Shown in pieces: positions 1 through 64,000 of a stretch of 64,000 bases of DNA. A model generated the notes under the pieces. It was not told where the DNA came from and did not search any database. It saw nothing but the letters and a program-made list of their open reading frames with translations. Numbering within the stretch: position 1 is the first letter of the stretch; each line of letters starts with the position of its first letter. The stretch comes from Edaphobacter bradus (lineage in GTDB: Bacteria > Acidobacteriota > Terriglobia > Terriglobales > Acidobacteriaceae): positions 558,001 to 622,000 of the forward strand of contig NZ_JAGSYF010000001.1 in NCBI RefSeq assembly GCF_025685645.1, given 5' to 3'. A program made the position numbers and the translations under genes.

Positions 1-73
1 TCTCGTTGAGCCATGGAATGATGATCGAGGTATCGAGTCCACCGGAGTATGCAAGTACAACTTTCTCTGCCAT
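1..73 (-). CDS. argG: Argininosuccinate synthase, N-terminal fragment (cut by window edge)
   Basis: Only the first 24 codons are present, beginning [16 protein letters not shown]. The SGGLDTS P-loop that binds ATP in argininosuccinate synthases is visible, and it makes the assignment secure despite the short length. The enzyme joins citrulline and aspartate using ATP, the penultimate step of arginine synthesis in the cytoplasm. An AAGGA ribosome-binding site lies about 7 bases before the ATG. The gene starts 44 bp after the argF stop on the same strand, so it is probably the last or a late gene of the argRCBDFG operon. Confidence 0.93.
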
Positions 74-117
74 AATCAATCCTTTTCTTTGTTAGAAGCC
101 AAAATCGTTAAGGTAGC

Positions 118-1224
118 TCAGGCGAGTGACGGACGCTTCTTCGCCTGGGTCCCGCGCTTGCTGTTAGAGATTCGCTTTGCGCCGCCGAGCAGCATCAACA
201 GCAGAGCCTTCTGTGCATGCAAACGGTTCTCCGCTTGATCGAAGACCACCGACTGCGCGCCATCAAGAACAGCATCGGTGACTTCGGCGTTGCGGTGAGC
301 CGGAAGGCAGTGCATGAAGACCGCATCAGGCTGAGCGTGCGCCATCAACGCCTCGTTGACCTGATACGGCTTAAATATCGGAGCGCGTTTGGTTGCCTCG
401 TGCTCGAAGCCCATGCTGGTGCAGACGTCCGTATAGACAGCGTCCGCGCCAGTCACGGCCTTGATCGGATCGTGCAGAAGGGTGATGCTGCCGCCCGTCT
501 GCTCAGCGATCTCGATCGCCTTGTGGATGATCTCGAGTTTGGGCGCGAAGCCCTTCGGCGAAGCCACGGTGCAGTGAGCGCCAAGCTGCGCTGCCGTCAG
601 CATCAATGAGTGGCAGACATTGTTGCCGTCGCCCACATAGGCGAAACGCAGCCCTTCAGCCGAGCCGAAGCGTTCCTCTAGGGTGAAGAAGTCGGCGATT
701 GCCTGACAGGGATGCTCGAAGTCCGACAGGGCATTGATCACGGGAACCTGCGAGCATGCCGCCATCTCCGTGATGGTCTCGTGAGAGTACGTGCGCAGTA
801 CGATGACGCTCATCCATCGCTCAAGGTTGCGCGCCATGTCCGACAGCGACTCGCGCTCTCCGAGAGGAGACTGCGTCTGGTCAACGAAGATAGCGTTGCC
901 GCCGAGGGTGTTGATCGCCGCCTCAAACGTCAGACGAGTCCGAAGCGAGGCCTTCTCAAAGAACATCACCATCTGCTTGGCGTCCAGCGCGTGTCTGAAG
1001 TCTTCTGGATGGGTCTTGACGGCGTGCGCCAGCTCCATGATGGCCGCCATCTCCTGCACAGTCAGGTCGGCAATCGAGCAGAAGTCCCGGCCGTTCAGGC
1101 GCTTCGCCGCTTCGTTGAAGGCGGTGTCTGATTGAATCCCCAGAGTCGCGGTAGCCTTTCGAGGCGTCTCTTCGCCGGCGCTCTCGCCAAGCTTTGCGGT
1201 CATCACTACTGTCTTGCTACCCAT
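118..1224 (-). CDS. argF: Ornithine carbamoyltransferase
   Basis: Transfers the carbamoyl group of carbamoyl phosphate to ornithine, giving citrulline. The carbamoyl-phosphate loop is SLRTR, where most ornithine transcarbamylases have STRTR. HPCQAIAD, the TDVCTSMG loop (the SMG motif that marks ornithine use) and HCLPAHR with the catalytic Cys are all present. The start was set at the ATG at 1224 because AGGAG lies 9 bases upstream and the gene then begins 4 bp after argD stops; the upstream in-frame codons back to 1257 lie inside argD. Length is 368 residues against a usual 300-340, and the excess is a non-conserved N-terminal stretch of about 40 residues. N-acetylornithine transcarbamylase was considered, but the SMG loop argues for ornithine. 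Confidence 0.93.
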   Translation of the reverse strand: MGSKTVVMTAKLGESAGEETPRKATATLGIQSDTAFNEAAKRLNGRDFCSIADLTVQEMAAIMELAHAVKTHPEDFRHALDAKQMVMFFEKASLRTRLTFEAAINTLGGNAIFVDQTQSPLGERESLSDMARNLERWMSVIVLRTYSHETITEMAACSQVPVINALSDFEHPCQAIADFFTLEERFGSAEGLRFAYVGDGNNVCHSLMLTAAQLGAHCTVASPKGFAPKLEIIHKAIEIAEQTGGSITLLHDPIKAVTGADAVYTDVCTSMGFEHEATKRAPIFKPYQVNEALMAHAQPDAVFMHCLPAHRNAEVTDAVLDGAQSVVFDQAENRLHAQKALLLMLLGGAKRISNSKRGTQAKKRPSLA

Positions 1225-2467
1225 GTGAGTTTTCTCCTGCTGGCGATGCGCTAGCATACGCCGTGCGAACTTTTAGAAGCTCATCGAGCGCTCGGACAGC
1301 GATCTCGACGTGCTTATGTTCAACAATGTAAGGAGGCAGAAAACGCAGAACCGTCTCGCTGGTTCTGTTGACAATGATCTTGTTCTCCATCATCTGCGCA
1401 GCGATTTTCTGCGCCAGTTCCGCCGACGATAGTTCGACGCCGATCATAAGACCCATTCCGCGTACACCCACGATGCACTCATGTCGCGAAGCCAGCTTAT
1501 GAAGCTCCGCCATGAAGAAGTCGCCAACCTCGCGAATGTGCGTGAGCATATCCTCGCGCTGCATCGTGTCGAGCACAGCCGTGGCGACTGCGCAGGCAAG
1601 CGGCCCTCCACCAAAGGTAGTCCCGTGGATGCCCGGTGTAAATGCAAGTGCTGCCTCATCCGTGCACATCATCGCCCCCATGGGAATTCCGCCTGCGATG
1701 GGCTTTGCAAGGGTTGTGACGTCCGGCTGCAGGCCGTAGTGTTGGTATGCGAACCACTTTCCTGTGCGTCCGAGGCCGCTTTGAATCTCATCGGCCAGGA
1801 GAAGCGCTCCGGTGGAGTTGCAGAGCTCACGGGCTGCCGCAAAAAACTCCTGCGAGACGGGATGGATGCCGCCCTCTCCCTGGACCGGCTCGATGCAGAT
1901 CGCGCATACGTCCCTGGAAAACTTCTTCCTGAGATCGTCGACGTCGTTGAAGCGGACGAACTCAACATCGGGCATCACTGGAGCAAACGGCACTCGGTAC
2001 TTCTCCTTGTGTGTCGTCGCCACCGAGCCCATCGTGCGGCCATGAAAGCTGTGCTCCAGCGCAAGGAACTTCGTTCCGATGCGTTTGCCATTGTTACGGA
2101 GGCGTGTTGCGTGCGCGCGCGCCAGCTTCAGTGCGGCCTCCCATGCCTCAGTTCCGCTGTTGCAGAAGAAGACGCGGTCGAGACCGCTGATCTCGGTCAG
2201 CCGCAGAGCAAGATCAGCAGTGCCCTCGTGATAGAAGAGGTTCGAGGTATGCAGCAGCCGCTTGCTCTGATCGAGAATTGCCTTCTCGATCGCTGGATGA
2301 CTGTATCCGAGCGCCGAAACGCCGATGCCGCTCAACAGGTCAAGGTACTCCTGTCCATTTTCATCCTGAAGGTACACTCCCTTACCACTCACGAAGAGGT
2401 AGGGGTTACGTTCGTAGGTGTGAAGAAGCAGCTTCTTCTCCGCTGCCTGAATCGATGCAAGCTTCAT
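1217..2467 (-). CDS. argD: Acetylornithine aminotransferase
   Basis: A class-III PLP-dependent aminotransferase that converts N-acetylglutamate semialdehyde to N-acetylornithine with glutamate as amino donor. The 416-residue protein shows FCNSGTEAWEAALK (phosphate-binding loop of PLP), CIEPVQGEGG, LLLADEIQSGLGRTG (Asp pairing with the pyridine nitrogen) and TTLAKPIAGG with the Schiff-base Lys near residue 255. The start is the ATG that overlaps the argB stop as ATGA at 2464-2467, which implies translational coupling; longer in-frame versions would run through argB. Assignment to argD rather than another omega-aminotransferase rests on its place between argB and argF. Confidence 0.94.
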   Translation of the reverse strand: MKLASIQAAEKKLLLHTYERNPYLFVSGKGVYLQDENGQEYLDLLSGIGVSALGYSHPAIEKAILDQSKRLLHTSNLFYHEGTADLALRLTEISGLDRVFFCNSGTEAWEAALKLARAHATRLRNNGKRIGTKFLALEHSFHGRTMGSVATTHKEKYRVPFAPVMPDVEFVRFNDVDDLRKKFSRDVCAICIEPVQGEGGIHPVSQEFFAAARELCNSTGALLLADEIQSGLGRTGKWFAYQHYGLQPDVTTLAKPIAGGIPMGAMMCTDEAALAFTPGIHGTTFGGGPLACAVATAVLDTMQREDMLTHIREVGDFFMAELHKLASRHECIVGVRGMGLMIGVELSSAELAQKIAAQMMENKIIVNRTSETVLRFLPPYIVEHKHVEIAVRALDELLKVRTAYASASPAGENSHG

Positions 2468-3246
2468 GCGACCATGACCTCCGTTCCATCGTTGACGCGC
2501 GTCGAGCAGAGGTCTGGCAGTTGCGGCGCAGATCCTGCAGGAAGAATGCGAACTCGTTTGACTCCGCACATTAGCGCGTCGCGGCATGCCTTCAGCTTCG
2601 GCAGCATCCCACCGGAGATGACCTGCTCCTTCTCGAGAGCCGGGATCTGCGCGAGAGTCAGCCACCGCATGACGCTTCCGTCAGCGCCTTTGACTCCAGG
2701 AACATCCGTCAGGAAGACCAGTGTATCGGCCTTGGTGCTGACAGCACATGCCGCGGCCATCTCGTCGGCGTTGATGTTGTAGTACTCTCCGTCGAAACCC
2801 AGCGCGATCGAAGAGATGACGGGCACGGCATTCATCTTCCAGATTGCCTCCAGCCACCGCGGATCAGCCGCCGCGATCTCGCCGACAAAGCCGAGATCGG
2901 GGGTCGTCTTCTTCTTCCTTGCGCGGAAAACGTGGCCATCTCCGCCGGAGAGTCCGACGGCAGCCTGCCCGTGCGAGCCAATTGCTGCGACCAGCGATTT
3001 ATTAACGCGGCCCGCGAGGACCATCAGGGCCGCGTCGCGGGTCTCCGCGTCCGTGATTCGCAACCCCGAGACAAACTCGCTCTTCTTTCCGAGTTGCGCG
3101 AGCGTGCGCGTCAACTGAACTCCACCGCCGTGCACGACAGCCACCTGGTTGCCATCGGCCACAAGATCGGCGATTGCCTTTCCGCACGCGTGAAGCAGAG
3201 CAGCATCCTCAATGGCTGCACCGCCTAGCTTGACAACAAATATCAC
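2464..3246 (-). CDS. argB: N-acetylglutamate kinase
   Basis: Phosphorylates N-acetylglutamate, the second step of the acetylated arginine pathway. The amino-acid-kinase fold is shown by the N-terminal VVKLGGAA, the HGGG loop (VVHGGGVQ), the LSGGDGH segment, NINADEMAAA, and LVFLTDVPGV followed by ISGGMLPKL. I chose the GTG at 3246: it overlaps the argC stop as GTGA, has AGGAGG 7 bases upstream, and puts the conserved VVKLGG near the N-terminus. That gives 260 residues, normal for the family. No N-terminal helix extension typical of arginine-sensitive hexameric kinases is evident, so feedback inhibition cannot be judged from the sequence. Confidence 0.94.
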   Translation of the reverse strand: MIFVVKLGGAAIEDAALLHACGKAIADLVADGNQVAVVHGGGVQLTRTLAQLGKKSEFVSGLRITDAETRDAALMVLAGRVNKSLVAAIGSHGQAAVGLSGGDGHVFRARKKKTTPDLGFVGEIAAADPRWLEAIWKMNAVPVISSIALGFDGEYYNINADEMAAACAVSTKADTLVFLTDVPGVKGADGSVMRWLTLAQIPALEKEQVISGGMLPKLKACRDALMCGVKRVRILPAGSAPQLPDLCSTRVNDGTEVMVA

Positions 3247-4379
3247 AGCAAGCCCTCCTGCTCTCTCCATCCGCACATAAGGTTCAGGTTCTGCACTGCC
3301 TGGCCGGCAGCGCCCTTCAATAAGTTGTCCAGGCAGGAGACGACGACCAATCGTCTGCCATCGCTGGAGAGTTCAAAGCCGACGTCGCAGAAGTTTGTAC
3401 GTACGACATATTGAATCTGCGGCAGCCGTGGCGACGAATGGAGCCTGACGAGAGGGCTGTGCTGATAAAAGGTACGGAACACGGTGTTGATCTCAGCCGC
3501 CTCGGTCTTCTGCTTGAGACGCACGTAGATCGTGGAAAGTATCCCGCGCGGTATGGGCAGAAGGTGCGGCGTGAACTGGATCTGTTCAGAACTCAAATGA
3601 AGCTGTTCGAGCAACTCTCCCGTGTGACGATGACCGAAGACTGCATATGCGGAGAGATTGTCTGCGGCATACATGAAATGTGTCTTCGAGGTTGGAGCCT
3701 TACCGGCCCCACTCACGCCAGACTTCGAATCGCAGACGATGCCGCATTCCAAATCAATCAGTCCGGCCTGCACCAGCGGGGCCAACCCGAGGATGATCGA
3801 GGTGGAATAGCAACCCGGGTTCGCCACCAGGCGAGCGGTCTTAATCGCATCACGATGCAGTTCAGGGCAGCCGTAAACGGCCTCGGCCTGCAGCTTTTCG
3901 GCCACAATCGGATCTTTGTCGTGCAGCTTGTATACGGCGCGGTTGGATGACTCGTGCAGCCGCCATGCTCCACTCAGGTCGATGACCTTCAGACCGCGCG
4001 CAAGAGCCTCCGGCGCCCATTCACGCGACTGCTCGTGCGGCGTCGCCATAAACAGAACTTCAATCCCAGCATCGGCGACGTGGTCCCAGTTGAACGGATG
4101 AACCTTGCAGAACGCATCTTGCCCCCCCGCTGCCAGCGACGGATGGATGTCTTCGAGATAGGTCAACGTTGCTGATTCGCCTTCGCGGCCGAAGAAGGTC
4201 GGAGCCGTTTCTGTGAGACCCGGATGGCGCAGAAGAAGGCGCGCCAGTTCGCCACCGGAATAGCCGCTGACGCCTGCAACTGCAACTCGAGGAGGCCGTG
4301 ACACTTGAGCATCCGGCGGATGGCCCTTGCGAGATTCCTTTGCTTCGATTGTGTCTGTATTAGCCAATGTACCCTTCAA
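3243..4379 (-). CDS. argC: N-acetyl-gamma-glutamyl-phosphate reductase
   Basis: NADPH-dependent reduction of N-acetylglutamyl phosphate to the semialdehyde, third step of arginine synthesis. The protein has the Rossmann motif GVSGYSGGEL, the catalytic cysteine in NPGCYST (about residue 190), HRHTGE near the substrate site and the C-terminal DNLLKGAAGQAVQN signature. The start is uncertain. A TTG at 4379 overlaps the end of argR by 20 bp and gives 378 residues, but the first 29 residues are not conserved, and a GTG near residue 26 just before the Rossmann strand is an alternative with a weak ribosome site. It is followed by argB through a GTGA overlap. Confidence 0.92.
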   Translation of the reverse strand: MKGTLANTDTIEAKESRKGHPPDAQVSRPPRVAVAGVSGYSGGELARLLLRHPGLTETAPTFFGREGESATLTYLEDIHPSLAAGGQDAFCKVHPFNWDHVADAGIEVLFMATPHEQSREWAPEALARGLKVIDLSGAWRLHESSNRAVYKLHDKDPIVAEKLQAEAVYGCPELHRDAIKTARLVANPGCYSTSIILGLAPLVQAGLIDLECGIVCDSKSGVSGAGKAPTSKTHFMYAADNLSAYAVFGHRHTGELLEQLHLSSEQIQFTPHLLPIPRGILSTIYVRLKQKTEAAEINTVFRTFYQHSPLVRLHSSPRLPQIQYVVRTNFCDVGFELSSDGRRLVVVSCLDNLLKGAAGQAVQNLNLMCGWREQEGLL

Positions 4380-4800
4380 TCCGCTCCTTCAGTAGGTTCG
4401 CCTTATCTGGATCCGGGCAGATCACGAGCACGGTGTCGTCCCCGGCAATTGTGCCGACCACCTCGGGCCAGTCCTCGTAGTCAATCCCCGCGGCAATCGG
4501 CTGCGCGCCGCCAGTCGTCGTAATCACGACAAGAAGATTCATCGACTGGCGCACTTCAAGGCCAAAGTTCTTGAGAACGTCGCGAATCTCCGGCATTGCA
4601 TCATCCGAATCCCCCTCTTCGCTCGGGAGTGAATACCCATTCGGTCCCTTCGACAATCTCAATTCATGTATATCCCTGGACAAGGTTGCTTGTGTAACAT
4701 GGAACCCACGACCCGCAAGCTTTCGGCGCAACTCATCCTGACTGGCGATTGCTGTTTTGACCAGCAGTTCTCTGATGACGTTATGGCGTTGTTGTTTCAT
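4360..4800 (-). CDS. argR: Arginine repressor
   Basis: Transcriptional regulator of arginine metabolism. The 146-residue protein has an N-terminal winged helix (recognition region TQATLSRDIHELRL, about residues 36-50), a short acidic linker, and a C-terminal oligomerisation domain with the arginine-binding motif GTIAGDDTVLVI near residue 120. It is the first gene of the arg operon and overlaps argC by 20 bp. Two ARG-box-like palindromes lie 70-105 bp upstream over the likely promoter, so autoregulation and arginine-dependent repression of the whole operon are expected. Confidence 0.95.
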   Translation of the reverse strand: MKQQRHNVIRELLVKTAIASQDELRRKLAGRGFHVTQATLSRDIHELRLSKGPNGYSLPSEEGDSDDAMPEIRDVLKNFGLEVRQSMNLLVVITTTGGAQPIAAGIDYEDWPEVVGTIAGDDTVLVICPDPDKANLLKERIEGYIG

Positions 4801-4868
4801 GAGTGTGTTTTATCCAGTAAATCGTTAAACGTCCAATAGAGACGCTGACATCGGAAGAGTCAAAGTCT

Positions 4869-4905
4869 ATGTATAAATATACATGAGATATGTATAATTA
4901 TGCAT
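4869..4905. promoter_or_regulatory. Tandem ARG boxes (ArgR operator)
   Basis: Two 16-bp palindromic boxes, ATGTATAAATATACAT at 4869-4884 and ATGTATAATTATGCAT at 4890-4905. Their centres are 21 bp apart, two helical turns, which is the spacing of ArgR operators in enterobacteria. They cover the spacer, -10 element and start region of the predicted argR promoter. Since gltB starts 84 bp to the right, the same operator may also touch its expression. Confidence 0.8.
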
Positions 4906-4919
4906 AGCGCGTTCGTCAA
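4891..4919 (-). promoter_or_regulatory. Predicted sigma70 promoter of the arg operon
   Basis: Read leftward, TTGACG (4919-4914) is followed after 17 bases by TATACA (4896-4891). The -10 element sits inside the right-hand ARG box and the expected start point falls near the left-hand box. Moderate match to consensus; supported by its position between the ARG boxes and argR. Confidence 0.5.
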
Positions 4920-4989
4920 TCCTTACGGTCGCCATCACAAGGAAGGTGTATCTGGCAGGTACTCCCGGCTGCTGGACGTATAGTTAAAC

Positions 4990-7900
4990 ATGGAACGGTC
5001 TCCTAACGTTTTTCCGCCCATCGGCGCAGCTACGCGTGTCTCGTCAAAGGCTCCATCTTCTTTGATTGATGAACGCTTTGACCACGACTCCTGCGGTGTG
5101 GGATTTGTGGCCTCGATTGAGGCGGTGCCGACACACAAGATTCTAGAGCAGGCACTGACTGCCCTGGGGCGGCTCGCCCACCGTGGTGCGACTGCGGCCG
5201 ACGGAAAGAGCAGCGATGGCGTTGGTGTGCTTACGGCGGTTCCGCGGGCTCTATTGGCAAAGGAAGCGAACCTCGCAATCGATGAGAAGCAGCTGCTGGG
5301 TGTGGGCATGCTCTTCATCCCGAAGGAAGAGACGCGTGCGGAGGCTTTGCTGGAGCGCTGTCTGATCTCTCAGGATTTAAAGGTGCTCTCCTGGCGCGAT
5401 GTTCCTGTACGCACCGAGTATCTCGGTGAGATGGCACATGCGACGATGCCGAATATCCGTCAGGTTCTGGTGGTCGACGCGGAGAGTGCGGAGCCCGGCA
5501 CGATGGAACGCCGGCTCTACCTGGCGCGCAAGCAGTTTGAGCGGTCGCACGAGCGTGGAGATGTGACTGGCTACGTCTGCTCGATGTCGACACAGACCCT
5601 CGTTTACAAGGCAATGTGCACCGGCGAGTTTCTCGCCAACTTTTATCCCGACCTCGCGTCGGCAGGGTTCGTAACGCCCTTCGCGGTGTTTCATCAGCGC
5701 TACGCGACCAACACTCTGCCAACCTGGCATCGCGCGCAGCCCGGCAGAACGCTTGGGCACAATGGCGAGATCAATACAGTCTGGGGCAACCGCGCCCGCA
5801 TGGAGGCGCGTGACTCCACGCTGCCGGTCGAGTGCAAGCCCGTGCTGACGCACGGAGGCACGGACTCCACCAGCCTCGATGAGGCGATCGAGCTGCTGTC
5901 GCAGAACGGAAGGACGCTCGCCGAAGCGATTCGGATGCTGCTGCCTCCTGCTTCATCGGGGCCGCACGCATCTCCCTTCCTGCGCTACCACTCCGATTGC
6001 GCCGAACCGTGGGATGGCCCTGCGGCGATTGCCTTCAGCAACGGCAAGCTCATCGGCGCCGTGCTCGACCGCAATGGCCTGCGTCCTTGCCGCTTTGCGG
6101 TGACGAGGGGCGGACTGGTCGTAGCTGGATCGGAGGCTGGACTCGTCGATCTCGACCCCGAAGAGGTGACGCACAGCGGCCGGCTCGGGCCAGGCCAGAT
6201 GCTCGTGGTCGATCTGGAGCAACACAAGATCTACGAGGACGAGGCGCTTCACGAGCTCTTCGATGCAGGCGCGACCTACGCCAAGCTGGTTGAGGACACA
6301 CCGCTCACTCCTGCTCCTGTGGAAGCCGCGAGCGATGCCGTTGCCCTGGCGGCTCTGCAGCGTGGTTTCGGATACACACGCGAAGACGTGAAGATGATCC
6401 TGCAGCCCATGGCAACTGAAGGCAAGGACGCTGTCTGGTCGATGGGCGACGATACCCCACTGGCCTTTCTGGCTCGTTCGCCGCGGCCGGTCTATGCCTA
6501 CTTCAGACAGCGATTCGCTCAGGTGACCAATCCGCCAATCGACTCCCTGCGCGAATCCTGCGTGGTGTCGTTGCACACGCGCCTCGGCCCCTGGCCTCAC
6601 ATGCTGGACAAGAACGCTCCGCTGCCCGGAGTCTCGCTGCCATCGCCATTCCTGTCGCTGGGACAGGTGGAGGCCCTCCGGCGCCGCGAGTATCCGCACG
6701 AGGCTGAGTTGCACCTTGAAGAACTGCACTGCGTCTTCAAGCCGGAGACTTCGCTGACACAGGCACTCGATGACATCTGCATGCAGACGATCGAGCTAGT
6801 GCGCAACGGTGCCAGAATCCTTCTGCTGACGGACCGCTCCGCGAGCAGCGAGAAGTTGCCGGTTCCGATGGCAATGGCGACGGGCGCGGTTCACCAGGCC
6901 CTTGTGGCGGCCGGCCTGCGTACGCTCGCCGGGCTTGCGGTTGAGGCAGGCGACTGCCGCGATATTCATCACGCTGCAGTGCTGATCGGCTATGGAGCTG
7001 GCGCAGTCTGCCCGTGGCTGGCACTTGAGACGGGTAAGGGCCTTGCTCCTGCTGATGCAGACCCGGTTGCGTGCGAGAGCAAGATGCTGAAGTCGCTCAA
7101 CGCTGGCCTGGCCAAGGTGATGTCGAAGATGGGCATCTCGGTGGTCGACAGTTATCGTGGCGCGCATCTCTTTGACATTCTCGGTCTGCATTCGAGTGTT
7201 GTTGAGCGGTGCTTCCCCGAAACCCCGGCGCCGTTGTCGGGCATCGGCTTCGCCGAGGTGGAGCGTCAACTACGGCACGCATGGCAGCCGACCGAGGCCG
7301 GTGAAGCGGCCACGACAGATCTGCCGGACTACGGATGGGTTCGCTTCCGCAAGGCCGATGTCTCGGAGCCTCACGCCTGGCAGCCGCCGACGGTCAAGGC
7401 GCTGCAGTCGGTGGTTGGCAGCGCGCGCAACGTTCCGCAGCCGGCCGATCCTGCGGGTGCGTTCGCAATCTTCACCCGCGATATGATCGCGCGCGATCCG
7501 TCGGTTCTGCGCGATCTTCTCGAGATTCGCCCTGCGGGGCCTGAGCTTGCCTTGAGCGATGTTGAATCGCCTTCGAGCCTTTGCAAGCGCTTCGTCGCCA
7601 GCGCGATGTCGCTGGGCTCACTGAGCCCGGAGGCACATCAGACCATTACGGCTGCGATGAACATGCTCGGCGCGCGTTCGAACACGGGCGAGGGCGGTGA
7701 GGACTCGGCTGTGTATCGGGTCCATTCCGTCGATGCAGCCAAGCCCGGACCCTCCGATGACCTGAGCTTTGGGGCGAGCGCCAAGGCAGGGGCTGCGGTT
7801 GCGGAACCTGTTGTAGAGGCTCCGGCGGTGCATGTCTCGCTTAACAACAAGATTAAGCAGATTGCCTCAGGTCGCTTCGGTGTGACCGCGGAGTATCTGG

Positions 7901-9519
7901 CACATGCCGAGGAGATCGAGATCAAGGTGGCGCAGGGAGCCAAGCCCGGCGAGGGCGGACAGCTTCCAGGCCACAAGGTGAGCGGCCTCATTGCGCGGCT
8001 TCGTCACGCGCAGCCCGGTGTCTCGCTGATCTCGCCTCCGCCGCACCACGATATCTACTCGATCGAAGACCTGGCGCAGTTGATCTACGACCTCAAGCGC
8101 GTCAACCCAAAGGCGGCAGTCGGTGTGAAGCTGGTCTCCGGCTGTGGTGTCGGCACGGTTGCGGCGGGCGTGGCCAAGGCCTATGCGGACTACGTCGTGA
8201 TCGCTGGAAACACCGGCGGCACAGGCGCGGCGGCGCTTTCGAGCATCAAGTACGCCGGCAATCCGTGGGAGCTTGGACTCGCCGAGGCGCAGCAGGTCCT
8301 GATCCAGAACGGCATGCGCGGGCGGGTTCGTCTGCGCACCGATGGCGGCCTGGCGACGGCTCGCGATGTGTTGATCGCTGCGCTCCTCGGCGCCGACGAG
8401 TACGCCTTCGGCACGGCAGTGCTGGTTGTGCTGGGCTGTGACATGGCCCGGCAGTGCCACCTGAACACTTGTCCGACGGGAATTGCGACGCAGAAGCCTG
8501 AGCTGCGGGCCAAGTTCCGCGGCAAACCGGAGCATGTCGTCCGGTTCTTTGAGCAGCTCTCGGCCGATCTGCAACATCTGCTCGCCCGCTACGGCCTGCC
8601 TTCGATTGAGGCGGCGGTGGGGCGCTCGGACCTGCTCGAGCAGGTGCGGTTCGACGGCAACCTCGACCTGCAGCCGATGCTGGCGCAGATCGAAGGCGAT
8701 CGCCGGTGGATGGGGGGCCGCAACGACCAGCCTGTCGCCGGGCCTCCGCTGGACGAGCAGTGGGTTGCACCGGCCATTGAGGCCGCCGAGAACGGCGCAT
8801 CGTACGTAATTACCTCGACGATCGCGAACCGAGACCGTTCCGTGGGGACGCGGCTGGCAGGAGAGATCGCTCTGCGCAGGGCACAGACCGATCTCCCGGC
8901 GGACGTGACGTTCAACTTGAGCGGCGTCGCTGGACAGTCCTTTGGCGCCTTCATGGTCGAAGGGATGAAGCTCGTGCTCGACGGGCAGGCCAACGACTTT
9001 GTCGGCAAGGGACTTTCTGGGGGCGAGATTGTGATTCGTCCCTGCGGCCTTGCAGCGAAGGACAGCGGGCAGCACGTAATCCTGGGTAATGTTGCGCTCT
9101 ATGGCGCGACGTCCGGCCAGCTCTTTGCTGCGGGACGGGCTGGCGAGCGGTTTGCTGTTCGTAACTCTGGGGCAACGGCGATCGTTGAGGGTGTTGGCGA
9201 CCACGGCTGCGAGTACATGACAGGCGGTGTCGCGGTGATTCTGGGTAAGACCGGAATCAACTTTGGCGCTGGCATGACTGGCGGACTCGCCTGGGTGTAT
9301 GACGCCGATGGAAGTCTCATTTCGGACAAGAAGTATCATGACGATTTTCTTGATGCAGAAAACTTTAGCAGCGTTGATGCAGAGTCGCAGGCGAGCCTGA
9401 AGGCTCTGATTGAGTCGCACGTAGCGCGCTCGGACAGCAGCCTTGGCAAGGCGATGCTGGCTAACTGGCCAGCAAGTGCTCAGGCATTTGTTCGGCTGAC
9501 CCCGAAGCCTCAAGCCTGA
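4990..9519 (+). CDS. gltB: Glutamate synthase large subunit
   Basis: Forms two glutamates from glutamine and 2-oxoglutarate. The 1509-residue protein has the full GltB order: an N-terminal class-II glutamine amidotransferase whose catalytic Cys is residue 35 (DHDSCGVGF, so a propeptide of about 34 residues would be removed), a central domain, the FMN-binding synthase barrel with GEGG loops (PGEGGQLPGHKV), the 3Fe-4S cysteines in CDMARQCHLNTCPTGIA, and a C-terminal GXGXG beta-helix. The ATG at 4990 follows an in-frame stop at 4981 and lacks a clear ribosome site. No gltD (NADPH subunit) follows; a terminator and a TetR gene come next, so the reductant partner must be encoded elsewhere or the enzyme may use ferredoxin. 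Confidence 0.96.
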   Translation: MERSPNVFPPIGAATRVSSKAPSSLIDERFDHDSCGVGFVASIEAVPTHKILEQALTALGRLAHRGATAADGKSSDGVGVLTAVPRALLAKEANLAIDEKQLLGVGMLFIPKEETRAEALLERCLISQDLKVLSWRDVPVRTEYLGEMAHATMPNIRQVLVVDAESAEPGTMERRLYLARKQFERSHERGDVTGYVCSMSTQTLVYKAMCTGEFLANFYPDLASAGFVTPFAVFHQRYATNTLPTWHRAQPGRTLGHNGEINTVWGNRARMEARDSTLPVECKPVLTHGGTDSTSLDEAIELLSQNGRTLAEAIRMLLPPASSGPHASPFLRYHSDCAEPWDGPAAIAFSNGKLIGAVLDRNGLRPCRFAVTRGGLVVAGSEAGLVDLDPEEVTHSGRLGPGQMLVVDLEQHKIYEDEALHELFDAGATYAKLVEDTPLTPAPVEAASDAVALAALQRGFGYTREDVKMILQPMATEGKDAVWSMGDDTPLAFLARSPRPVYAYFRQRFAQVTNPPIDSLRESCVVSLHTRLGPWPHMLDKNAPLPGVSLPSPFLSLGQVEALRRREYPHEAELHLEELHCVFKPETSLTQALDDICMQTIELVRNGARILLLTDRSASSEKLPVPMAMATGAVHQALVAAGLRTLAGLAVEAGDCRDIHHAAVLIGYGAGAVCPWLALETGKGLAPADADPVACESKMLKSLNAGLAKVMSKMGISVVDSYRGAHLFDILGLHSSVVERCFPETPAPLSGIGFAEVERQLRHAWQPTEAGEAATTDLPDYGWVRFRKADVSEPHAWQPPTVKALQSVVGSARNVPQPADPAGAFAIFTRDMIARDPSVLRDLLEIRPAGPELALSDVESPSSLCKRFVASAMSLGSLSPEAHQTITAAMNMLGARSNTGEGGEDSAVYRVHSVDAAKPGPSDDLSFGASAKAGAAVAEPVVEAPAVHVSLNNKIKQIASGRFGVTAEYLAHAEEIEIKVAQGAKPGEGGQLPGHKVSGLIARLRHAQPGVSLISPPPHHDIYSIEDLAQLIYDLKRVNPKAAVGVKLVSGCGVGTVAAGVAKAYADYVVIAGNTGGTGAAALSSIKYAGNPWELGLAEAQQVLIQNGMRGRVRLRTDGGLATARDVLIAALLGADEYAFGTAVLVVLGCDMARQCHLNTCPTGIATQKPELRAKFRGKPEHVVRFFEQLSADLQHLLARYGLPSIEAAVGRSDLLEQVRFDGNLDLQPMLAQIEGDRRWMGGRNDQPVAGPPLDEQWVAPAIEAAENGASYVITSTIANRDRSVGTRLAGEIALRRAQTDLPADVTFNLSGVAGQSFGAFMVEGMKLVLDGQANDFVGKGLSGGEIVIRPCGLAAKDSGQHVILGNVALYGATSGQLFAAGRAGERFAVRNSGATAIVEGVGDHGCEYMTGGVAVILGKTGINFGAGMTGGLAWVYDADGSLISDKKYHDDFLDAENFSSVDAESQASLKALIESHVARSDSSLGKAMLANWPASAQAFVRLTPKPQA

Positions 9520-9545
9520 TCCCAACCATGTGGCTGTTTATGTAG

Positions 9546-9580
9546 GATCGCCCCTGGGATCTTTCCAGGGGTATCTTTTT
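9546..9580 (+). terminator. Rho-independent terminator of gltB
   Basis: CCCCTGG (9551-9557), a 7-base loop and CCAGGGG (9565-9571), followed by TATCTTTTT. It begins 27 bp after the gltB stop. Confidence 0.8.
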
Positions 9581-9773
9581 GGTGTGAGGAGTTCCCAGAG
9601 ATGCCGGGGAGGTTGTTGGAGACCGCCGGAGGAGATGCCACAAGCGTATAAAGATGCAGAAGAAGTGAATAGCAATTCATTCTTGGCAAAGCCGGGTCGT
9701 TTCATTAGAGTGGCGTGGCTGGAGATTTTACGGAGACTTCCGATTTGCGGGGCCCGAACTGAAGCGAACAACG

Positions 9774-10391
9774 ATGACAACGGTGGCAAAAGACGCAAAG
9801 GTGCCGGCGACCGGGCCGGGGAGCGAGAAGTATCAGCGCATCCTGGATGCGGCGGTGGACGTGATCGCCGAGCGAGGGTACTTTAACTCGCCGGTGAGTG
9901 CGATCGCCAAGCGGGCAGGAGTGGCCGACGGAACCATCTATCTCTACTTCAAGAGCAAGGACGATGTGTTGCGGACCGCCATCGATGCGACGTTCGACCG
10001 CTTTCACAGGCAGGTTGACGAGCAGTTCAAGACGCTGACAGGGCCGAGAGAGCAGTTGGAGTACATCGCGCAGGTGCACCTGGAGAGCCATTCGCTGAAC
10101 CGGAACATGGCGATCCTGATGCAGACGGAGATCCGGCAGAGCGCGAAGTTCATCGCCGAGTTTTCGCACCATCATCTGGTGCGGTACATCCAACTGGTAC
10201 GTGAAGTGGTGAGGAGGGGGCAGCAGGACGGAATCTTCCGGCGCGACGTTTCCGACGGCGTGGTGGCGCACTGCATGTTTGGAGCAATCGATGAGCTGCT
10301 GAGCTCAGCGGTATTTACAGGGCGGGTCTATGATTCGAAGGCAACGGCGGCGCAGGTGATCGATGTGCTGCTAAACGGGATTGGTGTTTAG
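9774..10391 (+). CDS. TetR-family regulator, FadR-like
   Basis: A 205-residue one-component regulator. The N-terminal helix-turn-helix is clear (RILDAAVDVIAERGYFNSPV, then IAKRAGVADGTIYLYFKSKDD, about residues 22-64), and the C-terminal ligand domain resembles TetR_C regulators of fatty-acid degradation (MQTEIRQSAKFIAEF). It precedes a long-chain acyl-CoA synthetase by 129 bp on the same strand, so control of fatty-acid activation with acyl-CoA as ligand is a reasonable inference, parallel to Bacillus FadR (YsiA). Direct ligand evidence is absent. The ATG has only a weak ribosome site. Confidence 0.85.
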   Translation: MTTVAKDAKVPATGPGSEKYQRILDAAVDVIAERGYFNSPVSAIAKRAGVADGTIYLYFKSKDDVLRTAIDATFDRFHRQVDEQFKTLTGPREQLEYIAQVHLESHSLNRNMAILMQTEIRQSAKFIAEFSHHHLVRYIQLVREVVRRGQQDGIFRRDVSDGVVAHCMFGAIDELLSSAVFTGRVYDSKATAAQVIDVLLNGIGV

Positions 10392-10520
10392 GGAGTTGCC
10401 TGGCCTCCTTCAGAGGTCGTGTTACTTCGAGCAAAATTCAGAGACTCTCCTCTGCGGCGGCAAAGCGTTGCCTCCGTCGAGATGACTTGGTGTTTCTGGC
10501 GCAAGGATGAAGGGTGAGGC

Positions 10521-12311
10521 ATGTTCGATCTGCAGACGGTGAATGATGTTCTGGTGCGGGCTACGGGACGCGGCGACCAGACAGTGATGATGGGGCAGGA
10601 CGCCGCTGGGCAGTGGCAGACGATCTCTTCCACAGACTTGTATGGCAGGGTGCGGGCTCTGGCCGATGTGCTACGCGAATGGGGAGTGGGCAAGGGTGAC
10701 CGGGTGGCGATTCTTGCAGAGAACAGGTGGGAGTGGCAGGTGACGGACTTCGCAGTGCTCGGGATTGGCGGGGTGGATGTGCCGCTGTATCCGACGCTGA
10801 CGCCAGAGCAGATTGGGTACATGCTGAAGGACTCGGGGGCGAAGGTGGCGGTAGTCTCTTCGCGCGAGATGTATGAGAAGGTCATCGCGGCGGGCGAACT
10901 GCCGGAGCTGGAACACGTAGTTGTGATGGATGCCGGGGAGTTCAGCGGGGCGAAGAGCTTCGGCAGGCTGATGGAGAAGGCGGCGGAGAAGCAGCAACGC
11001 GACTCGGAGTTCGATGCGATGGTGAGGGCGCCTCAAGCGGTGGACCTGGCGACGATCATCTACACTTCGGGCACGACGGGCGAGCCGAAGGGCGTGATGC
11101 TGACGCATGGGAATCTGGCGAGCAACGTGAACTATTCGACCGGGCCTTTGGGGTTTGATGACCGGGATAGCTGCATCTCTTTTCTGCCGCTGTCGCATGT
11201 AACAGCGCGGCACCTGGACTATGCGCTCTTGTGCCAGTCAGTTAGGCTGGCGTACTGCTCGAAGTTCGACCGGCTGCCCGAGGCGATGAAGGCGGTGAAG
11301 CCGACGATCTTTGTGGCGGTGCCGCGGGTGTACGAGAAGATCCGGCAGGCAGTGGAGGGGAAGTCGGTGTCGTCGCCGGTGAAGTCGCGGGTTCTGCAGT
11401 GGGCGCTGGGTGTGGGCAAGGACCACCGTGCGGAGACGCTGACTGGCAAGGAACCGGGCGGTCTGGCCTGGAAGCTGGCGAGCAAGCTGGTGTTTGGGAA
11501 GATTCGCGAGGCATTTGGGGGAAAGGTGAAGGTGTTCATCTCGGGCGGGGCGCCGTTGGGGATGGATACGGCGGGATGGTTTGCAGATGTGGGGGTCCGA
11601 ATCTTTGAGGGCTATGGGCTGACGGAGACCTCTCCGGTGATCGCCCTGAACTATCCGGACGCGCACAGGATCGGCACAGTGGGCAAGGCGCTGCCGAATG
11701 TTCAGTGCCGGTTTGCCGAGGATGGCGAACTGGAGGTGAAGGGGCCATCCATCTTTGTGGGGTACTGGAAGAAGGACGATGTGACGAGGGAGACCTTCAC
11801 GGTCGATGGATGGTTCAAGACGGGCGACATCGGGCACGTGGATGCCGATGGGTTTATCTCGATTACGGACAGGAAGAAGGAGCTGCTGAAGACGAGCGGC
11901 GGGAAGTTTATTGCGCCACAGCCCATCGAAAATAAGCTGAAGGCGAATGTGATGATCGGGCAGGCGGCGATGGTGGGAGATAAGCACAAGTTTGCCAGTG
12001 TGCTGATCTCTCCAAACTTTGCGGCGCTGGAAGGATGGGCAAGGGGGCAGGGGATTGCCACGGACGACCGCGAGGCGCTGGTGAAGGATGCGCGGGTGGT
12101 AAAGGCGTATCAGGAGATTGTGGACAAGGTGAACGCGGGCCTGGCGCACTTTGAGAGCATCAAGCGGATACACATTGTGCCGGAGGAGTGGAGCGTGGAG
12201 GATGGCACGCTGACTCCGAGCATGAAGTTGAAGCGGCGCGTGGTGGGAGAGCGGTACGCGAGGGAGATCGGCGCCTTCTATGCCGATGAGGTGACGCTGA
12301 CGAGGGGATAG
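10521..12311 (+). CDS. Long-chain acyl-CoA synthetase (AMP-forming)
   Basis: Activates fatty acids to acyl-CoA through an acyl-adenylate at the inner face of the membrane. The 596-residue protein shows the AMP-binding P-loop YTSGTTGEPKG (about 181-191), the A5-type motif GYGLTETSPVI, and the C-terminal hinge WFKTGDIGHVDADGFISI with DRKKELLKTSGGKF. Overall layout matches the FadD15/FAA-type group rather than short-chain ligases. A GTGAGG sequence lies just before the ATG. It sits directly behind a TetR/FadR-like gene and probably shares its regulation. Confidence 0.9.
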   Translation: MFDLQTVNDVLVRATGRGDQTVMMGQDAAGQWQTISSTDLYGRVRALADVLREWGVGKGDRVAILAENRWEWQVTDFAVLGIGGVDVPLYPTLTPEQIGYMLKDSGAKVAVVSSREMYEKVIAAGELPELEHVVVMDAGEFSGAKSFGRLMEKAAEKQQRDSEFDAMVRAPQAVDLATIIYTSGTTGEPKGVMLTHGNLASNVNYSTGPLGFDDRDSCISFLPLSHVTARHLDYALLCQSVRLAYCSKFDRLPEAMKAVKPTIFVAVPRVYEKIRQAVEGKSVSSPVKSRVLQWALGVGKDHRAETLTGKEPGGLAWKLASKLVFGKIREAFGGKVKVFISGGAPLGMDTAGWFADVGVRIFEGYGLTETSPVIALNYPDAHRIGTVGKALPNVQCRFAEDGELEVKGPSIFVGYWKKDDVTRETFTVDGWFKTGDIGHVDADGFISITDRKKELLKTSGGKFIAPQPIENKLKANVMIGQAAMVGDKHKFASVLISPNFAALEGWARGQGIATDDREALVKDARVVKAYQEIVDKVNAGLAHFESIKRIHIVPEEWSVEDGTLTPSMKLKRRVVGERYAREIGAFYADEVTLTRG

Positions 12312-12349
12312 TCTGGCGCGGAGAGGCGCATGATGTAGCATCGTGTCGC

Positions 12350-13747
12350 ATGAGTGCGACTGATCCGCAGATGACGGCCAGCCAGGTGCTGCATATTTTT
12401 CATCGTGATGAGGCGATCCTGTTTCTTGGAGCAGCCTTTGTGACGGTGAGTATCATCGCGGCAGCTCTTTGCGTGATCCGGCGCAAGGCGGACGCTCTAT
12501 TGCTTTGGCTAGCGGTATTTGCGTTGCTCTATGGAAACAGGCTGTGGCTGTGGTCCGGATTGCTGGCATTGATTGTTCCGCATTCGAAGCTCTTTCTTGA
12601 TTTGCGAGCCACAATGAGTTTCGTCGTGGCTGTTCCGGCATTTTTCTTTTTTCAAGCGGCCGGCTTTATCGGACGGTGGGGGAAGCAGATCGCGTTCGCG
12701 ATGACATCAGTGATGGCTTGCCTGGTGGTGGGAACGTTAGTGTACGGACCACGGCAGATATTCCAGGATGTTAACAACATAGTGATCGTCGCGGGATTGC
12801 TGATGCTTCTGGTCTGGTCAATACGGCATAAGGCGGATAGAGATTTCGTGATTGTGCGTCGCGGTCTGGTGATCTTTGTGTGCCTAGCACTCTGGGACAA
12901 TATCGCGGGACGTTTATGGGTTGCATCGAGGCTTGAACCGTATGGTTTTGCGCTCTTCCTGGGGACGCTCGGGTATGTGGCTGCGCGCAGGACGATTCAG
13001 CAGGAGCAGGAACTGGGCGAGATCCAGAAAGAGCTTGAGGTAGCTTGGAGCATTCAGCTCTCGATTATGCCGCAGGCGTTTCCTTACTCACCGAATTTTA
13101 AAGTGGCGGCGCGTTATGTTCCTATGACATCAGTGGCCGGCGATTTTTACGATTTTGTGGTTACGGATGAGACTGAGGCAGGGCTTCTAATCGCCGATGT
13201 TTCGGGTCATGGTGTACCGGCGGCGCTGATCGCGTCAATGGTGAAGATGGCGGCGACCTCGCAGAGAGCTAACGCCGCGAATCCGGCACAGTTGCTGACT
13301 GGCATGAATGCGACGCTTTGCGGTAATACGCAAAGTCAGTTTGTAACAGCGGCGTATGTGTATCTTGATGCGCGCGCCGGGGAGTTGCGGTACGCAGCTG
13401 CGGCGCATCCTCCTCTGCTGCTGTTGCGCGATGGTGAGGTAAGGGAGGTTGTCGAGAACGGGCTGATGCTGGCGGCGTTCGATTCGGCAAGCTATTCGAG
13501 CGTAGTGCATCCACTGGCTCCCGGCGATCGGCTGGTGCTGTACACCGACGGGATCGTCGAGGCAGAGGACGGGCGTGAGGAGCAGTTTGGCCCGGTGCGG
13601 CTGTGCTCGCTTGTACGAGAGAGCGCGGGGATGAGTCCGGCAGAGATTGCGGACCTGATTCTTGCCGCCGTAGAGCGATGGTCGGTCAGGCAGGATGACG
13701 ATCGTACTCTGCTTGTTTGCGATTATGTGGGAACAAGTAAGACGTGA
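12350..13747 (+). CDS. Membrane-anchored SpoIIE-type PP2C serine phosphatase
   Basis: Residues 1 to about 225 form six or seven hydrophobic membrane segments with no recognisable sensor domain. A short charged linker (QQEQELGEIQKELEVAWSI) leads into a SpoIIE/PP2C catalytic domain, with metal-binding acidic residues in SVAGDFYDF, ADVSGHGVPAALIASM, YTDGIVE and DDDRTLLV. Such enzymes usually dephosphorylate anti-anti-sigma factors in partner-switching stress responses; no such partner lies nearby, so the target is unknown. It follows the acyl-CoA synthetase by 38 bp and may be co-transcribed. No good ribosome site was seen before the ATG. Confidence 0.85.
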   Translation: MSATDPQMTASQVLHIFHRDEAILFLGAAFVTVSIIAAALCVIRRKADALLLWLAVFALLYGNRLWLWSGLLALIVPHSKLFLDLRATMSFVVAVPAFFFFQAAGFIGRWGKQIAFAMTSVMACLVVGTLVYGPRQIFQDVNNIVIVAGLLMLLVWSIRHKADRDFVIVRRGLVIFVCLALWDNIAGRLWVASRLEPYGFALFLGTLGYVAARRTIQQEQELGEIQKELEVAWSIQLSIMPQAFPYSPNFKVAARYVPMTSVAGDFYDFVVTDETEAGLLIADVSGHGVPAALIASMVKMAATSQRANAANPAQLLTGMNATLCGNTQSQFVTAAYVYLDARAGELRYAAAAHPPLLLLRDGEVREVVENGLMLAAFDSASYSSVVHPLAPGDRLVLYTDGIVEAEDGREEQFGPVRLCSLVRESAGMSPAEIADLILAAVERWSVRQDDDRTLLVCDYVGTSKT

Positions 13748-13924
13748 ATGGGCATTGCTTTGCGGGGCAGTGTCTTTACACATCTTTGACAATGAAATGT
13801 TTTGACAATAGTATTTCGTGCCCATGACACATGCGGCGGCCGCCGCGGCGTAGCGTTTGGTTTGTAAATCGGGCCTATCTCCGAAACTCGATGCCAACGC
13901 AACATCAACCGAATGGAGTCAGTC

Positions 13925-15124
13925 ATGAGAAGTGAACAGCACGCAGCTACAGGCGTATCGTCAACGCGTCAAGGTAAGACAACGGAGGTGCAGGGGAGGG
14001 TGGCGCGCCGATCCTTCCTGAAGGGGATGGGAGTCGTCGGGGCGGCAGGAGCGCTGGCACCTGCCGCGCTGCTTGCGGGCCAGGAGGAGAAAAGCGGAAG
14101 TCTGAGCCGGGGAGATGCTGCCATCCTGCGGTTTCTGGCTGCCGCAGAGATCCTTGAAACCGATCTGTGGTCGCAGTACGCGGAACTCGGTGGCGATCAG
14201 ACGAATGAACCGCCACAAATCACAGGGCTCACAGGCGGAAACCCTGCTTACATCAAAGCCCTCATGAATCTTGATGGGGACATGCCTCAGTACATTCACG
14301 ACAATACGGAGGATGAATTCAGCCATGCTGCGTTCATCAATGCGTTCCTCAAATCAAAGGGCGCGGACACTGTGAATCTCGATCAATTCCGCACATTGCC
14401 CAGCAGCAAGGCCACCGGCGCGCAGCAAATTGGGCGGCTCACAAACCTGATGGAGCTGACAGTTGACACGTCGTGGTGGACCAGATATCGCAGCCGCACC
14501 CAAAATCCTGATTTCGGCGATTCGTTTCCTAACGCAATCGGCGTGATCGGAACGGGCAAGCACACTGCCATTCCGAGAAATGACAGCGAAGCGCAACTGG
14601 ACGCCTCCTCGCCGAACGGCGTCACCGATCTGACGCAATTCATCGCCAATACTGCCGGCTTTCACTTTGCCTTTATTGAGCAGGGCGGGACGAGCCTGTA
14701 TCCGTCGCTAGCGCAGCGTGTGAGTTCGCCGGAGGTGCTGCGTATTCTGCTGAGTATCGGGCCGACGGAGACGGCGCACTTCCAGACCTGGCACGACAAG
14801 GCGGGAAATTCGCCTCCGCTGACAGGTGTGCTCGACCCGGTGAGCGGGAAGACGGTGGATTTCCCGGACCTCAGCAAATTTAAGGGTAACGAAGACCTGC
14901 AGACGAACCTGATCATGCCCGAGCCAACAGTGTTTTTGAATAAGACTAAGTTCCCGGTATGCTCAATCATTCGGCCGACCGAGACGAAGGGAGCTGCGAT
15001 GGGGGCCGTGAAGGCGCTGTCGGCAGATGGGCTGTTTATTGGGCAGTCGAAGGAGTTCTTCGCGCTGATAGTCGACTTGGCAGAGGACGCGGATGACGCC
15101 AGGCGGGAGGGGTTCGAGGCGTAA
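13925..15124 (+). CDS. Tat-exported ferritin-like domain protein
   Basis: The N-terminus carries a twin-arginine signal (ARRSFLKGMGVVGAAGALAP), so the folded protein should be exported to the periplasm. The body has helical segments rich in Glu and His of the ferritin-like four-helix type (AAAEILETDLW, NTEDEFSHAAF, GPTETAHFQTWH), consistent with a di-metal site. Activity is unknown; relatives are common in acidobacteria and are annotated only as ferritin-like. I chose the ATG at 13925, 6 bases after GGAG, over the ATG at 13913, which lacks one. The gene stands alone between a phosphatase and a hydrolase. Confidence 0.75.
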   Translation: MRSEQHAATGVSSTRQGKTTEVQGRVARRSFLKGMGVVGAAGALAPAALLAGQEEKSGSLSRGDAAILRFLAAAEILETDLWSQYAELGGDQTNEPPQITGLTGGNPAYIKALMNLDGDMPQYIHDNTEDEFSHAAFINAFLKSKGADTVNLDQFRTLPSSKATGAQQIGRLTNLMELTVDTSWWTRYRSRTQNPDFGDSFPNAIGVIGTGKHTAIPRNDSEAQLDASSPNGVTDLTQFIANTAGFHFAFIEQGGTSLYPSLAQRVSSPEVLRILLSIGPTETAHFQTWHDKAGNSPPLTGVLDPVSGKTVDFPDLSKFKGNEDLQTNLIMPEPTVFLNKTKFPVCSIIRPTETKGAAMGAVKALSADGLFIGQSKEFFALIVDLAEDADDARREGFEA

Positions 15125-15231
15125 GGCTGCGCGAGCCGGCGGAGGAGCTCGCGGGAGTTGCTCAGCCGCCGTTGACCGATCCATTTATCATTTGCCCGTG
15201 GCACGCATCTGCCGTGACGCGGAGGTGAGGG

Positions 15232-16275
15232 ATGGGGCCAACGGCGGCTTCGGAGCTTGAGCAAGCGGGAACGATGCTGCGGCGCGCCGAGCGGGAGGGG
15301 CGGAGGTTTCTGAATCCCGTCCCAACGACAGTGGGCGAGTGGAGCACGATCTTTAAGGTGCTTCCTCTCTACCTAAGCAGCAAGGAAGAGAAGACTCCGA
15401 GGCGGCAGCTGGGGCCGTTCCGAACGGATGTTGCGAAGTATGACACGGTGCCGGAGAGCGGGCTCCGTGTGACGTGGATAGGACACTCGTCGCTGCTGGT
15501 GGAGATCGATGGGGTTCGGGTGCTGATTGACCCGGTGTGGGACGAGAGGGCAAGTCCGGTGCGGTGGGCAGGACCGAAGCGGTTCTTTGCGGCACCCCTG
15601 AAGCTGGAGGAACTGCCGCAAATTGATGTCGTGCTGGTCTCGCACGATCACTACGACCACCTGGGCGAGTCGACGATTAGGACGCTGGCGGGAATGGTGT
15701 CGATGAAAGAGACGGAGTGGGTGACGTCCCTGGGGGTGGGCGAGATTCTGGAGCAGTATGGGGTGAAGCGAAAGCGGATCACGGAGCTCGACTGGACCGA
15801 GTGTGTAGGCGACACGTCGCTGGAGATTACCGCTGTGCCTTCACGGCACTTCTCGGGGCGGAGCATGTTCAACCGGTTCGAGACGCTGTGGTCGTCGTTT
15901 GTGCTGAAGGGTCCGACGCACAAAATCTATTTCGGCGCCGACTCAGGATGGTGGCCGGGGTTTAAGGAGATCGGGGTAGCGTATGGGCCATTTGACCTGA
16001 CGATGTTGGAGATCGGGGCGTTCAACGAGCTGTGGGAGGCGATCCATCTGGGGCCGGACAACGCGGTGCGGGCGTTTGAGGCGCTGGGAGGCAAGGGGCT
16101 GATGATGCCGATCCACTGGGGGTTGTTCGATCTGGCAATGCATTCGTGGCGGCAGCCGATTGAGCGGATGTTGGAGTTGGCGAATGAGAAGAGTGTCAGG
16201 CTCTGGGCTCCGGAGCCGGGGTATCCGACGGAGGTCGTGAAAGGGGTTGAAGTGAGGTCGGATTGGTGGCGGTAA
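15232..16275 (+). CDS. Metallo-beta-lactamase-fold hydrolase (UlaG/NAPE-PLD-like)
   Basis: A 347-residue hydrolase with the binuclear zinc signature SHDHYDHLGE (about residues 138-147), a downstream His in PSRHFSG, the ligand Asp in GADSGWWPGF and a final His in PIHWGLF. The order matches the beta-lactamase-superfamily-2 group that includes UlaG and N-acylphosphatidylethanolamine phospholipase D, but the substrate cannot be read from sequence. No signal peptide is seen, so it is probably cytoplasmic. GGAGGT 6 bases before the ATG gives a strong ribosome site. Neighbours offer no functional hint. Confidence 0.85.
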   Translation: MGPTAASELEQAGTMLRRAEREGRRFLNPVPTTVGEWSTIFKVLPLYLSSKEEKTPRRQLGPFRTDVAKYDTVPESGLRVTWIGHSSLLVEIDGVRVLIDPVWDERASPVRWAGPKRFFAAPLKLEELPQIDVVLVSHDHYDHLGESTIRTLAGMVSMKETEWVTSLGVGEILEQYGVKRKRITELDWTECVGDTSLEITAVPSRHFSGRSMFNRFETLWSSFVLKGPTHKIYFGADSGWWPGFKEIGVAYGPFDLTMLEIGAFNELWEAIHLGPDNAVRAFEALGGKGLMMPIHWGLFDLAMHSWRQPIERMLELANEKSVRLWAPEPGYPTEVVKGVEVRSDWWR

Positions 16276-16384
16276 TGCAGGGACCAGAGCGTGGGAAATA
16301 GAAATAGCAGGCAATGCGAGGCAACGCCGAGGGTGGAAGATGGAGTGTGGGGTATGATTCTGCCGTCGTGCAAAGGAGACAGGA

Positions 16385-17428
16385 ATGCGCATCGGAATAT
16401 TGACTGGCGGCGGCGATTGCCCGGGATTGAATGCGGTCATTCGCGCCGTGGTTCGCAAGGGAATCTATCACTACAGGGATGAGTTTGTCGGGTTCATGGA
16501 GGGCTGGCGCGGGGTTATCGACGATGTGACCATGCCGCTGACGCTGGAGACGACGTCGGGAATTCTGCAGAAGGGTGGGACGATTCTGCGGTCTTCGCGG
16601 ACGAACGTGAAGAAGATCCCGGGCGGCCTTGAGAAGTGTCTTGAGGTGATCGGCAGGCACAAGCTGGATGCGCTGATTGCGCTGGGCGGTGACGATACGC
16701 AGTCGATCAGCCTTGCGCTGAGCGAAAAGGGGGTGAAGTGCGTCGGAGTTCCGAAGACGATCGATAACGACTTGAGCGGCACGGATGCCTGCTTCGGGTT
16801 TGATACGGCTGTGACGATTGCGACCGAGGCTGTGGACCGGCTGCACTCGACCGCGGAAGCGCACAACCGCGTGCTGGTGTGCGAGGTGATGGGCCGCGAC
16901 GCGGGATGGATTTCGATTACGGCTGGGATTGCGGGAGGGGCTGATGCGATTCTGGTTCCAGAGGTTCCGATCGACATCGAAGAGGTCTGCCGGCTGCTGA
17001 AGTATCGGCACGATCACGGGAAGAAGTTCGGAATCGTCGTAGTGGCCGAGGGAGCGATGTTTCCCGAGGGCGAGCAGGCGACCCAGGGGAAGAGCGTGGA
17101 CTCGTTCGGCCACGTGCGGTTGAGCGGGATCGGGCAGGCTCTGGCCGAGGAGATCGAGAAGCGGACCAAGTTTGAGACGCGCAGCGTGAATCTGGGGCAT
17201 ACCCAGCGTGGCGGGACGCCTTCGGCTTACGACAGGGTGCTGGCTTCGAGGTATGGCGTGAAGGCAATCGATCTTGTTCACGAGGGGAAGTTTGGGAGGC
17301 TGGTGGTGCTGAAGGGGACGGAGATCTCGGATATTCCATTGGCCGATGCGATTGCGAAAACCCGGACCGTCGGGCAGGATCTCCTGGACGTGATGGCCAG
17401 CCTGCAGCCTCCGAAGAGCGCTTCGTGA
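16385..17428 (+). CDS. 6-phosphofructokinase, probably PPi-dependent
   Basis: Phosphorylates fructose 6-phosphate at C1. The fold is clear from GILTGGGDCPGLNA, GGDDTQ, PKTIDND with catalytic Asp127, MGRDAGW and LGHTQRGG. In ATP-specific enzymes residue 104 is Gly (GGDG) and residue 124 is Gly (GTIDND). Here they are Asp104 and Lys124, the pair associated with pyrophosphate-dependent enzymes, which work reversibly. The numbering coincides with that of E. coli PfkA. AGGAG lies just upstream of the ATG. PPi use is an inference from these two residues; ATP use by a mixed group-III enzyme is the alternative. The 347-residue length fits the family. Confidence 0.9.
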   Translation: MRIGILTGGGDCPGLNAVIRAVVRKGIYHYRDEFVGFMEGWRGVIDDVTMPLTLETTSGILQKGGTILRSSRTNVKKIPGGLEKCLEVIGRHKLDALIALGGDDTQSISLALSEKGVKCVGVPKTIDNDLSGTDACFGFDTAVTIATEAVDRLHSTAEAHNRVLVCEVMGRDAGWISITAGIAGGADAILVPEVPIDIEEVCRLLKYRHDHGKKFGIVVVAEGAMFPEGEQATQGKSVDSFGHVRLSGIGQALAEEIEKRTKFETRSVNLGHTQRGGTPSAYDRVLASRYGVKAIDLVHEGKFGRLVVLKGTEISDIPLADAIAKTRTVGQDLLDVMASLQPPKSAS

Positions 17429-17454
17429 GCTATGTTTAGCGGTTGGTTATCAGT

Positions 17455-17470
17455 TATTTACTGGTAAATA
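17455..17470. promoter_or_regulatory. 16-bp perfect palindrome, possible operator
   Basis: TATTTAC-TG-GTAAATA, two 7-base arms around a 2-base centre, in the intergenic space 27 bp after the phosphofructokinase gene and 116 bp before the small HTH gene. It resembles a dimeric-repressor operator; no regulator can be assigned. Confidence 0.4.
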
Positions 17471-17488
17471 GCCTAGATTTCCTATTGA

Positions 17489-17556
17489 ACGGGCGGAGAA
17501 AAGGGAATACAAAGAGTGTGCCGGGTTTGGTAGGCTCTTCCCGGTTTTTCGCCCGT
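17489..17556 (+). terminator. Nested inverted repeats, probable terminator after phosphofructokinase gene
   Basis: An outer pair ACGGGCG (17489-17495) and CGCCCGT (17550-17556) encloses an inner pair CCGGG (17521-17525) and CCCGG (17540-17544). The inner hairpin is followed by TTTTTC and the outer by TTTCTTTCTTT. It could terminate transcription or fold the leader of the following HTH gene. Confidence 0.5.
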
Positions 17557-17585
17557 TTCTTTCTTTGGATCAGGAGATCATTCCG

Positions 17586-17840
17586 ATGGCTGGCATGACG
17601 CAGGCTGCAGCTCGCGAGGTGATGGATATCCGGCAGGCGTCGGAGTATCTGGGCATCAGCGGCGATACGCTGTACCGCTATGCGTCGGAGGGATTCATCC
17701 CGGCGTTCAAGCTGGGGAACCGCTGGCGGTTCAAGAAGTCGCTGCTGGACGCGTGGATGGATGAGAAGAGTGGAGTGAAGCCACAGGCTCCGGCGGTGGT
17801 GGCCCCGAAGCAGAAGAAGCCGGCTGGACGGGCTCGCTGA
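17586..17840 (+). CDS. Small excisionase/MerR-type helix-turn-helix protein
   Basis: An 84-residue protein with one HTH_17-type domain: MDIRQASEYLGISGDTLYRY followed by the wing EGFIPAFKLGNRWRFKK, then LLDAWM and a Lys/Pro/Ala-rich basic tail. The fold is that of phage excisionases and of small BldC-like DNA-binding proteins. No integrase, attachment site or other phage gene is nearby, so a chromosomal regulatory or architectural role is more likely than excision. AGGAG 9 bases before the ATG at 17586 sets the start. It stands alone before tag. Confidence 0.75.
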   Translation: MAGMTQAAAREVMDIRQASEYLGISGDTLYRYASEGFIPAFKLGNRWRFKKSLLDAWMDEKSGVKPQAPAVVAPKQKKPAGRAR

Positions 17841-17885
17841 ACGATTTAGTTGATGCCGTATGGGCTCGGCCGAATCAAATGAATC

Positions 17886-18443
17886 ATGAAAGTGATTATT
17901 CGTTGCTCCTGGGCGGAGAGTGATCCGCTGCTCCGGTCGTATCACGACGAAGAATGGGGAGTTCCCGAGTACGACAGCCGTTCCCTATGGGAGAAGCTGA
18001 TGCTGGATGGATTTCAGGCGGGCTTGTCCTGGTTGACGATCCTGCGTAAGCGTGAGGCCTTTCGTGAGGCGTTTCACGGATTCGACCCTGAAGCTGTTGC
18101 CCGAATGAGCGAGGCCGATGTGAAGCGGCTTCTGGCCGATTCCGGGATTGTTCGGTCGCGAGCGAAGATCGAGGCTACCATCGGCGGGGCTCGCGCCTAC
18201 CTGAAGATGCGGGATGAGGGCGAGGACTTCTCGGTTTTTGTGTGGGGCATGGCGGGTGGAAAACCGATTCGGAACAAAACGGGTATCGTTCATGCGAAGA
18301 CGCCGCTCTCGGAGGAGATGTCGAAGGCCTTGAAGAAGAGAGGATTCAAGTTTGTCGGGCCCGTGATCGTCCACGCGTGGATGCAGGCTACGGGCGTCGT
18401 TGACGATCATTCTCCTAAATGCTTCCGCAGACATCAGGCTTAG
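17886..18443 (+). CDS. tag: DNA-3-methyladenine glycosylase I
   Basis: Removes 3-methyladenine from alkylated DNA as the first step of base-excision repair. The structural zinc ligands of Tag are all present: Cys7 and His20 in RCSW...SYHDEEWG, and His175 and Cys179 in DDHSPKCF. The helix with LDGFQAGLSW carries the conserved Glu/Gln-containing pocket, and HAWMQATG lies near the C-terminus. Length (185) is typical. It begins 45 bp after the HTH gene and its end faces the phosphoesterase gene 7 bp away. No strong ribosome site was seen. Confidence 0.93.
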   Translation: MKVIIRCSWAESDPLLRSYHDEEWGVPEYDSRSLWEKLMLDGFQAGLSWLTILRKREAFREAFHGFDPEAVARMSEADVKRLLADSGIVRSRAKIEATIGGARAYLKMRDEGEDFSVFVWGMAGGKPIRNKTGIVHAKTPLSEEMSKALKKRGFKFVGPVIVHAWMQATGVVDDHSPKCFRRHQA

Positions 18444-18450
18444 AGAATGT

Positions 18451-19326
18451 TCAGGCCGGTTGCAGGGTGAGGACTGTGACTTCGGGTGGGCAGTTGAGGC
18501 GGAAGGGCAGACCTACGGTGCCGAGGCCGCGGTTGACGTAGAGCTGCATCTGGTTGAAGCGGAAGTGGCCCTCGACGTACTTCTGGCCCATAGGTGGAAG
18601 GATAAGCGCACCGGCGAAGGGGAGACGGATCTGGCCGCCGTGGGAGTGTCCGGCGAGCATGAGATCGACGAGCGGGCCGCGCGGGTGCTCGACGACTGTG
18701 TCGGCGTAGTCGGGCTCATGGGCCATGAGGATGACGGGGCCGTCGGGCTTCGCGGGAACAGTGAGATCGAGATCGGGGTGGCTCGTGCCGGGGTCTTCGG
18801 CTCCGCAGAGCCAGAGACGGGCATCGTTGCGCTCAATAGGGACGTGCTGGTTGACGAGGACAGGGATACGGAAGCTGCCGAGAGCGCCGATGACGAGGGA
18901 GGCGTCCACAGCGACGTCGTGGTTGCCGAGAACGGCGTAGACCTGGGGGGCGGTAAGGGTGCTGAGGATCTCGGCGCAGCGGTGGGCAGCGTGGCGGGAG
19001 CTGAGGAAGGTGAGTGAGCCCCGGGTGATGAAGTCTCCGGTGAGGAGGACGAGGTCGGGTTTGAGAGCGTTGATGTGTTTGACGACGCGCTCGAGGAAGA
19101 AGGGCTCGGTGAACTCGTCAAGGTGGATGTCGCTGAGCTGGACGATTCGGAAGTCGTGGAATGGGGCGGGAAGATTGGCGATGGGGATCGTCTGGCGAAC
19201 AGTGTCCAACTCGTGGCGGGCGATCTCGCCCGAGTACAGCACCATGCCTGCCGCGGCGACGCCGGAGCCGAGGATGAACTGACGACGCGAGAAGAGCGAC
19301 CGATTGTCGCCTCGGGAACCGGGCAT
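18451..19326 (-). CDS. Tat-exported calcineurin-like phosphoesterase
   Basis: A twin-arginine signal (FSRRQFILGSGVAAAGM, residues 12-28) implies export or anchoring at the outer face of the inner membrane. The dimetal phosphoesterase motifs follow in order: LSDIHLD, LLTGDFI, LGNHD, a conserved His in MAHEPD, and AGHSHGGQ. This is the YkuE/LpxG-like arrangement; LpxG-type enzymes split UDP-2,3-diacylglucosamine in lipid A synthesis, but other phosphomonoesters or diesters are possible. It is convergent with tag and divergent from the M24 peptidase gene, 69 bp away. Confidence 0.85.
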   Translation of the reverse strand: MPGSRGDNRSLFSRRQFILGSGVAAAGMVLYSGEIARHELDTVRQTIPIANLPAPFHDFRIVQLSDIHLDEFTEPFFLERVVKHINALKPDLVLLTGDFITRGSLTFLSSRHAAHRCAEILSTLTAPQVYAVLGNHDVAVDASLVIGALGSFRIPVLVNQHVPIERNDARLWLCGAEDPGTSHPDLDLTVPAKPDGPVILMAHEPDYADTVVEHPRGPLVDLMLAGHSHGGQIRLPFAGALILPPMGQKYVEGHFRFNQMQLYVNRGLGTVGLPFRLNCPPEVTVLTLQPA

Positions 19327-19395
19327 ACTTCATGATACCGGGTCGCAGTGATGCGAGGCCAGATTACGCGGTTGGAGTTGAGTAGAATCAGAGAG

Positions 19396-20481
19396 ATGAG
19401 TTTCAGCATAAGGAAGAGAAAAGTGGCAGCGGCAGCAAAGGCCGCGGGGGTGGATGGATTGCTGGTTACCCATCTGCCGGATGTGCGGTATTTATCGGGA
19501 TTTACAGGCTCGAATGCGGCCTTAGTGCTGGCGGGTGAACGGGCTGTGCTGTTCACCGACGGCAGGTACACCGCGCAGGCGAAGGCTGAGGCGGCGGGGA
19601 CACGGGTGGTGATTGCGAAGAAGCCTGTGCTGCCAGCGGCGTGCGAGTGGATTGAGGCCGCCGGGGTAAAGCGGTGTGGCTTTGACGCGGCGAATACGAC
19701 CGTTGCGGCGCTTGAGTCGATGCGCAAGGCGGTCTCGGGGAAGGTGCGGCGGGGGCTGTTTGCGCCGGTGGGGTCGCTCATAACAAGACTGCGTGAGGTA
19801 AAGGACGCAGACGAGATTGTGCGGCTGCGAGCTGCGGCGAATCTGGGCTGCGGGTTGTTCGACCGGATGCTGGAGCTCCTGCGGCCGGGGCTGACGGAGA
19901 TTGAAGCCGCCGCAGAGCTGGAGCACGCAGCGCGCCTCTCCGGGGCCGAGGCGATGTCGTTTGAGACGATCGTCGCCAGCGGAGAGCGCAGCGCGCTGCC
20001 ACACGGACGGGCCTCGAAGGCGAAGCTGCCGAAGCAGGGCTTTGTGACCATGGATTTTGGCGTGGTTCTGGACGGCTACATGAGCGATATGACACGGACC
20101 GTGCATTTTGGCAAGGCGCTCGAAGGCGAGAGGGACGTGTATGATGCGGTTCTGGAAGCGCAGGAGGCTGCGGTGGCAGCTGTGGCTCCGGGCGTGACCA
20201 CCGGCGATGTCGATGAAGCGGCGCGAAGCGTGCTGCGGAGGGCCGGATTGGACAAGTACTTCACCCACTCGACCGGTCACGGCGTGGGGTTAGAGATTCA
20301 TGAGGGTCCGAAGCTTGCGGCGAAGCAGACGCAGGCGCTCGAGCCGGGCATGGTGATCACGATCGAACCGGGTGTGTATATGCCGGGGAGGTTCGGGGTC
20401 CGCATCGAGGATATGGTGCTGGTAACGGAGGCCGGTGGCGAGATCTTGACGCCAAGCGTGAAGGCCTGGATTGAGCTGTAA
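19396..20481 (+). CDS. Xaa-Pro aminopeptidase/prolidase (M24 family)
   Basis: Cytoplasmic metallopeptidase of the pita-bread fold, releasing N-terminal residues ahead of proline. The N-terminal creatinase-like domain (LLVTHLPDVRYLSGFTGSNA) precedes the catalytic domain with the five metal ligands in MDFGVVLDG, SDMTRT, STGHGVGLEIHEG, TIEPGVYMPG and RIEDMVLV. I set the start at the ATG at 19396 (MSFSIRKRK), preceded by AGAGAG; 16 extra in-frame codons back to 19348 show no conservation. It is 36 bp before accB, a neighbourhood often seen for this peptidase family in bacteria. Confidence 0.88.
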   Translation: MSFSIRKRKVAAAAKAAGVDGLLVTHLPDVRYLSGFTGSNAALVLAGERAVLFTDGRYTAQAKAEAAGTRVVIAKKPVLPAACEWIEAAGVKRCGFDAANTTVAALESMRKAVSGKVRRGLFAPVGSLITRLREVKDADEIVRLRAAANLGCGLFDRMLELLRPGLTEIEAAAELEHAARLSGAEAMSFETIVASGERSALPHGRASKAKLPKQGFVTMDFGVVLDGYMSDMTRTVHFGKALEGERDVYDAVLEAQEAAVAAVAPGVTTGDVDEAARSVLRRAGLDKYFTHSTGHGVGLEIHEGPKLAAKQTQALEPGMVITIEPGVYMPGRFGVRIEDMVLVTEAGGEILTPSVKAWIEL

Positions 20482-20517
20482 GCAAAAAGAAGTGCCGTGA
20501 CAGGCACAGGAGAGATG

Positions 20518-21027
20518 ATGGACGCAAATAAGTTGAATGAACTTCGCGAGCTGGTTGAATTCCTGAAGGCGAACGATATCGCCGAGTTCGACATGGAGCA
20601 GGCTGACCTGAAGGTGAGGATCAAGTTTGCGGGTGATCCTGCGCTTGCAGCGCCGAGAGGAGTGGATCTGGCGCAGTTGAGCCGGCTGATGGCTTCGGCT
20701 CCGGTGGCTCACGCGGCGGCGGCGCCTGCGGCAGCGGTTGCCGCTGGGGCGCCGGCGGCGGCTACTGAAGCTGCGGCGGGTGCGGGGCTGCACGAGGTGA
20801 AGTCGCCGATTGTCGGGACGTTCTATGAGTCGCCGGCTCCTGGGGCCCCGCCGTTTGTGCAGGTAGGCGATCAGGTCGAGGTGGGCCAGGTGCTCTGCAT
20901 TGTTGAGGCGATGAAGTTGATGAACGAGATCGAGGCCGATGTCGCCGGCGAAATCGTGAAGCGGATCGCGACCAGCGGGCAGCCGGTGGAGTACGGGGCG
21001 CCGTTGTTTGCGATCAAACCCCGGTAA
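20518..21027 (+). CDS. accB: Biotin carboxyl carrier protein of acetyl-CoA carboxylase
   Basis: Carries the biotin that shuttles CO2 between AccC and the carboxyltransferase in the first step of fatty-acid synthesis. The N-terminal segment is helical, a 30-residue Ala/Pro-rich linker follows (about residues 60-90), and the C-terminal biotinyl domain has EAMKLMNE with the biotinylated Lys at about 133 and the thumb region SPAPGAPPF. Two adjacent ATG codons follow AGGAG; the second, 5 bases from it, is preferred, giving 169 residues. accC follows after 55 bp. No accA or accD is present here. Confidence 0.94.
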
Positions 21028-21082
21028 TGAGTTATTGACGATTCGTTAGAGAAGATTCAACGGAAGGCATCTGGTTCTATCT

Positions 21083-22441
21083 ATGTTTCGAAAGGTTTTG
21101 ATTGCAAACCGTGGGGAGATCGCGCTGCGCGTTATCAGCGCGTGCAAGGAGCTGGGCATCCGCACGGTTGCGGTATACAGCGAGGCGGACAGAAACTCGC
21201 TGCATGTGAAGTTTGCCGATGAGGCGATCTGCATCGGGCCCCCGCGGAGTGCGGAGAGCTATCTGAATGTTCCGGCGGTGATCTCGGCCGCGGAGATAGC
21301 GGATGTGGATGCGATTCATCCGGGCTATGGTCTGCTGAGCGAGAACGCGAACTTCGCCGAGGTCTGCCGGGCGTCTAACATCAAGTTCATCGGGCCTCCT
21401 CCAGAGGTGACGCGGATGATGGGCGAGAAGTCCACAGCGCGGCAGACGATGAAGAAGGCCAAGGTGCCGATCCTGCCGGGGTCGGATGGCGTGATCGCGA
21501 ACGAGGGCGAGGCGCTGGAGTGGGCCAAGGAGGTCGGTTACCCGGTGATTCTGAAGGCGGTGGCCGGAGGCGGTGGGCGCGGCATGCGCATCTGTCGCAG
21601 TCCGGAAGAACTTCCCGGGCTGTTCAACCAGGCGTCGACCGAGGCGGCGGCCGCGTTCGGCAATGGCGATCTGTACATGGAGAAGTTCATCGAGCGGCCA
21701 CGGCACATCGAATTCCAGGTGCTGGCTGATGAGCATGGGAATGTGCTCTCGCTCGGGGAGCGCGAGTGCTCGATTCAGCGGCGGCACCAGAAGCTGATCG
21801 AGGAGGCTCCGAGCCTGCAGGTGACCCCGAAGCTGCGCGAGGAACTGGGCAAGACGATTAAGAAGTCGCTGGAAAATATCGGCTACTGGAACGCGGGCAC
21901 GATCGAGTTCCTGATGGATGAGGACGGGAAGATCTACTTCATCGAGATGAACACGCGCATCCAGGTGGAGCATTGCGTGACCGAGATGGTGACGGGTATC
22001 GACCTGGTGAAGGCACAGCTTCGGATTGCGGCGGGCGAGAAGCTGAGCTCGATCGTTCCGGGTCCGGTGGAGATTCGGGGCCACGCGATCGAGTGCCGAA
22101 TCAATGCGGAGCATCCGGAGAAGTTCACTCCGAGCGCGGGCAAGATTTCGGTGTTCAATGTTCCGGGAGGCAATGGCGTTCGCGTGGATACGGCGCAGTA
22201 TGCTGAAGGCGTGGTTCCGCCGTACTACGACTCGATGATCGCGAAGCTCATCTGTCATGGTAAGGATCGCGAAGAGGCGATGAACCGGATGCAGCGGGCC
22301 TTGAGCCAGTTTGTGGTGCAGGGGATTCATACCTCGATTCCGATGCACCAGCGAATCTTTGCCGATGAGGAGTTCCGCGCGGGCAGATTCGACACGAAGT
22401 TCATGGAGCGCTTTCTTGAGAAGCAGAAGGAGAGCCAGTAG
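21083..22441 (+). CDS. accC: Acetyl-CoA carboxylase, biotin carboxylase subunit
   Basis: ATP-dependent carboxylation of the biotin on AccB. The 452-residue protein has the N-terminal preATP-grasp domain ([29 protein letters not shown]), the ATP-grasp glycine loop [40 protein letters not shown], the metal-binding Glu in [13 protein letters not shown] and the C-terminal [11 protein letters not shown]. All catalytic features look intact. It lies between accB and thiE with short gaps and is part of the rightward operon ending near 26.4 kb. Confidence 0.96.
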
Positions 22442-22481
22442 CTGACCGTCCAGGCATGGATACCGTCGCGAAGGGAGCGGT

Positions 22482-23147
22482 GTGGCAAAGGCTGCGAAAG
22501 GAACGGGCTCAACGCGGAGTCTGAAGCTGCCCCGGCTGTATCCGATCATGGATGCGGGGACGCTGACTGGTCGCGGGCTTGAGGTGAGCCATTTCGCCGA
22601 AGAACTGCGGGACGCCGGCGTGAGGCTGCTGCAGTATCGCGACAAGGCGGGCGGGCCGGCGCACATTCTGCGCAATGCGAGGATCATCGCGGATGTCTTC
22701 CTGGGAGTGGATTGCCTTCTGGTGCTGAACGACGATCCGGTGCTGGCGATGCTCGCGGATTGGAACGCAGTACACGTAGGGCAGGGAGATACGTCGGTCG
22801 AGAAAGTCAGGGAGCAGCTTGTGCAGGGGGGGATCGTCGGTTGCTCCACGCATAACGACGAGCAGGTAAGCGCGGCTGAGGCCGCGTGCGCGGACTACAT
22901 CGCGATTGGTCCCGTCTTTGCGACGGGCACCAAGGCGGATGCCGAGCCGGTGGTAGGGCTTGAGGGGGTGCGGCGCGCGCGGGCCTTGACGAAGCGTCCC
23001 CTGGTGGCGATCGGCGGCATCACGATGCAGAATGCGCCGAGCGTGATTGAGGCTGGGGCCGATTCAGTGGCGGTGATCAGCGCTCTCCTCGTTGACGGAA
23101 GGACGGTCGAAGAGGTAGCAAGAGACTTTCTGAAGATTTTGCGGTAG
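22482..23147 (+). CDS. thiE: Thiamine-phosphate synthase
   Basis: Couples the thiazole and pyrimidine halves to thiamine phosphate on a TIM barrel. Motifs seen are LLQYRDK near the phosphate site, LNDDP, HVGQGD, GCSTHN (the family usually has S-x-H-N), GPVFATGTK and AIGGI. The start is a GTG with GGGAG 5 bases upstream; 221 residues is normal. It is the only thiamine gene here, placed 40 bp after accC and 12 bp before an amino-acid permease, so its presence in this operon is probably for co-expression rather than pathway clustering. Confidence 0.92.
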   Translation: MAKAAKGTGSTRSLKLPRLYPIMDAGTLTGRGLEVSHFAEELRDAGVRLLQYRDKAGGPAHILRNARIIADVFLGVDCLLVLNDDPVLAMLADWNAVHVGQGDTSVEKVREQLVQGGIVGCSTHNDEQVSAAEAACADYIAIGPVFATGTKADAEPVVGLEGVRRARALTKRPLVAIGGITMQNAPSVIEAGADSVAVISALLVDGRTVEEVARDFLKILR

Positions 23148-23159
23148 AAAAGACGGAAC

Positions 23160-24788
23160 GTGACTCACTTGGAAAAGACAGTTAAAGGTTCCGCCGCTTC
23201 GGCTTCGCTCAAGGGGCGGGATGAAGACCGGTTTGCTTCCACTGCGCCGCAGTTTGTGCAGGGGATGGGTTTGTTCTCGGCCACAGCGATCGTAATGGGC
23301 TCGATGATCGGGTCAGGCATCTTCATCGTCTCGGCCGACATGTCGCGGCTGCTGGGCTCGCCGGCGCTATTGATTGCCGCGTGGCTGGTGACGGCGGTGA
23401 TGACCATCATCGGGGCGCTGAGCTACGGCGAACTGGCGGCGATGATGCCGAAGGCCGGCGGACAGTATGTGTACCTGCGCGAGGCGTTGGGGCCGCTGTG
23501 GGGATTTCTATACGGGTGGACGCTGTTTCTGGTGATTCAGACAGGAACGATTGCCGCGGTGGGAGTGGCATTTGGAAAGTTCCTCGGGGTCTTCTTCCCG
23601 AGCGTGAGCGCGCACCACTGGCTGTGGCACATCGGGCATGTTCCAGCGTGGCATGTGGGACCAATGGTGCTGGGGAATATGGACCTCGGTCTCAATACCG
23701 CGAATCTTGTGGCGATTGTCGTGATCGTGTTCCTTACCGTGCTGAATACGCGGGGCGTTAAGATGGGCGCGGCGGTCCAGAATCTGTTCACCTCCGCGAA
23801 GGTGCTGGCATTGGCTGCGGTGGTGCTGGTGGGGATCGTGGTCCGCGATCCTGCGGCTGTAGCTGCGAACTTTGGCACAGGCTGGCATAACTTCTGGGCT
23901 GGCGCGGGATGGCACACACTGCATGTGGCGCAGATGGGGGGTAGGGAGTACGTCGGACTACTTACGATTGTGGCGATTGTGCAAGTGGGTTCGCTATTCA
24001 GCGCGGATGCGTGGAACAACGTCACCTTCACGGCGGGCGAGATCCGAAATCCGAAGCGCAATCTCCCGCTTTCTCTAGCGATCGGGACCGGCGTCGTGCT
24101 GCTGCTGTATGTTCTCTGCAACTTCGTGTACCTGAGCGTGCTTCCGCTGGCTGGGGATCCTCACGCGGCAACGATTGCGGGGCGGGGAATTCAGTTTGCT
24201 GCGGAAGACCGTGTGGCGACGGCGGTGATGGAACGCGCCTTTACCGGCTATGGCGCGAAGCTGATGGCTGCGGCGATTCTGATCTCGACGTTTGGCTGTG
24301 CGAACGGGATGCTGCTGGCCGGCGCGCGCGTCTACTATGCGATGAGCCGGGATGGACTGTTCTTCAAGAGCGTTGGAAGGCTGAGTGAGCGGGCTGGCTC
24401 TGGAGGGGGGACGCCGGTGAACTCATTGTGGGTGCAATGTGTGTGGACATGCCTGCTGTGCATCTCGGGAAGCTATGGGCAACTGCTGGATTATGTGATC
24501 TTTGCCGTGCTGATCTTTTACATTCTTACGATTGCGGGCTTGTTTGTGCTGCGAAGGACACGGCCTGAGGCTGCGCGTCCATACTGCGCCTTTGGGTATC
24601 CGTTTTTGCCCGGGCTTTATATCGTTATGGCGGTATGGATTTGTGTTGTACTCTTGCGTTACAAGCCCCAATATACGTGGCCGGGACTGATAATCGTTCT
24701 GCTTGGCGTGCCGGTTTATCTGGTATGGAAACGGCAGGGAACCGCAGCAACGATGGACGCGGCTAGAGCAGAGACGACAGGGATTTGA
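23160..24788 (+). CDS. APC-superfamily amino acid permease
   Basis: Inner-membrane secondary transporter with about 12-14 hydrophobic segments. The first helix has GSMIGSGIFIVSADM, the unwound-helix motif of the APC fold, and later segments contain SYGELAAMMPKAGGQYVYLREALG and a mid-protein AWNNVTFTAGEIRNPKRNLP loop typical of L-type amino-acid exchangers and SteT-like permeases. An insertion around residues 145-180 (His/Trp-rich) is longer than in most relatives. Start is a GTG, 12 bp after thiE. Substrate is not readable. The next permease starts 17 bp later. Confidence 0.85.
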   Translation: MTHLEKTVKGSAASASLKGRDEDRFASTAPQFVQGMGLFSATAIVMGSMIGSGIFIVSADMSRLLGSPALLIAAWLVTAVMTIIGALSYGELAAMMPKAGGQYVYLREALGPLWGFLYGWTLFLVIQTGTIAAVGVAFGKFLGVFFPSVSAHHWLWHIGHVPAWHVGPMVLGNMDLGLNTANLVAIVVIVFLTVLNTRGVKMGAAVQNLFTSAKVLALAAVVLVGIVVRDPAAVAANFGTGWHNFWAGAGWHTLHVAQMGGREYVGLLTIVAIVQVGSLFSADAWNNVTFTAGEIRNPKRNLPLSLAIGTGVVLLLYVLCNFVYLSVLPLAGDPHAATIAGRGIQFAAEDRVATAVMERAFTGYGAKLMAAAILISTFGCANGMLLAGARVYYAMSRDGLFFKSVGRLSERAGSGGGTPVNSLWVQCVWTCLLCISGSYGQLLDYVIFAVLIFYILTIAGLFVLRRTRPEAARPYCAFGYPFLPGLYIVMAVWICVVLLRYKPQYTWPGLIIVLLGVPVYLVWKRQGTAATMDAARAETTGI

Positions 24789-24805
24789 AGGAGAACCATA
24801 GAACG

Positions 24806-26407
24806 ATGTCGATGTTGTTTGCCAGAAAATCAATGGATGTGCTGTTTGCCGAGGCTCACGCCGAGGGCGCAGAGACACTCGAGCGCGCGCTGGGGCCGTT
24901 CCAGCTGACGGCGCTTGGGATTGGCGCAGTGATTGGCGCGGGTATCTTTGTGCTGGCTGGCCTTGGCGCGCACTATGCAGGCCCGGGACTGATGCTCTCG
25001 TTTGTGCTGAGCGGACTGGGTTGCGCCTTTGCCGGTCTCTGCTATGCGGAGTTTGCGGCAATGATTCCGCTGGCCGGGTCGGCATACACGTATGCCTATG
25101 CGACGCTGGGCGAACTGATTGCCTGGATCATCGGTTGGGACCTGACGCTGGAGTACGCGATGGGCGCGAGCACGGTGAGCTCGGGCTGGTCGAACAACTT
25201 CGTCGAACTGATGAATGTGTTTCATATCGACTTCCCCCTATGGCTTGCCTATGACCACTGGACCGGTCTGCGAAAGGCGCTTGAGCACGTTACGCGCGAT
25301 GTGATGGCGGCGAACTATAGTTCGCTGGTTCCCGGCACGCAGCAGTACATCAACCAGGTCAGCGTGCTGCAGGCGACGCCGACTGCCGAGATGATGGCGC
25401 GGGCGCATCAGCTGCTGGGCGCGCCAGTGCTGTTTGGTCACGAGATCGGCATCAACCTTCCGGCCTTTCTGATCGCACTGGTTGTGACGACGGTGCTGGC
25501 GATCGGAATCAAAGAGTCTGCGAAGTTCAACTCAACGATTGTTGTCATTAAGGTTGCTGTCGTGCTGTTTGTGCTTGGGCTTGGTGCGAAGTTTGTGCAT
25601 CCGGGCAACTGGGGCAGCAATTGGCACTCCTTCGCTCCCTATGGATTGAGCGGAATTGGTGCAGGCGCAGCGTACATCTTCTTTGCATATATCGGCTTCG
25701 ACGCGGTGTCGACGACGGCGCAGGAGGCGAAGAACCCTCAGCGCGATCTGCCAATCGGCATTATCGCTTCTCTGCTGATCTGCACTGCGCTCTACATTGG
25801 AGTTGCAGCGGTGCTGACGGGCATGGTGCCGTGGCAGTCGGTGAACATTGAAGCGCCGATCGCGCGCGCATTTCTTGATCGCGGACTGGGGTGGGCGAGC
25901 GACGTTATCGTGGTCGGCGCGTTGGCTGGCCTGACCTCTGTGATGCTGGTGATGTTGCTGGGGCAGACGCGTGTGCTCTACGCCATGGCGAGCGATGGCC
26001 TGTTGCCGAAGAAGTTTTTTGCCGAGATTCACCCGCGGTTTCGCACGCCGTTCAAGAATACGTTTCTTGTTGGCATATTGGCAGGCGTAGTAGGAGCGGT
26101 CACTCCTATCGACGACATCGGCAAGATGGTGAACATCGGCACGTTGCTGGCGTTTGTCATTGTCTGCACTTCGATTATTTTGCTGCGCAAGACGGACCCG
26201 GACCGGGAACGGCCGTTCCGTACGCCCTTGGTTCCGTTGGTGCCTATCCTGGGAATCCTGTTCAACGGCTATATGATGATTAAGCTTGGCTGGCTGAACT
26301 GGGCCCGGTTGATCATCTGGCTCATCATCGGGCTGGTTGTCTACTTCACCTATGGCGTGAAGCACAGCAAGGTGCGTGAACGTGCTGGTGAGCCAGTGGC
26401 ACACTGA
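24806..26407 (+). CDS. Cationic-type amino acid permease (APC superfamily)
   Basis: A 533-residue inner-membrane transporter of the CAT/YfnA group, shown by LGPFQLTALGIGAVIGAGIFVLAG at the first helix, CYAEFAAMIPLAGSAYTYAYATLGE, IIGWDLTLEYAMGAS, and FFAYIGFDAVSTTAQEAKNPQRDLP. The family exchanges or takes up lysine, arginine or broad amino acids by proton symport; the exact substrate is unknown. I chose the ATG at 24806 downstream of AAGGAG. It ends the M24-accBC-thiE-permease operon, followed 21 bp later by a strong hairpin terminator. Confidence 0.87.
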   Translation: MSMLFARKSMDVLFAEAHAEGAETLERALGPFQLTALGIGAVIGAGIFVLAGLGAHYAGPGLMLSFVLSGLGCAFAGLCYAEFAAMIPLAGSAYTYAYATLGELIAWIIGWDLTLEYAMGASTVSSGWSNNFVELMNVFHIDFPLWLAYDHWTGLRKALEHVTRDVMAANYSSLVPGTQQYINQVSVLQATPTAEMMARAHQLLGAPVLFGHEIGINLPAFLIALVVTTVLAIGIKESAKFNSTIVVIKVAVVLFVLGLGAKFVHPGNWGSNWHSFAPYGLSGIGAGAAYIFFAYIGFDAVSTTAQEAKNPQRDLPIGIIASLLICTALYIGVAAVLTGMVPWQSVNIEAPIARAFLDRGLGWASDVIVVGALAGLTSVMLVMLLGQTRVLYAMASDGLLPKKFFAEIHPRFRTPFKNTFLVGILAGVVGAVTPIDDIGKMVNIGTLLAFVIVCTSIILLRKTDPDRERPFRTPLVPLVPILGILFNGYMMIKLGWLNWARLIIWLIIGLVVYFTYGVKHSKVRERAGEPVAH

Positions 26408-26427
26408 GGAACCACAGAGCTTCAAAG

Positions 26428-26464
26428 GAAGAGAGGCCCTCCAGTAGAGGGCCTCTCTTCTTTT
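26428..26464 (+). terminator. Strong Rho-independent terminator
   Basis: A perfect 14-bp stem, GAAGAGAGGCCCTC (26428-26441) and GAGGGCCTCTCTTC (26447-26460), with a 5-base loop and a TTTT tail. It closes the rightward operon and may also serve the leftward gene ending at 26476. Confidence 0.88.
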
Positions 26465-26475
26465 GCAAAGAAAGC

Positions 26476-29058
26476 TCAGGGAGCTGAAACACGCGTCGCG
26501 GCAGTTGCAGGGGCTGGGGGTTTCTGGACAAGGACCGGCATGGTGACGGTGTTCGCTGCGGTGGGGTCGTCGCGAAGCTTGAGGTAGAAGCCCGTCGTGC
26601 CGGGGTGAGGCATGGTGAGGGTTGTGCCGACGAAGCCTTCTGGGACGGCAACAGGATTTGAGAAAGCCGGGGTGATGTCGATGGACTCAACCAGATAGAG
26701 ACTGGTTCCGGTAAGAGTGCAGGGGGCACTAGCGTCAGCCGCGCACTGGATGTCTCGCAGGGACGGTAGGCGGACGAGAGTCGCGAGAGGCAGCCAGTCG
26801 CCGGTGGTGCCGTCGGGTGAGACGGCGCGGAGATGGAGCGGGCCAAAGGTGGAGGTTCCGAATGTCTTCATCGGGTCGAGCGTGCCGAGCAGGGTATGGG
26901 GATTCTGCAGCACCAGGCCACCGTTGGCAACACTGAGGTAGGTGTGGAGCGCGTCATCCGCTGTGGCGACCTCGATCTGTCCAGTGCGGGGAAACGGGGG
27001 TAAAGAACGCAGAGAAAAGTTTACCTGCTGGTCGACAGGAAGATCGTTGGGGTTTGCAAGATGGATGGGCGAGTCGGCCTGCTGGCTGATGTTCTTGCTG
27101 AGAAGGGTGACGACGGGACGCGCGGGAGCAAGCGTGACGGGCAGGCTGAGCGTGCGGCCGTCCTTCAGCGCGACGTGGGCGACGTACTTTTCGCCGGCAG
27201 GGAACCTGGGAGCGGCCGCGTCGGGCGGCAGCGTGAGGGTAAGGCTCTCTTGGTGGTCGTCATCGTGCGCGGAGGCAGGGAGCTCCGTGAGCGCGGATGG
27301 CGTGAACACGAGGTTTTCAAGGTTGAGATGCTGTACCTGATCGAGGCTGGTTCCGGTCAGAAAGGCGGAGGTATCGCCGGCGTGGAGCGTGAGCGAGGCG
27401 AGCTTTGCCGGTTCGGAGTAGGTCTGCGCCGCGACCGCCACAGCCTCGAAGTCTCCGTACTGGCGGACGTTGAGATGCAGCGCGCCCGGGTCGAAGGATT
27501 TGAGCGAGAGAGTGACATCGACGACATTGGGCTTTTCGGACGGCCTCCACTGCGCATCAATCTGATTGCCTGGAGCTGTCTCGAGGCTGATCGATTGAAT
27601 GCAGGCGGTGCCGGAGGACGAGAGCGATAGGTGGTTCTCGCGTCCGGCGATGAGGAGATCGTCGGCAGCGAGCTTCCAACCATGGCCCGGGACGTCCTGC
27701 AGCCGTAGAGTGGGTCCGATAAAGGGATCGAACCCCCAGTAGCCCTTGATGGTTCCGGTAATCTCGCTGGCCGAGTCAGGCTTGGCAGGGGTCGCCTGAG
27801 CCTGGGCAGGTGCCGTCTTCGCGGGATGGGATTTTTCCTCCCCCTCGCCGGCTCCGCTGAAGTACAGATCTCTGCGGACGGGCCCTGTGGCGAGGACGAG
27901 GCCGCCCTGAAAAGCATCGGCCGTCAGAGGAATGTCCGGATGGGGTGTTCCACTGTTGATGTGGAGGACGAGATCGTGGGCGAAGGCCGTCGAGAAGACC
28001 AGGGGCGCACCTTCAACCGGAAGTACAACTGAGGGCTTGAGTAGGCAGGTGACGTGTTTGGTATCCGCCGGGCGCAGGGGCGGTGGAAGCGCGGCCTGAA
28101 TCGAAGGCAGGCCGATCACAATGACTGACTTGGGATTGTGGAAGGACGGAGCGACGTTGAGGCGCAGATTGAGCTCCTCGGCCTCAGGAAAGGCAATCGC
28201 CGGGATGTACTGGTAGTGAGCGGTGTGCAATCCGCTGGTGAGCCTTACGAGATCGACGACGGCACCGACGTAGGCGCTATAGACACCTCCGCCTGCGAGC
28301 GACGTGGAGGAGGCGGCGTTGATCAGGTCCGAGCCTGATCCGTTGGTGAGGATCGAGACGACGCTTTGCCCGTGGCCGTCATCGAGAAGGGTCTGAGAGC
28401 CTGTCTGGGTGAGGCAGCTGTACTGTTGATCGACGGGGCGGGTGAAGCACTCCTCGTTGGGCTTGAGGTTGAGCGTCCGGGCGAGCAGGTTTGAGTGATT
28501 GAGCAGCGCCTTGGAATCTCCCGGCGGAGCAAGCTTTATGGAAGAAAGATATTTTTCGATGCGTGCCTGCTCAAAGCCTGCCTCGGAGAGGTCCTGGGAG
28601 GCGCGGACGAAGACTCCGGGGCGTCCCTGCACGGCTGAGCGCAGTGCTGCGAAGTCACCACCGGTCTCTGGAGCGAGGAAGAGGATCGCCTGCTGGGCTT
28701 CGTCGGGAACGGTGATGTAGGCACCCTCGACGCGAACCTTTCTGTTCCACGTTTCGATTTTGTAGAACCAGTTATCAGGTGGAGGGTTGGTTGTTCCACG
28801 CAGAAAGACCGCGACCAGCAGGTAGTGGACCGATTGTGTGGGCGGCAGGTCTGGATAGAGCCAGAGCCGGTCGCCGGGCTGTAGATTCGGGACCGAGGCG
28901 ATAGGTAGGACCTTGCCCCCGCGGGCGACACGAACCTGGAGCTTGGGGCCGGCGAGATCGAAGCGGCCCGTACCCTGCGCGAAAAGAAGGGTGCAGACGG
29001 AGAAGATTGCAAGCAGTGTGCAGGTGGCGCGGATGCGGCCCGATATCTTTGCCATCAT
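26476..29058 (-). CDS. Large secreted protein of unknown function
   Basis: An 860-residue protein with a signal peptide (ATCTLLAIFSVCTLLFAQ, ending near residue 28) and no catalytic motif that I recognise. The C-terminal half is built of beta-rich segments of about 90-100 residues resembling immunoglobulin/IPT-like modules (for example the repeated pattern of LTGTSLDQVQHLNLENL and LTGTSLYLVESIDITP). A Pro/Ala/Lys linker near residue 425 separates the halves. It lies 62 bp behind an ABC ATPase and a HlyD adaptor on the same strand and may be exported with, or act with, that system. Confidence 0.7.
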   Translation of the reverse strand: MMAKISGRIRATCTLLAIFSVCTLLFAQGTGRFDLAGPKLQVRVARGGKVLPIASVPNLQPGDRLWLYPDLPPTQSVHYLLVAVFLRGTTNPPPDNWFYKIETWNRKVRVEGAYITVPDEAQQAILFLAPETGGDFAALRSAVQGRPGVFVRASQDLSEAGFEQARIEKYLSSIKLAPPGDSKALLNHSNLLARTLNLKPNEECFTRPVDQQYSCLTQTGSQTLLDDGHGQSVVSILTNGSGSDLINAASSTSLAGGGVYSAYVGAVVDLVRLTSGLHTAHYQYIPAIAFPEAEELNLRLNVAPSFHNPKSVIVIGLPSIQAALPPPLRPADTKHVTCLLKPSVVLPVEGAPLVFSTAFAHDLVLHINSGTPHPDIPLTADAFQGGLVLATGPVRRDLYFSGAGEGEEKSHPAKTAPAQAQATPAKPDSASEITGTIKGYWGFDPFIGPTLRLQDVPGHGWKLAADDLLIAGRENHLSLSSSGTACIQSISLETAPGNQIDAQWRPSEKPNVVDVTLSLKSFDPGALHLNVRQYGDFEAVAVAAQTYSEPAKLASLTLHAGDTSAFLTGTSLDQVQHLNLENLVFTPSALTELPASAHDDDHQESLTLTLPPDAAAPRFPAGEKYVAHVALKDGRTLSLPVTLAPARPVVTLLSKNISQQADSPIHLANPNDLPVDQQVNFSLRSLPPFPRTGQIEVATADDALHTYLSVANGGLVLQNPHTLLGTLDPMKTFGTSTFGPLHLRAVSPDGTTGDWLPLATLVRLPSLRDIQCAADASAPCTLTGTSLYLVESIDITPAFSNPVAVPEGFVGTTLTMPHPGTTGFYLKLRDDPTAANTVTMPVLVQKPPAPATAATRVSAP

Positions 29059-29120
29059 TCCATCTTAGACGGCTTGAACGCCGCGAGCGGGTGCAACCCG
29101 GGCGCGAGGTGTAAGCCTTG

Positions 29121-29882
29121 CTACTGGTTGCGGATACGAGTCGAGACGTGGTCGCTTGCAATGACGCCGTCGCGGATAGTGACGACGCGATGGGCGTATT
29201 CGGCGATGTCGGCCTCGTGGGTGACGAGGACGATTGTGTTGCCCTTGGCGTGAAGTTCGTCGAAGAGTGCCATGATCTCCTCGCCAGTCTTAGAGTCGAG
29301 GTTTCCGGTGGGCTCGTCGGCGAGGATGATAGAGGGGTTGTTGACCAGAGCGCGGGCGATGGCGACGCGCTGGCGTTGACCGCCAGAGAGCTCGTTGGGT
29401 TTGTGAAACATTCGGCTGCCGAGGTCGACCGATTCAAGGACCGCCTTAGCGCGCTCAGTGCGTGCGGCGGCCGGAGTGCCGTTATAGATGAGCGGGAGCT
29501 CGACGTTATGGAGTGCGGTGGCCCGGGCGAGAAGATTAAAGGTCTGGAAGACGAACCCAATCTCCTTGTTGCGGATGCGGGCAAGCTCGTCGTCGTTCAG
29601 CTTGGAGACATCGTGTCCGTTGAGCCAGTACTTGCCTTGCGACGGCGAATCGAGACAGCCGATCAGGTTCATCAGCGTGGACTTGCCTGAGCCCGAGGGG
29701 CCCATGATGGCGACGTACTCGTTGTGACGGATGCGCAGGTTGACGCCCCGAAGCGCGTGGACCTGCTGGTCGCCCATCTCGTAGGTCTTCCAGAGATTGT
29801 CGGTGACGATGACCTCGCCGGGTTGAGGGCCAGAAGCGCTGCTGCTGATGCTGGGTTCGACGACTGCTGTTTCGATAGCCAT
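29121..29882 (-). CDS. ABC transporter ATP-binding protein (LolD/MacB type)
   Basis: ATPase of a type-VII (MacB/LolD-like) ABC system. Visible motifs are Walker [10 protein letters not shown] (residues 61-69), the Q-loop GFVFQTFNL, the signature [15 protein letters not shown], Walker [14 protein letters not shown] and the H-loop VLVTHE. The ATG at 29882, with GGAG 6 bases upstream, is preferred over the upstream ATG at 29903. It follows a HlyD-type adaptor gene by 129 bp, as in macAB loci, but the expected permease gene is missing: the next gene is a large secreted protein. Confidence 0.92.
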
Positions 29883-30011
29883 CCGGTTCTCCGGTACGTG
29901 CACGTTGCAGAGTGGTACGTTAGCTAGCGCAGGATGGTTCCCATGGCACGAACCATGATCTGCACCTGATTGAATTTGGCCGGATTTCTCCGGTCTGCAG
30001 ACAGAGACAGT

Positions 30012-31412
30012 TTACGACTTATCCGCTTCCGAGCCGCCCTCAGGCGTGTTGTCCCGTTTGACGAGTGTACCGCTCTTAAGGGCACGCAGAATCTTATAGC
30101 GGCCGGTCACAATCTCGTCGCCTGGTTGCAGGCCGCTGAGCACCTCGATGTCCGTAGCTCCTGTGACCCCGGTGGTGACTGGTACGAAGACCGCGCGGAG
30201 CTTCTTGTGGTCCGTCTTCAGGATGTAGACTCCCTGCACAAGTTGCGACTTAGCTGGGGGGGTAGTGGCAGCCTGAGCGGTTCCCGAGGGAAGCTTGCCG
30301 CCGTTGGCTGCGAGAGTCTTTTCCAAGTCAGGGTTGCGCTGGACGAGTGCCTGGATGGGGATCGTCAGGGCATTGGCGCGGTGGGCTGTCGTGACTTTGG
30401 CAGTCGCTGAGAGACCCGGGCGGAGGTCATCCGAGGGCTGGTCGAGCGTGACGACGACCTTGAAGTCCTTGGCCTCTTCGGTTCCAGTGGTGGACTGGCT
30501 GGTGGCGATGCCGGTGGTGCGCAGCAGCGCCTGGTCTCCCACTTCGGTGACGTGGCCTTTGAAGACACGGCCGGGAAGGGCGTCGACGGTTACGTCGACT
30601 GGTTGATTGAGGGCTACGTTGACGATGTCGGTCTCGTCGACCTTGACCTCGGCCGTGATCACGCTCATGTCGGCGAGGGTCATCAGGGTCGAGCCTTCGG
30701 CGTTCTGGATGCCGACCACGACCGTCTCTCCCTCGCGAACCGGCACATTGGTGACGAGCGCGTCGAAGGGGGCCCGGCTCTGGGTCAGGCCAAGATTGTA
30801 GTCATTTCCGCGAAGGGTCGCGACGGCCTGTTCGACGTGCCCGCGGGCCGAGGCGGTCTGCGCCTTTGTCTGCGCCACGGCGGCGATGCGCTGCTGCAGC
30901 GTCGCAGCCGAGACGTCATAGGCGGCCTTCTTGGCGTCGAAGTCCTGCTTGGCGATCAGTTGAGCTCCATAGAGCGCCTTGGCCCGGTCGTAGTCGAATT
31001 TCTTCTGCTCGAGATCTGCCTTGGCCTGCTCTACGTTGGCTTCGGCGGTGCGCTCGGCGGCGGCGGAAGATTCGACGTCTGTCTTTGAGGAGGCGATGGT
31101 GGCGCGCTGGGCCGCGACGGCGGAGGCAGGCTGCTCGCTCTCAACCGTAGCAACCAGCTGACCGGCCTTTACGTGGTCGCCTTCTTTGACATAAAGGTGC
31201 GTGATACGTCCAAAAGCTGTCGCCCCGACGTTGACGTAGGTCTTGGGCTTGATCTGGCCTGTGCCGTTGACGATGGAGACAAGGTCCTGCCGCACGACCT
31301 TACCAGTCGCGACCTTGGTGACGGAGGACTGGCTACGGAGGATGGTACCCGCAATGATTCCACCCAGGATCAGAATGCCAAGGACGATAAGAAGGATTTT
31401 CTTTCTGCTCAT
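30012..31412 (-). CDS. HlyD/MacA-type periplasmic adaptor
   Basis: Membrane-fusion protein that links an inner-membrane exporter to an outer-membrane channel. It has an N-terminal anchor (KKILLIVLGILILGGIIAGT), a lipoyl-like half domain (GRITHLYVKEGDHVKAGQLVATV), an Ala/Lys/Gln-rich coiled-coil hairpin of about 120 residues, the second lipoyl half (SRAPFDALVTNVPVREGETV) and beta-barrel domains. The start at 31412 (MSRKK) puts the membrane anchor at the N-terminus; 14 further in-frame codons upstream look unlikely. It is the first gene of a leftward operon with the ABC ATPase. Confidence 0.88.
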   Translation of the reverse strand: MSRKKILLIVLGILILGGIIAGTILRSQSSVTKVATGKVVRQDLVSIVNGTGQIKPKTYVNVGATAFGRITHLYVKEGDHVKAGQLVATVESEQPASAVAAQRATIASSKTDVESSAAAERTAEANVEQAKADLEQKKFDYDRAKALYGAQLIAKQDFDAKKAAYDVSAATLQQRIAAVAQTKAQTASARGHVEQAVATLRGNDYNLGLTQSRAPFDALVTNVPVREGETVVVGIQNAEGSTLMTLADMSVITAEVKVDETDIVNVALNQPVDVTVDALPGRVFKGHVTEVGDQALLRTTGIATSQSTTGTEEAKDFKVVVTLDQPSDDLRPGLSATAKVTTAHRANALTIPIQALVQRNPDLEKTLAANGGKLPSGTAQAATTPPAKSQLVQGVYILKTDHKKLRAVFVPVTTGVTGATDIEVLSGLQPGDEIVTGRYKILRALKSGTLVKRDNTPEGGSEADKS

Positions 31413-31621
31413 GGACGCTTTCTCTGCGCTGCCAGGGCGTGCCGGGCCGCGCATCCGTAATTTCGATCCCTCGGAGAGTAACTACGTCGGTAAGACGGTA
31501 CAGGTTCCACTGCAGTTTCTAAAGTCGTGCCCAGTGTACCTCGGATTTTCGGCGGATTGGCTGCCGGGGATGTCATTGTTTCTGGGAATCGTAGCAGGGG
31601 CGAAAGCAGGCTTTAGTCAAC

Positions 31622-31650
31622 TTGTAACAACAGGAAACCGGCACTACAAT
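31622..31650 (+). promoter_or_regulatory. Predicted promoter of the GWxTD gene
   Basis: TTGTAA (31622-31627), a 17-base spacer and TACAAT (31645-31650), ending 33 bases before the start codon at 31684. Confidence 0.5.
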
Positions 31651-31683
31651 ATTGGCTGGTATCAGGAGCACCCACCCGCATTT

Positions 31684-33423
31684 ATGAAGACGTCCCCGCA
31701 CTTCCTTTCTGGTTTGGCTTTTGTTGCTCTGACGATGACAGGGACGTGCGCGCTGCGCGCTCAGGACGCCGCTCCTCCCGCGACCTCCGCCGACGGGGTA
31801 ACGCAGAGCCAGCCGACCACCGAGAAGCCTGATCCGCTGAAGCGCCAGCTCAGCGACAAGGAACGGTTTGCCCAGCAGAAGGCGCTCAGGGGCGAGCTCC
31901 ACGGTGAGTACAAGAAATGGGTGGATGAGGACGCACGTTGGATCATCACCGACCAGGAGCTGCAGGCCTTTAAGAGCCTGAGCAACGATGAGGAGCGGGA
32001 CCAGTTCATAGAGGCGTTCTGGCAGCGCCGGAACCCGAATCCGGACTCCCCTGAGAATGAGTTCCGGGACGAGCACTACCGCCGCATCGCCTATACCAAC
32101 GAGCACTTTGCTGCGGGCAAGCCAGGATGGAAGACCGATCGTGGCCACATCTATATCGCTTTCGGCAAGCCGGACAGCATCGACTCGCATCCCAGCGGCG
32201 GAAGCTACGAGCGGCCGATTGAAGAGGGCGGCGGCAATACCTCTACATTCCCGTTCGAGGTATGGCACTACCGGTATATCCAGGGCATCGGCGACAACAT
32301 CGATATCGAATTTGTGGACTCGTGCATGTGCGGCGACTACCACATGACGATCGACCGCTCGGAGAAAGACGCACTGAAGCATGTACCCGGCGCCGGCGCG
32401 ACGCTCTCAGAGCAGATGGGGCAGTCCACGAAGGCCGACCGGTTCACCGGCGGCGGACTGGAGCAACTCGGCGCGGGACCGATGTCGCAGCAGAACCAGA
32501 GCAAGCAGTTTGACCGCCTGAATCAATACGCGAAGCTGATGGCGGCGCCCGAGATCAAGTTCAAGGATCTTGAGGCGTACATGGTGTCTTCGAAGATCCT
32601 CACCGGACCACCGTTCCTTTTCGACGTCCGGACCGATTATGTGAAGGTGACGAACGATACGGTTCTGGTGCCTGTCACGCTGCAGATTAGAAATCGCGAT
32701 ATCACATTCAACACTAAAGATGGCGTCTCGACAGGAACGGTAAACATCCTCGGGCGTATTTCAAACCTGAATCACAAAGCAGTCCAGACCTTCGAGGACA
32801 CTGTCTCCGTGCCAGTTCCGAGCGAGCTGCTGGCTCGGACACAGAACAACGTCTCGGTTTACTGGAAAGCGCTTCCGCTGCGCCCGGGTCTCTATAAGAT
32901 CGACATCGTCATTAAGGACGTCAACAATCCCGACCATATCGGAACGTGGAAGAGAAGTATGAATGTTCCGAAGTATGACGATGACCGTCTGGCAGCGTCC
33001 TCGCTGATTCTGGCTGACCAGATGGAGCGCGTGCCGTCGAAGGACATCGGCGCCGGAAACTTCGTCATCGGCAATACCCGTATCCGGCCACGGGTGCCCA
33101 CCGGGGTCGCTGTGCCGGTGACGTTCCACCGCGGGCAGAATTTGAATTTCTGGATGCAGGTCTACAACCTCGGTATCGACGAAAAGAGCAAGCACAACGA
33201 TGCGACGATCGAATACCAAGTGATTGATTTAGCAACGAATACGACGCTTCTACAGACGGAAGAGCAGACGGGCAAGACCAATCCGAATGCAGACCAGGTA
33301 ACGCTGGAAAGGACGATGCCGCTGGCGAGCCTTCAGCCTGGAAAGTATAAGATCACGATTAAGGTAAATGACGGTATCAGTAAGCAACAGATCGCAGAAT
33401 CTGCTCCATTTAATGTAGATTAG
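31684..33423 (+). CDS. Secreted GWxTD domain-containing protein
   Basis: A 579-residue exported protein. The N-terminus (MKTSPHFLSGLAFVALTMTG, cleavage near ALRAQ) is a signal peptide, which decides the start at 31684 although the reading frame is open for 147 codons upstream. Residues about 75-180 form the GWxTD domain: WIITDQELQAFKSL, FWQRRNPNPDSPENEFRDEH and the naming motif PGWKTDRGHIYI. The remainder is beta-rich with repeated immunoglobulin-like segments. GWxTD proteins are found in Acidobacteria and Bacteroidetes-like lineages and their function is not known. An outer-membrane beta-barrel gene follows after about 190 bp. Confidence 0.85.
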   Translation: MKTSPHFLSGLAFVALTMTGTCALRAQDAAPPATSADGVTQSQPTTEKPDPLKRQLSDKERFAQQKALRGELHGEYKKWVDEDARWIITDQELQAFKSLSNDEERDQFIEAFWQRRNPNPDSPENEFRDEHYRRIAYTNEHFAAGKPGWKTDRGHIYIAFGKPDSIDSHPSGGSYERPIEEGGGNTSTFPFEVWHYRYIQGIGDNIDIEFVDSCMCGDYHMTIDRSEKDALKHVPGAGATLSEQMGQSTKADRFTGGGLEQLGAGPMSQQNQSKQFDRLNQYAKLMAAPEIKFKDLEAYMVSSKILTGPPFLFDVRTDYVKVTNDTVLVPVTLQIRNRDITFNTKDGVSTGTVNILGRISNLNHKAVQTFEDTVSVPVPSELLARTQNNVSVYWKALPLRPGLYKIDIVIKDVNNPDHIGTWKRSMNVPKYDDDRLAASSLILADQMERVPSKDIGAGNFVIGNTRIRPRVPTGVAVPVTFHRGQNLNFWMQVYNLGIDEKSKHNDATIEYQVIDLATNTTLLQTEEQTGKTNPNADQVTLERTMPLASLQPGKYKITIKVNDGISKQQIAESAPFNVD

Positions 33424-33429
33424 GTGTAA

Positions 33430-33483
33430 ATTTAGGTGAGCCGATAAGGCTGTGGATTTTAGCTGTAGAGATTTAGGTGAGCC
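33430..33483. repeat. 13-bp direct repeat pair
   Basis: ATTTAGGTGAGCC occurs at 33430-33442 and again at 33471-33483, starts 41 bp apart, between the GWxTD gene and the outer-membrane gene. Function unknown. Confidence 0.6.
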
Positions 33484-33612
33484 ATTCAGTGGCGAAGGGT
33501 CACGCAGATTCAGGTATGCGATGGCCTACCCAGGCGAGCCTTTTACGCGTTACCCCATTTTTGCAGGGCGCGTTCCTTGTGGAGCAACCGTGGACGCCCA
33601 GGTGCAAAAACT

Positions 33613-35346
33613 GTGCTGCGAACTCAGTTGAAAATCTCGATCCTGTCGCTGATGCTGACGGCCGCCGCCTCCGGTTGGGCCGCTTCTCCGGCTGCGGCAG
33701 TCTCGGGCATTGTGCGGGACTCACAGGGTGTAGCCCAGATGGGCGCCTTGGTTCAGGTGCTCACGAACGACTCCGTGATGGTGGGCACGGCGTTTACTGA
33801 TCTTCACGGCCGTTATCTGATCTCCAACCTGGTACCTGGCAAGTATGAGGTGCGGGCGACAGCGGCATTGTTTGTGCCGGCGCTGCGCGACAATCTTCAG
33901 TTGGGACCCGGAGCCAGGGCGATCGTAAACCTGACGCTGAGTGCTATCTACGACGCCGCCTCATGGTTGCCGGCCGAGAGGCGCAAGGCAGATGAGCCGA
34001 GCGATGACTGGAAATGGACGCTGCGCTCGGCGGCAAACCGACCGATTCTCCGGATGGTCGGTGACGACGGACAGCTAGTCCTCGTCTCCTCGAGCGCCGC
34101 CGAGTCAGCAAACCATGTCGATCGCGCCCGCGCAACTGTGATGGCCGGCGACGGCGGCTTCGGCAGCGGGGGAGTGCACAACGTACTGTTGGTGGACCGT
34201 ATCTTGCCCGATGGGTCCGACATGACCGTCCGGTCAGACATTGGAACCGCCACAGGCGCGCCGAATCGGGCCCCGTCCACTGACTTCCAGGCGGGGTACC
34301 AGCGTCAGTTGGGCTTTGTAGGAGCCGGCCGAACAGTAGTGAGTTACCAGTTCCATCCTGAGATAACAGGATCGGCGGGGGCGGTCAGCCTTCAGGCAAT
34401 CCAACTGGCCAGCGCTCAGAAGACCGAACTTGGAGATATGGTTGACCTCGAGGTTGGCGGCTTGGTCTACGTCGTTCGGACGACTGGCAATGCCATGGCT
34501 TCGCGGCCGTTCCTGAAGATTACTGCGCACCCCACGGACACGTGGTCGGTGGGGTATCGTATGGCAACCTCGCGCGACCTGCAGAGCTTTGCCGGACTCG
34601 ATTCGATTGAACTGGATCTTCCGGTTGCCGTCGCCTCCCAGGGCAAGATGCAGGTTGAGAGCGGGTTGCATCAGGAATGGGCGCTCGGCCGCAAGACAGG
34701 GCGGGGAACTGTCGAAGCCGCCTATTACCAGGATCACATAGGCCATGCTGCGGTCGCGGGAACTGGTCAGCTAAGCGTTGCCGACCTTACGAGCGCGGGG
34801 GGGCCAGGGGCAGCCTCGGTGGGGGTCTTGACGGACAGCGCAACCGACACCTTCCGCACCCTGGGCAGAGGATACTCTACCCAGGGATTCAACCTGATGG
34901 TGACTGAGCCGATTGCTTCAGGACTGTGGCTTGCGCTGGAGTACACGACGGGGACTGCTCTCTCGGCTGGCGAAGACAGGACGCTGTCCTTGCAGACGCT
35001 CTCGACCGATCTGAGGCCCAGGCTCTCGCAGGCGGCGGTGATCGCCGTCAAGGGACGAGTTGTCGGCAGCGGAACGCGAGTACGGGCGAGCTATCGCTGG
35101 CAGCCCGAAAAGCTGGTGACAGCCGTAAATCCCTTTGCAGCGTTTAGCGATCAGGCCTACCTGAGCTTCATTGTTCGCCAGCCCGTGCGGTGCGGCTCTC
35201 TGCTGCCGGCCGGACTGGAGGCCACCGTAGATGTCTCAAACCTGCTCGCCCAAGGATATAGGCCATTCTTGTCGAGCGACGGCAATGTACTCTATCTTGC
35301 CCAGACACCAAGAACCATTCAGGCCGGACTCGCCTTCAACTTCTAA
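33613..35346 (+). CDS. Outer-membrane beta-barrel protein with carboxypeptidase-regulatory domain, no plug
   Basis: After a signal peptide (LKISILSLMLTAAASGWA) comes one carboxypeptidase-regulatory-like beta-sandwich (VSGIVRDSQGVAQMGALVQV ... TDLHGRYLISNLVPGKYEV, about residues 30-110). The rest is a beta-strand-rich barrel ending in LAFNF, the terminal Phe typical of outer-membrane proteins. Oar-like TonB receptors share the two ends but are about 1000-1200 residues long and have a plug domain; here the plug motifs are absent and the length is only 577. The start is uncertain: the GTG at 33613 gives a good signal peptide, while an upstream TTG at 33577 lacks support. Confidence 0.65.
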   Translation: MLRTQLKISILSLMLTAAASGWAASPAAAVSGIVRDSQGVAQMGALVQVLTNDSVMVGTAFTDLHGRYLISNLVPGKYEVRATAALFVPALRDNLQLGPGARAIVNLTLSAIYDAASWLPAERRKADEPSDDWKWTLRSAANRPILRMVGDDGQLVLVSSSAAESANHVDRARATVMAGDGGFGSGGVHNVLLVDRILPDGSDMTVRSDIGTATGAPNRAPSTDFQAGYQRQLGFVGAGRTVVSYQFHPEITGSAGAVSLQAIQLASAQKTELGDMVDLEVGGLVYVVRTTGNAMASRPFLKITAHPTDTWSVGYRMATSRDLQSFAGLDSIELDLPVAVASQGKMQVESGLHQEWALGRKTGRGTVEAAYYQDHIGHAAVAGTGQLSVADLTSAGGPGAASVGVLTDSATDTFRTLGRGYSTQGFNLMVTEPIASGLWLALEYTTGTALSAGEDRTLSLQTLSTDLRPRLSQAAVIAVKGRVVGSGTRVRASYRWQPEKLVTAVNPFAAFSDQAYLSFIVRQPVRCGSLLPAGLEATVDVSNLLAQGYRPFLSSDGNVLYLAQTPRTIQAGLAFNF

Positions 35347-35401
35347 GGCTGACTCTCTCGGTTGCTCCGCCTGAGGCCCTAACAGTTAAAACAATGGTTT
35401 A

Positions 35402-35536
35402 GTGCGACCTGGATGCGCGCCTCAGGTAGGTGATGTGGGTGAGACCGTCGAGGTAACGGCTTCGGCTGTCGCCATTGATACGGGGAACACCGCGATCACC
35501 ACCAACCTGACGGACACCTTCTGCGACCTGACCTGA
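35402..35536 (+). pseudogene. Remnant of an Oar-like TonB-dependent receptor
   Basis: A 44-codon open stretch reads VGDVGETVEVTASAVAIDTG and then NTAITTNLTD before a stop. This is the conserved segment between the carboxypeptidase-regulatory domain and the plug in acidobacterial TonB receptors (compare VGTESSVVTVEAQAEQLDAT in the intact receptor at 59.3 kb). Nothing of the plug or barrel follows, so it is a broken fragment. Its position directly after the plug-less barrel gene is suggestive of rearrangement. Confidence 0.5.
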
Positions 35537-36021
35537 AGCAACGCCCGGCGCCGCAGAGAAGATAACCGAGACGTTTCGCGGTACTGGGACGCTGTTATGG
35601 CTGTGGAAATCGCACCCCACTATTCGGGTATTTTTCGACCGAAAATGCTCCGGGAACGGATTCGACCAGGTGCTTCGCTGCGGAGGAAAGAAATGACCTC
35701 TCGCGGGCGAGATCTGTTCAACAAATCCTGTTTCGAGATTGATCTAGTAACGTGCCCGGACTCGGGGTCGGGATGTGTACCTTCGTCATGTACGAGCTGT
35801 TTCAGAGGGCTCGTTGTCCTCCACATGCAGAGCGCCTCCGCGGAGTCCTGGATTCCGAATATCTTGTTGACGGCATCGAGTTCGACATGTGGCTGGCAGA
35901 GAGCTCAAGAGCAAAACCGGCCCGATCTGGTGAGAGTGGTTGGCCTTGGAGGCCGTTGCTCCTCGAAGATGATCTTCTTTCCGGAACTGTTCGCTGCCAA
36001 AGTATCCCATCAGGGAATGCA

Positions 36022-36066
36022 TCAGCTCACCACCTGCTCGGGCTGATACCGCTTGCCTATCGCCAT
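36022..36066 (-). pseudogene. Possible IS3-family orfA start (transposase remnant)
   Basis: A minus-strand ATG with a strong GAGGAG ribosome site begins MAIGKRYQPEQVVS and then stops. The KRY-x-PEQ-V/I opening resembles the start of IS3-family OrfA transposase proteins, but only 14 codons survive. Low confidence because of the short length. Confidence 0.25.
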
Positions 36067-36350
36067 TTGCTCTCCTCGTTCCAGTGTGTCTCTTATTCAC
36101 TGGCACAATTCAAGCCGGGCACTCCAATTGCTTCGCGGCACATGGGCTGCAGAAGCGGACGAACCTCTTCTACGACAGCTTGCTCACCGGCCAGCACGCA
36201 ATAGGATGTTTGAAGAAGTTCTACCATTCATGATCCACTTCGTCTGCAACTAGCGGCACCCGCCCCGCAGCAAGCCAATTCCCAAAATGGAAATCCCCCA
36301 AAATAAATCCGGAATCCGTGTCACATCTCTCCTACCCGAAAACACAGCCA

Positions 36351-38282
36351 TCACAAATTGACCACCAAAACACCACGTCCTTCCCTCATTTTCGCCAAAA
36401 CCCTCAACAAAACACCACAATCCCCCCAAGCAAAAGAGCTGCACCAAAACTCCTTCAGGAGGGCTTTAGGGGGGGCAGTTGCAGGCTCATCGACTGTAAG
36501 GATTTGATCAGCACGAACGTCATTCAGCCTCTGGATAATGCCGCTAGGCCAATGGATTTCAATCGACTTCACTACAGTATCCGCCCCGAGACCGAAGTGA
36601 GCGCGTTTGTCGTTAGAAGACAGATAACCGCCTGCGGTCGTAACCGTGACATACTGCGGGCCAGCGGAGGTGTTGACCGTAATCACAGCGCCAATTCCGT
36701 CGCGATTGCTACGATGGCCGACGAGCAGCAAGGTAAGCCAGTGATTTCCGGTAAGTGTTTCATTGTGCAGTAAATAGGCGGGGCCATCGTTGGTCGTGAC
36801 GACGGCATCGAGGCGCCCATCATTGTCTACATCTCCGACGGCCATCCCGCGTGCCACCCAGGCCTGGTGGAAGACGTTCCCCGACTGCGCGGAGACGTCT
36901 ACAAATCCCTTTCCGGTGTTATGCGCCAGAAGCATCGGCTCCTTGTACCTGAGTTGGGGGAAGTTCAGTTCAATTGTGTCTAAATCATGCCCCTGGGCGA
37001 TGAGCAGATCCTTGAGCCCATCATTGTCATAGTCGAGAAATCGAATCCCCCAACCAGAGTGCAATAGGGTCATGCCCCCTATGCCACTCATGTAGCTGTC
37101 GTAGGTGAAGCTGGAGTCTCCGCTGTTGTGATAAAGGGCATATTTCTGGTTGGCAAGGTTGGTGATGACTAGATCGGGCAGACCATCATTGTCGTAATCC
37201 TGAAAGTCAACTCCCATTCCGGCGTAGGTCCTTCCGTCGCCGTCAACTGCAATCTCTGCAGTCAGGCCGACCTCTTCAAATGTGCCATCACCTTTATTGC
37301 GGTAGAGAAACTCGAGCATAGAGTCATTGGACACCGCTACGTCGATCTTACCGTCGCGGTCGAAGTCTGCGATCGCAATACCGAGCCCCTTGCCAGGTTT
37401 GTCGAGACCCGTTTTGGCCGCGACTTCCGTGAAACGCCCGTTGCCGTCGTTATGGTAGACGAGAGGGGAAACTGCAGGGAAGATGTCTGGGTGACAGTAA
37501 GCGCGATAACCTTCACGGTGTTCTCCACACCAGACGTCATCGAAATCCCACCGCAAATAGCGTAAGACAACGAGATCGAGAAGTCCGTCATTGTCTAGAT
37601 CGACCCAGGCAGCGGAGGTGGACCATCCGCTGCCGCCTGTACCGGATTTGTCGGTTACATCTGTAAAGGTTCCATCGCCATTATTGTGATAGAGACGGTT
37701 CCCACCGTAAGCCGTTACGTAAAGATCTTCATAACCGTCGTTATCGTAATCCGCCGCTGCAACACCCATGCCATAGCCAAAACCTTGCAGGCCAGCATTC
37801 TCGGTAACATCTTCAAAAGTGCCATCCTTCTTTTGATGAAATAGGCGGTTCCAATATTTAGGGGCGGTCTTTTGCGGAATAGTTCCGTTCGGTGTGGGAT
37901 CGGCTAGCGGGGCTCCGTTGACGAAAAAGACATCTAGAAGCCCATCGTTGTCGTAGTCGAGAAGGGCGACTCCGGATCCCATTGTTTCGAGAAGATATTT
38001 CTTTGACGTGTGCGATGCTTGTCCTACAAAAGCAAGGTGGCTCTTGGTCGTGATATCGATAAAGCGACCCTGCGTGGAGGCAGGTTGGCGCGGCTCCGAA
38101 ATGTTCTTCGACTTTGCGCCATTTGCAGGTTCCGTCCGAGCTAAAGCTGTGACACTGAGCGTTAAGAAACAAAAATGTAGAAGGCAGCTGACGAGAGCGC
38201 GGACTAGTGAATGGGAAGAGATTCTGTTTCGCATCGAACACCGTACCAGTCGAGGAACTAAAGATGGAAGCCTGTTCAGCAT
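36351..38282 (-). CDS. Secreted CRTAC1-family protein (FG-GAP repeats, ASPIC/UnbV domain), extended C-terminus
   Basis: An exported protein with a signal-like hydrophobic stretch (ALVSCLLHFCFLTLSVTALA), at least six FG-GAP/VCBS calcium-binding loops of the form DYDNDGLLDVFFVN, DYDNDGYEDLYVT and DVDNDGRLDAVVT, predicted to form a beta-propeller, and a C-terminal ASPIC/UnbV domain (HWLTLLLVGHRSNRDGIGA ... HFGLGADTVVKSIEIHWPSG). Function in bacteria is unknown. The start is uncertain between 38282 and the ATG at 38234, which gives a more compact signal peptide. The family normally ends soon after QILTVDE; here about 40 unrelated residues follow a C7 run (see finding). It lies 15 bp behind the TPR/FG-GAP gene. 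Confidence 0.85.
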   Translation of the reverse strand: MLNRLPSLVPRLVRCSMRNRISSHSLVRALVSCLLHFCFLTLSVTALARTEPANGAKSKNISEPRQPASTQGRFIDITTKSHLAFVGQASHTSKKYLLETMGSGVALLDYDNDGLLDVFFVNGAPLADPTPNGTIPQKTAPKYWNRLFHQKKDGTFEDVTENAGLQGFGYGMGVAAADYDNDGYEDLYVTAYGGNRLYHNNGDGTFTDVTDKSGTGGSGWSTSAAWVDLDNDGLLDLVVLRYLRWDFDDVWCGEHREGYRAYCHPDIFPAVSPLVYHNDGNGRFTEVAAKTGLDKPGKGLGIAIADFDRDGKIDVAVSNDSMLEFLYRNKGDGTFEEVGLTAEIAVDGDGRTYAGMGVDFQDYDNDGLPDLVITNLANQKYALYHNSGDSSFTYDSYMSGIGGMTLLHSGWGIRFLDYDNDGLKDLLIAQGHDLDTIELNFPQLRYKEPMLLAHNTGKGFVDVSAQSGNVFHQAWVARGMAVGDVDNDGRLDAVVTTNDGPAYLLHNETLTGNHWLTLLLVGHRSNRDGIGAVITVNTSAGPQYVTVTTAGGYLSSNDKRAHFGLGADTVVKSIEIHWPSGIIQRLNDVRADQILTVDEPATAPPKALLKEFWCSSFAWGDCGVLLRVLAKMREGRGVLVVNL

Positions 38283-38297
38283 GTTAGCTGACTCTTC

Positions 38298-41200
38298 TCA
38301 GCGATCTGCTCCATGCGTTGTGCTGGTGCAGCATGCTGGGGGCAAATCCGGGATTGCGTGACGGGGCTTGTAGTCGAAGCGGAACTGCTGCTGCGGATTA
38401 CTTGGTTCGAAACGATCGTTCCAAAACAATTGATATTCAAGATAGCCTGCGTCGTCCGGGATGTGCTCGGGGCTTGAATATGGGTAGCTGCTCATTCCAT
38501 GAAATGGCATCGCGGAGACCGTGAAGGGCATGGCCTCGTAGAAGTCCATGTCTTTGACGTATCCATTTGCGTAGAAAAAATAGTCTCTCTTCCAACCCGC
38601 AGGGAGAGCAGGCAGTTGGGAGTCGCGAAATTCCAGGTCGATGTCTTCGCCGCTTCCGAAGATGACAAATTGATTGTCCAGCGCGGTAACTAACGGAGTT
38701 ACGTCGCCGTAGTGTGTGTAGGAACCACGCTGACGCGCAAAAGGGCCAGCGACGCTCGCCTGGTCATAGTAGTAGGTCAGGTCACCCGGAGTCTTCCCAT
38801 CCACCTGTCTCGGATACCCGCGAAAGGCGAGAGAAGCCGAAGCGATGGGCAGTTCCGTCTCCTTCACGAGTTCGGGGTGGTCATCTTCATTCGATACGAG
38901 GATCTGGTCCCAGTAGATCTGGAGATTCGTGGTGATTCGGATACGCCTCGCCTTGCTGGGTATTCTGCCGGTCAGGTCTGTGATGATAGTCCTCGGCAGA
39001 CCTGCAGGGAAGCCCATGTCGTCGATGACGCGTTTCCATGTGCCATCGGCCATCTGAGCTTCAACGTAAGGCGAGATGGGCGTGAGCCCCGACTGCCAAG
39101 CGGAGTAGAGAGACGAAGCACTGAAGTATTCAATGAAGCCAGTCATCAGCAGCCGCAAGGGCTTTGATTCGTCCCACTCGCCAAGGTCGAGAGTGAGGCT
39201 ATGTGTATTTGCAAATCCAGCGTAGGACAGATTGGTGAAGTCGCGCACGTACTCATGATCGTGGCTGCGTAACAGCGCCAGAACATCTTTCCCGTCATTG
39301 TCCCACGCGCCGGATGGCGGGTGACCGGCGCGCGAGAAGATTGTCTTCCGCTCGGGAAATGGTGGGTCATCCTTGAAGCGCTCATTCGGGAAGACCACAG
39401 AATCGGCAGGGTGGTCTATTGCAAGAAGGCGCACCTGATCAACGAAGTTGACCTCTTCCATGGGTTCGCCAAGCCGCAGGCTGAGGTAGCCATTTTGCGA
39501 CTTCAACTGCGAGCCATCTACCTTAATCCACTCATCCGGGTCTGGAATATTTCTCGCGTTAGGAGATATCCAGTGACCGATCACGGCTGCGCCAATCGTA
39601 TCGCTGATGAATTGGTATCGGGTACCGTCCCACGCGAAGAGCACCGGACAGGAACTGCCTCTGCGATCGGTCTCTGTAAGATCCAGTGATCCTTTTGCCG
39701 CTAGATTGATCTCATCCTGCGGAACACCGGTGGGCCAAAGCGTCCGCACAATATCTGGTTGCTTCGCTTCGCCCAGGCCTGCGAGGATGCTCGTCGCGCC
39801 CTGAGTGAGAAAGCCGCTCGCACCGGCAACCTCCCACTTCTGCCAAAGTCCTCCGGCAAAGACTTCGACCTTCGTTCCAATCGCAGATTTGTTGTCTGCG
39901 TTGCCATGGAGGACTATCTGGATGGAGTGATTACGATTGCCTCCGTCGTTTCGTAGAAGGAGCGGAGGCCCGTCGAGTGTTGAGACAATCAGGTCCGCGT
40001 CGCCGTCGCCATCGAGATCGACAGCAACAATGGAACGAGCACCCTGTGTTTTGAGCTTGCCTAGGCCCAAGCGTTCGCTAACATCCTCGAAGGATCCTGT
40101 TCCTGTATTTCTAAAGACGCGGACTTCAGTTCCGTGTGACGTTTCCACGACAGCTGCCAGGTCTATCCATCCGTCGTTGTCTACATCGATGGAGGTGATT
40201 CCCCAGGCTCGCTTTATATCGCGTAGAGGGAGAGCCACTCTCTCGAAGTGATTGCCGGCGATGTTCTTCCAGAGAGTGATGCCAGGTGCTCCCGCATGGG
40301 TAACAGCAATATCCATCCAGCCATCTTTATTGAAATCGAGGATCGTTAGACCAAGAGCCGGAGGAAGAGCAGACTTCGGATACAAAGGAGCCGGGAGAAA
40401 GTGCCCCTCCCGAGGGTTCATATAAAGCATCACACCATCCTGCCCTGCCACGGCGAGATCGACGGCGCGGTCATTATTGAGATCGGATAACATTGCTGTC
40501 GTGGTGCTGCTTTGCCCGCCGAGCCCCGTCTCGGTAGTCCACTCCGTGAAAGTCTGGTCGCCATTGTTGCGCCATAGAACGTTCGCGGATCCTGATTTGT
40601 CGGAAGCGCGTGCGGACCCGGTTACGAACAAATCGACATCGCCGTCGTGGTCGTAGTCAACAAAGGTGAGACCAGCTGGGGCGTTGAGCTGCCGAAGCTG
40701 CGCTTTCTCCGTCACGTCCGCAAAGTGCCCGTTCCCAAGACTACGATAGAGGATCAAACGATCGCTCATGGCAAGCGCCACATCCGGGTGACCATCGTTA
40801 TCGAAATCACCGACGGCACATGCCACCGCTCTCCCTTCCGCACCAAGTCCAAGGTTCCGCCCGGGGGCAGGCTCGAAGCCCCCATCAGGGAGGTGATGGT
40901 AGAAGGTTACAGCGTTCGCCCCCTCATTCAGTACGATCAGGTCAGGCCGCCCGCGGCCCTCCATGTCGATGACGCACATACCTCCGCTTAACTCTGGATG
41001 CGCGCCGGAGTGAATAGAGGATTCATTTGAGGAGGCAGGCAGCGGCATTCGAGTGAAGGACAGAGGGATCATTGCTCCCACTGGAGACAGATTGGACTTG
41101 ATCTCCTCGGCCAGCGAATATGCGCCCTGATCACCGTATGTTCGGGCAAGGACGGGTGCGAGCTTCTCGTGAGTCAGGTGCTCGAAGCGTTTCAAGTGTT

Positions 41201-41798
41201 CTCGAGCCTCATCGACGTTTCCGGATCGCTGCAAGGCTCGCGCAAGGCCGAACTCCGCAGACGCGTGCATCGCATTCAGATGGAGTGCTGCAAGGTACTC
41301 CTCGATAGCACGAGGGTATTCCTTGCGTTCAAAGTAAAGGGAGCCAAGAAAGTAATGTGCGTCTGCGGCAGAGGGATCAATCTTGAGTACATGCTCGAAC
41401 TCCTGAATGCTTTCATCGCTGCTACCCAGCTCTCGATAAAGGAGCCCAAGGTTGTACGAGATTCGTGGATTGCTTGGGTCGAGACTTGCGGCCCGAACCA
41501 GTTCGACCCTCGCCTCGTTTAAGCGTTGTAGAGAAAGAAGCGCTATGCCGGCGTTCAAATGTGGAACAGCCAATGAATCATTGATGGCGATCGCATCCTT
41601 GAAGTGCGCCAGGGCTTGCTCACCAAGTTGCTGGTTCAGGTAAGCGACGCCGAGATTATTGAGCCGGGCACTGTCGTCTGTGCCGTGAGGTGTGCTGGCG
41701 GGATATGCAGTCCAACCCGTGAATAATAGGCAGAAGAGGAGGCTGTAGGCCAACCCGAGCGATGGCGTGGCGGCAGGCCGCACTAAATGAGCACACAT
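38298..41798 (-). CDS. Giant secreted TPR-FG-GAP-ASPIC protein
   Basis: A 1166-residue protein with a signal peptide (LAYSLLFCLLFTGWTAYPA). Residues 45-230 are about five tetratricopeptide repeats; 275-610 are FG-GAP/VCBS calcium loops (DFDNDGHPDVALAM, DYDHDGDVDLFVT, DFNKDGWMDIAVT, DVDNDGWIDLAAV); 620-705 is an ASPIC/UnbV-like domain; and a C-terminal module of about 450 residues follows, starting near SCPVLFAWDGTRYQFISDT and containing NIPDPDEWIKVDGSQL, which I do not recognise as an enzyme. The ATG at 41798 gives the signal peptide; 55 in-frame upstream codons do not. It leads a two-gene leftward unit with the CRTAC1 gene. Likely a periplasmic or surface scaffold. Confidence 0.82.
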   Translation of the reverse strand: MCAHLVRPAATPSLGLAYSLLFCLLFTGWTAYPASTPHGTDDSARLNNLGVAYLNQQLGEQALAHFKDAIAINDSLAVPHLNAGIALLSLQRLNEARVELVRAASLDPSNPRISYNLGLLYRELGSSDESIQEFEHVLKIDPSAADAHYFLGSLYFERKEYPRAIEEYLAALHLNAMHASAEFGLARALQRSGNVDEAREHLKRFEHLTHEKLAPVLARTYGDQGAYSLAEEIKSNLSPVGAMIPLSFTRMPLPASSNESSIHSGAHPELSGGMCVIDMEGRGRPDLIVLNEGANAVTFYHHLPDGGFEPAPGRNLGLGAEGRAVACAVGDFDNDGHPDVALAMSDRLILYRSLGNGHFADVTEKAQLRQLNAPAGLTFVDYDHDGDVDLFVTGSARASDKSGSANVLWRNNGDQTFTEWTTETGLGGQSSTTTAMLSDLNNDRAVDLAVAGQDGVMLYMNPREGHFLPAPLYPKSALPPALGLTILDFNKDGWMDIAVTHAGAPGITLWKNIAGNHFERVALPLRDIKRAWGITSIDVDNDGWIDLAAVVETSHGTEVRVFRNTGTGSFEDVSERLGLGKLKTQGARSIVAVDLDGDGDADLIVSTLDGPPLLLRNDGGNRNHSIQIVLHGNADNKSAIGTKVEVFAGGLWQKWEVAGASGFLTQGATSILAGLGEAKQPDIVRTLWPTGVPQDEINLAAKGSLDLTETDRRGSSCPVLFAWDGTRYQFISDTIGAAVIGHWISPNARNIPDPDEWIKVDGSQLKSQNGYLSLRLGEPMEEVNFVDQVRLLAIDHPADSVVFPNERFKDDPPFPERKTIFSRAGHPPSGAWDNDGKDVLALLRSHDHEYVRDFTNLSYAGFANTHSLTLDLGEWDESKPLRLLMTGFIEYFSASSLYSAWQSGLTPISPYVEAQMADGTWKRVIDDMGFPAGLPRTIITDLTGRIPSKARRIRITTNLQIYWDQILVSNEDDHPELVKETELPIASASLAFRGYPRQVDGKTPGDLTYYYDQASVAGPFARQRGSYTHYGDVTPLVTALDNQFVIFGSGEDIDLEFRDSQLPALPAGWKRDYFFYANGYVKDMDFYEAMPFTVSAMPFHGMSSYPYSSPEHIPDDAGYLEYQLFWNDRFEPSNPQQQFRFDYKPRHAIPDLPPACCTSTTHGADR

Positions 41799-41966
41799 GA
41801 TTGTGTGTGCGAGTATAGCGCAGTGGCTGGGGAGCAATTCCGTCGGCACCGCGATTTGATGAACATCTATACTTCCCTCTATGAATGGCTTCCCACTTCT
41901 TGATACTGTCAAAAGGCGATATGAAATGTGGTTCACATGCAGGTCGGACGAACGTAAGAGCAACGA

Positions 41967-43397
41967 GTGAGTGAACTAACCATTAAGCCGGCCGTCGATC
42001 TGCTTGCCATGTTGCAGCAGCGTAGCATCTCCTCTTTTGAGCTTGCACAAGAGCACGTCCGCGAAATTGAGCGGCTGGACCCGCTTCTCCACGCTTTTGC
42101 CGACTTTGATCCCGATAGGGTCCTGCGCGCAGCGCGGCAGGCCGACCAGCAATCCCACACACGCAGCAGCCCGCTACTGGGCCTCCCCATGACTGTGAAG
42201 TCTTCAATTGCAACGGCTGGTCACCGATGCGAGATAGGCAGTATTCTCAATCGCGGATTCATCCCGGAAGAGGACGCCCTTGTCGTCCAGCGCATGCGCC
42301 AGGCTGGAGCGGTCTTACTGGGAACGACGAACTGCCCTGAATTCCTGATGGCCTACGAGACTGACAATCTGCTCTACGGAGCGACTGTGAATCCATGGAG
42401 CCTCGGGCATTCAGCAGGGGGCTCCAGCGGTGGCGAAGCAGCGGCGATTGCTGCGGGAATATCAGCGGGCGGCATCGGTAGCGATAGCGGAGGATCAGTA
42501 CGCGAACCCGCCCACTTCACTGGAATTTGCTCACTGAAGCCAACGCCCGGGCGTATCCCGGGTAAGGGGCACCTTCCTCCATGTGTCGGGCCTTTCTCTA
42601 TGCTTGGAGCCGTAGGACCGATGGCCAGAACTGTTCGCGACGTCAGTCTGTTCTTTCAAATACTCTCCGGCCAAGACATCGCCGATCCGGCAGGCGCTCT
42701 AGTCTCATTGCGACCAATCGCGGACGAGCGGCTTCGTTCCCAGCCGATCGCCGTACTCGAAGACGACGGATTCATACCGGTGACGATAGAGACCCGGAAC
42801 GCCGTACGTTCCGCGGTCATAGCGCTTGAGGAAAGAGGTTTCCAGATCAGGCCATTTCAATCCAGGATGCTCGAAGAGGCACGTCTACTCTGGTGGAAAT
42901 TCTTTATACGGTGCGGACGCATGCTTCTGGAGCCACTAATACAAGGGCGAGAAACAGAGCTAAGCGCCACGTTCCGCTACTTCCTGGATACGGCTCGAAG
43001 TGAGCCGCTTCTAAGCGGAGAAGAGCTGATCGAGGCGTGGACTCGATGCGATCAGGTTCGCGCGCGGCTACTTGAAGAGCTTTCGCCCTACTCCGTTCTG
43101 CTCTCGCCCGTGTGCAGCATTCCCGCATTCAGGCATGGAGAGCGAGAATGGTTCGTGGAAGGCTGCAAGGTGGAGTATTTCAGCGCTATGCGATTTACGC
43201 AGTGGTTCAATCTTCTGGCTGCGCCTGCAGCGGTTGTTCCGGTAGGCAGATCACCGGAGGGCTTGCCGATAGGCGTCCAAATTGCGAGCCTGCCATATAG
43301 GGATGAGGTGGTGCTCGCCGTCGCAGAAATGCTGGATCAGGATTTTGGCTACCAAGTGCCGCCAACCGCCTGTCACCCCAATTCACTACCTAGGTAG
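41967..43397 (+). CDS. Amidase (amidase-signature family)
   Basis: Hydrolyses a carboxamide or a C-N ester-like bond in the cytoplasm; no signal peptide is seen. The Ser-cisSer-Lys triad is intact: Lys78 in PMTVKSS, Ser153 in GGSSGGEAAA and nucleophile Ser177 in GSDSGGSVREP. Two positions differ from most relatives: VKSS replaces VKD, and GSDSGGSVREP replaces GSDIGGSIR-P. It is not GatA, since gatB and gatC are absent and the C-terminus differs. Start is a GTG at 41967. The gene diverges from the giant TPR/FG-GAP gene and converges on the SGNH hydrolase gene. Confidence 0.85.
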   Translation: MSELTIKPAVDLLAMLQQRSISSFELAQEHVREIERLDPLLHAFADFDPDRVLRAARQADQQSHTRSSPLLGLPMTVKSSIATAGHRCEIGSILNRGFIPEEDALVVQRMRQAGAVLLGTTNCPEFLMAYETDNLLYGATVNPWSLGHSAGGSSGGEAAAIAAGISAGGIGSDSGGSVREPAHFTGICSLKPTPGRIPGKGHLPPCVGPFSMLGAVGPMARTVRDVSLFFQILSGQDIADPAGALVSLRPIADERLRSQPIAVLEDDGFIPVTIETRNAVRSAVIALEERGFQIRPFQSRMLEEARLLWWKFFIRCGRMLLEPLIQGRETELSATFRYFLDTARSEPLLSGEELIEAWTRCDQVRARLLEELSPYSVLLSPVCSIPAFRHGEREWFVEGCKVEYFSAMRFTQWFNLLAAPAAVVPVGRSPEGLPIGVQIASLPYRDEVVLAVAEMLDQDFGYQVPPTACHPNSLPR

Positions 43398-43499
43398 GAG
43401 CGCTTCTGAATGAGCGGAAACGAATCTAGATGAGGTACTGCTCATAGTGCAGCGCTCGCTCAGTGCGGAAGTGAGTTGCTTAACGCAAACCTCGAGATG

Positions 43500-44237
43500 T
43501 CAGTTTGTCGGCGCTTGCAGAGCCTGCTTGATGATCGCAGCGGCCTGGTCGCCCATGATCGCTGAGCCGGTCTTGTTGAAGTGCACGTCGTCTTCGTAGA
43601 GATCAAGGTGGCGGCCCATAAGAGCTTGCTGGTCGTCTACGGAAATCTTCCGGGCTTCGACGAATGTTTTAGCGATCGCGTTTCTGGCGTCGATGCGAGG
43701 ATTGGTGGCACCGCTGGTCACCTCTTGCCTGACTGGGGTGATAGTGGCCCATATCAGCCTGCCATTCCCGGAAAGTGCCTGGATGGCACCAAGGAAGACG
43801 GGAAAGCCAGACTCGAACTGTGCCTCAGTGTAGCCCCATCCATGCATACCGTTGTTGAAGTGGACCACACGAAACGGTACATGTTCCATCGCTGAGAACT
43901 CCGCGATCTGGCTGGGCAGGCGAGGATCACCGACAGAGGTAGACGATGCCATGAGGTAGACGTTGGCGATGCCCTCAAGATCCTTCGTTACCTGCGGAAA
44001 GTAATTCCGCGTAATGGAGTCTCCGAGGAGAAGAACGTTCGGGAGCTTGGGGTTGGGATGCGGTGGGCGAACCTCCCACGTCCACTCGATCTCCTCCGGG
44101 ATCGAAGAGGACATCTGCGCTAGGATACTAGCAGGTCCCGACATCCAAAATATGCTTGCAACAAGGGCAAGCATTACGTTATAGAGCGGCAGACGTGTTC
44201 GGCTAGAGCATTGGTGCCTACAGCGAGACTGTGTCAC
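43500..44237 (-). CDS. Secreted SGNH/GDSL-type hydrolase
   Basis: A 245-residue exported esterase-like protein. The SGNH blocks are visible: LLLGDSIT with nucleophile Ser74 (block I), HFNNGMHGWG with the block-III Asn, and DDVHFNKTG with the catalytic Asp-x-x-His pair (block V). The start is a GTG at 44237 with GGAG 5 bases upstream; it lies 13 bp after the fucosidase stop, and the following hydrophobic stretch (LALVASIFWMSGPASILAQ) acts as a signal peptide. Coupled to an alpha-L-fucosidase, it could remove O-acetyl groups from fucose-containing glycans; this is inference. Confidence 0.82.
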   Translation of the reverse strand: MTQSRCRHQCSSRTRLPLYNVMLALVASIFWMSGPASILAQMSSSIPEEIEWTWEVRPPHPNPKLPNVLLLGDSITRNYFPQVTKDLEGIANVYLMASSTSVGDPRLPSQIAEFSAMEHVPFRVVHFNNGMHGWGYTEAQFESGFPVFLGAIQALSGNGRLIWATITPVRQEVTSGATNPRIDARNAIAKTFVEARKISVDDQQALMGRHLDLYEDDVHFNKTGSAIMGDQAAAIIKQALQAPTN

Positions 44238-44250
44238 TATTTCTCCGTCG

Positions 44251-45612
44251 CTATGCTGAAGTTCTGAGGGCGATGACGCTGACGTTTGCGTCGGGCTCGT
44301 GTGCAGGAAGGTCAATCTGCAATCTGCCTTCGGTCTGCAGGACCTTCAAGGTCTGTCCGGTCGCGACCAGATGCGCGGAGAGGATCTTAGGATCGACACC
44401 TTTCAACTCCAAGGATGAGGCGGGCCAGTCGAAGACGTGGACGAAGATAGTATTTTCCTTCGCAGTGGTACGTAGACCCTTGATGCCCTGCACAGGGCCG
44501 TAGGTGGTCCCGTAGATGGAATCGCTATTGACAGCGAGCCAATCGCCGATAGCGCGAAGGCGTTGCTGGAACTCCGGCTGAATGACACCGTCAGGCTGCG
44601 GGCCTACGTTGAGGAGGAAGTTGCCGCCCCGGCTCGCCACCTCGACCAGGCTTCGAATGAGGAACTGGGCAGACTTGTAGTTGGTGTCGTGCATGTTGTA
44701 AGCCCATGTGTCGTTGATGGTCATGCAGGTCTCCCAAAGCTGGAAGTCCTCGGGTTTGGGCACGGTGGGCTTCAACTTCTTCTCGACGCTGGGGTCGACG
44801 CCGGTGATCACAACGTCGCGGGTGGGAATCGCGTTGGGGATGAACTGTTCTGGGGTCTGATAGTCTCCCGGTACTCCGATACGATCGTTGACCAGCGTGC
44901 GTGGCTGCAGCCTGTGAATGAGATTCAGAACGTGGGCGCCGTTGTACTTTTTCTGGTCGTTGAGACCATCGAACCAGACCAAGGCAGCCGGGCCATAGTT
45001 GGTAAGTAACTCGGTAAGTTGCAATTCCATGTAGTCAAGGTAGAGTGGCCACTCTGGGCGTTCGGGCTCGCCTTCCCAGTTCTCCTTCACCAACTTCGAT
45101 GTGTCACGGAAACCGGGGTGGTAGAGGTCGGGCGGCGAGTAATAGAACCCGAGCGGCATACCCGAGTGCTTTGCTGCCGTAGCCAATTGCGCCACGATGT
45201 CTTTTCCGTATGGAGTTCTGGTGATCTTGTGTTCGGTGTACGCGGAGTCGAACATGCAAAAGCCGTCGTGGTGCTTGGTGGTGAAGACCATGTACTGCTG
45301 GCCTGCACTTCGAGCCAGATCGACGAACGACTGCGGGTCGAATTTGGTTGGATTGAAGCGCTGTGGAAGGGCGCGGTACTCCGCTTCGGTAATGCCGCCT
45401 GCCTTGGGCCTCATGATGGGCCAGGAGGCCTCGACACTAGCCAGGGAGTAAGGTCCCCAGTGGATGAACATGCCGAACTTGGCGTTGCGGTACCAAGCTG
45501 TCCGGTCGTCCTCAAAGATGGATGCAAATGCCGCGGTGGGTAAGAGAGGTGAGGCGGAGGCGGCGAGGGCAAGTTGGAGAAACTGCCTACGGGGGTAAAT
45601 ATAAGCGCTCAT
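44251..45612 (-). CDS. Alpha-L-fucosidase (GH29), exported
   Basis: Releases terminal alpha-L-fucose by a retaining mechanism. The 453-residue protein has a twin-arginine-like signal (YPRRQFLQLALAASASPLLP), then GH29 motifs: AKFGMFIHWGPYS, FTTKHHDGFCMFDS, GFYYSPPDLYH and ALVWFDGLND with the nucleophile Asp at about residue 215, followed by NDTWAYN and GGNFLLNVGPQPDG. A short C-terminal beta domain follows. It is divergently transcribed from the GntR regulator 134 bp away, whose palindromic operator is in the shared control region. The SGNH hydrolase gene follows 13 bp downstream. Confidence 0.92.
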   Translation of the reverse strand: MSAYIYPRRQFLQLALAASASPLLPTAAFASIFEDDRTAWYRNAKFGMFIHWGPYSLASVEASWPIMRPKAGGITEAEYRALPQRFNPTKFDPQSFVDLARSAGQQYMVFTTKHHDGFCMFDSAYTEHKITRTPYGKDIVAQLATAAKHSGMPLGFYYSPPDLYHPGFRDTSKLVKENWEGEPERPEWPLYLDYMELQLTELLTNYGPAALVWFDGLNDQKKYNGAHVLNLIHRLQPRTLVNDRIGVPGDYQTPEQFIPNAIPTRDVVITGVDPSVEKKLKPTVPKPEDFQLWETCMTINDTWAYNMHDTNYKSAQFLIRSLVEVASRGGNFLLNVGPQPDGVIQPEFQQRLRAIGDWLAVNSDSIYGTTYGPVQGIKGLRTTAKENTIFVHVFDWPASSLELKGVDPKILSAHLVATGQTLKVLQTEGRLQIDLPAHEPDANVSVIALRTSA

Positions 45613-45686
45613 ATCTGGCGAAAACCCTATGACAGCGAAAACAGTGATGTCAAGATAAATTAAGAAATTGCCATATTTTCTTTTGA

Positions 45687-45716
45687 TTGACAGCGGCGAG
45701 CGCGTGGGCCTATTGT
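45687..45716 (+). promoter_or_regulatory. Predicted promoter of the fucose operon
   Basis: TTGACA (45687-45692), an 18-base spacer and TATTGT (45711-45716). The expected start point near 45723 lies just before the palindrome at 45727-45748, leaving a leader of only about 25 bases. Confidence 0.6.
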
Positions 45717-45726
45717 GAGGGACGCA

Positions 45727-45748
45727 ATAATTTAAGTACTCAAATTAT
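45727..45748. promoter_or_regulatory. Palindromic operator overlapping the gntR start codon
   Basis: The core AATTTaAGTACTcAAATT (45729-45746) is palindromic except for one pair, and two further bases on each side also pair, giving 22 bp that run into the ATG at 45747. Position between promoter and start codon of a GntR gene, in a divergent control region, points to an operator for that regulator. Confidence 0.65.
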
Positions 45749-46421
45749 GTCGACGCCTTCATCACTAACAACGAATGGTTTGGTGAAGACCAACCTGGCC
45801 GACTGGCTGCGGCGAGAGATCGTGACAGGCTCCCTGGCTCCCGGGGAGCGAATTGTGGAAGGCAAGTGGGCGATGAAGTTTGGCGTGGCGCAGGGCTCGA
45901 TACGGGAGGCGATCAACATTCTGACGCAGGATGGGTTCATCACCAAGGAGTCCGGGCGGAGCGCGCGGGTGATCAACCTGAGCGAAGGGGATGTGGCACA
46001 TCTCTACGACCTGCGAGGCGCGATCGAGGGTCTGGCAGCGCGGCTGGCGGCAGTGGCACAGCCGGATTTCGGGAGCCTGCAGGCAGCTGTACACAATATG
46101 CGGGAGGCGGCCCTGGCAGGGAACCGCGAGCGGCTTTTGGACTGCGATCTGCAGTTTCATCTGGAGCTCTGCAGGCTCTCGCAGAATCCTTATGTCATTG
46201 AGCACGCACGCCGCATCCTGCTGCCGTTCTTCGCCTTCGTGCGCATGCGGGTGACTGTCAGCGGGCAGCAGACGACGGTGTGGGACAAGGACCTGGAAGC
46301 GCACCAGCGAATCGTAGACCTGCTGCGCGAGGGCGAGGGTGAGGTTGCCGAGCAGTATGTGAAGAGGGCGATGGCGCGCTTTGGCAAGGCGGCCTACGGC
46401 AACTGGGAAAGGCGCGCCTGA
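45747..46421 (+). CDS. GntR-family (FCD domain) transcriptional regulator
   Basis: A 224-residue regulator with an N-terminal winged helix (LADWLRREIVTGSLAPGERI ... AQGSIREAINILTQDGFI, about 14-70) and an all-helical FCD ligand domain containing the likely metal/ligand residues in CDLQFHLEL, IEHARRI and EAHQRIVDLL. FCD regulators usually sense sugar acids or other small carboxylates; L-fuconate or a later intermediate is a plausible ligand given the operon. No clear ribosome site precedes the ATG. It leads an operon with the SDR, dehydratase and transporter genes and diverges from the fucosidase gene. Confidence 0.87.
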   Translation: MSTPSSLTTNGLVKTNLADWLRREIVTGSLAPGERIVEGKWAMKFGVAQGSIREAINILTQDGFITKESGRSARVINLSEGDVAHLYDLRGAIEGLAARLAAVAQPDFGSLQAAVHNMREAALAGNRERLLDCDLQFHLELCRLSQNPYVIEHARRILLPFFAFVRMRVTVSGQQTTVWDKDLEAHQRIVDLLREGEGEVAEQYVKRAMARFGKAAYGNWERRA

Positions 46422-46422
46422 T

Positions 46423-47190
46423 ATGGCGGATGAACTGACGGGGAAGGTGATTGTGCTTACGGGAGGCGCGGACGGGATTGGCCGCGAGTGCGCGCTTGCC
46501 TATGGACGCGAAGGTGCGACGGTCGCGATTGTTGACCGCGACTTGGACGCGGCACAGCGAACGGCGGCTGAGCTCGGCGGCGGCAGCATCGCGCTTGGTG
46601 CGGATGTCTCCGATGGAGAAGCGGTCCGTAGCACGATAGCGGCTGTGGTGAGCCAGTTCGGGCGCATCGATGCGGTCCACAATAACGCCGGCATAGCGAG
46701 TCCTTCGAAACCGCTGCACGAGACCACGGAGCAGGAGTGGGACGATCTGCAGCGGACGAACGTGAAATCCGTTTACTGGACGACAAGGTTTGCATTCGAA
46801 GCTCTGGTGGCAAGCCAGGGCTGCATTTTGAATACTGCGAGCATGGTGGGGCTGATCGGGCAGACAGACCACGCAGCTTACGTGGCAAGTAAGGGCGCGA
46901 TGATCTCGTTGACCAAGGCGATGGCGGCGGATTATGCGCGCCATCCGATTAGGGTCAATGCAATCTGTCCGGCTGGCGTATGGACGCCGATGCTGGAGCG
47001 GTGGTGCGCCGAGCAGCCGGAACCGGACAGTATCCGGCGATACCTGGATGAGATCCACCCTCTGGGCTACTGCCCGCGCGGTGACGTGATTGCTGACGCC
47101 GCAGTGTTCTTACTCTCAGCCAAAGCACGGTTTATGACCGGGTGCATTCTGCCGGTGAGCGGCGGAGCTGAGTTGGGCTACAGAAGATAA
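46423..47190 (+). CDS. Short-chain dehydrogenase, probable L-fucose dehydrogenase
   Basis: A 255-residue classical SDR. The cofactor loop is GGADGIG (residues 14-20); Asp38 after the second strand (IVDRD) suggests NAD preference. NNAG lies at 87-90, and the catalytic residues are Ser140 (NTASMVG), Tyr153 and Lys157 (YVASKGA). It begins 1 bp after the gntR stop and precedes an L-fuconate dehydratase gene, so oxidation of L-fucose to its lactone, or of 2-keto-3-deoxy-L-fuconate, are the two leading activities; sequence alone does not separate them. The start at 46423 was chosen over 14 upstream in-frame codons inside gntR. Confidence 0.85.
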   Translation: MADELTGKVIVLTGGADGIGRECALAYGREGATVAIVDRDLDAAQRTAAELGGGSIALGADVSDGEAVRSTIAAVVSQFGRIDAVHNNAGIASPSKPLHETTEQEWDDLQRTNVKSVYWTTRFAFEALVASQGCILNTASMVGLIGQTDHAAYVASKGAMISLTKAMAADYARHPIRVNAICPAGVWTPMLERWCAEQPEPDSIRRYLDEIHPLGYCPRGDVIADAAVFLLSAKARFMTGCILPVSGGAELGYRR

Positions 47191-47207
47191 CGCCAACCGG
47201 AGAGGCG

Positions 47208-48464
47208 ATGCCGAGTTACACAATCAACAAAATCTCAACTCACGATGCGAGATACAAGCTACCCGCAGGGGCGGGGACGGATGCTGTCCACACGGATCCT
47301 GAATACTGCATGGCAGTGACCCTGCTGGGGAGCGATCACGGCCTCTGCGGGACAGGGATCGCGCTCACGCTGGGAGAGGGCAACCGGCTGGTGTGCGAGG
47401 CGATTGAAATGCTCGCGCGACCGCTTGCAGGCCTGGAGATCGAAGAGTTGATGGCCGACTTCGGGAGCATGGCCCGGCGTTTGGGCAACGATCCGTCTCT
47501 GCGTTGGCTTGGTCCGCACAAGGGCGTGGTTCATCTGGCGCTGGCCTCCATTACCAACGCCTGTTTCGATCTATGGGCGAAAAGCCGTGGGGTTCCGCTT
47601 TGGAAACTGCTGCTTGACCTGAAGCCGGAAGAGGTGGTTCGGCTGCTGGATCTGAGCTATGTGGAAGATGAGATGAGCGCGCAGGACGTGCTTGAGCTGT
47701 TGCGCAACAAACTGGCCACCCGTCCGGAGCGGGAACACATTCTTGCGAATGGCTATCCAGGGTATGACACCTCAGTGGGATGGATGGCGTATGACGACGA
47801 TAAGGTGCGTGAACTCACGCTGCGAGCGATCGACCAGGGATTTAACGCGTTCAAGCTAAAGGTGGGTTCCTCCGACGCGGAGCGTGACCTGCGCCGTGCA
47901 GCGATGCTGCGGGAGTGCGTTGGAGACGCGGGAACATTGATGCTCGATGCGAACCAGCGCTGGAGCCTGCCGGTGGCGCTTCGCCGCTGCAGGGAGCTCG
48001 CGAAGGTCCGGCCGCTTTGGATTGAAGAGCCCACCCATCCTGACGACATACATGGTCATGCCATGCTGGCGCATGCGATAGCGCCAGTGAAGGTCGCAAC
48101 GGGAGAGCACATACCGAACCGCGTGGTCTTCAAGAATTTCATGCAGTCTTCGGCAGTGCATTACGTTCAGGCCGACTGCACGCGATTGGCGGGAGTGAGC
48201 GAGTTTCTCACGGTGAGTCTGGTGGCGAAGAAGTTTGGGCTGCCGATCGCACCGCACGTAGGCGATATGGGCCAACTGCATCAACACCTGGTGCTCTTCA
48301 ACCATATCGCGATGGGACATGAGGCGTTGCTGCTTGAGCACATTCCGCACCTGCGCTCTCACTTTGTGTTGCCTGCGCAGGTGAGCGGCGGGGTTTACAA
48401 GACACCACAGGAACCTGGCGCCTCCTGCGATCTCAAACCAGTTTCCTGCGGAAGAGCTAAGTGA
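47208..48464 (+). CDS. L-fuconate dehydratase (enolase superfamily)
   Basis: Dehydrates L-fuconate to 2-keto-3-deoxy-L-fuconate in the cytoplasm, with Mg2+. In the 418-residue protein the catalytic Lys-x-Lys (Lys216, Lys218 in FKLKVG), the metal ligands Asp247 (LMLDANQRW), Glu273 (WIEEPTHPDD) and Glu300 (ATGEHIPNR), and His350 (IAPHVGDMG) are all intact and nearly match the numbering of the characterised Xanthomonas enzyme. The segment GYPGYDTSVGWMAYDDDK is a family hallmark. It is slightly shorter than the usual 430-440 residues. It overlaps the transporter gene by GTGA at its end. Confidence 0.9.
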   Translation: MPSYTINKISTHDARYKLPAGAGTDAVHTDPEYCMAVTLLGSDHGLCGTGIALTLGEGNRLVCEAIEMLARPLAGLEIEELMADFGSMARRLGNDPSLRWLGPHKGVVHLALASITNACFDLWAKSRGVPLWKLLLDLKPEEVVRLLDLSYVEDEMSAQDVLELLRNKLATRPEREHILANGYPGYDTSVGWMAYDDDKVRELTLRAIDQGFNAFKLKVGSSDAERDLRRAAMLRECVGDAGTLMLDANQRWSLPVALRRCRELAKVRPLWIEEPTHPDDIHGHAMLAHAIAPVKVATGEHIPNRVVFKNFMQSSAVHYVQADCTRLAGVSEFLTVSLVAKKFGLPIAPHVGDMGQLHQHLVLFNHIAMGHEALLLEHIPHLRSHFVLPAQVSGGVYKTPQEPGASCDLKPVSCGRAK

Positions 48465-49474
48465 CGGAACATCTCTTGTATGGCGTTACCCTGACCATGA
48501 TCGCCGGGCTGATGTCAGGCAACTGTATGTTGCCTATGAAGTTTACGCGGTCGTGGAAATGGGAGAATGTTTGGCTGATCTTTAGCGTGGTCTCGCTGCT
48601 GGTCCTGCCGTGGGCGCTCGCGGTCGTTCTGGTGGACCACTTGTTGGATATTTATCGCGGGCTAGGGATGGGACGGCTGGCCGTTCCCCTGTTGCTTGGA
48701 GCGGGTTGGGGCGTTGCGCAGATATTGTTCGGCATCTCAGTAAAGCGTCTGGGACTAGGAGTGGCGTACGCGATCATCGTTGGGTTGGGAGCGGTGTTGG
48801 GAACGCTGGTCCCGCTGCTGCTCCAGCAGAATGCGTCCGCGATCGGACACGCGGCGTACTACATCTTCAGCGGCGTCATCATCATGGTGGCGGGGATGTT
48901 CTTTACGGCTTGGGGCGGGCAGATAAGAGAGCACGGATCGTCCGTTGCGGCGAATACGCCATCGCGCCAAGGGTACGCTGCCGCGATCCTGCTTGCACTG
49001 ATCTGCGGGATCATGGCACCGATGCTGAACTACTCGTTTGCGTTCGGGCAGGATATTGCGAAGGAGGCAATCCGGCTTGGGGTCACCGCAGTACACGCGG
49101 GCTATGCCGTGTGGCCGATTGCGCTGGCGGGCGGATTTATTCCGAACATCGCGTACTGTTTCTATCTACTCTCGAAGAACGGGACGTGGCAATCGTTTCG
49201 TTTGCCTGGACAGGACTTTTTCTGGTCGTCGCTGATGGGGATCCTGTGGATGGGGGCGTTTGCGCTGTACGGCATGAGCGCGAGCTATCTGGGAGCATTC
49301 GGAACGTCCATCGGATGGGGGCTCTTTCAGATATTCATGATTATGACTGCGACATTGTCGGGAGTTCTGGCGGGTGAATGGAGGAAGGCACCAGGGTGGG
49401 CGATAACGCTCCTGGGGGTGGGACTGACGTGTTTGACGGGCGCGACGATCCTGCTCGCGCTTGGCAACCGGTAG
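48461..49474 (+). CDS. RhaT-family sugar/H+ symporter, probable L-fucose carrier
   Basis: An inner-membrane protein of 337 residues with about ten membrane segments, beginning LTMIAGLMSGNCMLPMKFTR, followed by WKWENVWLIFSVVS and later GWGVAQILFGISVKRLGLG and SIGWGLFQIFMIMT, as in the L-rhamnose/proton symporter RhaT. L-rhamnose and L-fucose are both 6-deoxy-hexoses, and the coupling to a fuconate dehydratase gene through a GTGA overlap suggests that L-fucose is the substrate here. It ends the gntR operon and converges on a TPR gene 35 bp away with no clear terminator between. Confidence 0.88.
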   Translation: MTEHLLYGVTLTMIAGLMSGNCMLPMKFTRSWKWENVWLIFSVVSLLVLPWALAVVLVDHLLDIYRGLGMGRLAVPLLLGAGWGVAQILFGISVKRLGLGVAYAIIVGLGAVLGTLVPLLLQQNASAIGHAAYYIFSGVIIMVAGMFFTAWGGQIREHGSSVAANTPSRQGYAAAILLALICGIMAPMLNYSFAFGQDIAKEAIRLGVTAVHAGYAVWPIALAGGFIPNIAYCFYLLSKNGTWQSFRLPGQDFFWSSLMGILWMGAFALYGMSASYLGAFGTSIGWGLFQIFMIMTATLSGVLAGEWRKAPGWAITLLGVGLTCLTGATILLALGNR

Positions 49475-49509
49475 GTACGATATCAATTCCACTGTCTGCA
49501 GCGAAATTG

Positions 49510-52083
49510 CTACTTCTGCATTGAGTCCAATATCTGGAGCGCCTTTGCCACATCCGGGTCGGCAGGCGAAAGCTTCTGTGCTACGAGTAACTCGGCGCGT
49601 CCGTTCTTCAGTTCACCGGAGCGGCAGTAGATGAGCCCAAGATCCTTGTGAAGCAGCGGCAGCGCACTACAGTCTTTGCAGAGCTCAATGCCCTCCTTCA
49701 ACTGGGCGATCGCTTGCGGCCAATCGTGAGCCTCCGCCGAGGCCAAGGCAAAGTTGCCCAGCGTCTGGGCGCGATCCATGAGGTGCTTCTGTGTCTGCAG
49801 ATCATCGAATCGGGTCTGTAGGCGCTTCGCATCCTCGGGGTCGGATTTGGCAAGCAGACGGGCGAGATTATAGAGGGCCTCGCCATAATCGGGCTGAATC
49901 TCAATGGCCTTGCGCCATTGCTGAGTTGCGCCGGCACTATCCCCCTTGTGCAGCAGTTCGCGGCCGAGCATGTACCGCGCCTCGGCGTAATCGGGCTTCA
50001 AGGCGACGGCCTGTGAAAACTGCCCGATGGCCGTCTCGGTATCTCCGGATTGCCGGGCAATCAGACCCAAGAGATACCAGGATTCTGTCGACCTCGAGTC
50101 AAGCTTCGTTGCTGCCTCCAGCTCCGGCTTTGCCTCCTGATTGCGCTGGAGATCGAGCAGGACTCTGCCTCGGTTGTAGTGGGCGACTGCACTATCAGGA
50201 GCAAGGCGCACCGCCTCAGAGAACTCGGCGAGAGCATCGTTCAGATTGAACTGATCTGCCAAGGCAATTCCCAGATTCAGATGAGCCTCCGCAGCCTGAG
50301 GATTGAGTTCGATCACCTTGCGAAAGGAGGCGATGGCCTCGGCGTGGCGGTTGAGACGGGTCAATACCATTGCATCGGCGGTGAGAGCGGAGGTGTTGTT
50401 GGACTCGAGTTGCACCGCGTGATGCAGCACCTCTTCCGCTTCTGCAAAGCGTGCCTGACTTGCCAGGACGAGTCCGAGATTCACAAAGGCCCGGGTGTAT
50501 TTGGGATTGTTCTCCGTCGCCTGCCGGAAAAGGCGTTCTGCTTCCTGATTATTTCCCTGCTGGCCATACAGGACGCCCAGATTGCCCTGCGCCTCGGAGT
50601 ACTGCGGGTCGAGCGAAATGGCGAGTTTGAGCTGCTGCTCGGCATCCGCCATCTGCCCTGCCTGCAGGCTGAGCAGCCCAAGCTGATTGTGGGCGGGAGC
50701 GAATGCAGGGTCTAAAGCGATCGACTTGGCGAGAGCGTCGCGCTCGGCAGCAAGATCTCCCGCTCGATCAAGAGCCAGCGCGTAATCGTAGTAGGTGCGT
50801 GAATTGTTCGCATCTTCGGCAAGAGCTTCACGGTAGAGTTCAAGGGCCTTCTGCACCTCACCTGTGACCAGATATTGATTAGCCTGGTTGACTTTGACGC
50901 CGGCTACGTCCTGCTTTACGGTCTCTGCTTTCTTCTGCTGGAAGACTTTCAACTCTTCGTTGGCCTGATCTTTCTGGCCGAGGGAGCGCAGGACAGAGGC
51001 GAGCTGAAACCGGGCTTCGCTGGAGCCGGGATTGAGTTGCAGCGCCCTTTCAAACTGCACTCGCGCTTCAGCAAACTTATCGAGCTTAGCCAGAACAAAG
51101 CCTAAATCGTAATGGGCGTCATAGTGATCCGGCTGAAGCGCTACGGCCTTGGATAGCGTCCTTTCCGCCTCGGTATATCTACCGAGTTCACGGTCTACAG
51201 CTCCCACAAGATAGAGAGCCTCGAAATCGTTGGGCTTGCGGCGAAGGTAGTCTTCAGCCAGCGGCAGTGCGGTATCGAGCTGCGCGAGAATGATCAATGC
51301 TTTGATGTAAGAGGCACGAGCAACATCATCTGTCGGATCAAGCCGCAGCGCCTGCTGAAACTCGTCGGCCGCATCGCGGTAGCGGCTCTGCTGGGTATAG
51401 AGGATAGCGAGGTTTACGTGCGCCTGCGCGTAGTCTGGGTGATCTTTCACGATTGCAGAGAGGGTTTGCAGCGCTTCCTCGAGATTTCCGTTCTTTGAGT
51501 AGGCGATGGCGAGATTCAATGCCAACACTTCGTCAGGTGGTGCATCCTTCAGATAGGCAATGGCCGCCGAGTATCTCTTCTCCGCAATCAGCGCCTTGGT
51601 TAGACCGTCCAGGGCAGGTATGGATTTTGCATCGATCTTCAGAACGGCCTTGAATGCATCGATGGCGGCGTCGGGCTGGTTCGACTGATTGAGTGCGACT
51701 CCAAGCGCGAGCTGTATACGTGGGGTTCCCGGCTTCAGACCTGACGCGGTCCGAAGTTCCCGCACTGCTTGTTCCGCATCGCCGTGTTGCAGGAGGGCAA
51801 TCGCGAGATCATAGTGAGCCTCCCACGACCCGGGGGCAAGATGGAGCGCAGAGCGGAAGGCGGAGAGGGCGCAAGAGAACCGCTGTTGCTGCCCAAAGTA
51901 AGCGCCGAGCGCATCGTAGGCAGCCGCTGAAGGATGCGCGGCGATGGCGCGCTCCAACTCGGCCGGACCTTTGCAATGCGGCGTCCGTGATTGAGCGATG
52001 GCGTAGCCGCAGCAACACAGGACAGTTACGGTGGAACGAAATATACCGGAAGAGGTAAAGCGAGCAATCATTGCTGCAAGCAT
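49510..52083 (-). CDS. Secreted tetratricopeptide-repeat protein
   Basis: An 857-residue protein made almost wholly of 34-residue tetratricopeptide repeats, roughly twenty in number (for example YDAHYDLGFVLAKLDKFAEA and AEARYMLGRELLHKGDSAGA). An N-terminal hydrophobic segment (FRSTVTVLCCCGYAIAQS) looks like a signal peptide, so it should reach the periplasm. No catalytic domain is present, implying a scaffold. The start may be the ATG at 52083 or the one at 52071. It diverges from the CRTAC1 gene at 52374; the 290 bp between them show no recognised feature. Confidence 0.83.
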   Translation of the reverse strand: MLAAMIARFTSSGIFRSTVTVLCCCGYAIAQSRTPHCKGPAELERAIAAHPSAAAYDALGAYFGQQQRFSCALSAFRSALHLAPGSWEAHYDLAIALLQHGDAEQAVRELRTASGLKPGTPRIQLALGVALNQSNQPDAAIDAFKAVLKIDAKSIPALDGLTKALIAEKRYSAAIAYLKDAPPDEVLALNLAIAYSKNGNLEEALQTLSAIVKDHPDYAQAHVNLAILYTQQSRYRDAADEFQQALRLDPTDDVARASYIKALIILAQLDTALPLAEDYLRRKPNDFEALYLVGAVDRELGRYTEAERTLSKAVALQPDHYDAHYDLGFVLAKLDKFAEARVQFERALQLNPGSSEARFQLASVLRSLGQKDQANEELKVFQQKKAETVKQDVAGVKVNQANQYLVTGEVQKALELYREALAEDANNSRTYYDYALALDRAGDLAAERDALAKSIALDPAFAPAHNQLGLLSLQAGQMADAEQQLKLAISLDPQYSEAQGNLGVLYGQQGNNQEAERLFRQATENNPKYTRAFVNLGLVLASQARFAEAEEVLHHAVQLESNNTSALTADAMVLTRLNRHAEAIASFRKVIELNPQAAEAHLNLGIALADQFNLNDALAEFSEAVRLAPDSAVAHYNRGRVLLDLQRNQEAKPELEAATKLDSRSTESWYLLGLIARQSGDTETAIGQFSQAVALKPDYAEARYMLGRELLHKGDSAGATQQWRKAIEIQPDYGEALYNLARLLAKSDPEDAKRLQTRFDDLQTQKHLMDRAQTLGNFALASAEAHDWPQAIAQLKEGIELCKDCSALPLLHKDLGLIYCRSGELKNGRAELLVAQKLSPADPDVAKALQILDSMQK

Positions 52084-52373
52084 TGGTGCGCCCCACGTCA
52101 GTGATACCCGCCTCCGAGTTCACCGCGACTGGCTGCGGTAATCACGCAGCCACGTGGTTAATCTCGCGAGAAAATTTCTCTGTCTGACGGGGAGCCGTAA
52201 CGCCTGCCTTGCGGTCGTTCGCAGTCGCGGGGCGTCGCTCGGTCAGAAGTCTAGCACAAACAACAAGGGTCTCTGTTACTGCCGTTCCGCTCGTGGGCCG
52301 CCATCGTTGCGACTCCGCAGCATGAGCGAGATGCAAACTGCGGCCTGCAATTGAGGATGCTAAAATCCGCGAG

Positions 52374-54176
52374 GTGATCAGGAATTGCTCTTTTGCCCGC
52401 TATGCCAGTCTCTCTCTTGTTCTCTTGTGCGCCGGCCTGCTGCTGGGTTGGTGCGGGAGCAGTATTGCTCATGCGCAAGGGATGGGAATGGCGACGGGTA
52501 ATGGGAAATCTACTCCCGCCAAACCGTTGCCTCCGGGAATGAAGGCGCCTGTTGTGCGGTATCAGGACATCGCGGCCCCTGCGGGATTAAAGGGCGTCAA
52601 CATCTCCGGTGCGGAGAAGGGCAAACAGTACATCATTGAGACCACTGGGACCGGTGTCGCGATCATCGACTATGACAACGATGGTCTCCCGGACATCTTT
52701 GTCGTGAACGGCGGGCGGCTGGACGATGGTCAAGCTCCGACGCACTATCTCTACCACAACCTCGGTGGATTGAAATTCGAAGATGTTACGGCGAAGGCAG
52801 GGCTGGCACACACGGGTTGGGGGCAAGGGGTGTGCGCGGGCGATGTAGATAACTCCGGAAACGTCGACCTGTTTGTCACGCAATGGGGGCAGAACGCTCT
52901 CTACCATAACCTCGGCAATGGAACGTTTCGTGACGAGGCGAAGGAGAGGGGACTGGCAACCGAGCAGCGGCGATGGAGCACGGGTTGTGCCTTCATTGAC
53001 TTCAATCGGGATGGTTTTCTTGATCTGGTAGTGGCGCACTATATCGAATTCGATCCGGCCAAGACGCCGCGGCCTGGAGATAAGTCGCAGTGCCGGTGGA
53101 AAGGCCTGCCGGTGTTGTGCGGTCCTCGGGGACTGCCGGCAGAGACGGTCTCGCTGTACGAGAACGATGGGCACGGCCATTTCAAGGACGTCTCCGATCA
53201 ACTCCATGTGACGACCCCGAAGAACTACTATGGCTTCACCGTACTGACGGGGGACTTCGACAACGACGGCTGGCCGGATATCTACGTGGCTTGCGACTCG
53301 ACCGCAAGCCTTTACTACCATAATCTGGGCGGGAAGGGCTTTGAGGAGATCGCTGCGAAGGCCGGTGTAGCTTACAACGAAGATGGCCGCGAACAGGCTG
53401 GAATGGGAGTGAGTGCTGGAGACTTCAATCATGACGGTCAACTGGACATCTTCAAGACCAACTTCGCAGACGACACACATACGCTCTATCGCAGCGAGGG
53501 CGACAACAATTTCGTGGATGCGACGATCGATAGCGGTCTCGCGGTGAACACGCGTTATCTGGGATGGGGAACCGCGTTTCTCGACATCGACAATGATGGG
53601 TGGCCTGACCTGATCGTCGCCAACGGGCACGTGTATCCCGAGGTGGAAGACGGACACACGGGCGAGCGTTTCAAGCAGCAGCGGCTCCTCTATTGGAACC
53701 GGAGAGACGGCCAGTTCTTCGACCTCTCCGGGGCGGGCGGACCGGGTATATCCGACGAGCACTCGTCGCGCGGTCTCGCAGTGGGAGACCTGGACAACGA
53801 CGGCGAGCAGGAGATCGTTATCGTGAACATGGGAGAGGCGCCCACGCTGCTCAAAAACGTTGCCCCTGTGAGCGGGAGTTCTCTAACGGTACGGGCGCTG
53901 ACCGCTACTGGCCGGGATGCGATCGGCGCACGGGTTACGTTGAGCGCCGGAGGGCATAAACAGATCGACGAGGTCCGCAGCGGTGGCTCGTTTATGTCGC
54001 AGAGCGACCTGCGCCTGCACTTTGGTCTAGGCAAGTCGTCCGAGGCGGAGCTCACGGTCCGCTGGCTCAGCGGCAAGACCGAGACCTTTCCGAAGGTCGG
54101 TGCTGGGCAGATCGTTACGGTTCAAGAGGGCAAGGGCATCGTCCGCAAGCAGCCCTACACGCTTTCCAAAAAGTAG
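52374..54176 (+). CDS. Secreted CRTAC1-family protein (FG-GAP repeats, ASPIC/UnbV domain)
   Basis: A 600-residue exported protein with signal peptide (YASLSLVLLCAGLLLGWCGS), FG-GAP/VCBS calcium loops (DYDNDGLPDIFVVN, DVDNSGNVDLFVT, DFNRDGFLDLVVA, DFDNDGWPDIYVA, DFNHDGQLDIFKT, DIDNDGWPDLIVA) and a C-terminal ASPIC/UnbV domain (SLTVRALTATGRDAIGARVT ... LHFGLGKSSEAELTVRWLSG). It is probably a calcium-stabilised beta-propeller in the periplasm or on the surface; no activity is known. Translation starts at a GTG. Its end lies 12 bp from that of the TPR gene on the other strand. Confidence 0.88.
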   Translation: MIRNCSFARYASLSLVLLCAGLLLGWCGSSIAHAQGMGMATGNGKSTPAKPLPPGMKAPVVRYQDIAAPAGLKGVNISGAEKGKQYIIETTGTGVAIIDYDNDGLPDIFVVNGGRLDDGQAPTHYLYHNLGGLKFEDVTAKAGLAHTGWGQGVCAGDVDNSGNVDLFVTQWGQNALYHNLGNGTFRDEAKERGLATEQRRWSTGCAFIDFNRDGFLDLVVAHYIEFDPAKTPRPGDKSQCRWKGLPVLCGPRGLPAETVSLYENDGHGHFKDVSDQLHVTTPKNYYGFTVLTGDFDNDGWPDIYVACDSTASLYYHNLGGKGFEEIAAKAGVAYNEDGREQAGMGVSAGDFNHDGQLDIFKTNFADDTHTLYRSEGDNNFVDATIDSGLAVNTRYLGWGTAFLDIDNDGWPDLIVANGHVYPEVEDGHTGERFKQQRLLYWNRRDGQFFDLSGAGGPGISDEHSSRGLAVGDLDNDGEQEIVIVNMGEAPTLLKNVAPVSGSSLTVRALTATGRDAIGARVTLSAGGHKQIDEVRSGGSFMSQSDLRLHFGLGKSSEAELTVRWLSGKTETFPKVGAGQIVTVQEGKGIVRKQPYTLSKK

Positions 54177-54188
54177 CCAACCGCCGAT

Positions 54189-55241
54189 TCATTGTGGTGG
54201 GGCCTGTTCGTATCCCTTGCGCACAGGTGGAGGAGTCTCCCGAGTCAGAACAGCATACTTCTCCGCCAGCTCCGTTTCACCCAGCCGCCGGTAGATCTGT
54301 TCCAGCAGCGCATAGATCTGGAGATCAATGATGCCGCCAATCTGTGCGGTGAGGCTGGCAGCCTTCTCGGCATCCGTTCGCGCCTCCGGATAGTTGCCCA
54401 GCCGCAGGTTGAGCTTCGCGCGGTCGTACCAGGTGGCGCGGAAATCAGGCACGAGTTCCACTGCGCGGTCGAGATGCCGCTTGCTCTCGACGAGTTGGTT
54501 ACGCTTGGCCAGAAAGCGACCGTAGTTGTAATCGAGAAATGCGTCGAATTGTGGTCCATCCTGGTTAACCGCAAGACCTTTTTTATAGGCGGCGTCGGCG
54601 CGATCCATTTCACCGAGCGGTTCCAGGTTCAGAGCGAGGTAATCCCATGCAGGAGCGTACCCGGGATCGAGATCCACTGCCTTCTGAAAATGCTTTACTG
54701 CTTCGGCGGGACGCTTGGCGCGATCGTACAGAGCTCCGAGTTGAAACTGTGCGTCGGCATCGTCGGGATCAAGCTCGCAGGACCTTTTGAGCAGTTCTAG
54801 GCCTAGCTGGGACTGCCGCTTCATATCCAGAATCTGACCACGCACCGCCAGCGCGGCAGGATCGCTGGGACTACGATCAAGCGCGCCGGCCGAGAGATCA
54901 TCGGCCCTCTGGTACTCGGCCTGATCGATGAGGAAACGGGCGAAGTACGCCATGCCGGTGGAATCGTCCGGCACTTGTTCTAGGTAGCGCAGGAACAGAT
55001 CTTGCGCCTCTGCGGCGGATCCTTGCGCCGCCTTGATCCGTGCACGCGCAAGCAGGAGTTGAGCGCAATCGGGATAAGCGCCCTGGAGCGGAGCCAGCAG
55101 ACTCTCGGCAGCAGTGACCGCATTGCGTGCGAGATCCCTTGAGATGGTCTTGATCTGAGACTCCGCCCCGCTGCAGGTATCCGCGAAGGCAGCAGGCAAG
55201 GCGACTGCCATCCACAGAAGATAGAACCAGATCGCTTTCAT
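54189..55241 (-). CDS. Exported TPR protein
   Basis: A 350-residue protein with a clear signal peptide (IWFYLLWMAVALPAAFAD) and about seven or eight tetratricopeptide repeats (for example ADAQFQLGALYDRAKRPAEA and FRATWYDRAKLNLRLGNYPE). Two Cys occur soon after the signal. It is translationally coupled to the CRTAC1 gene before it: stop and start overlap as ATGA at 55238-55241. It is the last gene of the cytochrome-CRTAC1-TPR operon and probably a scaffold for the other two products. Confidence 0.87.
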   Translation of the reverse strand: MKAIWFYLLWMAVALPAAFADTCSGAESQIKTISRDLARNAVTAAESLLAPLQGAYPDCAQLLLARARIKAAQGSAAEAQDLFLRYLEQVPDDSTGMAYFARFLIDQAEYQRADDLSAGALDRSPSDPAALAVRGQILDMKRQSQLGLELLKRSCELDPDDADAQFQLGALYDRAKRPAEAVKHFQKAVDLDPGYAPAWDYLALNLEPLGEMDRADAAYKKGLAVNQDGPQFDAFLDYNYGRFLAKRNQLVESKRHLDRAVELVPDFRATWYDRAKLNLRLGNYPEARTDAEKAASLTAQIGGIIDLQIYALLEQIYRRLGETELAEKYAVLTRETPPPVRKGYEQAPPQ

Positions 55242-56947
55242 GACGCGCCCTCGGTCACCTTAAGAATCTGATCCGCCTTCACGTTGTGCAGAACCTGGAT
55301 CGTCCCGCTCGGCCAGCGGAGTTCGATCTCCTTCACCAGCTTGTCATGACCGAGGCCGAAGTGGACCCGCTTGTCCGAGGAACTCGCATAGCTTCCGGCG
55401 GTCGTCACTTGGTTATACTGCACGACGCCGGACTGCGAGATGAGCTTGATCTGCGTGCCGATGCCATCGCGGTTACTCTTGACTCCGATGGTCTGAATCA
55501 GCAGCCAATGGTTGCCGCTTGCGGATGTGTTGTAGAGGAGCTCGGCTGGACCTCCGATCGCCGAGACGACGACATCGATCCTGCCATCGTTATTCAAATC
55601 GCCGAAGGCACAACCGCGATGGGCTGCCCGTAGGGATAGAGCAGCGCCTGCCTGTGCGCTTACGTCCTGAAAAGTGCCGTTCTGCAAGTTCTGAAAGACG
55701 GCGTTGGCCTGCCGGTAGTGCTGCTGCGGGTCGAGATCGGCGTTCTCACTTACATGCGAGTTCGCGCTGAACAGGTCCTTGAAACCATCGTTGTTGAAGT
55801 CATAGATACCAGCTCCCCAGCCGCTCATCTTGAATGTGGGGAAGCCGATCCGGGCGGGATAGGTGTCCATCCTGAAGAAACCATTCCCTTCGTTCCGGTA
55901 CAGGGGGAAGGTCTCGCCACCGAGAGCGGTGATGAAGAGGCTGGGACGGCCGTCGTTGCGATAGTCACGAAAATCGACGCCCATGCTCGAGAGGGGAAGG
56001 CCATCATCCGTGTAGGCCACGCCGGCCTCAACGCCGATTTCGTCGAAGCCCTTGCCCTTACGGTTCCTGAACAGGAAGTTTCTCTCGTTATCGTTCCCGA
56101 CGAAGATATCCATCCATCCATCTCCATCGTAATCCGCGATGGCTACGCCCATGCCTTTGCCGATCTGACTGGCGATGCCGGTCGCCGTTGAGACATCGGT
56201 GAAGGTACCATCGCCGTTGTTGTGATAGAGGATGTTCGGCTGGCCGGGGTAGAGCGATGGCGGGCATGACAGGCGCTTGCCGGGTGCGCCACAGACCTTG
56301 GAAGTCTCAGGCGACCAGTCCAGATAGTTCGTTACAAAGAGATCGAGGCGGCCATCGTTGTCGTAATCAATCCACGCGGAGGAGACCGCCAACAGTTTCT
56401 TGCCTTCGGGCGTAACTCCGGAGACGCCAGCGCGCTGGGTTACATCGGTAAATGTCCCGTCGTGATTGTTGCGGTACAGGATGTTCCGATTGATCCCGGT
56501 GACATAGAGATCGGTCCATCCATCATTGTCAAAGTCCGCTGCAGCCGCACCCATGCTGTAGCCTGCGCCGCGCAAGCCGGCACGGTCGGTTACATCGGTA
56601 AATGTCCCGTCGTGATTGTTGTGATAGAGCCGGTTATAGAAGCTAGGCCCCTCTTTGGAGAGAGTGGGGATCTGTGCGCCGTTGGTGAAAAAGATGTCGA
56701 GGTAGCCGTCGTTGTCATAATCCAGCAGAGCGACCCCGCCCGGAATGCTGTCGATGATCGGCTTATCGCTGGTGGTTCCGTTGTTCAGAACGAAATCGAC
56801 GCCTGACTGCGGCTGGCGATTTTCAAAGCGAATCTCGGCCTCGTTCTGGGCGAACAGGCCTTGAGTACACAAGGCCAGCAGCAGCCCAGTTGTAACGGCG
56901 CAGGTGGATGGTTGGAAACGGACTCGCTGCAGACTGCGGTTGATCAT
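55238..56947 (-). CDS. Secreted CRTAC1-family protein in the cytochrome operon
   Basis: A 569-residue exported protein: signal peptide (CAVTTGLLLALCTQGLFAQ), then FG-GAP/VCBS calcium loops (DYDNDGYLDIFFTN, DFDNDGWTDLYVT, DYDNDGRLDLFVT, DYDGDGWMDIFVG, DFNNDGFKDLFSA, DLNNDGRIDVVVS) and a C-terminal ASPIC/UnbV domain (NHWLLIQTIGVKSNRDGIGT ... HFGLGHDKLVKEIELRWPSG). Both ends overlap neighbours as ATGA, with the seven-heme cytochrome upstream and the TPR gene downstream, so the three products are made in fixed relation and may form one complex. Two FG-GAP units share an identical 34-bp stretch (see repeat). Confidence 0.9.
   Translation of the reverse strand: MINRSLQRVRFQPSTCAVTTGLLLALCTQGLFAQNEAEIRFENRQPQSGVDFVLNNGTTSDKPIIDSIPGGVALLDYDNDGYLDIFFTNGAQIPTLSKEGPSFYNRLYHNNHDGTFTDVTDRAGLRGAGYSMGAAAADFDNDGWTDLYVTGINRNILYRNNHDGTFTDVTQRAGVSGVTPEGKKLLAVSSAWIDYDNDGRLDLFVTNYLDWSPETSKVCGAPGKRLSCPPSLYPGQPNILYHNNGDGTFTDVSTATGIASQIGKGMGVAIADYDGDGWMDIFVGNDNERNFLFRNRKGKGFDEIGVEAGVAYTDDGLPLSSMGVDFRDYRNDGRPSLFITALGGETFPLYRNEGNGFFRMDTYPARIGFPTFKMSGWGAGIYDFNNDGFKDLFSANSHVSENADLDPQQHYRQANAVFQNLQNGTFQDVSAQAGAALSLRAAHRGCAFGDLNNDGRIDVVVSAIGGPAELLYNTSASGNHWLLIQTIGVKSNRDGIGTQIKLISQSGVVQYNQVTTAGSYASSSDKRVHFGLGHDKLVKEIELRWPSGTIQVLHNVKADQILKVTEGAS
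56438..56621. repeat. 34-bp exact direct repeat inside the CRTAC1 gene
   Basis: The same 34 bases occur at 56438-56471 and 56588-56621, exactly 150 bp (50 codons) apart, both encoding NNHDGTFTDVT. The in-frame spacing and nucleotide identity suggest recent conversion or duplication of a propeller blade. Confidence 0.9.
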
Positions 56948-58752
56948 TTCTGTGAAGGTTCTCCTTTAGCGAGACCCAGCATCTTCCGCATATAGGAATC
57001 CTGAGGAAATATCTCCAGGTAGTGCTCCATTGCGGCGAGAGCGTTCGAGTATTGCTTCATATTGATGAGGCGCACAACCAGCGCCCTCTGCAGCACCGGA
57101 TTGAAGGGATCGAGCACCGTTGCCTTCTGCAGCAGGGCGAGCCCCTCCTCGGCGCGGCCCAATTTTGTCATGACCTCGGCAAGATCACCATAGACCGTGG
57201 CCTGTGGAGGTCCGAGCTGCAACGCGCGATGCAGATGGTCGGCCGCTTCCTGCAGCTTGCCACTCTTGAGATCTCTGCGACCCAGAGCAGCCTGCACTAT
57301 GGCCTTGTCGGGATCGGTCTGCTCCAGTTGTGCGAGGACCTTGAGATAAGGAGCAACATACTCCGGTTTACTCGCGGCAAGCTCGCCATAGGCCTGCAAG
57401 AGGGTGAGCGGTGGGACGACATCATCTTTCCTGCCGGGTATAGGGTTGAGATGAATCAGATCCGGTAAAGCCGGGGTGGTCTGATGTAAGGCGGTTTCCG
57501 GAAAGCCTTCGTCAGGTCGGGCGAGAATCCTGTGGCTAGTGACGCTTGAGTGCGAAATCACCTGCACATCACGCTTCGGCATATGGCAGCCGATGCAGTT
57601 ATCTACGGGCTTGCTGCGCTCGCGTGCGGCATGGGACCCTTTGCAGCTCTGTTGAGTGTGGCAGGTCAGGCATCTTGCGTTGAAGTACGCCGGCGCCTCT
57701 TCCCGCGAGGGCTCCACATGCGGATTGTGGCAGGTGATGCATCCCATGCGGCCTGCGCTGGCCCGATAACACTTGCTCAAAGACATCGAGTAGAAGTGCT
57801 CAAGATGATCGGCCTGCGGGGGTGACTCCCGGGTTGGAGGAACCATCAGGATCGAGAGGACATCGTCCAGTGGCGTGCCCGGCCTGAAGTCTTGATACGT
57901 CTTGCCCTGTTTGAAGACGCGCACATTGCCGGTTTGATGGCACGACATGCAGATGTTGTTCGCCAGATCCATGCTGAGCCTGGCGGGATTTACGATAGAG
58001 TGGCCCTGGCCCCTCTCGGGTGAGTCTCCCGAATCCATCGCGCGAATGTGCGCCGCTCCTGGCCCGTGACAGTTTTCACAGCCGATGGCCATCTCGGTAA
58101 ACGGCGGGGTTTCAAAGCGTCCATTGGTTGCGGCGACCGGCCGCGGGCGGCCGCTGTGGCAGGAGATGCAACCGGCGAGGATAGGGCGGTTGAAGCCGTA
58201 ATCTCCGAACTCGTACCCCGGGGACGGCCCCCAAGTGCCTGGTTTGGAATAGAAGGACAGGGGTGCCTGGAAGAGATAGTTGTCGCGCTGCAACAGAGCT
58301 CCGAAGCCGTTGGCTCCTGCTCCAATGATCCAATCGACCTCGTGCGAGTCCCGAAATATCTCCTTCCCACCCGCATCCGTCTGGTACTCGCTCTGGTACA
58401 GCTTTCCATCCCTGGAATGCACTTCAAAGTGCCGGTCCAACTTGTCATCGTAGAGGTCGGCCGAGACGGGCAGAGTCTGCAAGAGCTCTGGAGTGATCGG
58501 AGACATGGACCGGCCCATGCTCGTCCGCGAAAACTGCTTGTAAATTCCGAGATGACACCGGGAACAGCTTGCTGACCCCACGTAGCCATCGCCGTCCGGG
58601 GTGGCCGGGAGCTGGATGGCTGCCCCTTGGCGTTGCTTTACGGCAGGGGCCGCTTTCTGGGTTTGGCCGAAGCCTTCCAGCAGCAGGAGGGTTGAGACGC
58701 TGCACAGCATCCATCCTGCGTACTTTTGCAACCGTCGCTGTTCAGTCTTCAT
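56944..58752 (-). CDS. Seven-heme cytochrome c with C-terminal TPR domain
   Basis: An exported 602-residue protein. After the signal peptide (GWMLCSVSTLLLLEGFGQ) come seven CXXCH heme sites, in order CSRCH, CISCH, CENCH, CMSCH, CITCH, CLTCH and CIGCH, all within about residues 60-400. The C-terminal 150 residues are four or five tetratricopeptide repeats. The layout resembles periplasmic multiheme cytochromes of the nitrite-reductase/octaheme relatives, but the catalytic CXXCK motif was not found, so electron transfer is more likely than reductase activity. The ATG at 58752 gives the signal peptide. It leads an ATGA-coupled operon with a CRTAC1 and a TPR gene. Confidence 0.9.
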   Translation of the reverse strand: MKTEQRRLQKYAGWMLCSVSTLLLLEGFGQTQKAAPAVKQRQGAAIQLPATPDGDGYVGSASCSRCHLGIYKQFSRTSMGRSMSPITPELLQTLPVSADLYDDKLDRHFEVHSRDGKLYQSEYQTDAGGKEIFRDSHEVDWIIGAGANGFGALLQRDNYLFQAPLSFYSKPGTWGPSPGYEFGDYGFNRPILAGCISCHSGRPRPVAATNGRFETPPFTEMAIGCENCHGPGAAHIRAMDSGDSPERGQGHSIVNPARLSMDLANNICMSCHQTGNVRVFKQGKTYQDFRPGTPLDDVLSILMVPPTRESPPQADHLEHFYSMSLSKCYRASAGRMGCITCHNPHVEPSREEAPAYFNARCLTCHTQQSCKGSHAARERSKPVDNCIGCHMPKRDVQVISHSSVTSHRILARPDEGFPETALHQTTPALPDLIHLNPIPGRKDDVVPPLTLLQAYGELAASKPEYVAPYLKVLAQLEQTDPDKAIVQAALGRRDLKSGKLQEAADHLHRALQLGPPQATVYGDLAEVMTKLGRAEEGLALLQKATVLDPFNPVLQRALVVRLINMKQYSNALAAMEHYLEIFPQDSYMRKMLGLAKGEPSQK

Positions 58753-58866
58753 ATACCTGCTGTGTGTTCGCTTCAGCCAGACGCAGATGCGAACTCGAAA
58801 CATTCTCCCACACCGTTTCACGACAGCGCGCCGGGGGATTCATTCGGAGGACATGGAGATACAGTA

Positions 58867-58912
58867 ACTGGCAGCCAAGAACAAAATGAGAGGCTGGCTG
58901 GCAGCCAAGAAC
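58867..58912. repeat. 16-bp direct repeat pair upstream of the cytochrome gene
   Basis: CTGGCAGCCAAGAACA at 58867-58882 and 58897-58912, starts 30 bp apart, in the divergent control region between the cytochrome operon and the TonB receptor gene. Could be regulator-binding half sites or a small tandem duplication. Confidence 0.7.
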
Positions 58913-58976
58913 AGAAGGAAGCGGCACTCCTCCTTTGGTTGGAGATCATGGTCATCATGAAAGTTGATTTTTATTC

Positions 58977-59006
58977 TTGACAACAGCATGTTAGGGAGAT
59001 TACAAG
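58977..59006 (+). promoter_or_regulatory. Predicted promoter, copy 1
   Basis: TTGACA (58977-58982), an 18-base spacer and TACAAG (59001-59006) in the left copy of the duplicated leader. Confidence 0.5.
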
Positions 59007-59149
59007 TGGCATCCGAATCCAGTTAGCGTGAAAGTAACGAACAAACGTTTGACGGAGAATCCTGTTCTGGAATGTTCGACACGAAAAACATTGCAGATAG
59101 GAAAGAGACTTTGGAGATCCGGGGTTGTCATGAAAGTTGATTTTTATTC

Positions 59150-59178
59150 TTGACAACGGCAGGCTAGGGGACTACAAG
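59150..59178 (+). promoter_or_regulatory. Predicted promoter, copy 2, of the TonB receptor gene
   Basis: TTGACA (59150-59155), a 17-base spacer and TACAAG (59173-59178) in the right copy of the duplicated leader. The transcript would have a leader of about 135 bases before the receptor start codon. Confidence 0.55.
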
Positions 59179-59320
59179 GGCATCCGAGTCCAGTTAGCGT
59201 GAAAGTAAAGGAAAAAACAGCTTTGACGGAGAATACTGTTCTGGGATGTTTGGCACGGAAAACATGCGGATAGGAAAGACTTTAGGGAGGCTGGACGTGG
59301 AACGAATAAATCGGGGACGC

Positions 59321-62300
59321 ATGAGAATGGCGAAAAAAGTGTTTCGAAGCGCGGGTCTGTTGAGCTGCGTTGTTCTGCTGTTCTCGGCGCAGATGTTTGC
59401 CCAACTCTCCACCGCGGCCCTCAACGGAGTGGTTCGCGACTCGACTGGAGCGATGGTGCCCAATGCAAGGGTTACGCTGACCGCGGTGGACACCGCGGTG
59501 GACCACACAACCCTGTCCAACAACGCCGGCGAGTACGTCTTCACCAGTCTCACGCCGGGTAAGTACACCGTCCAGGCGTCCGCAAAGGGGTTCGAGACAA
59601 AGAAAGTCTCTGCGTTCCTGCTGGCCGTAGGCCAGACGGGAACAATCGACTTCACGCTCGCCGTCGGCACTGAATCGAGCGTCGTTACCGTTGAAGCGCA
59701 GGCAGAACAGCTTGATGCAACCAGTTCGAACTTGGGCACGGTGCTCGCCACCAAGCAGATAAACGAGTTACCCACGAATGGTCGCAACTTTACCTCGTTG
59801 CTTTCGTTGACGCCAGGCGTCGTTCCGGTCAGCACAGGTCAAAACGGCAGCCAGGGCGGGGGCGGATTCTCCGCGCCGGTCGCAGAGGGCTCGTCGTTCA
59901 GTTTTCCTGCAGTCAATGGACAGACGAACCGCAGCAACTTCTTCCTGACAGACGGCCTCAATAACTTTGGCAGCATTCTGAGCACCTACGCGGTTCCTCC
60001 CATCATCGATGCAATTCAGGAGCTCAAGGTCGTCTCCCACACCGACAGCCCCGAATATGGTTCAGTCCTGGGTGGCGTGGTCAATGTCGTCAGCAAGACC
60101 GGCACCAACGCCTTCCATGGGTCGGCTTGGGAGTACTTCCGCAATGACGCGCTCGATGCCCGTGCAACTTTTCTGAAGAGGATCCCGGATCCTAACAACC
60201 CAAGCAATTCTCTGCCCGGTAAAAAGCCAACCTTCCATCAGAACCAGTTTGGCGGATCCTTGGGGGGCCCCGTCTGGATTCCGAAGGTTTACAACGGGAA
60301 GGACAAGACATTCTTCTTCGTGGCCTACCAAGGATTTCGATACAATGAAGTGGCTGCCAATAACATATTGGTGCCGACAGCGGCACAGCTGGCCGGCGAT
60401 GAGACTGGTGCCAACCAAATCTACGATCCGTACTCTACCAGACCCGACCCTGCACATCCAGGCCAGTACCTTCGTGATCCCTTCCCGGGAAACCAGATAC
60501 CGGCAAGTAGGATCGATCAGCGTATGGTGGCCTTTGCCAAGTTCGTGTATCCCACGGCCGGCCCCCTTGTAAAAGGAACGAATGCCGTTGACAATACCCC
60601 GCTGGTGCAAACCGAGAACGAGTTCACTGCCCGTGTAGACCAGAACTTTGGCAAAAAGGACTCCGCGTGGTTCCGCTATAGCATGATCAACAACGTGGTG
60701 AGCAAGTCAGGCGGACTTCCGGGGCTGCAGGGCGCAAACTCCGTCCCCGCCCGTAACTGGGGAGGTAGCTACGTGCACGTCTTTGGGCCAAGCCTTATTC
60801 TGCAGTTGCAGTACGCTCGAACGACTGTCCGGTCCGACTCCACCAACCACTGGACCAAGTCGATCAACGACATCTTCACTACGGTCGGATTTAGCTCTGC
60901 ATTTGCTGGCGGCTTTGCTGCAAATGGAGGTGGAAACTTGCTTCCCGGGACGGGAATCAATGGTTATTCGGATGGTGGCGAGAGCATTAACCTTACACCG
61001 AAGGCCACAGACAGCCATCAGGTCAGCGGCGTCCTCACCAAGATTTTAGGCAATCATGAAATTCGTTTTGGCGGTGGCTTCATTAGCAATACTTTCGAAG
61101 CCCCCCTCGGGCAGATCGGTCTGCACTTCCTGGCACAGCAGACCGCGAGCCAAGAGGAAGTGCTGGATGCAAGCGGTCACCCGATAGCGACAGGTGACCC
61201 GGTAGCTTCATTCCTGTTGGGCGTTCCGGACGGAGCCAACCGCCGCAATGTAAACGAAAAGACCCGGCCGGGTGGTGTGATGGACTTCTTTCTCCAGGAT
61301 TCCTGGAAGGCGACGTCAAAGCTCACTGTCAACTACGGCCTTCGCTACGACTACTCCTTCCTTCCTCCGTATGGTACCAACGACACCATCGGTCAGAATG
61401 GAGGAATCGAGACCGGCGACATGAACTTCGCCAACGGAACCTATGTTCTGCAGAAGCTTCCACCAACCTGTGCAGCCAGAGGCTACGCGCCCTGCATCCC
61501 AGACCCCAGCGGTCAACTCCCCGCTCACGTGGTCGTCGATCCGCGCGGCAAGATCGCTCACAACTTCACCGGCAACTGGGGGCCGCGCCTCGGTTTCTCC
61601 TATCGCCTGGGAGAAAAGACGGTGCTTCATGGCGGTTACGGCATCGTCTATGACAACTGGGCTGCTGTGTCCCAGATGGCGCAGAACATCGAAGGTTCCT
61701 GGCCCGATATCGGTCAGTTGCTCGCTAACGGCCTGAACCAGCCAACTTCGGCTTCACCCACTCCGAACCGGACCGTGCAGAATCCGTTTGGCAGTGTGGG
61801 AGGCGGGCTCTTCCCGGCCGCCACCCCATTCGACCAGGTGCAGTGGTTCTACGATCCCAATATCAAGAACGCTTACTCGGAGCAGTGGAACGTCGGTATC
61901 CAGCGTCAGCTCAACTCGTCCACAGCCATCACGGCCAACTACGTAGGCTCCGGTGATCATCGGGTGGTTACAGGCGGCTACTACAACACCGCCTTGACAC
62001 CTGGACCGGGCGATCCGCGGACACGGTCCCTGTACCCCTATATTGCGCCGACTTTCTACGACCGCAGCACCGGGACCTCTTCCTACAACGCTGCGCAGTT
62101 TCAGTTGGATAAGCGTTACTCAAGTGGACTGTCCTATTCCGTCGGCTACACCTATTCCAAGTCGATCAACGCCGGTGGCGATGGATGGTTCGGTGCAGAA
62201 GGTGGTTCTCCGGTTGACCCCTATCATCCCAACAAATTCGGAAGCCGCTCAGTGTCTGGTACGGATCTCACCCACGTCCTGACGGAAAACACGATCTTCC

Positions 62301-62812
62301 AGATTCCAGTCGGTAAGGGACATCGCTGGTCCACGGGCAGCGGCTGGGCGGACTATCTCCTTGGGAGTTGGCAGCTCAACAATTTCCTCACGGTCCGGTC
62401 CGGCCTTCCATACACTCCCACCATCAGCAGTGACATCGCGAACACTGGGAACGTTGGGTGGTCTGGATATGAACATGCCAATCTCGTGGGTGATCCTCAC
62501 AAGAATGTTCCCAAGGGCGATGGATTCAATCCCGCGGCTTACACGGCTCCGGCGCAATATACCTTCGGCACTGCTGGTCGAAACTCGTTGCGTTCCGCGC
62601 ACTATATCAATATGGACGCGTCGATCTTCCGCCAGTTCCCAGCATGGGAAGAAACAAGATTCGAGTTCCGGCTTGAGGCGTTCAACCTGTTCAACCATCC
62701 AACCTTGGGTACACCCAATAGCGACTTGAATAATGGAACGCGTTTCGGGTTGATTAACAGTACCTCAAGCACAGCCAGACAACTACAACTAGGCGGAAAG
62801 TTCATCTTCTAG
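59321..62812 (+). CDS. Oar-like TonB-dependent receptor
   Basis: A 1163-residue outer-membrane receptor. After the signal peptide (RSAGLLSCVVLLFSAQMFAQ) there is a carboxypeptidase-regulatory-like domain (LNGVVRDSTGAMVPNARVTL ... GEYVFTSLTPGKYTVQASAK, about residues 30-120). A plug domain follows (NELPTNGRNFTSLLSLTPGV, VNGQTNRSNFFLTDGLNN, VVNVVSKTGTNAFHGSAWEY), then a long beta-barrel ending in Phe (LGGKFIF). No TonB box is obvious, as is usual for acidobacterial Oar proteins. ATG codons at 59321 and 59327 are both possible starts; 25 upstream in-frame codons lie in the leader. With a GH29 gene 114 bp downstream, uptake of a fucose-containing oligosaccharide is a likely role. Confidence 0.9.
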   Translation: MRMAKKVFRSAGLLSCVVLLFSAQMFAQLSTAALNGVVRDSTGAMVPNARVTLTAVDTAVDHTTLSNNAGEYVFTSLTPGKYTVQASAKGFETKKVSAFLLAVGQTGTIDFTLAVGTESSVVTVEAQAEQLDATSSNLGTVLATKQINELPTNGRNFTSLLSLTPGVVPVSTGQNGSQGGGGFSAPVAEGSSFSFPAVNGQTNRSNFFLTDGLNNFGSILSTYAVPPIIDAIQELKVVSHTDSPEYGSVLGGVVNVVSKTGTNAFHGSAWEYFRNDALDARATFLKRIPDPNNPSNSLPGKKPTFHQNQFGGSLGGPVWIPKVYNGKDKTFFFVAYQGFRYNEVAANNILVPTAAQLAGDETGANQIYDPYSTRPDPAHPGQYLRDPFPGNQIPASRIDQRMVAFAKFVYPTAGPLVKGTNAVDNTPLVQTENEFTARVDQNFGKKDSAWFRYSMINNVVSKSGGLPGLQGANSVPARNWGGSYVHVFGPSLILQLQYARTTVRSDSTNHWTKSINDIFTTVGFSSAFAGGFAANGGGNLLPGTGINGYSDGGESINLTPKATDSHQVSGVLTKILGNHEIRFGGGFISNTFEAPLGQIGLHFLAQQTASQEEVLDASGHPIATGDPVASFLLGVPDGANRRNVNEKTRPGGVMDFFLQDSWKATSKLTVNYGLRYDYSFLPPYGTNDTIGQNGGIETGDMNFANGTYVLQKLPPTCAARGYAPCIPDPSGQLPAHVVVDPRGKIAHNFTGNWGPRLGFSYRLGEKTVLHGGYGIVYDNWAAVSQMAQNIEGSWPDIGQLLANGLNQPTSASPTPNRTVQNPFGSVGGGLFPAATPFDQVQWFYDPNIKNAYSEQWNVGIQRQLNSSTAITANYVGSGDHRVVTGGYYNTALTPGPGDPRTRSLYPYIAPTFYDRSTGTSSYNAAQFQLDKRYSSGLSYSVGYTYSKSINAGGDGWFGAEGGSPVDPYHPNKFGSRSVSGTDLTHVLTENTIFQIPVGKGHRWSTGSGWADYLLGSWQLNNFLTVRSGLPYTPTISSDIANTGNVGWSGYEHANLVGDPHKNVPKGDGFNPAAYTAPAQYTFGTAGRNSLRSAHYINMDASIFRQFPAWEETRFEFRLEAFNLFNHPTLGTPNSDLNNGTRFGLINSTSSTARQLQLGGKFIF

Positions 62813-62837
62813 GCACTTTTAACTGGTCTCTGACTGA

Positions 62838-62880
62838 TAGAGGGCCTGCCTTCCAACAACATGGAGGCAGGCCCTCTTAA
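62838..62880 (+). terminator. Hairpin after the TonB receptor gene
   Basis: AGAGGGCCTGCCT (62839-62851) pairs with AGGCAGGCCCTCT (62865-62877), extended by two base pairs next to a bulge. There is no U-tract after the stem, so it may be an attenuating or mRNA-stabilising hairpin ahead of the fucosidase gene rather than a full terminator. Confidence 0.6.
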
Positions 62881-62925
62881 GTTCCCTAAGTTAAACTAAC
62901 GAATGTGTTTAGAAGGATGGGGCCG

Positions 62926-64000
62926 ATGCTCAATCGTAGTGCAGCCTGGAGATGCGGGATAGTGGCCGGCAGCCTGTTTTTTACCAGTGTCGCGGGCGGT
63001 GCGCAGTCGTCCGGTAAGCAACATTATGAGCCGGCGCTGAGCTCTCTCAATAGCCATCCCCTTCCGCAGTGGTACGCCGACGCGAAGCTCGGGATATTCG
63101 TTCATTGGGGACTGTATTCGGTGCCGGGTTGGGCACCGCTGCAGCACCCCAACCACGACTTCGCTTCGTCCGATTACATCAAAAACAATCCTTACGCCGA
63201 GTGGTATTACAACGTCATGCGTGTCCCTGGCTCGCCCACCGCGGCCTATCATCGAGAGCACTTTGGCGCCAACTTCAGTTACTACGACTTCGCTCCCATC
63301 TTCGACAAGGAGACGCAGAAGTGGGATGCGGACCAGATGGCCAAGGCCTACAAGGACGCTGGGGCGAGGTATGTTGTGCTGACGACCAAGCATCACGATG
63401 GCTTCACCCTGTGGCCCAGTGAGGTGGAGAATCCTAATCAGAGGAATCTGCACGCGTCCCGGGATCTCGTCAAGGACCTTACAGAATCGGTCCGCAAGGC
63501 GGGGATGCGGATGGGACTCTACTACTCGGGAGGATACGACTGGACCTTCAATCGCGGTCCGATTCTTGACCCTTCGGACTATGAGACGGTCAAACCTGAA
63601 AGTATTGCCTACGGCAGATATGCGGACGCCCAGATCGAAGAGCTGATCAATCGCTATCACCCCTCAGTTCTCTGGAACGACATCGATTGGCCGAAGACCG
63701 GTCATCCGTTGAAGATCATGGCGGACTACTACAACGCCGTGCCAGACGGTGTCGTGGATGATAGGTATGGCGTCAAGCACTCCGATTTCACCTCACCCGA
63801 ATACGCTAAGCTCGATGAGATCAGCCCGACGAAGTGGGAGGAGTGCCGTGGCCTGGGCCAATCCTTTGGCTACAATCGAGCCGAAGGCGAGGCCGAGACG
63901 ATTGCTCCGGCTGAACTCATCAGTCTGCTCGTGGATATCGTGAGCAAGAATGGCAACCTGCTGCTCGATGTGGGGCCGGAGGCCGATGGGACGATTCCGC
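62926..64000 (+). CDS. Alpha-L-fucosidase (GH29), C-terminus beyond the window
   Basis: The frame is open to the window end and gives 358 residues. After a signal peptide (CGIVAGSLFFTSVAGGAQ) come GH29 motifs: WYADAKLGIFVHWGLYSVPG, TTKHHDGFTLWPS, MGLYYSGGYDW and SVLWNDIDWP with the nucleophile Asp at about residue 252, then NGNLLLDVGPEADG near the edge. The WND-I/M-x-WP context matches classical GH29 enzymes such as that of Thermotoga, unlike WFDG in the first fucosidase here. AGAAGG lies 9 bases before the ATG at 62926; an in-frame ATG at 62917 abuts it and is less likely. It follows the TonB receptor gene and probably acts on what that receptor imports. Confidence 0.93.
   Translation, partial: MLNRSAAWRCGIVAGSLFFTSVAGGAQSSGKQHYEPALSSLNSHPLPQWYADAKLGIFVHWGLYSVPGWAPLQHPNHDFASSDYIKNNPYAEWYYNVMRVPGSPTAAYHREHFGANFSYYDFAPIFDKETQKWDADQMAKAYKDAGARYVVLTTKHHDGFTLWPSEVENPNQRNLHASRDLVKDLTESVRKAGMRMGLYYSGGYDWTFNRGPILDPSDYETVKPESIAYGRYADAQIEELINRYHPSVLWNDIDWPKTGHPLKIMADYYNAVPDGVVDDRYGVKHSDFTSPEYAKLDEISPTKWEECRGLGQSFGYNRAEGEAETIAPAELISLLVDIVSKNGNLLLDVGPEADGTIP

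Follow-up and report, generated by a model that had tools for sequence, protein, structure and literature searches.

A seven-heme c-type cytochrome, a CRTAC1 protein and a TPR protein are encoded by three overlapping genes in the window, the 64,000-nucleotide stretch of Edaphobacter bradus DNA that was analyzed here. We read the trio, tentatively and with a little less than even confidence, as the redox part of a fucoside-use locus: a heptaheme oxidoreductase that is exported and has a CRTAC1 propeller as its partner. The observations behind this reading are the order and overlaps of the genes, their domains, the predicted fold, the residues that are conserved and the neighbors that recur. Similar pairs are found again in related bacteria, which suggests that a redox module not studied so far accompanies genes for sugar uptake. 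The locus contains the following features:

44251 to 45612, minus strand: GH29 alpha-L-fucosidase (annotation)
45687 to 49474, plus strand: GntR/FCD regulator, SDR, MR_MLE enzyme and RhaT-type transporter (annotation)
49510 to 52083, minus strand: TPR protein, 857 aa (Pfam)
52374 to 54176, plus strand: second CRTAC1 protein, facing the trio (Pfam)
54189 to 55241, minus strand: TPR protein, 350 aa (ORF, Pfam)
55238 to 56947, minus strand: CRTAC1 protein with FG-GAP propeller repeats and ASPIC, 569 aa (ORF, Pfam)
56944 to 58752, minus strand: seven-heme c-type cytochrome (seven CxxCH, Pfam, AF2 models, PDB matches of the heme domain)
57769 to 57771, minus strand: codon of C328, an invariant Cys in S-x-C and candidate heme ligand (alignments)
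59246 to 62812, plus strand: TonB-type receptor with OMP_b-brl_4 and CarboxypepD_reg, diverging from the cytochrome gene (Pfam)
62905 to 63999, plus strand: GH29 alpha-L-fucosidase, continuing beyond the window end (annotation)

The preliminary description had named a seven-heme cytochrome that ends in a TPR tail, a CRTAC1/ASPIC protein and a TPR protein, adjoined by a second CRTAC1 gene and an 857-aa TPR gene, with a fucose operon on one side and a TonB receptor plus fucosidase on the other. Open reading frames, Pfam matches and annotation bear out this layout. The 4-nt ATGA overlaps that it claimed are present at both junctions (cytochrome/CRTAC1 and CRTAC1/350-aa TPR protein); synthesis of the three proteins in fixed ratio, which it derived from them, is an interpretation beyond what overlaps alone support. 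Read from a GTG, the cytochrome frame spans 56944-58821 on the minus strand; the ATG at 58752 is preferable, because the orthologs at two related loci (L038 and L039) start there or at most three residues away. The true start of the TonB-type receptor may be further in. The CRTAC1 protein of the trio has FG-GAP repeats followed by ASPIC (Pfam FG-GAP_3, E 1.7e-55; UnbV_ASPIC, E 2e-21), and it is one of seven of its type encoded in the genome, four of them within the window. We take the genes at 45687-49474 to encode fucose steps, with the MR_MLE enzyme as a fuconate-dehydratase-like protein.

The polysaccharide utilization loci of Bacteroidota are of the SusCD type. The window locus resembles them in uniting a TonB-type receptor, glycoside hydrolases, a sugar regulator and TPR-type proteins, and differs from them by the addition of a multiheme cytochrome and CRTAC1. 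The two TPR proteins gave no SusD-family match, but TPR-type families only (for the 857-aa protein, among the best 25 of 38 matches).

The CxxCH motifs of the cytochrome begin at residues 63, 195, 225, 268, 338, 361 and 386 (numbered from the ATG at 58752); a beta-rich insertion separates hemes 1 and 2, and the C-terminus is TPR (Pfam TPR_19 and TPR_2). Signals read by eye suggest that this protein and the others of the trio are exported. AF2 models, which lack heme, have pLDDT values of 88.9 and 89.2; in one of them nothing but a short helix (419-422) links the heme domain to the TPR helices, which begin at 448. Since full-length fold searches gave TPR structures in all 50 best rows, the heme domain was folded alone. 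OcwA of Thermincola potens (PDB 6i5b) is its best fold match (Foldseek E 2.5e-8; Z 15.8, 293 aligned, 3.8 Å) and also the best profile hit (E 2.9e-20). Further matches are 6qvm (Z 11.0, 259 aligned, 4.0 Å) and the octaheme sulfite reductase MccA (PDB 4rkm and 4rkn; Z 9.1, 275 aligned, 4.4 Å; profile E 9.3e-10), and the next unrelated row stands at Z 6.0. The cytochrome is predicted to share the heme-core fold of the OcwA/MccA/c554 superfamily. Two decaheme families were considered and rejected, DmsE at 43.4 bits (curated cut-off 192.2) and GSU2203 at 70.8 bits (curated cut-off 325).

OcwA has nine hemes and a C-terminal three-helix bundle, whereas the window cytochrome has seven hemes and a TPR tail, and it is set apart further by its invariant Cys and by its CRTAC1 and glycan neighbors. 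MccA has eight hemes, and its copper site is formed by two cysteines near heme 2; such a site was not apparent in the window cytochrome, and C328 does not seem to match these cysteines. Heme 2 is open and high-spin in both OcwA and MccA. According to the accessible part of PMC6703420, OcwA is a cell-surface terminal reductase with a His/Met heme and with hemes 2 and 5 open, which reduces nitrite and reacts with hydroxylamine. That the closest solved folds are this protein and a sulfite reductase would suit a NrfA/MccA-like reductase that serves respiration or detoxification and acts on a nitrogen or sulfur compound, with the fucose genes nearby through a shared low-oxygen, polymer-rich niche or through co-transfer. 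However, no nitrogen or sulfur respiration gene occurs among the annotated neighbors, which are part of all neighbors, and we regard this explanation as somewhat unlikely.

Residue 328 is Cys in every row of three alignments (40/40, 63/63 and 70/70); alignments A3 and A4 use, after thinning, 62 and 69 of the 78 relatives that remain of 80 examined loci without L095 and L114. Because the Cys is invariant where related cytochromes carry Met or His, C328 is a likely candidate for a heme ligand. At this site three octahemes have S-x-C and an octaheme of the E. bradus genome has S-T-M; in 6r2q, S-S-H lies one residue away. A second Cys between hemes 6 and 7 is found in 59/70 rows. Since it is absent from the other 11/70, in which C328 is the sole extra Cys of the heme domain, a disulfide is not the only role of C328, and we rejected the idea of a plain disulfide partner. 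The other conserved distal candidates over the 70 rows are M79 (64 Met, 6 His), H235 (70), H345 (70), H401 (68) and H407 (70). Because this makes six conserved candidates for seven hemes, one heme of the cytochrome may be open.

A pure electron relay, in which a surface or periplasmic conductive arm with six-coordinate hemes throughout passes on to external acceptors the electrons that sugar catabolism releases, would agree with the description of OcwA as a terminal reductase, as far as the accessible text goes. It would also agree with the octaheme cytochromes that are found nearby in 14 of the 63 related loci described below, as a relay chain would need. The shortage of distal candidates speaks against it, as does the lack of an entry point, no NapC/NirT protein having been found in the genome, and we hold such a relay to be distinctly unlikely. 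The same absence also counts against the reading that we favor. The window locus itself has no octaheme partner; the best octaheme match of the same genome is on contig C2 (E 3.3e-21, 30% identity).

The 63 related loci come from 66 places in genomes of the class (64 stretches used), with three left out: a place sharing the stretch of L200, one at a contig edge (G200) and one with a broken cytochrome (L231). Counts are raw, uncorrected for relatedness, and score thresholds were set for this analysis. Longest-ORF gene calling missed some CRTAC1 genes that were masked by shadow ORFs (at L039 and L252), so counts of gene order that rely on it are lower bounds; those for the trio, CRTAC1 within 400 bp, the receptor within 5 kb, the 857-aa TPR protein and the octahemes were repeated with all ORFs.

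By raw count, 28/63 loci have a CRTAC1 gene no more than 400 bp from the cytochrome gene, in either order, and 33/63 have a TonB-type receptor no more than 5 kb away, leaving 35 loci without the former and 30 without the latter. Nine loci, some of them on short contigs, have none of the tracked partners (by longest-ORF genes). A homolog of the 857-aa TPR protein occurs within the sampled stretch of 22/63 loci. The ordered trio, whose conservation as a unit the preliminary description had put forward for a neighborhood survey, is kept in only 7/63 loci from three genera, with the 350-aa TPR protein as its least conserved member, and we rejected it as a general conserved unit. Cytochrome and CRTAC1 share a strand in 23 loci, the cytochrome coming first in 9 and CRTAC1 in 14, and at least 10 of these 23 pairs, in four genera, overlap by 1 or 4 nt. 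Both 4-nt overlaps are conserved at L038, and at L039 the overlaps measure 1 nt and 4 nt; we take this recurrence to go beyond chance.

Abundant CRTAC1, TPR and TonB-type genes could nevertheless travel together in islands, with overlaps that reflect compaction and products that are unconnected. The rarity of the trio, the number of CRTAC1-type genes in genome and window, and the scattering of the closest homologs within the genus are as this explanation would have it. Against it, CRTAC1 fills 27/238 gene slots at most two genes from the cytochrome and 2/144 at seven or more genes, TonB-type receptors fill 23/238 and 0/144 (longest-ORF calls), both gene orders show short overlaps in several genera, and CRTAC1 also pairs with other multiheme cytochrome types. 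We consider hitchhiking quite improbable.

Fucose genes are near at least 10 of the 14 closest homologs versus at least 7 of the 49 others, and GH13, GH127, melibiase, GH38, GH3, PQQ dehydrogenase and 3-keto-disaccharide hydrolase genes stand beside relatives. In many genera the family has TonB-type receptors and glycoside hydrolases as recurrent neighbors, which argues against a nitrogen or sulfur reductase; the sporadic spread of the family (61/399 genomes of the class) argues for one, as does the lack of glycan-type partners, by the queries used, beside its relatives in Bacteroidota. The family ranges over Acidobacteriota, Planctomycetota and Bacteroidota (80 of 431 confirmed loci examined). 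Among 79 named relatives from these loci, at least 14 have CRTAC1 no more than five genes away and at least 11 have a TonB match in that range; almost all of these are acidobacterial or planctomycetal. Because the named Bacteroidota relatives show neither within five genes by these queries, sugars need not be part of the core reaction. The recurring links of the cytochrome with CRTAC1, with TonB-type receptors and, for its closest homologs, with fucose genes support the preliminary interpretation in part. In the annotated part of the window locus, no exported sugar-oxidizing enzyme or dehydrogenase was recognized.

In the mechanism that we favor, the trio would be an exported redox module serving the fucoside-use locus. 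The cytochrome, as a member of the OcwA/MccA/c554 superfamily, would act as a heptaheme oxidoreductase in which a TPR arm replaces the helix bundle of OcwA. Six hemes would be six-coordinate, including a His/Met heme (M79) and a His/Cys heme (C328), and the seventh, probably heme 2 (C195-H199), would be open and form the reaction site. The CRTAC1 propeller, which has seven calcium-type loops, would be a partner subunit, like the bladed beta subunit in hydrazine synthase, and the TPR proteins would serve for docking or as a scaffold. Acting with the TonB-type receptor and the GH29 enzymes, the module could take electrons from, or deliver them to, a periplasmic reaction on an imported sugar or aglycone. 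Export, heme ligation, the open site, complex formation and coupling to glycan use are what we infer here. The heptaheme family, often found at glycan loci in Acidobacteriota, would then link the uptake of carbohydrates with redox chemistry at multiple hemes.

We know of no tested bacterial role of CRTAC1/ASPIC proteins. Repeated pairing with multiheme proteins would give them a first testable one, as partners of exported heme enzymes, and work on hydrazine synthase from 2025 also hints at this in the accessible part of its text, which reports CRTAC1 genes beside hydrazine-synthase homologs (PMC12758564). The complex had been called a candidate undescribed one, a claim that needs narrowing in view of this report. 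The likeness lies in a CRTAC1 gene adjoining exported multiheme enzyme genes; the window cytochrome differs by the absence of an HZS_alpha domain (Pfam, E <= 0.01), and no beta-gamma homolog was seen beside it. An ASPIC gene is simply listed in the accessible part of PMC3174227, and a literature search of titles and abstract openings found nothing further to the point.

In a sample centered on CRTAC1 loci of relatives, 7 of 30 genes adjoin an ORF with at least four CxxCH, compared with 6/332 and 0/69 control genes, and 23 adjoin no multiheme gene. For the 30 places, every third row was taken from the top 88 of a truncated, score-ordered list, a non-random draw, and the binomial P of 7e-5 treats them as independent; 6/28 remain without L261 and L275 (P 4e-4). 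Three of the seven pairs (L267, L269 and L282) seem to represent a single orthologous locus of one genus. It is unlikely, in our estimate, that CRTAC1 is a general partner of several unrelated exported multiheme oxidoreductases and that the heptaheme-TPR family forms a new class of sugar or aglycone redox enzyme, with an invariant Cys-ligated heme, one open heme and action at glycan uptake in Acidobacteriota. The multiheme partners are of several types, namely HZS_alpha-domain (as in the pair at L258), heptaheme and pentaheme-TPR proteins. CRTAC1/ASPIC proteins are present in 24 of 31 relatives, and the E. bradus genome itself holds a second CRTAC1/multiheme pair, with a pentaheme-TPR partner.

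The window (G000:C1:558001-622000, in a genome of 4.75 Mb) contains the three genes that the preliminary description had read as an operon, and ORF and domain analysis confirmed both the genes and their ATGA overlaps.

Genes of the window locus
56944-58752, minus strand: cytochrome with seven CxxCH motifs (motif count) and a TPR tail (Pfam)
55238-56947, minus strand: CRTAC1/ASPIC protein (Pfam)
54189-55241, minus strand: 350-aa TPR protein (Pfam)
52374-54176, plus strand: second CRTAC1 gene
49510-52083, minus strand: 857-aa TPR gene
Beyond the 857-aa TPR gene: fucose set of GH29, GntR/FCD regulator, SDR, MR_MLE enzyme and RhaT-type transporter
Other flank: TonB-type receptor divergent from the cytochrome gene, then GH29

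The 4-nt overlaps at the cytochrome/CRTAC1 and CRTAC1/TPR junctions allow translational coupling; synthesis of the products in a fixed ratio would be a further interpretation. Among the matches listed, the closest named relative for this locus, with a cytochrome 85% identical, is a Granulicella MAG. The gap separating the receptor gene from the divergent cytochrome gene contains a 22-nt direct repeat (58868-58889 and 58898-58919), a possible operator; no such repeat was seen in the corresponding gap of the related stretch L038. Upstream of the receptor is a tandem duplication of ~157 bp (58950-59106 and 59123-59279), whose copies are spaced by 171-174, are about 89% alike and each carry a TTGACA box; as the listed ATG falls within the second copy, the receptor may start further in. 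Elsewhere in the window, on the minus strand, another CRTAC1 protein (36351-38282) directly follows a protein of 1221 aa that combines TPR, FG-GAP and ASPIC domains (38298-41963), and similar tandems occur in relatives (e.g. stretches L256, L257 and L284).

Homologues of the cytochrome were found in 29 of 61 relatives at E <= 1e-20; with the cut-off at E <= 1e-80, 61 of the 399 genomes in the class had one (31 of 135 genera). Neighbours were recounted over all ORFs in 63 loci (64 stretches from 66 places, minus one with a broken cytochrome). A CRTAC1 gene lay within 400 bp of the cytochrome in 28 loci, on the same strand in 23. In 33 loci a TonB-type receptor was no more than 5 kb away; 22 had a homologue of the 857-aa TPR protein anywhere in their stretch, and 14 had an octaheme cytochrome. 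The small TPR protein (350 aa) is kept in 7/63 loci from three genera (the window, L038, L039, L192, L193, L195 and L196). The survey thus speaks against the ordered trio as a general unit and shows it to be the local version of a more loosely associated set of genes. The undescribed complex that had been proposed is partly supported: the pairing of CRTAC1 with a multiheme protein recurs, and the small TPR protein is the least conserved member.

In the 23 pairs that share a strand, the cytochrome gene precedes CRTAC1 in 9 and follows it in 14, and 10 pairs, in both orders and from four genera, overlap by 1 or 4 nt. The following counts are lower bounds, since longest-ORF calling hid some CRTAC1 genes: CRTAC1 filled 27 of 238 gene slots up to two genes from the cytochrome versus 2 of 144 at a distance of seven genes or more (Fisher P 1.2e-4, like the next uncorrected for relatedness), TonB 23 of 238 versus 0 of 144 (P 1.2e-5); and fucose-type genes accompanied 10 of the 14 closest homologues (those scoring at least 700) in their stretches versus 7 of 49 others. 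At 9 of 63 loci none of the tracked partners was found. Beyond the receptor, two close relatives carry a TPR-less seven-heme paralogue of 390 aa (L038:14740-15912, L039:3297-4472). A two-CxxCH protein of 771-880 aa and an ORF of ~480-530 aa recur in L216, L220, L230, L232, L234 and L235, either ahead of CRTAC1 or in the interval that separates it from the octaheme gene; a similar-sized two-CxxCH protein in L088 is of the PSCyt1/DUF1549/DUF1553 type.

The pairing extends beyond this cytochrome family. ASPIC proteins occur in at least 24 of 31 relatives. Within a sample of 30 CRTAC1-centred places, drawn from a score-ordered list of matches, an ORF with at least four CxxCH motifs lay no more than 400 bp away in 7, a TonB-type receptor no more than 5 kb away in 9 and a TPR ORF no more than 2.5 kb away in 12. 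For control genes, a multiheme ORF adjoined 6 of 332 in the cytochrome-locus flanks and 0 of 69 in stretches of the window's own genome. The multiheme partners vary in type (Pfam covered L258, L267, L279 and L283 among the seven pairs): L258 has an HZS_alpha-domain protein (PF18582, E 9.2e-19), L261 one of the heptaheme type, L267, L269, L282 and L279 pentaheme-TPR proteins, and L283 a further multiheme protein; L267, L269 and L282 are probably one orthologous locus. In L258, from a genome of the same class, the HZS_alpha-domain gene (2683-4482) overlaps CRTAC1. A second pair lies on contig C4 of the window's own genome, where CRTAC1 is followed after 69 nt by a pentaheme-TPR gene. On contig C3 of this genome, a TonB-type receptor, a TPR protein and CRTAC1 are codirectional, with no cytochrome in view (L254:9285-15670). 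CRTAC1 genes are reported to adjoin homologues of hydrazine synthase alpha and beta-gamma (PMC12758564), so that the pairing is already published in the case of one type of enzyme. Searches of open-licence papers found none on such a pairing in the heptaheme-TPR family.

AF2 models of the full-length cytochrome (pLDDT 88.9, pTM 0.85) and of its heme domain alone (pLDDT 89.2, pTM 0.88) were confident. The best fold match of the heme domain is OcwA (Foldseek E 2.5e-8; Z 15.8, 293 residues, 3.8 A), followed by an undecaheme cytochrome from Carboxydothermus ferrireducens (Z 11.0 over 259 residues) and MccA (Z 9.1, 275 residues), the next row having Z 6.0. Profile matches concur: OcwA (6i5b, E 2.9e-20), 6r2q (2.2e-16), the undecaheme cytochrome (6qvm, 7.3e-12), MccA (4rkm, 9.3e-10) and c554 (2.2e-9). 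The entry 6r2q, listed as 'Cystathionine beta-synthase', has a multiheme sequence and corresponds to the MtrA subunit of an MtrCAB assembly.

Across 70 aligned heme domains, six distal-ligand candidates are conserved for seven hemes: M79 (64 Met, 6 His), H235 (70), C328 (70), H345 (70), H401 (68) and H407 (70). In OcwA, hemes 2 and 5 are reported to be open and heme 9 to be His/Met, and the protein is described as kin to NrfA, c554 and MccA (PMC6703420). One of the seven hemes may thus be open here, and its relatedness to OcwA and MccA suggests that this would probably be heme 2. C328 lies in an S-x-C motif about ten residues N-terminal of heme 5, is invariant in three alignments with shared members (40/40, 63/63 and 70/70 rows) and is the sole extra cysteine of the heme domain in 11 of 70. 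S-x-C also occurs in three octaheme relatives; the site reads S-T-M in an octaheme of 409 aa from the window's genome and, one residue off, S-S-H in 6r2q. As Cys, Met and His all serve as heme ligands, this speaks for C328 as a probable ligand. It may instead bind heme covalently as a third such link, a feature noted for a hydrazine-synthase heme (PMC12758564), or act as a redox thiol.

Two results stand on firmer ground: the repeated pairing of CRTAC1 with multiheme proteins, and a heptaheme family that resembles OcwA and has an invariant candidate Cys ligand. Our model for the trio, in which a heptaheme oxidoreductase is exported and has CRTAC1 as its partner within a locus for fucoside use, is more tentative and on balance somewhat doubtful; the oxidoreductase would either draw electrons from sugar chemistry or spend them on a reductive step. 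Confidence is slightly lowered because most of the named relatives from outside Acidobacteriota are without these partners. Of 79 named relatives among the matches listed, at least 14 had CRTAC1 and at least 11 a TonB match within five genes. Since four or five of these CRTAC1 cases are planctomycetal and none is from Bacteroidota, the core reaction may predate the glycan link. NapC/NirT had no match in the window's genome. Neighbours of the wider family, chosen as examples rather than counted, include GH29, GH13, GH127, melibiase, GH38, GH3 and SASA enzymes, a LacI regulator, a PQQ dehydrogenase with a cytochrome domain, GFO/IDH/MocA proteins and 3-keto-disaccharide hydrolases. Near one heptaheme-TPR gene, a 3-keto-disaccharide hydrolase domain is fused to FG-GAP repeats (L059:10449-12425).
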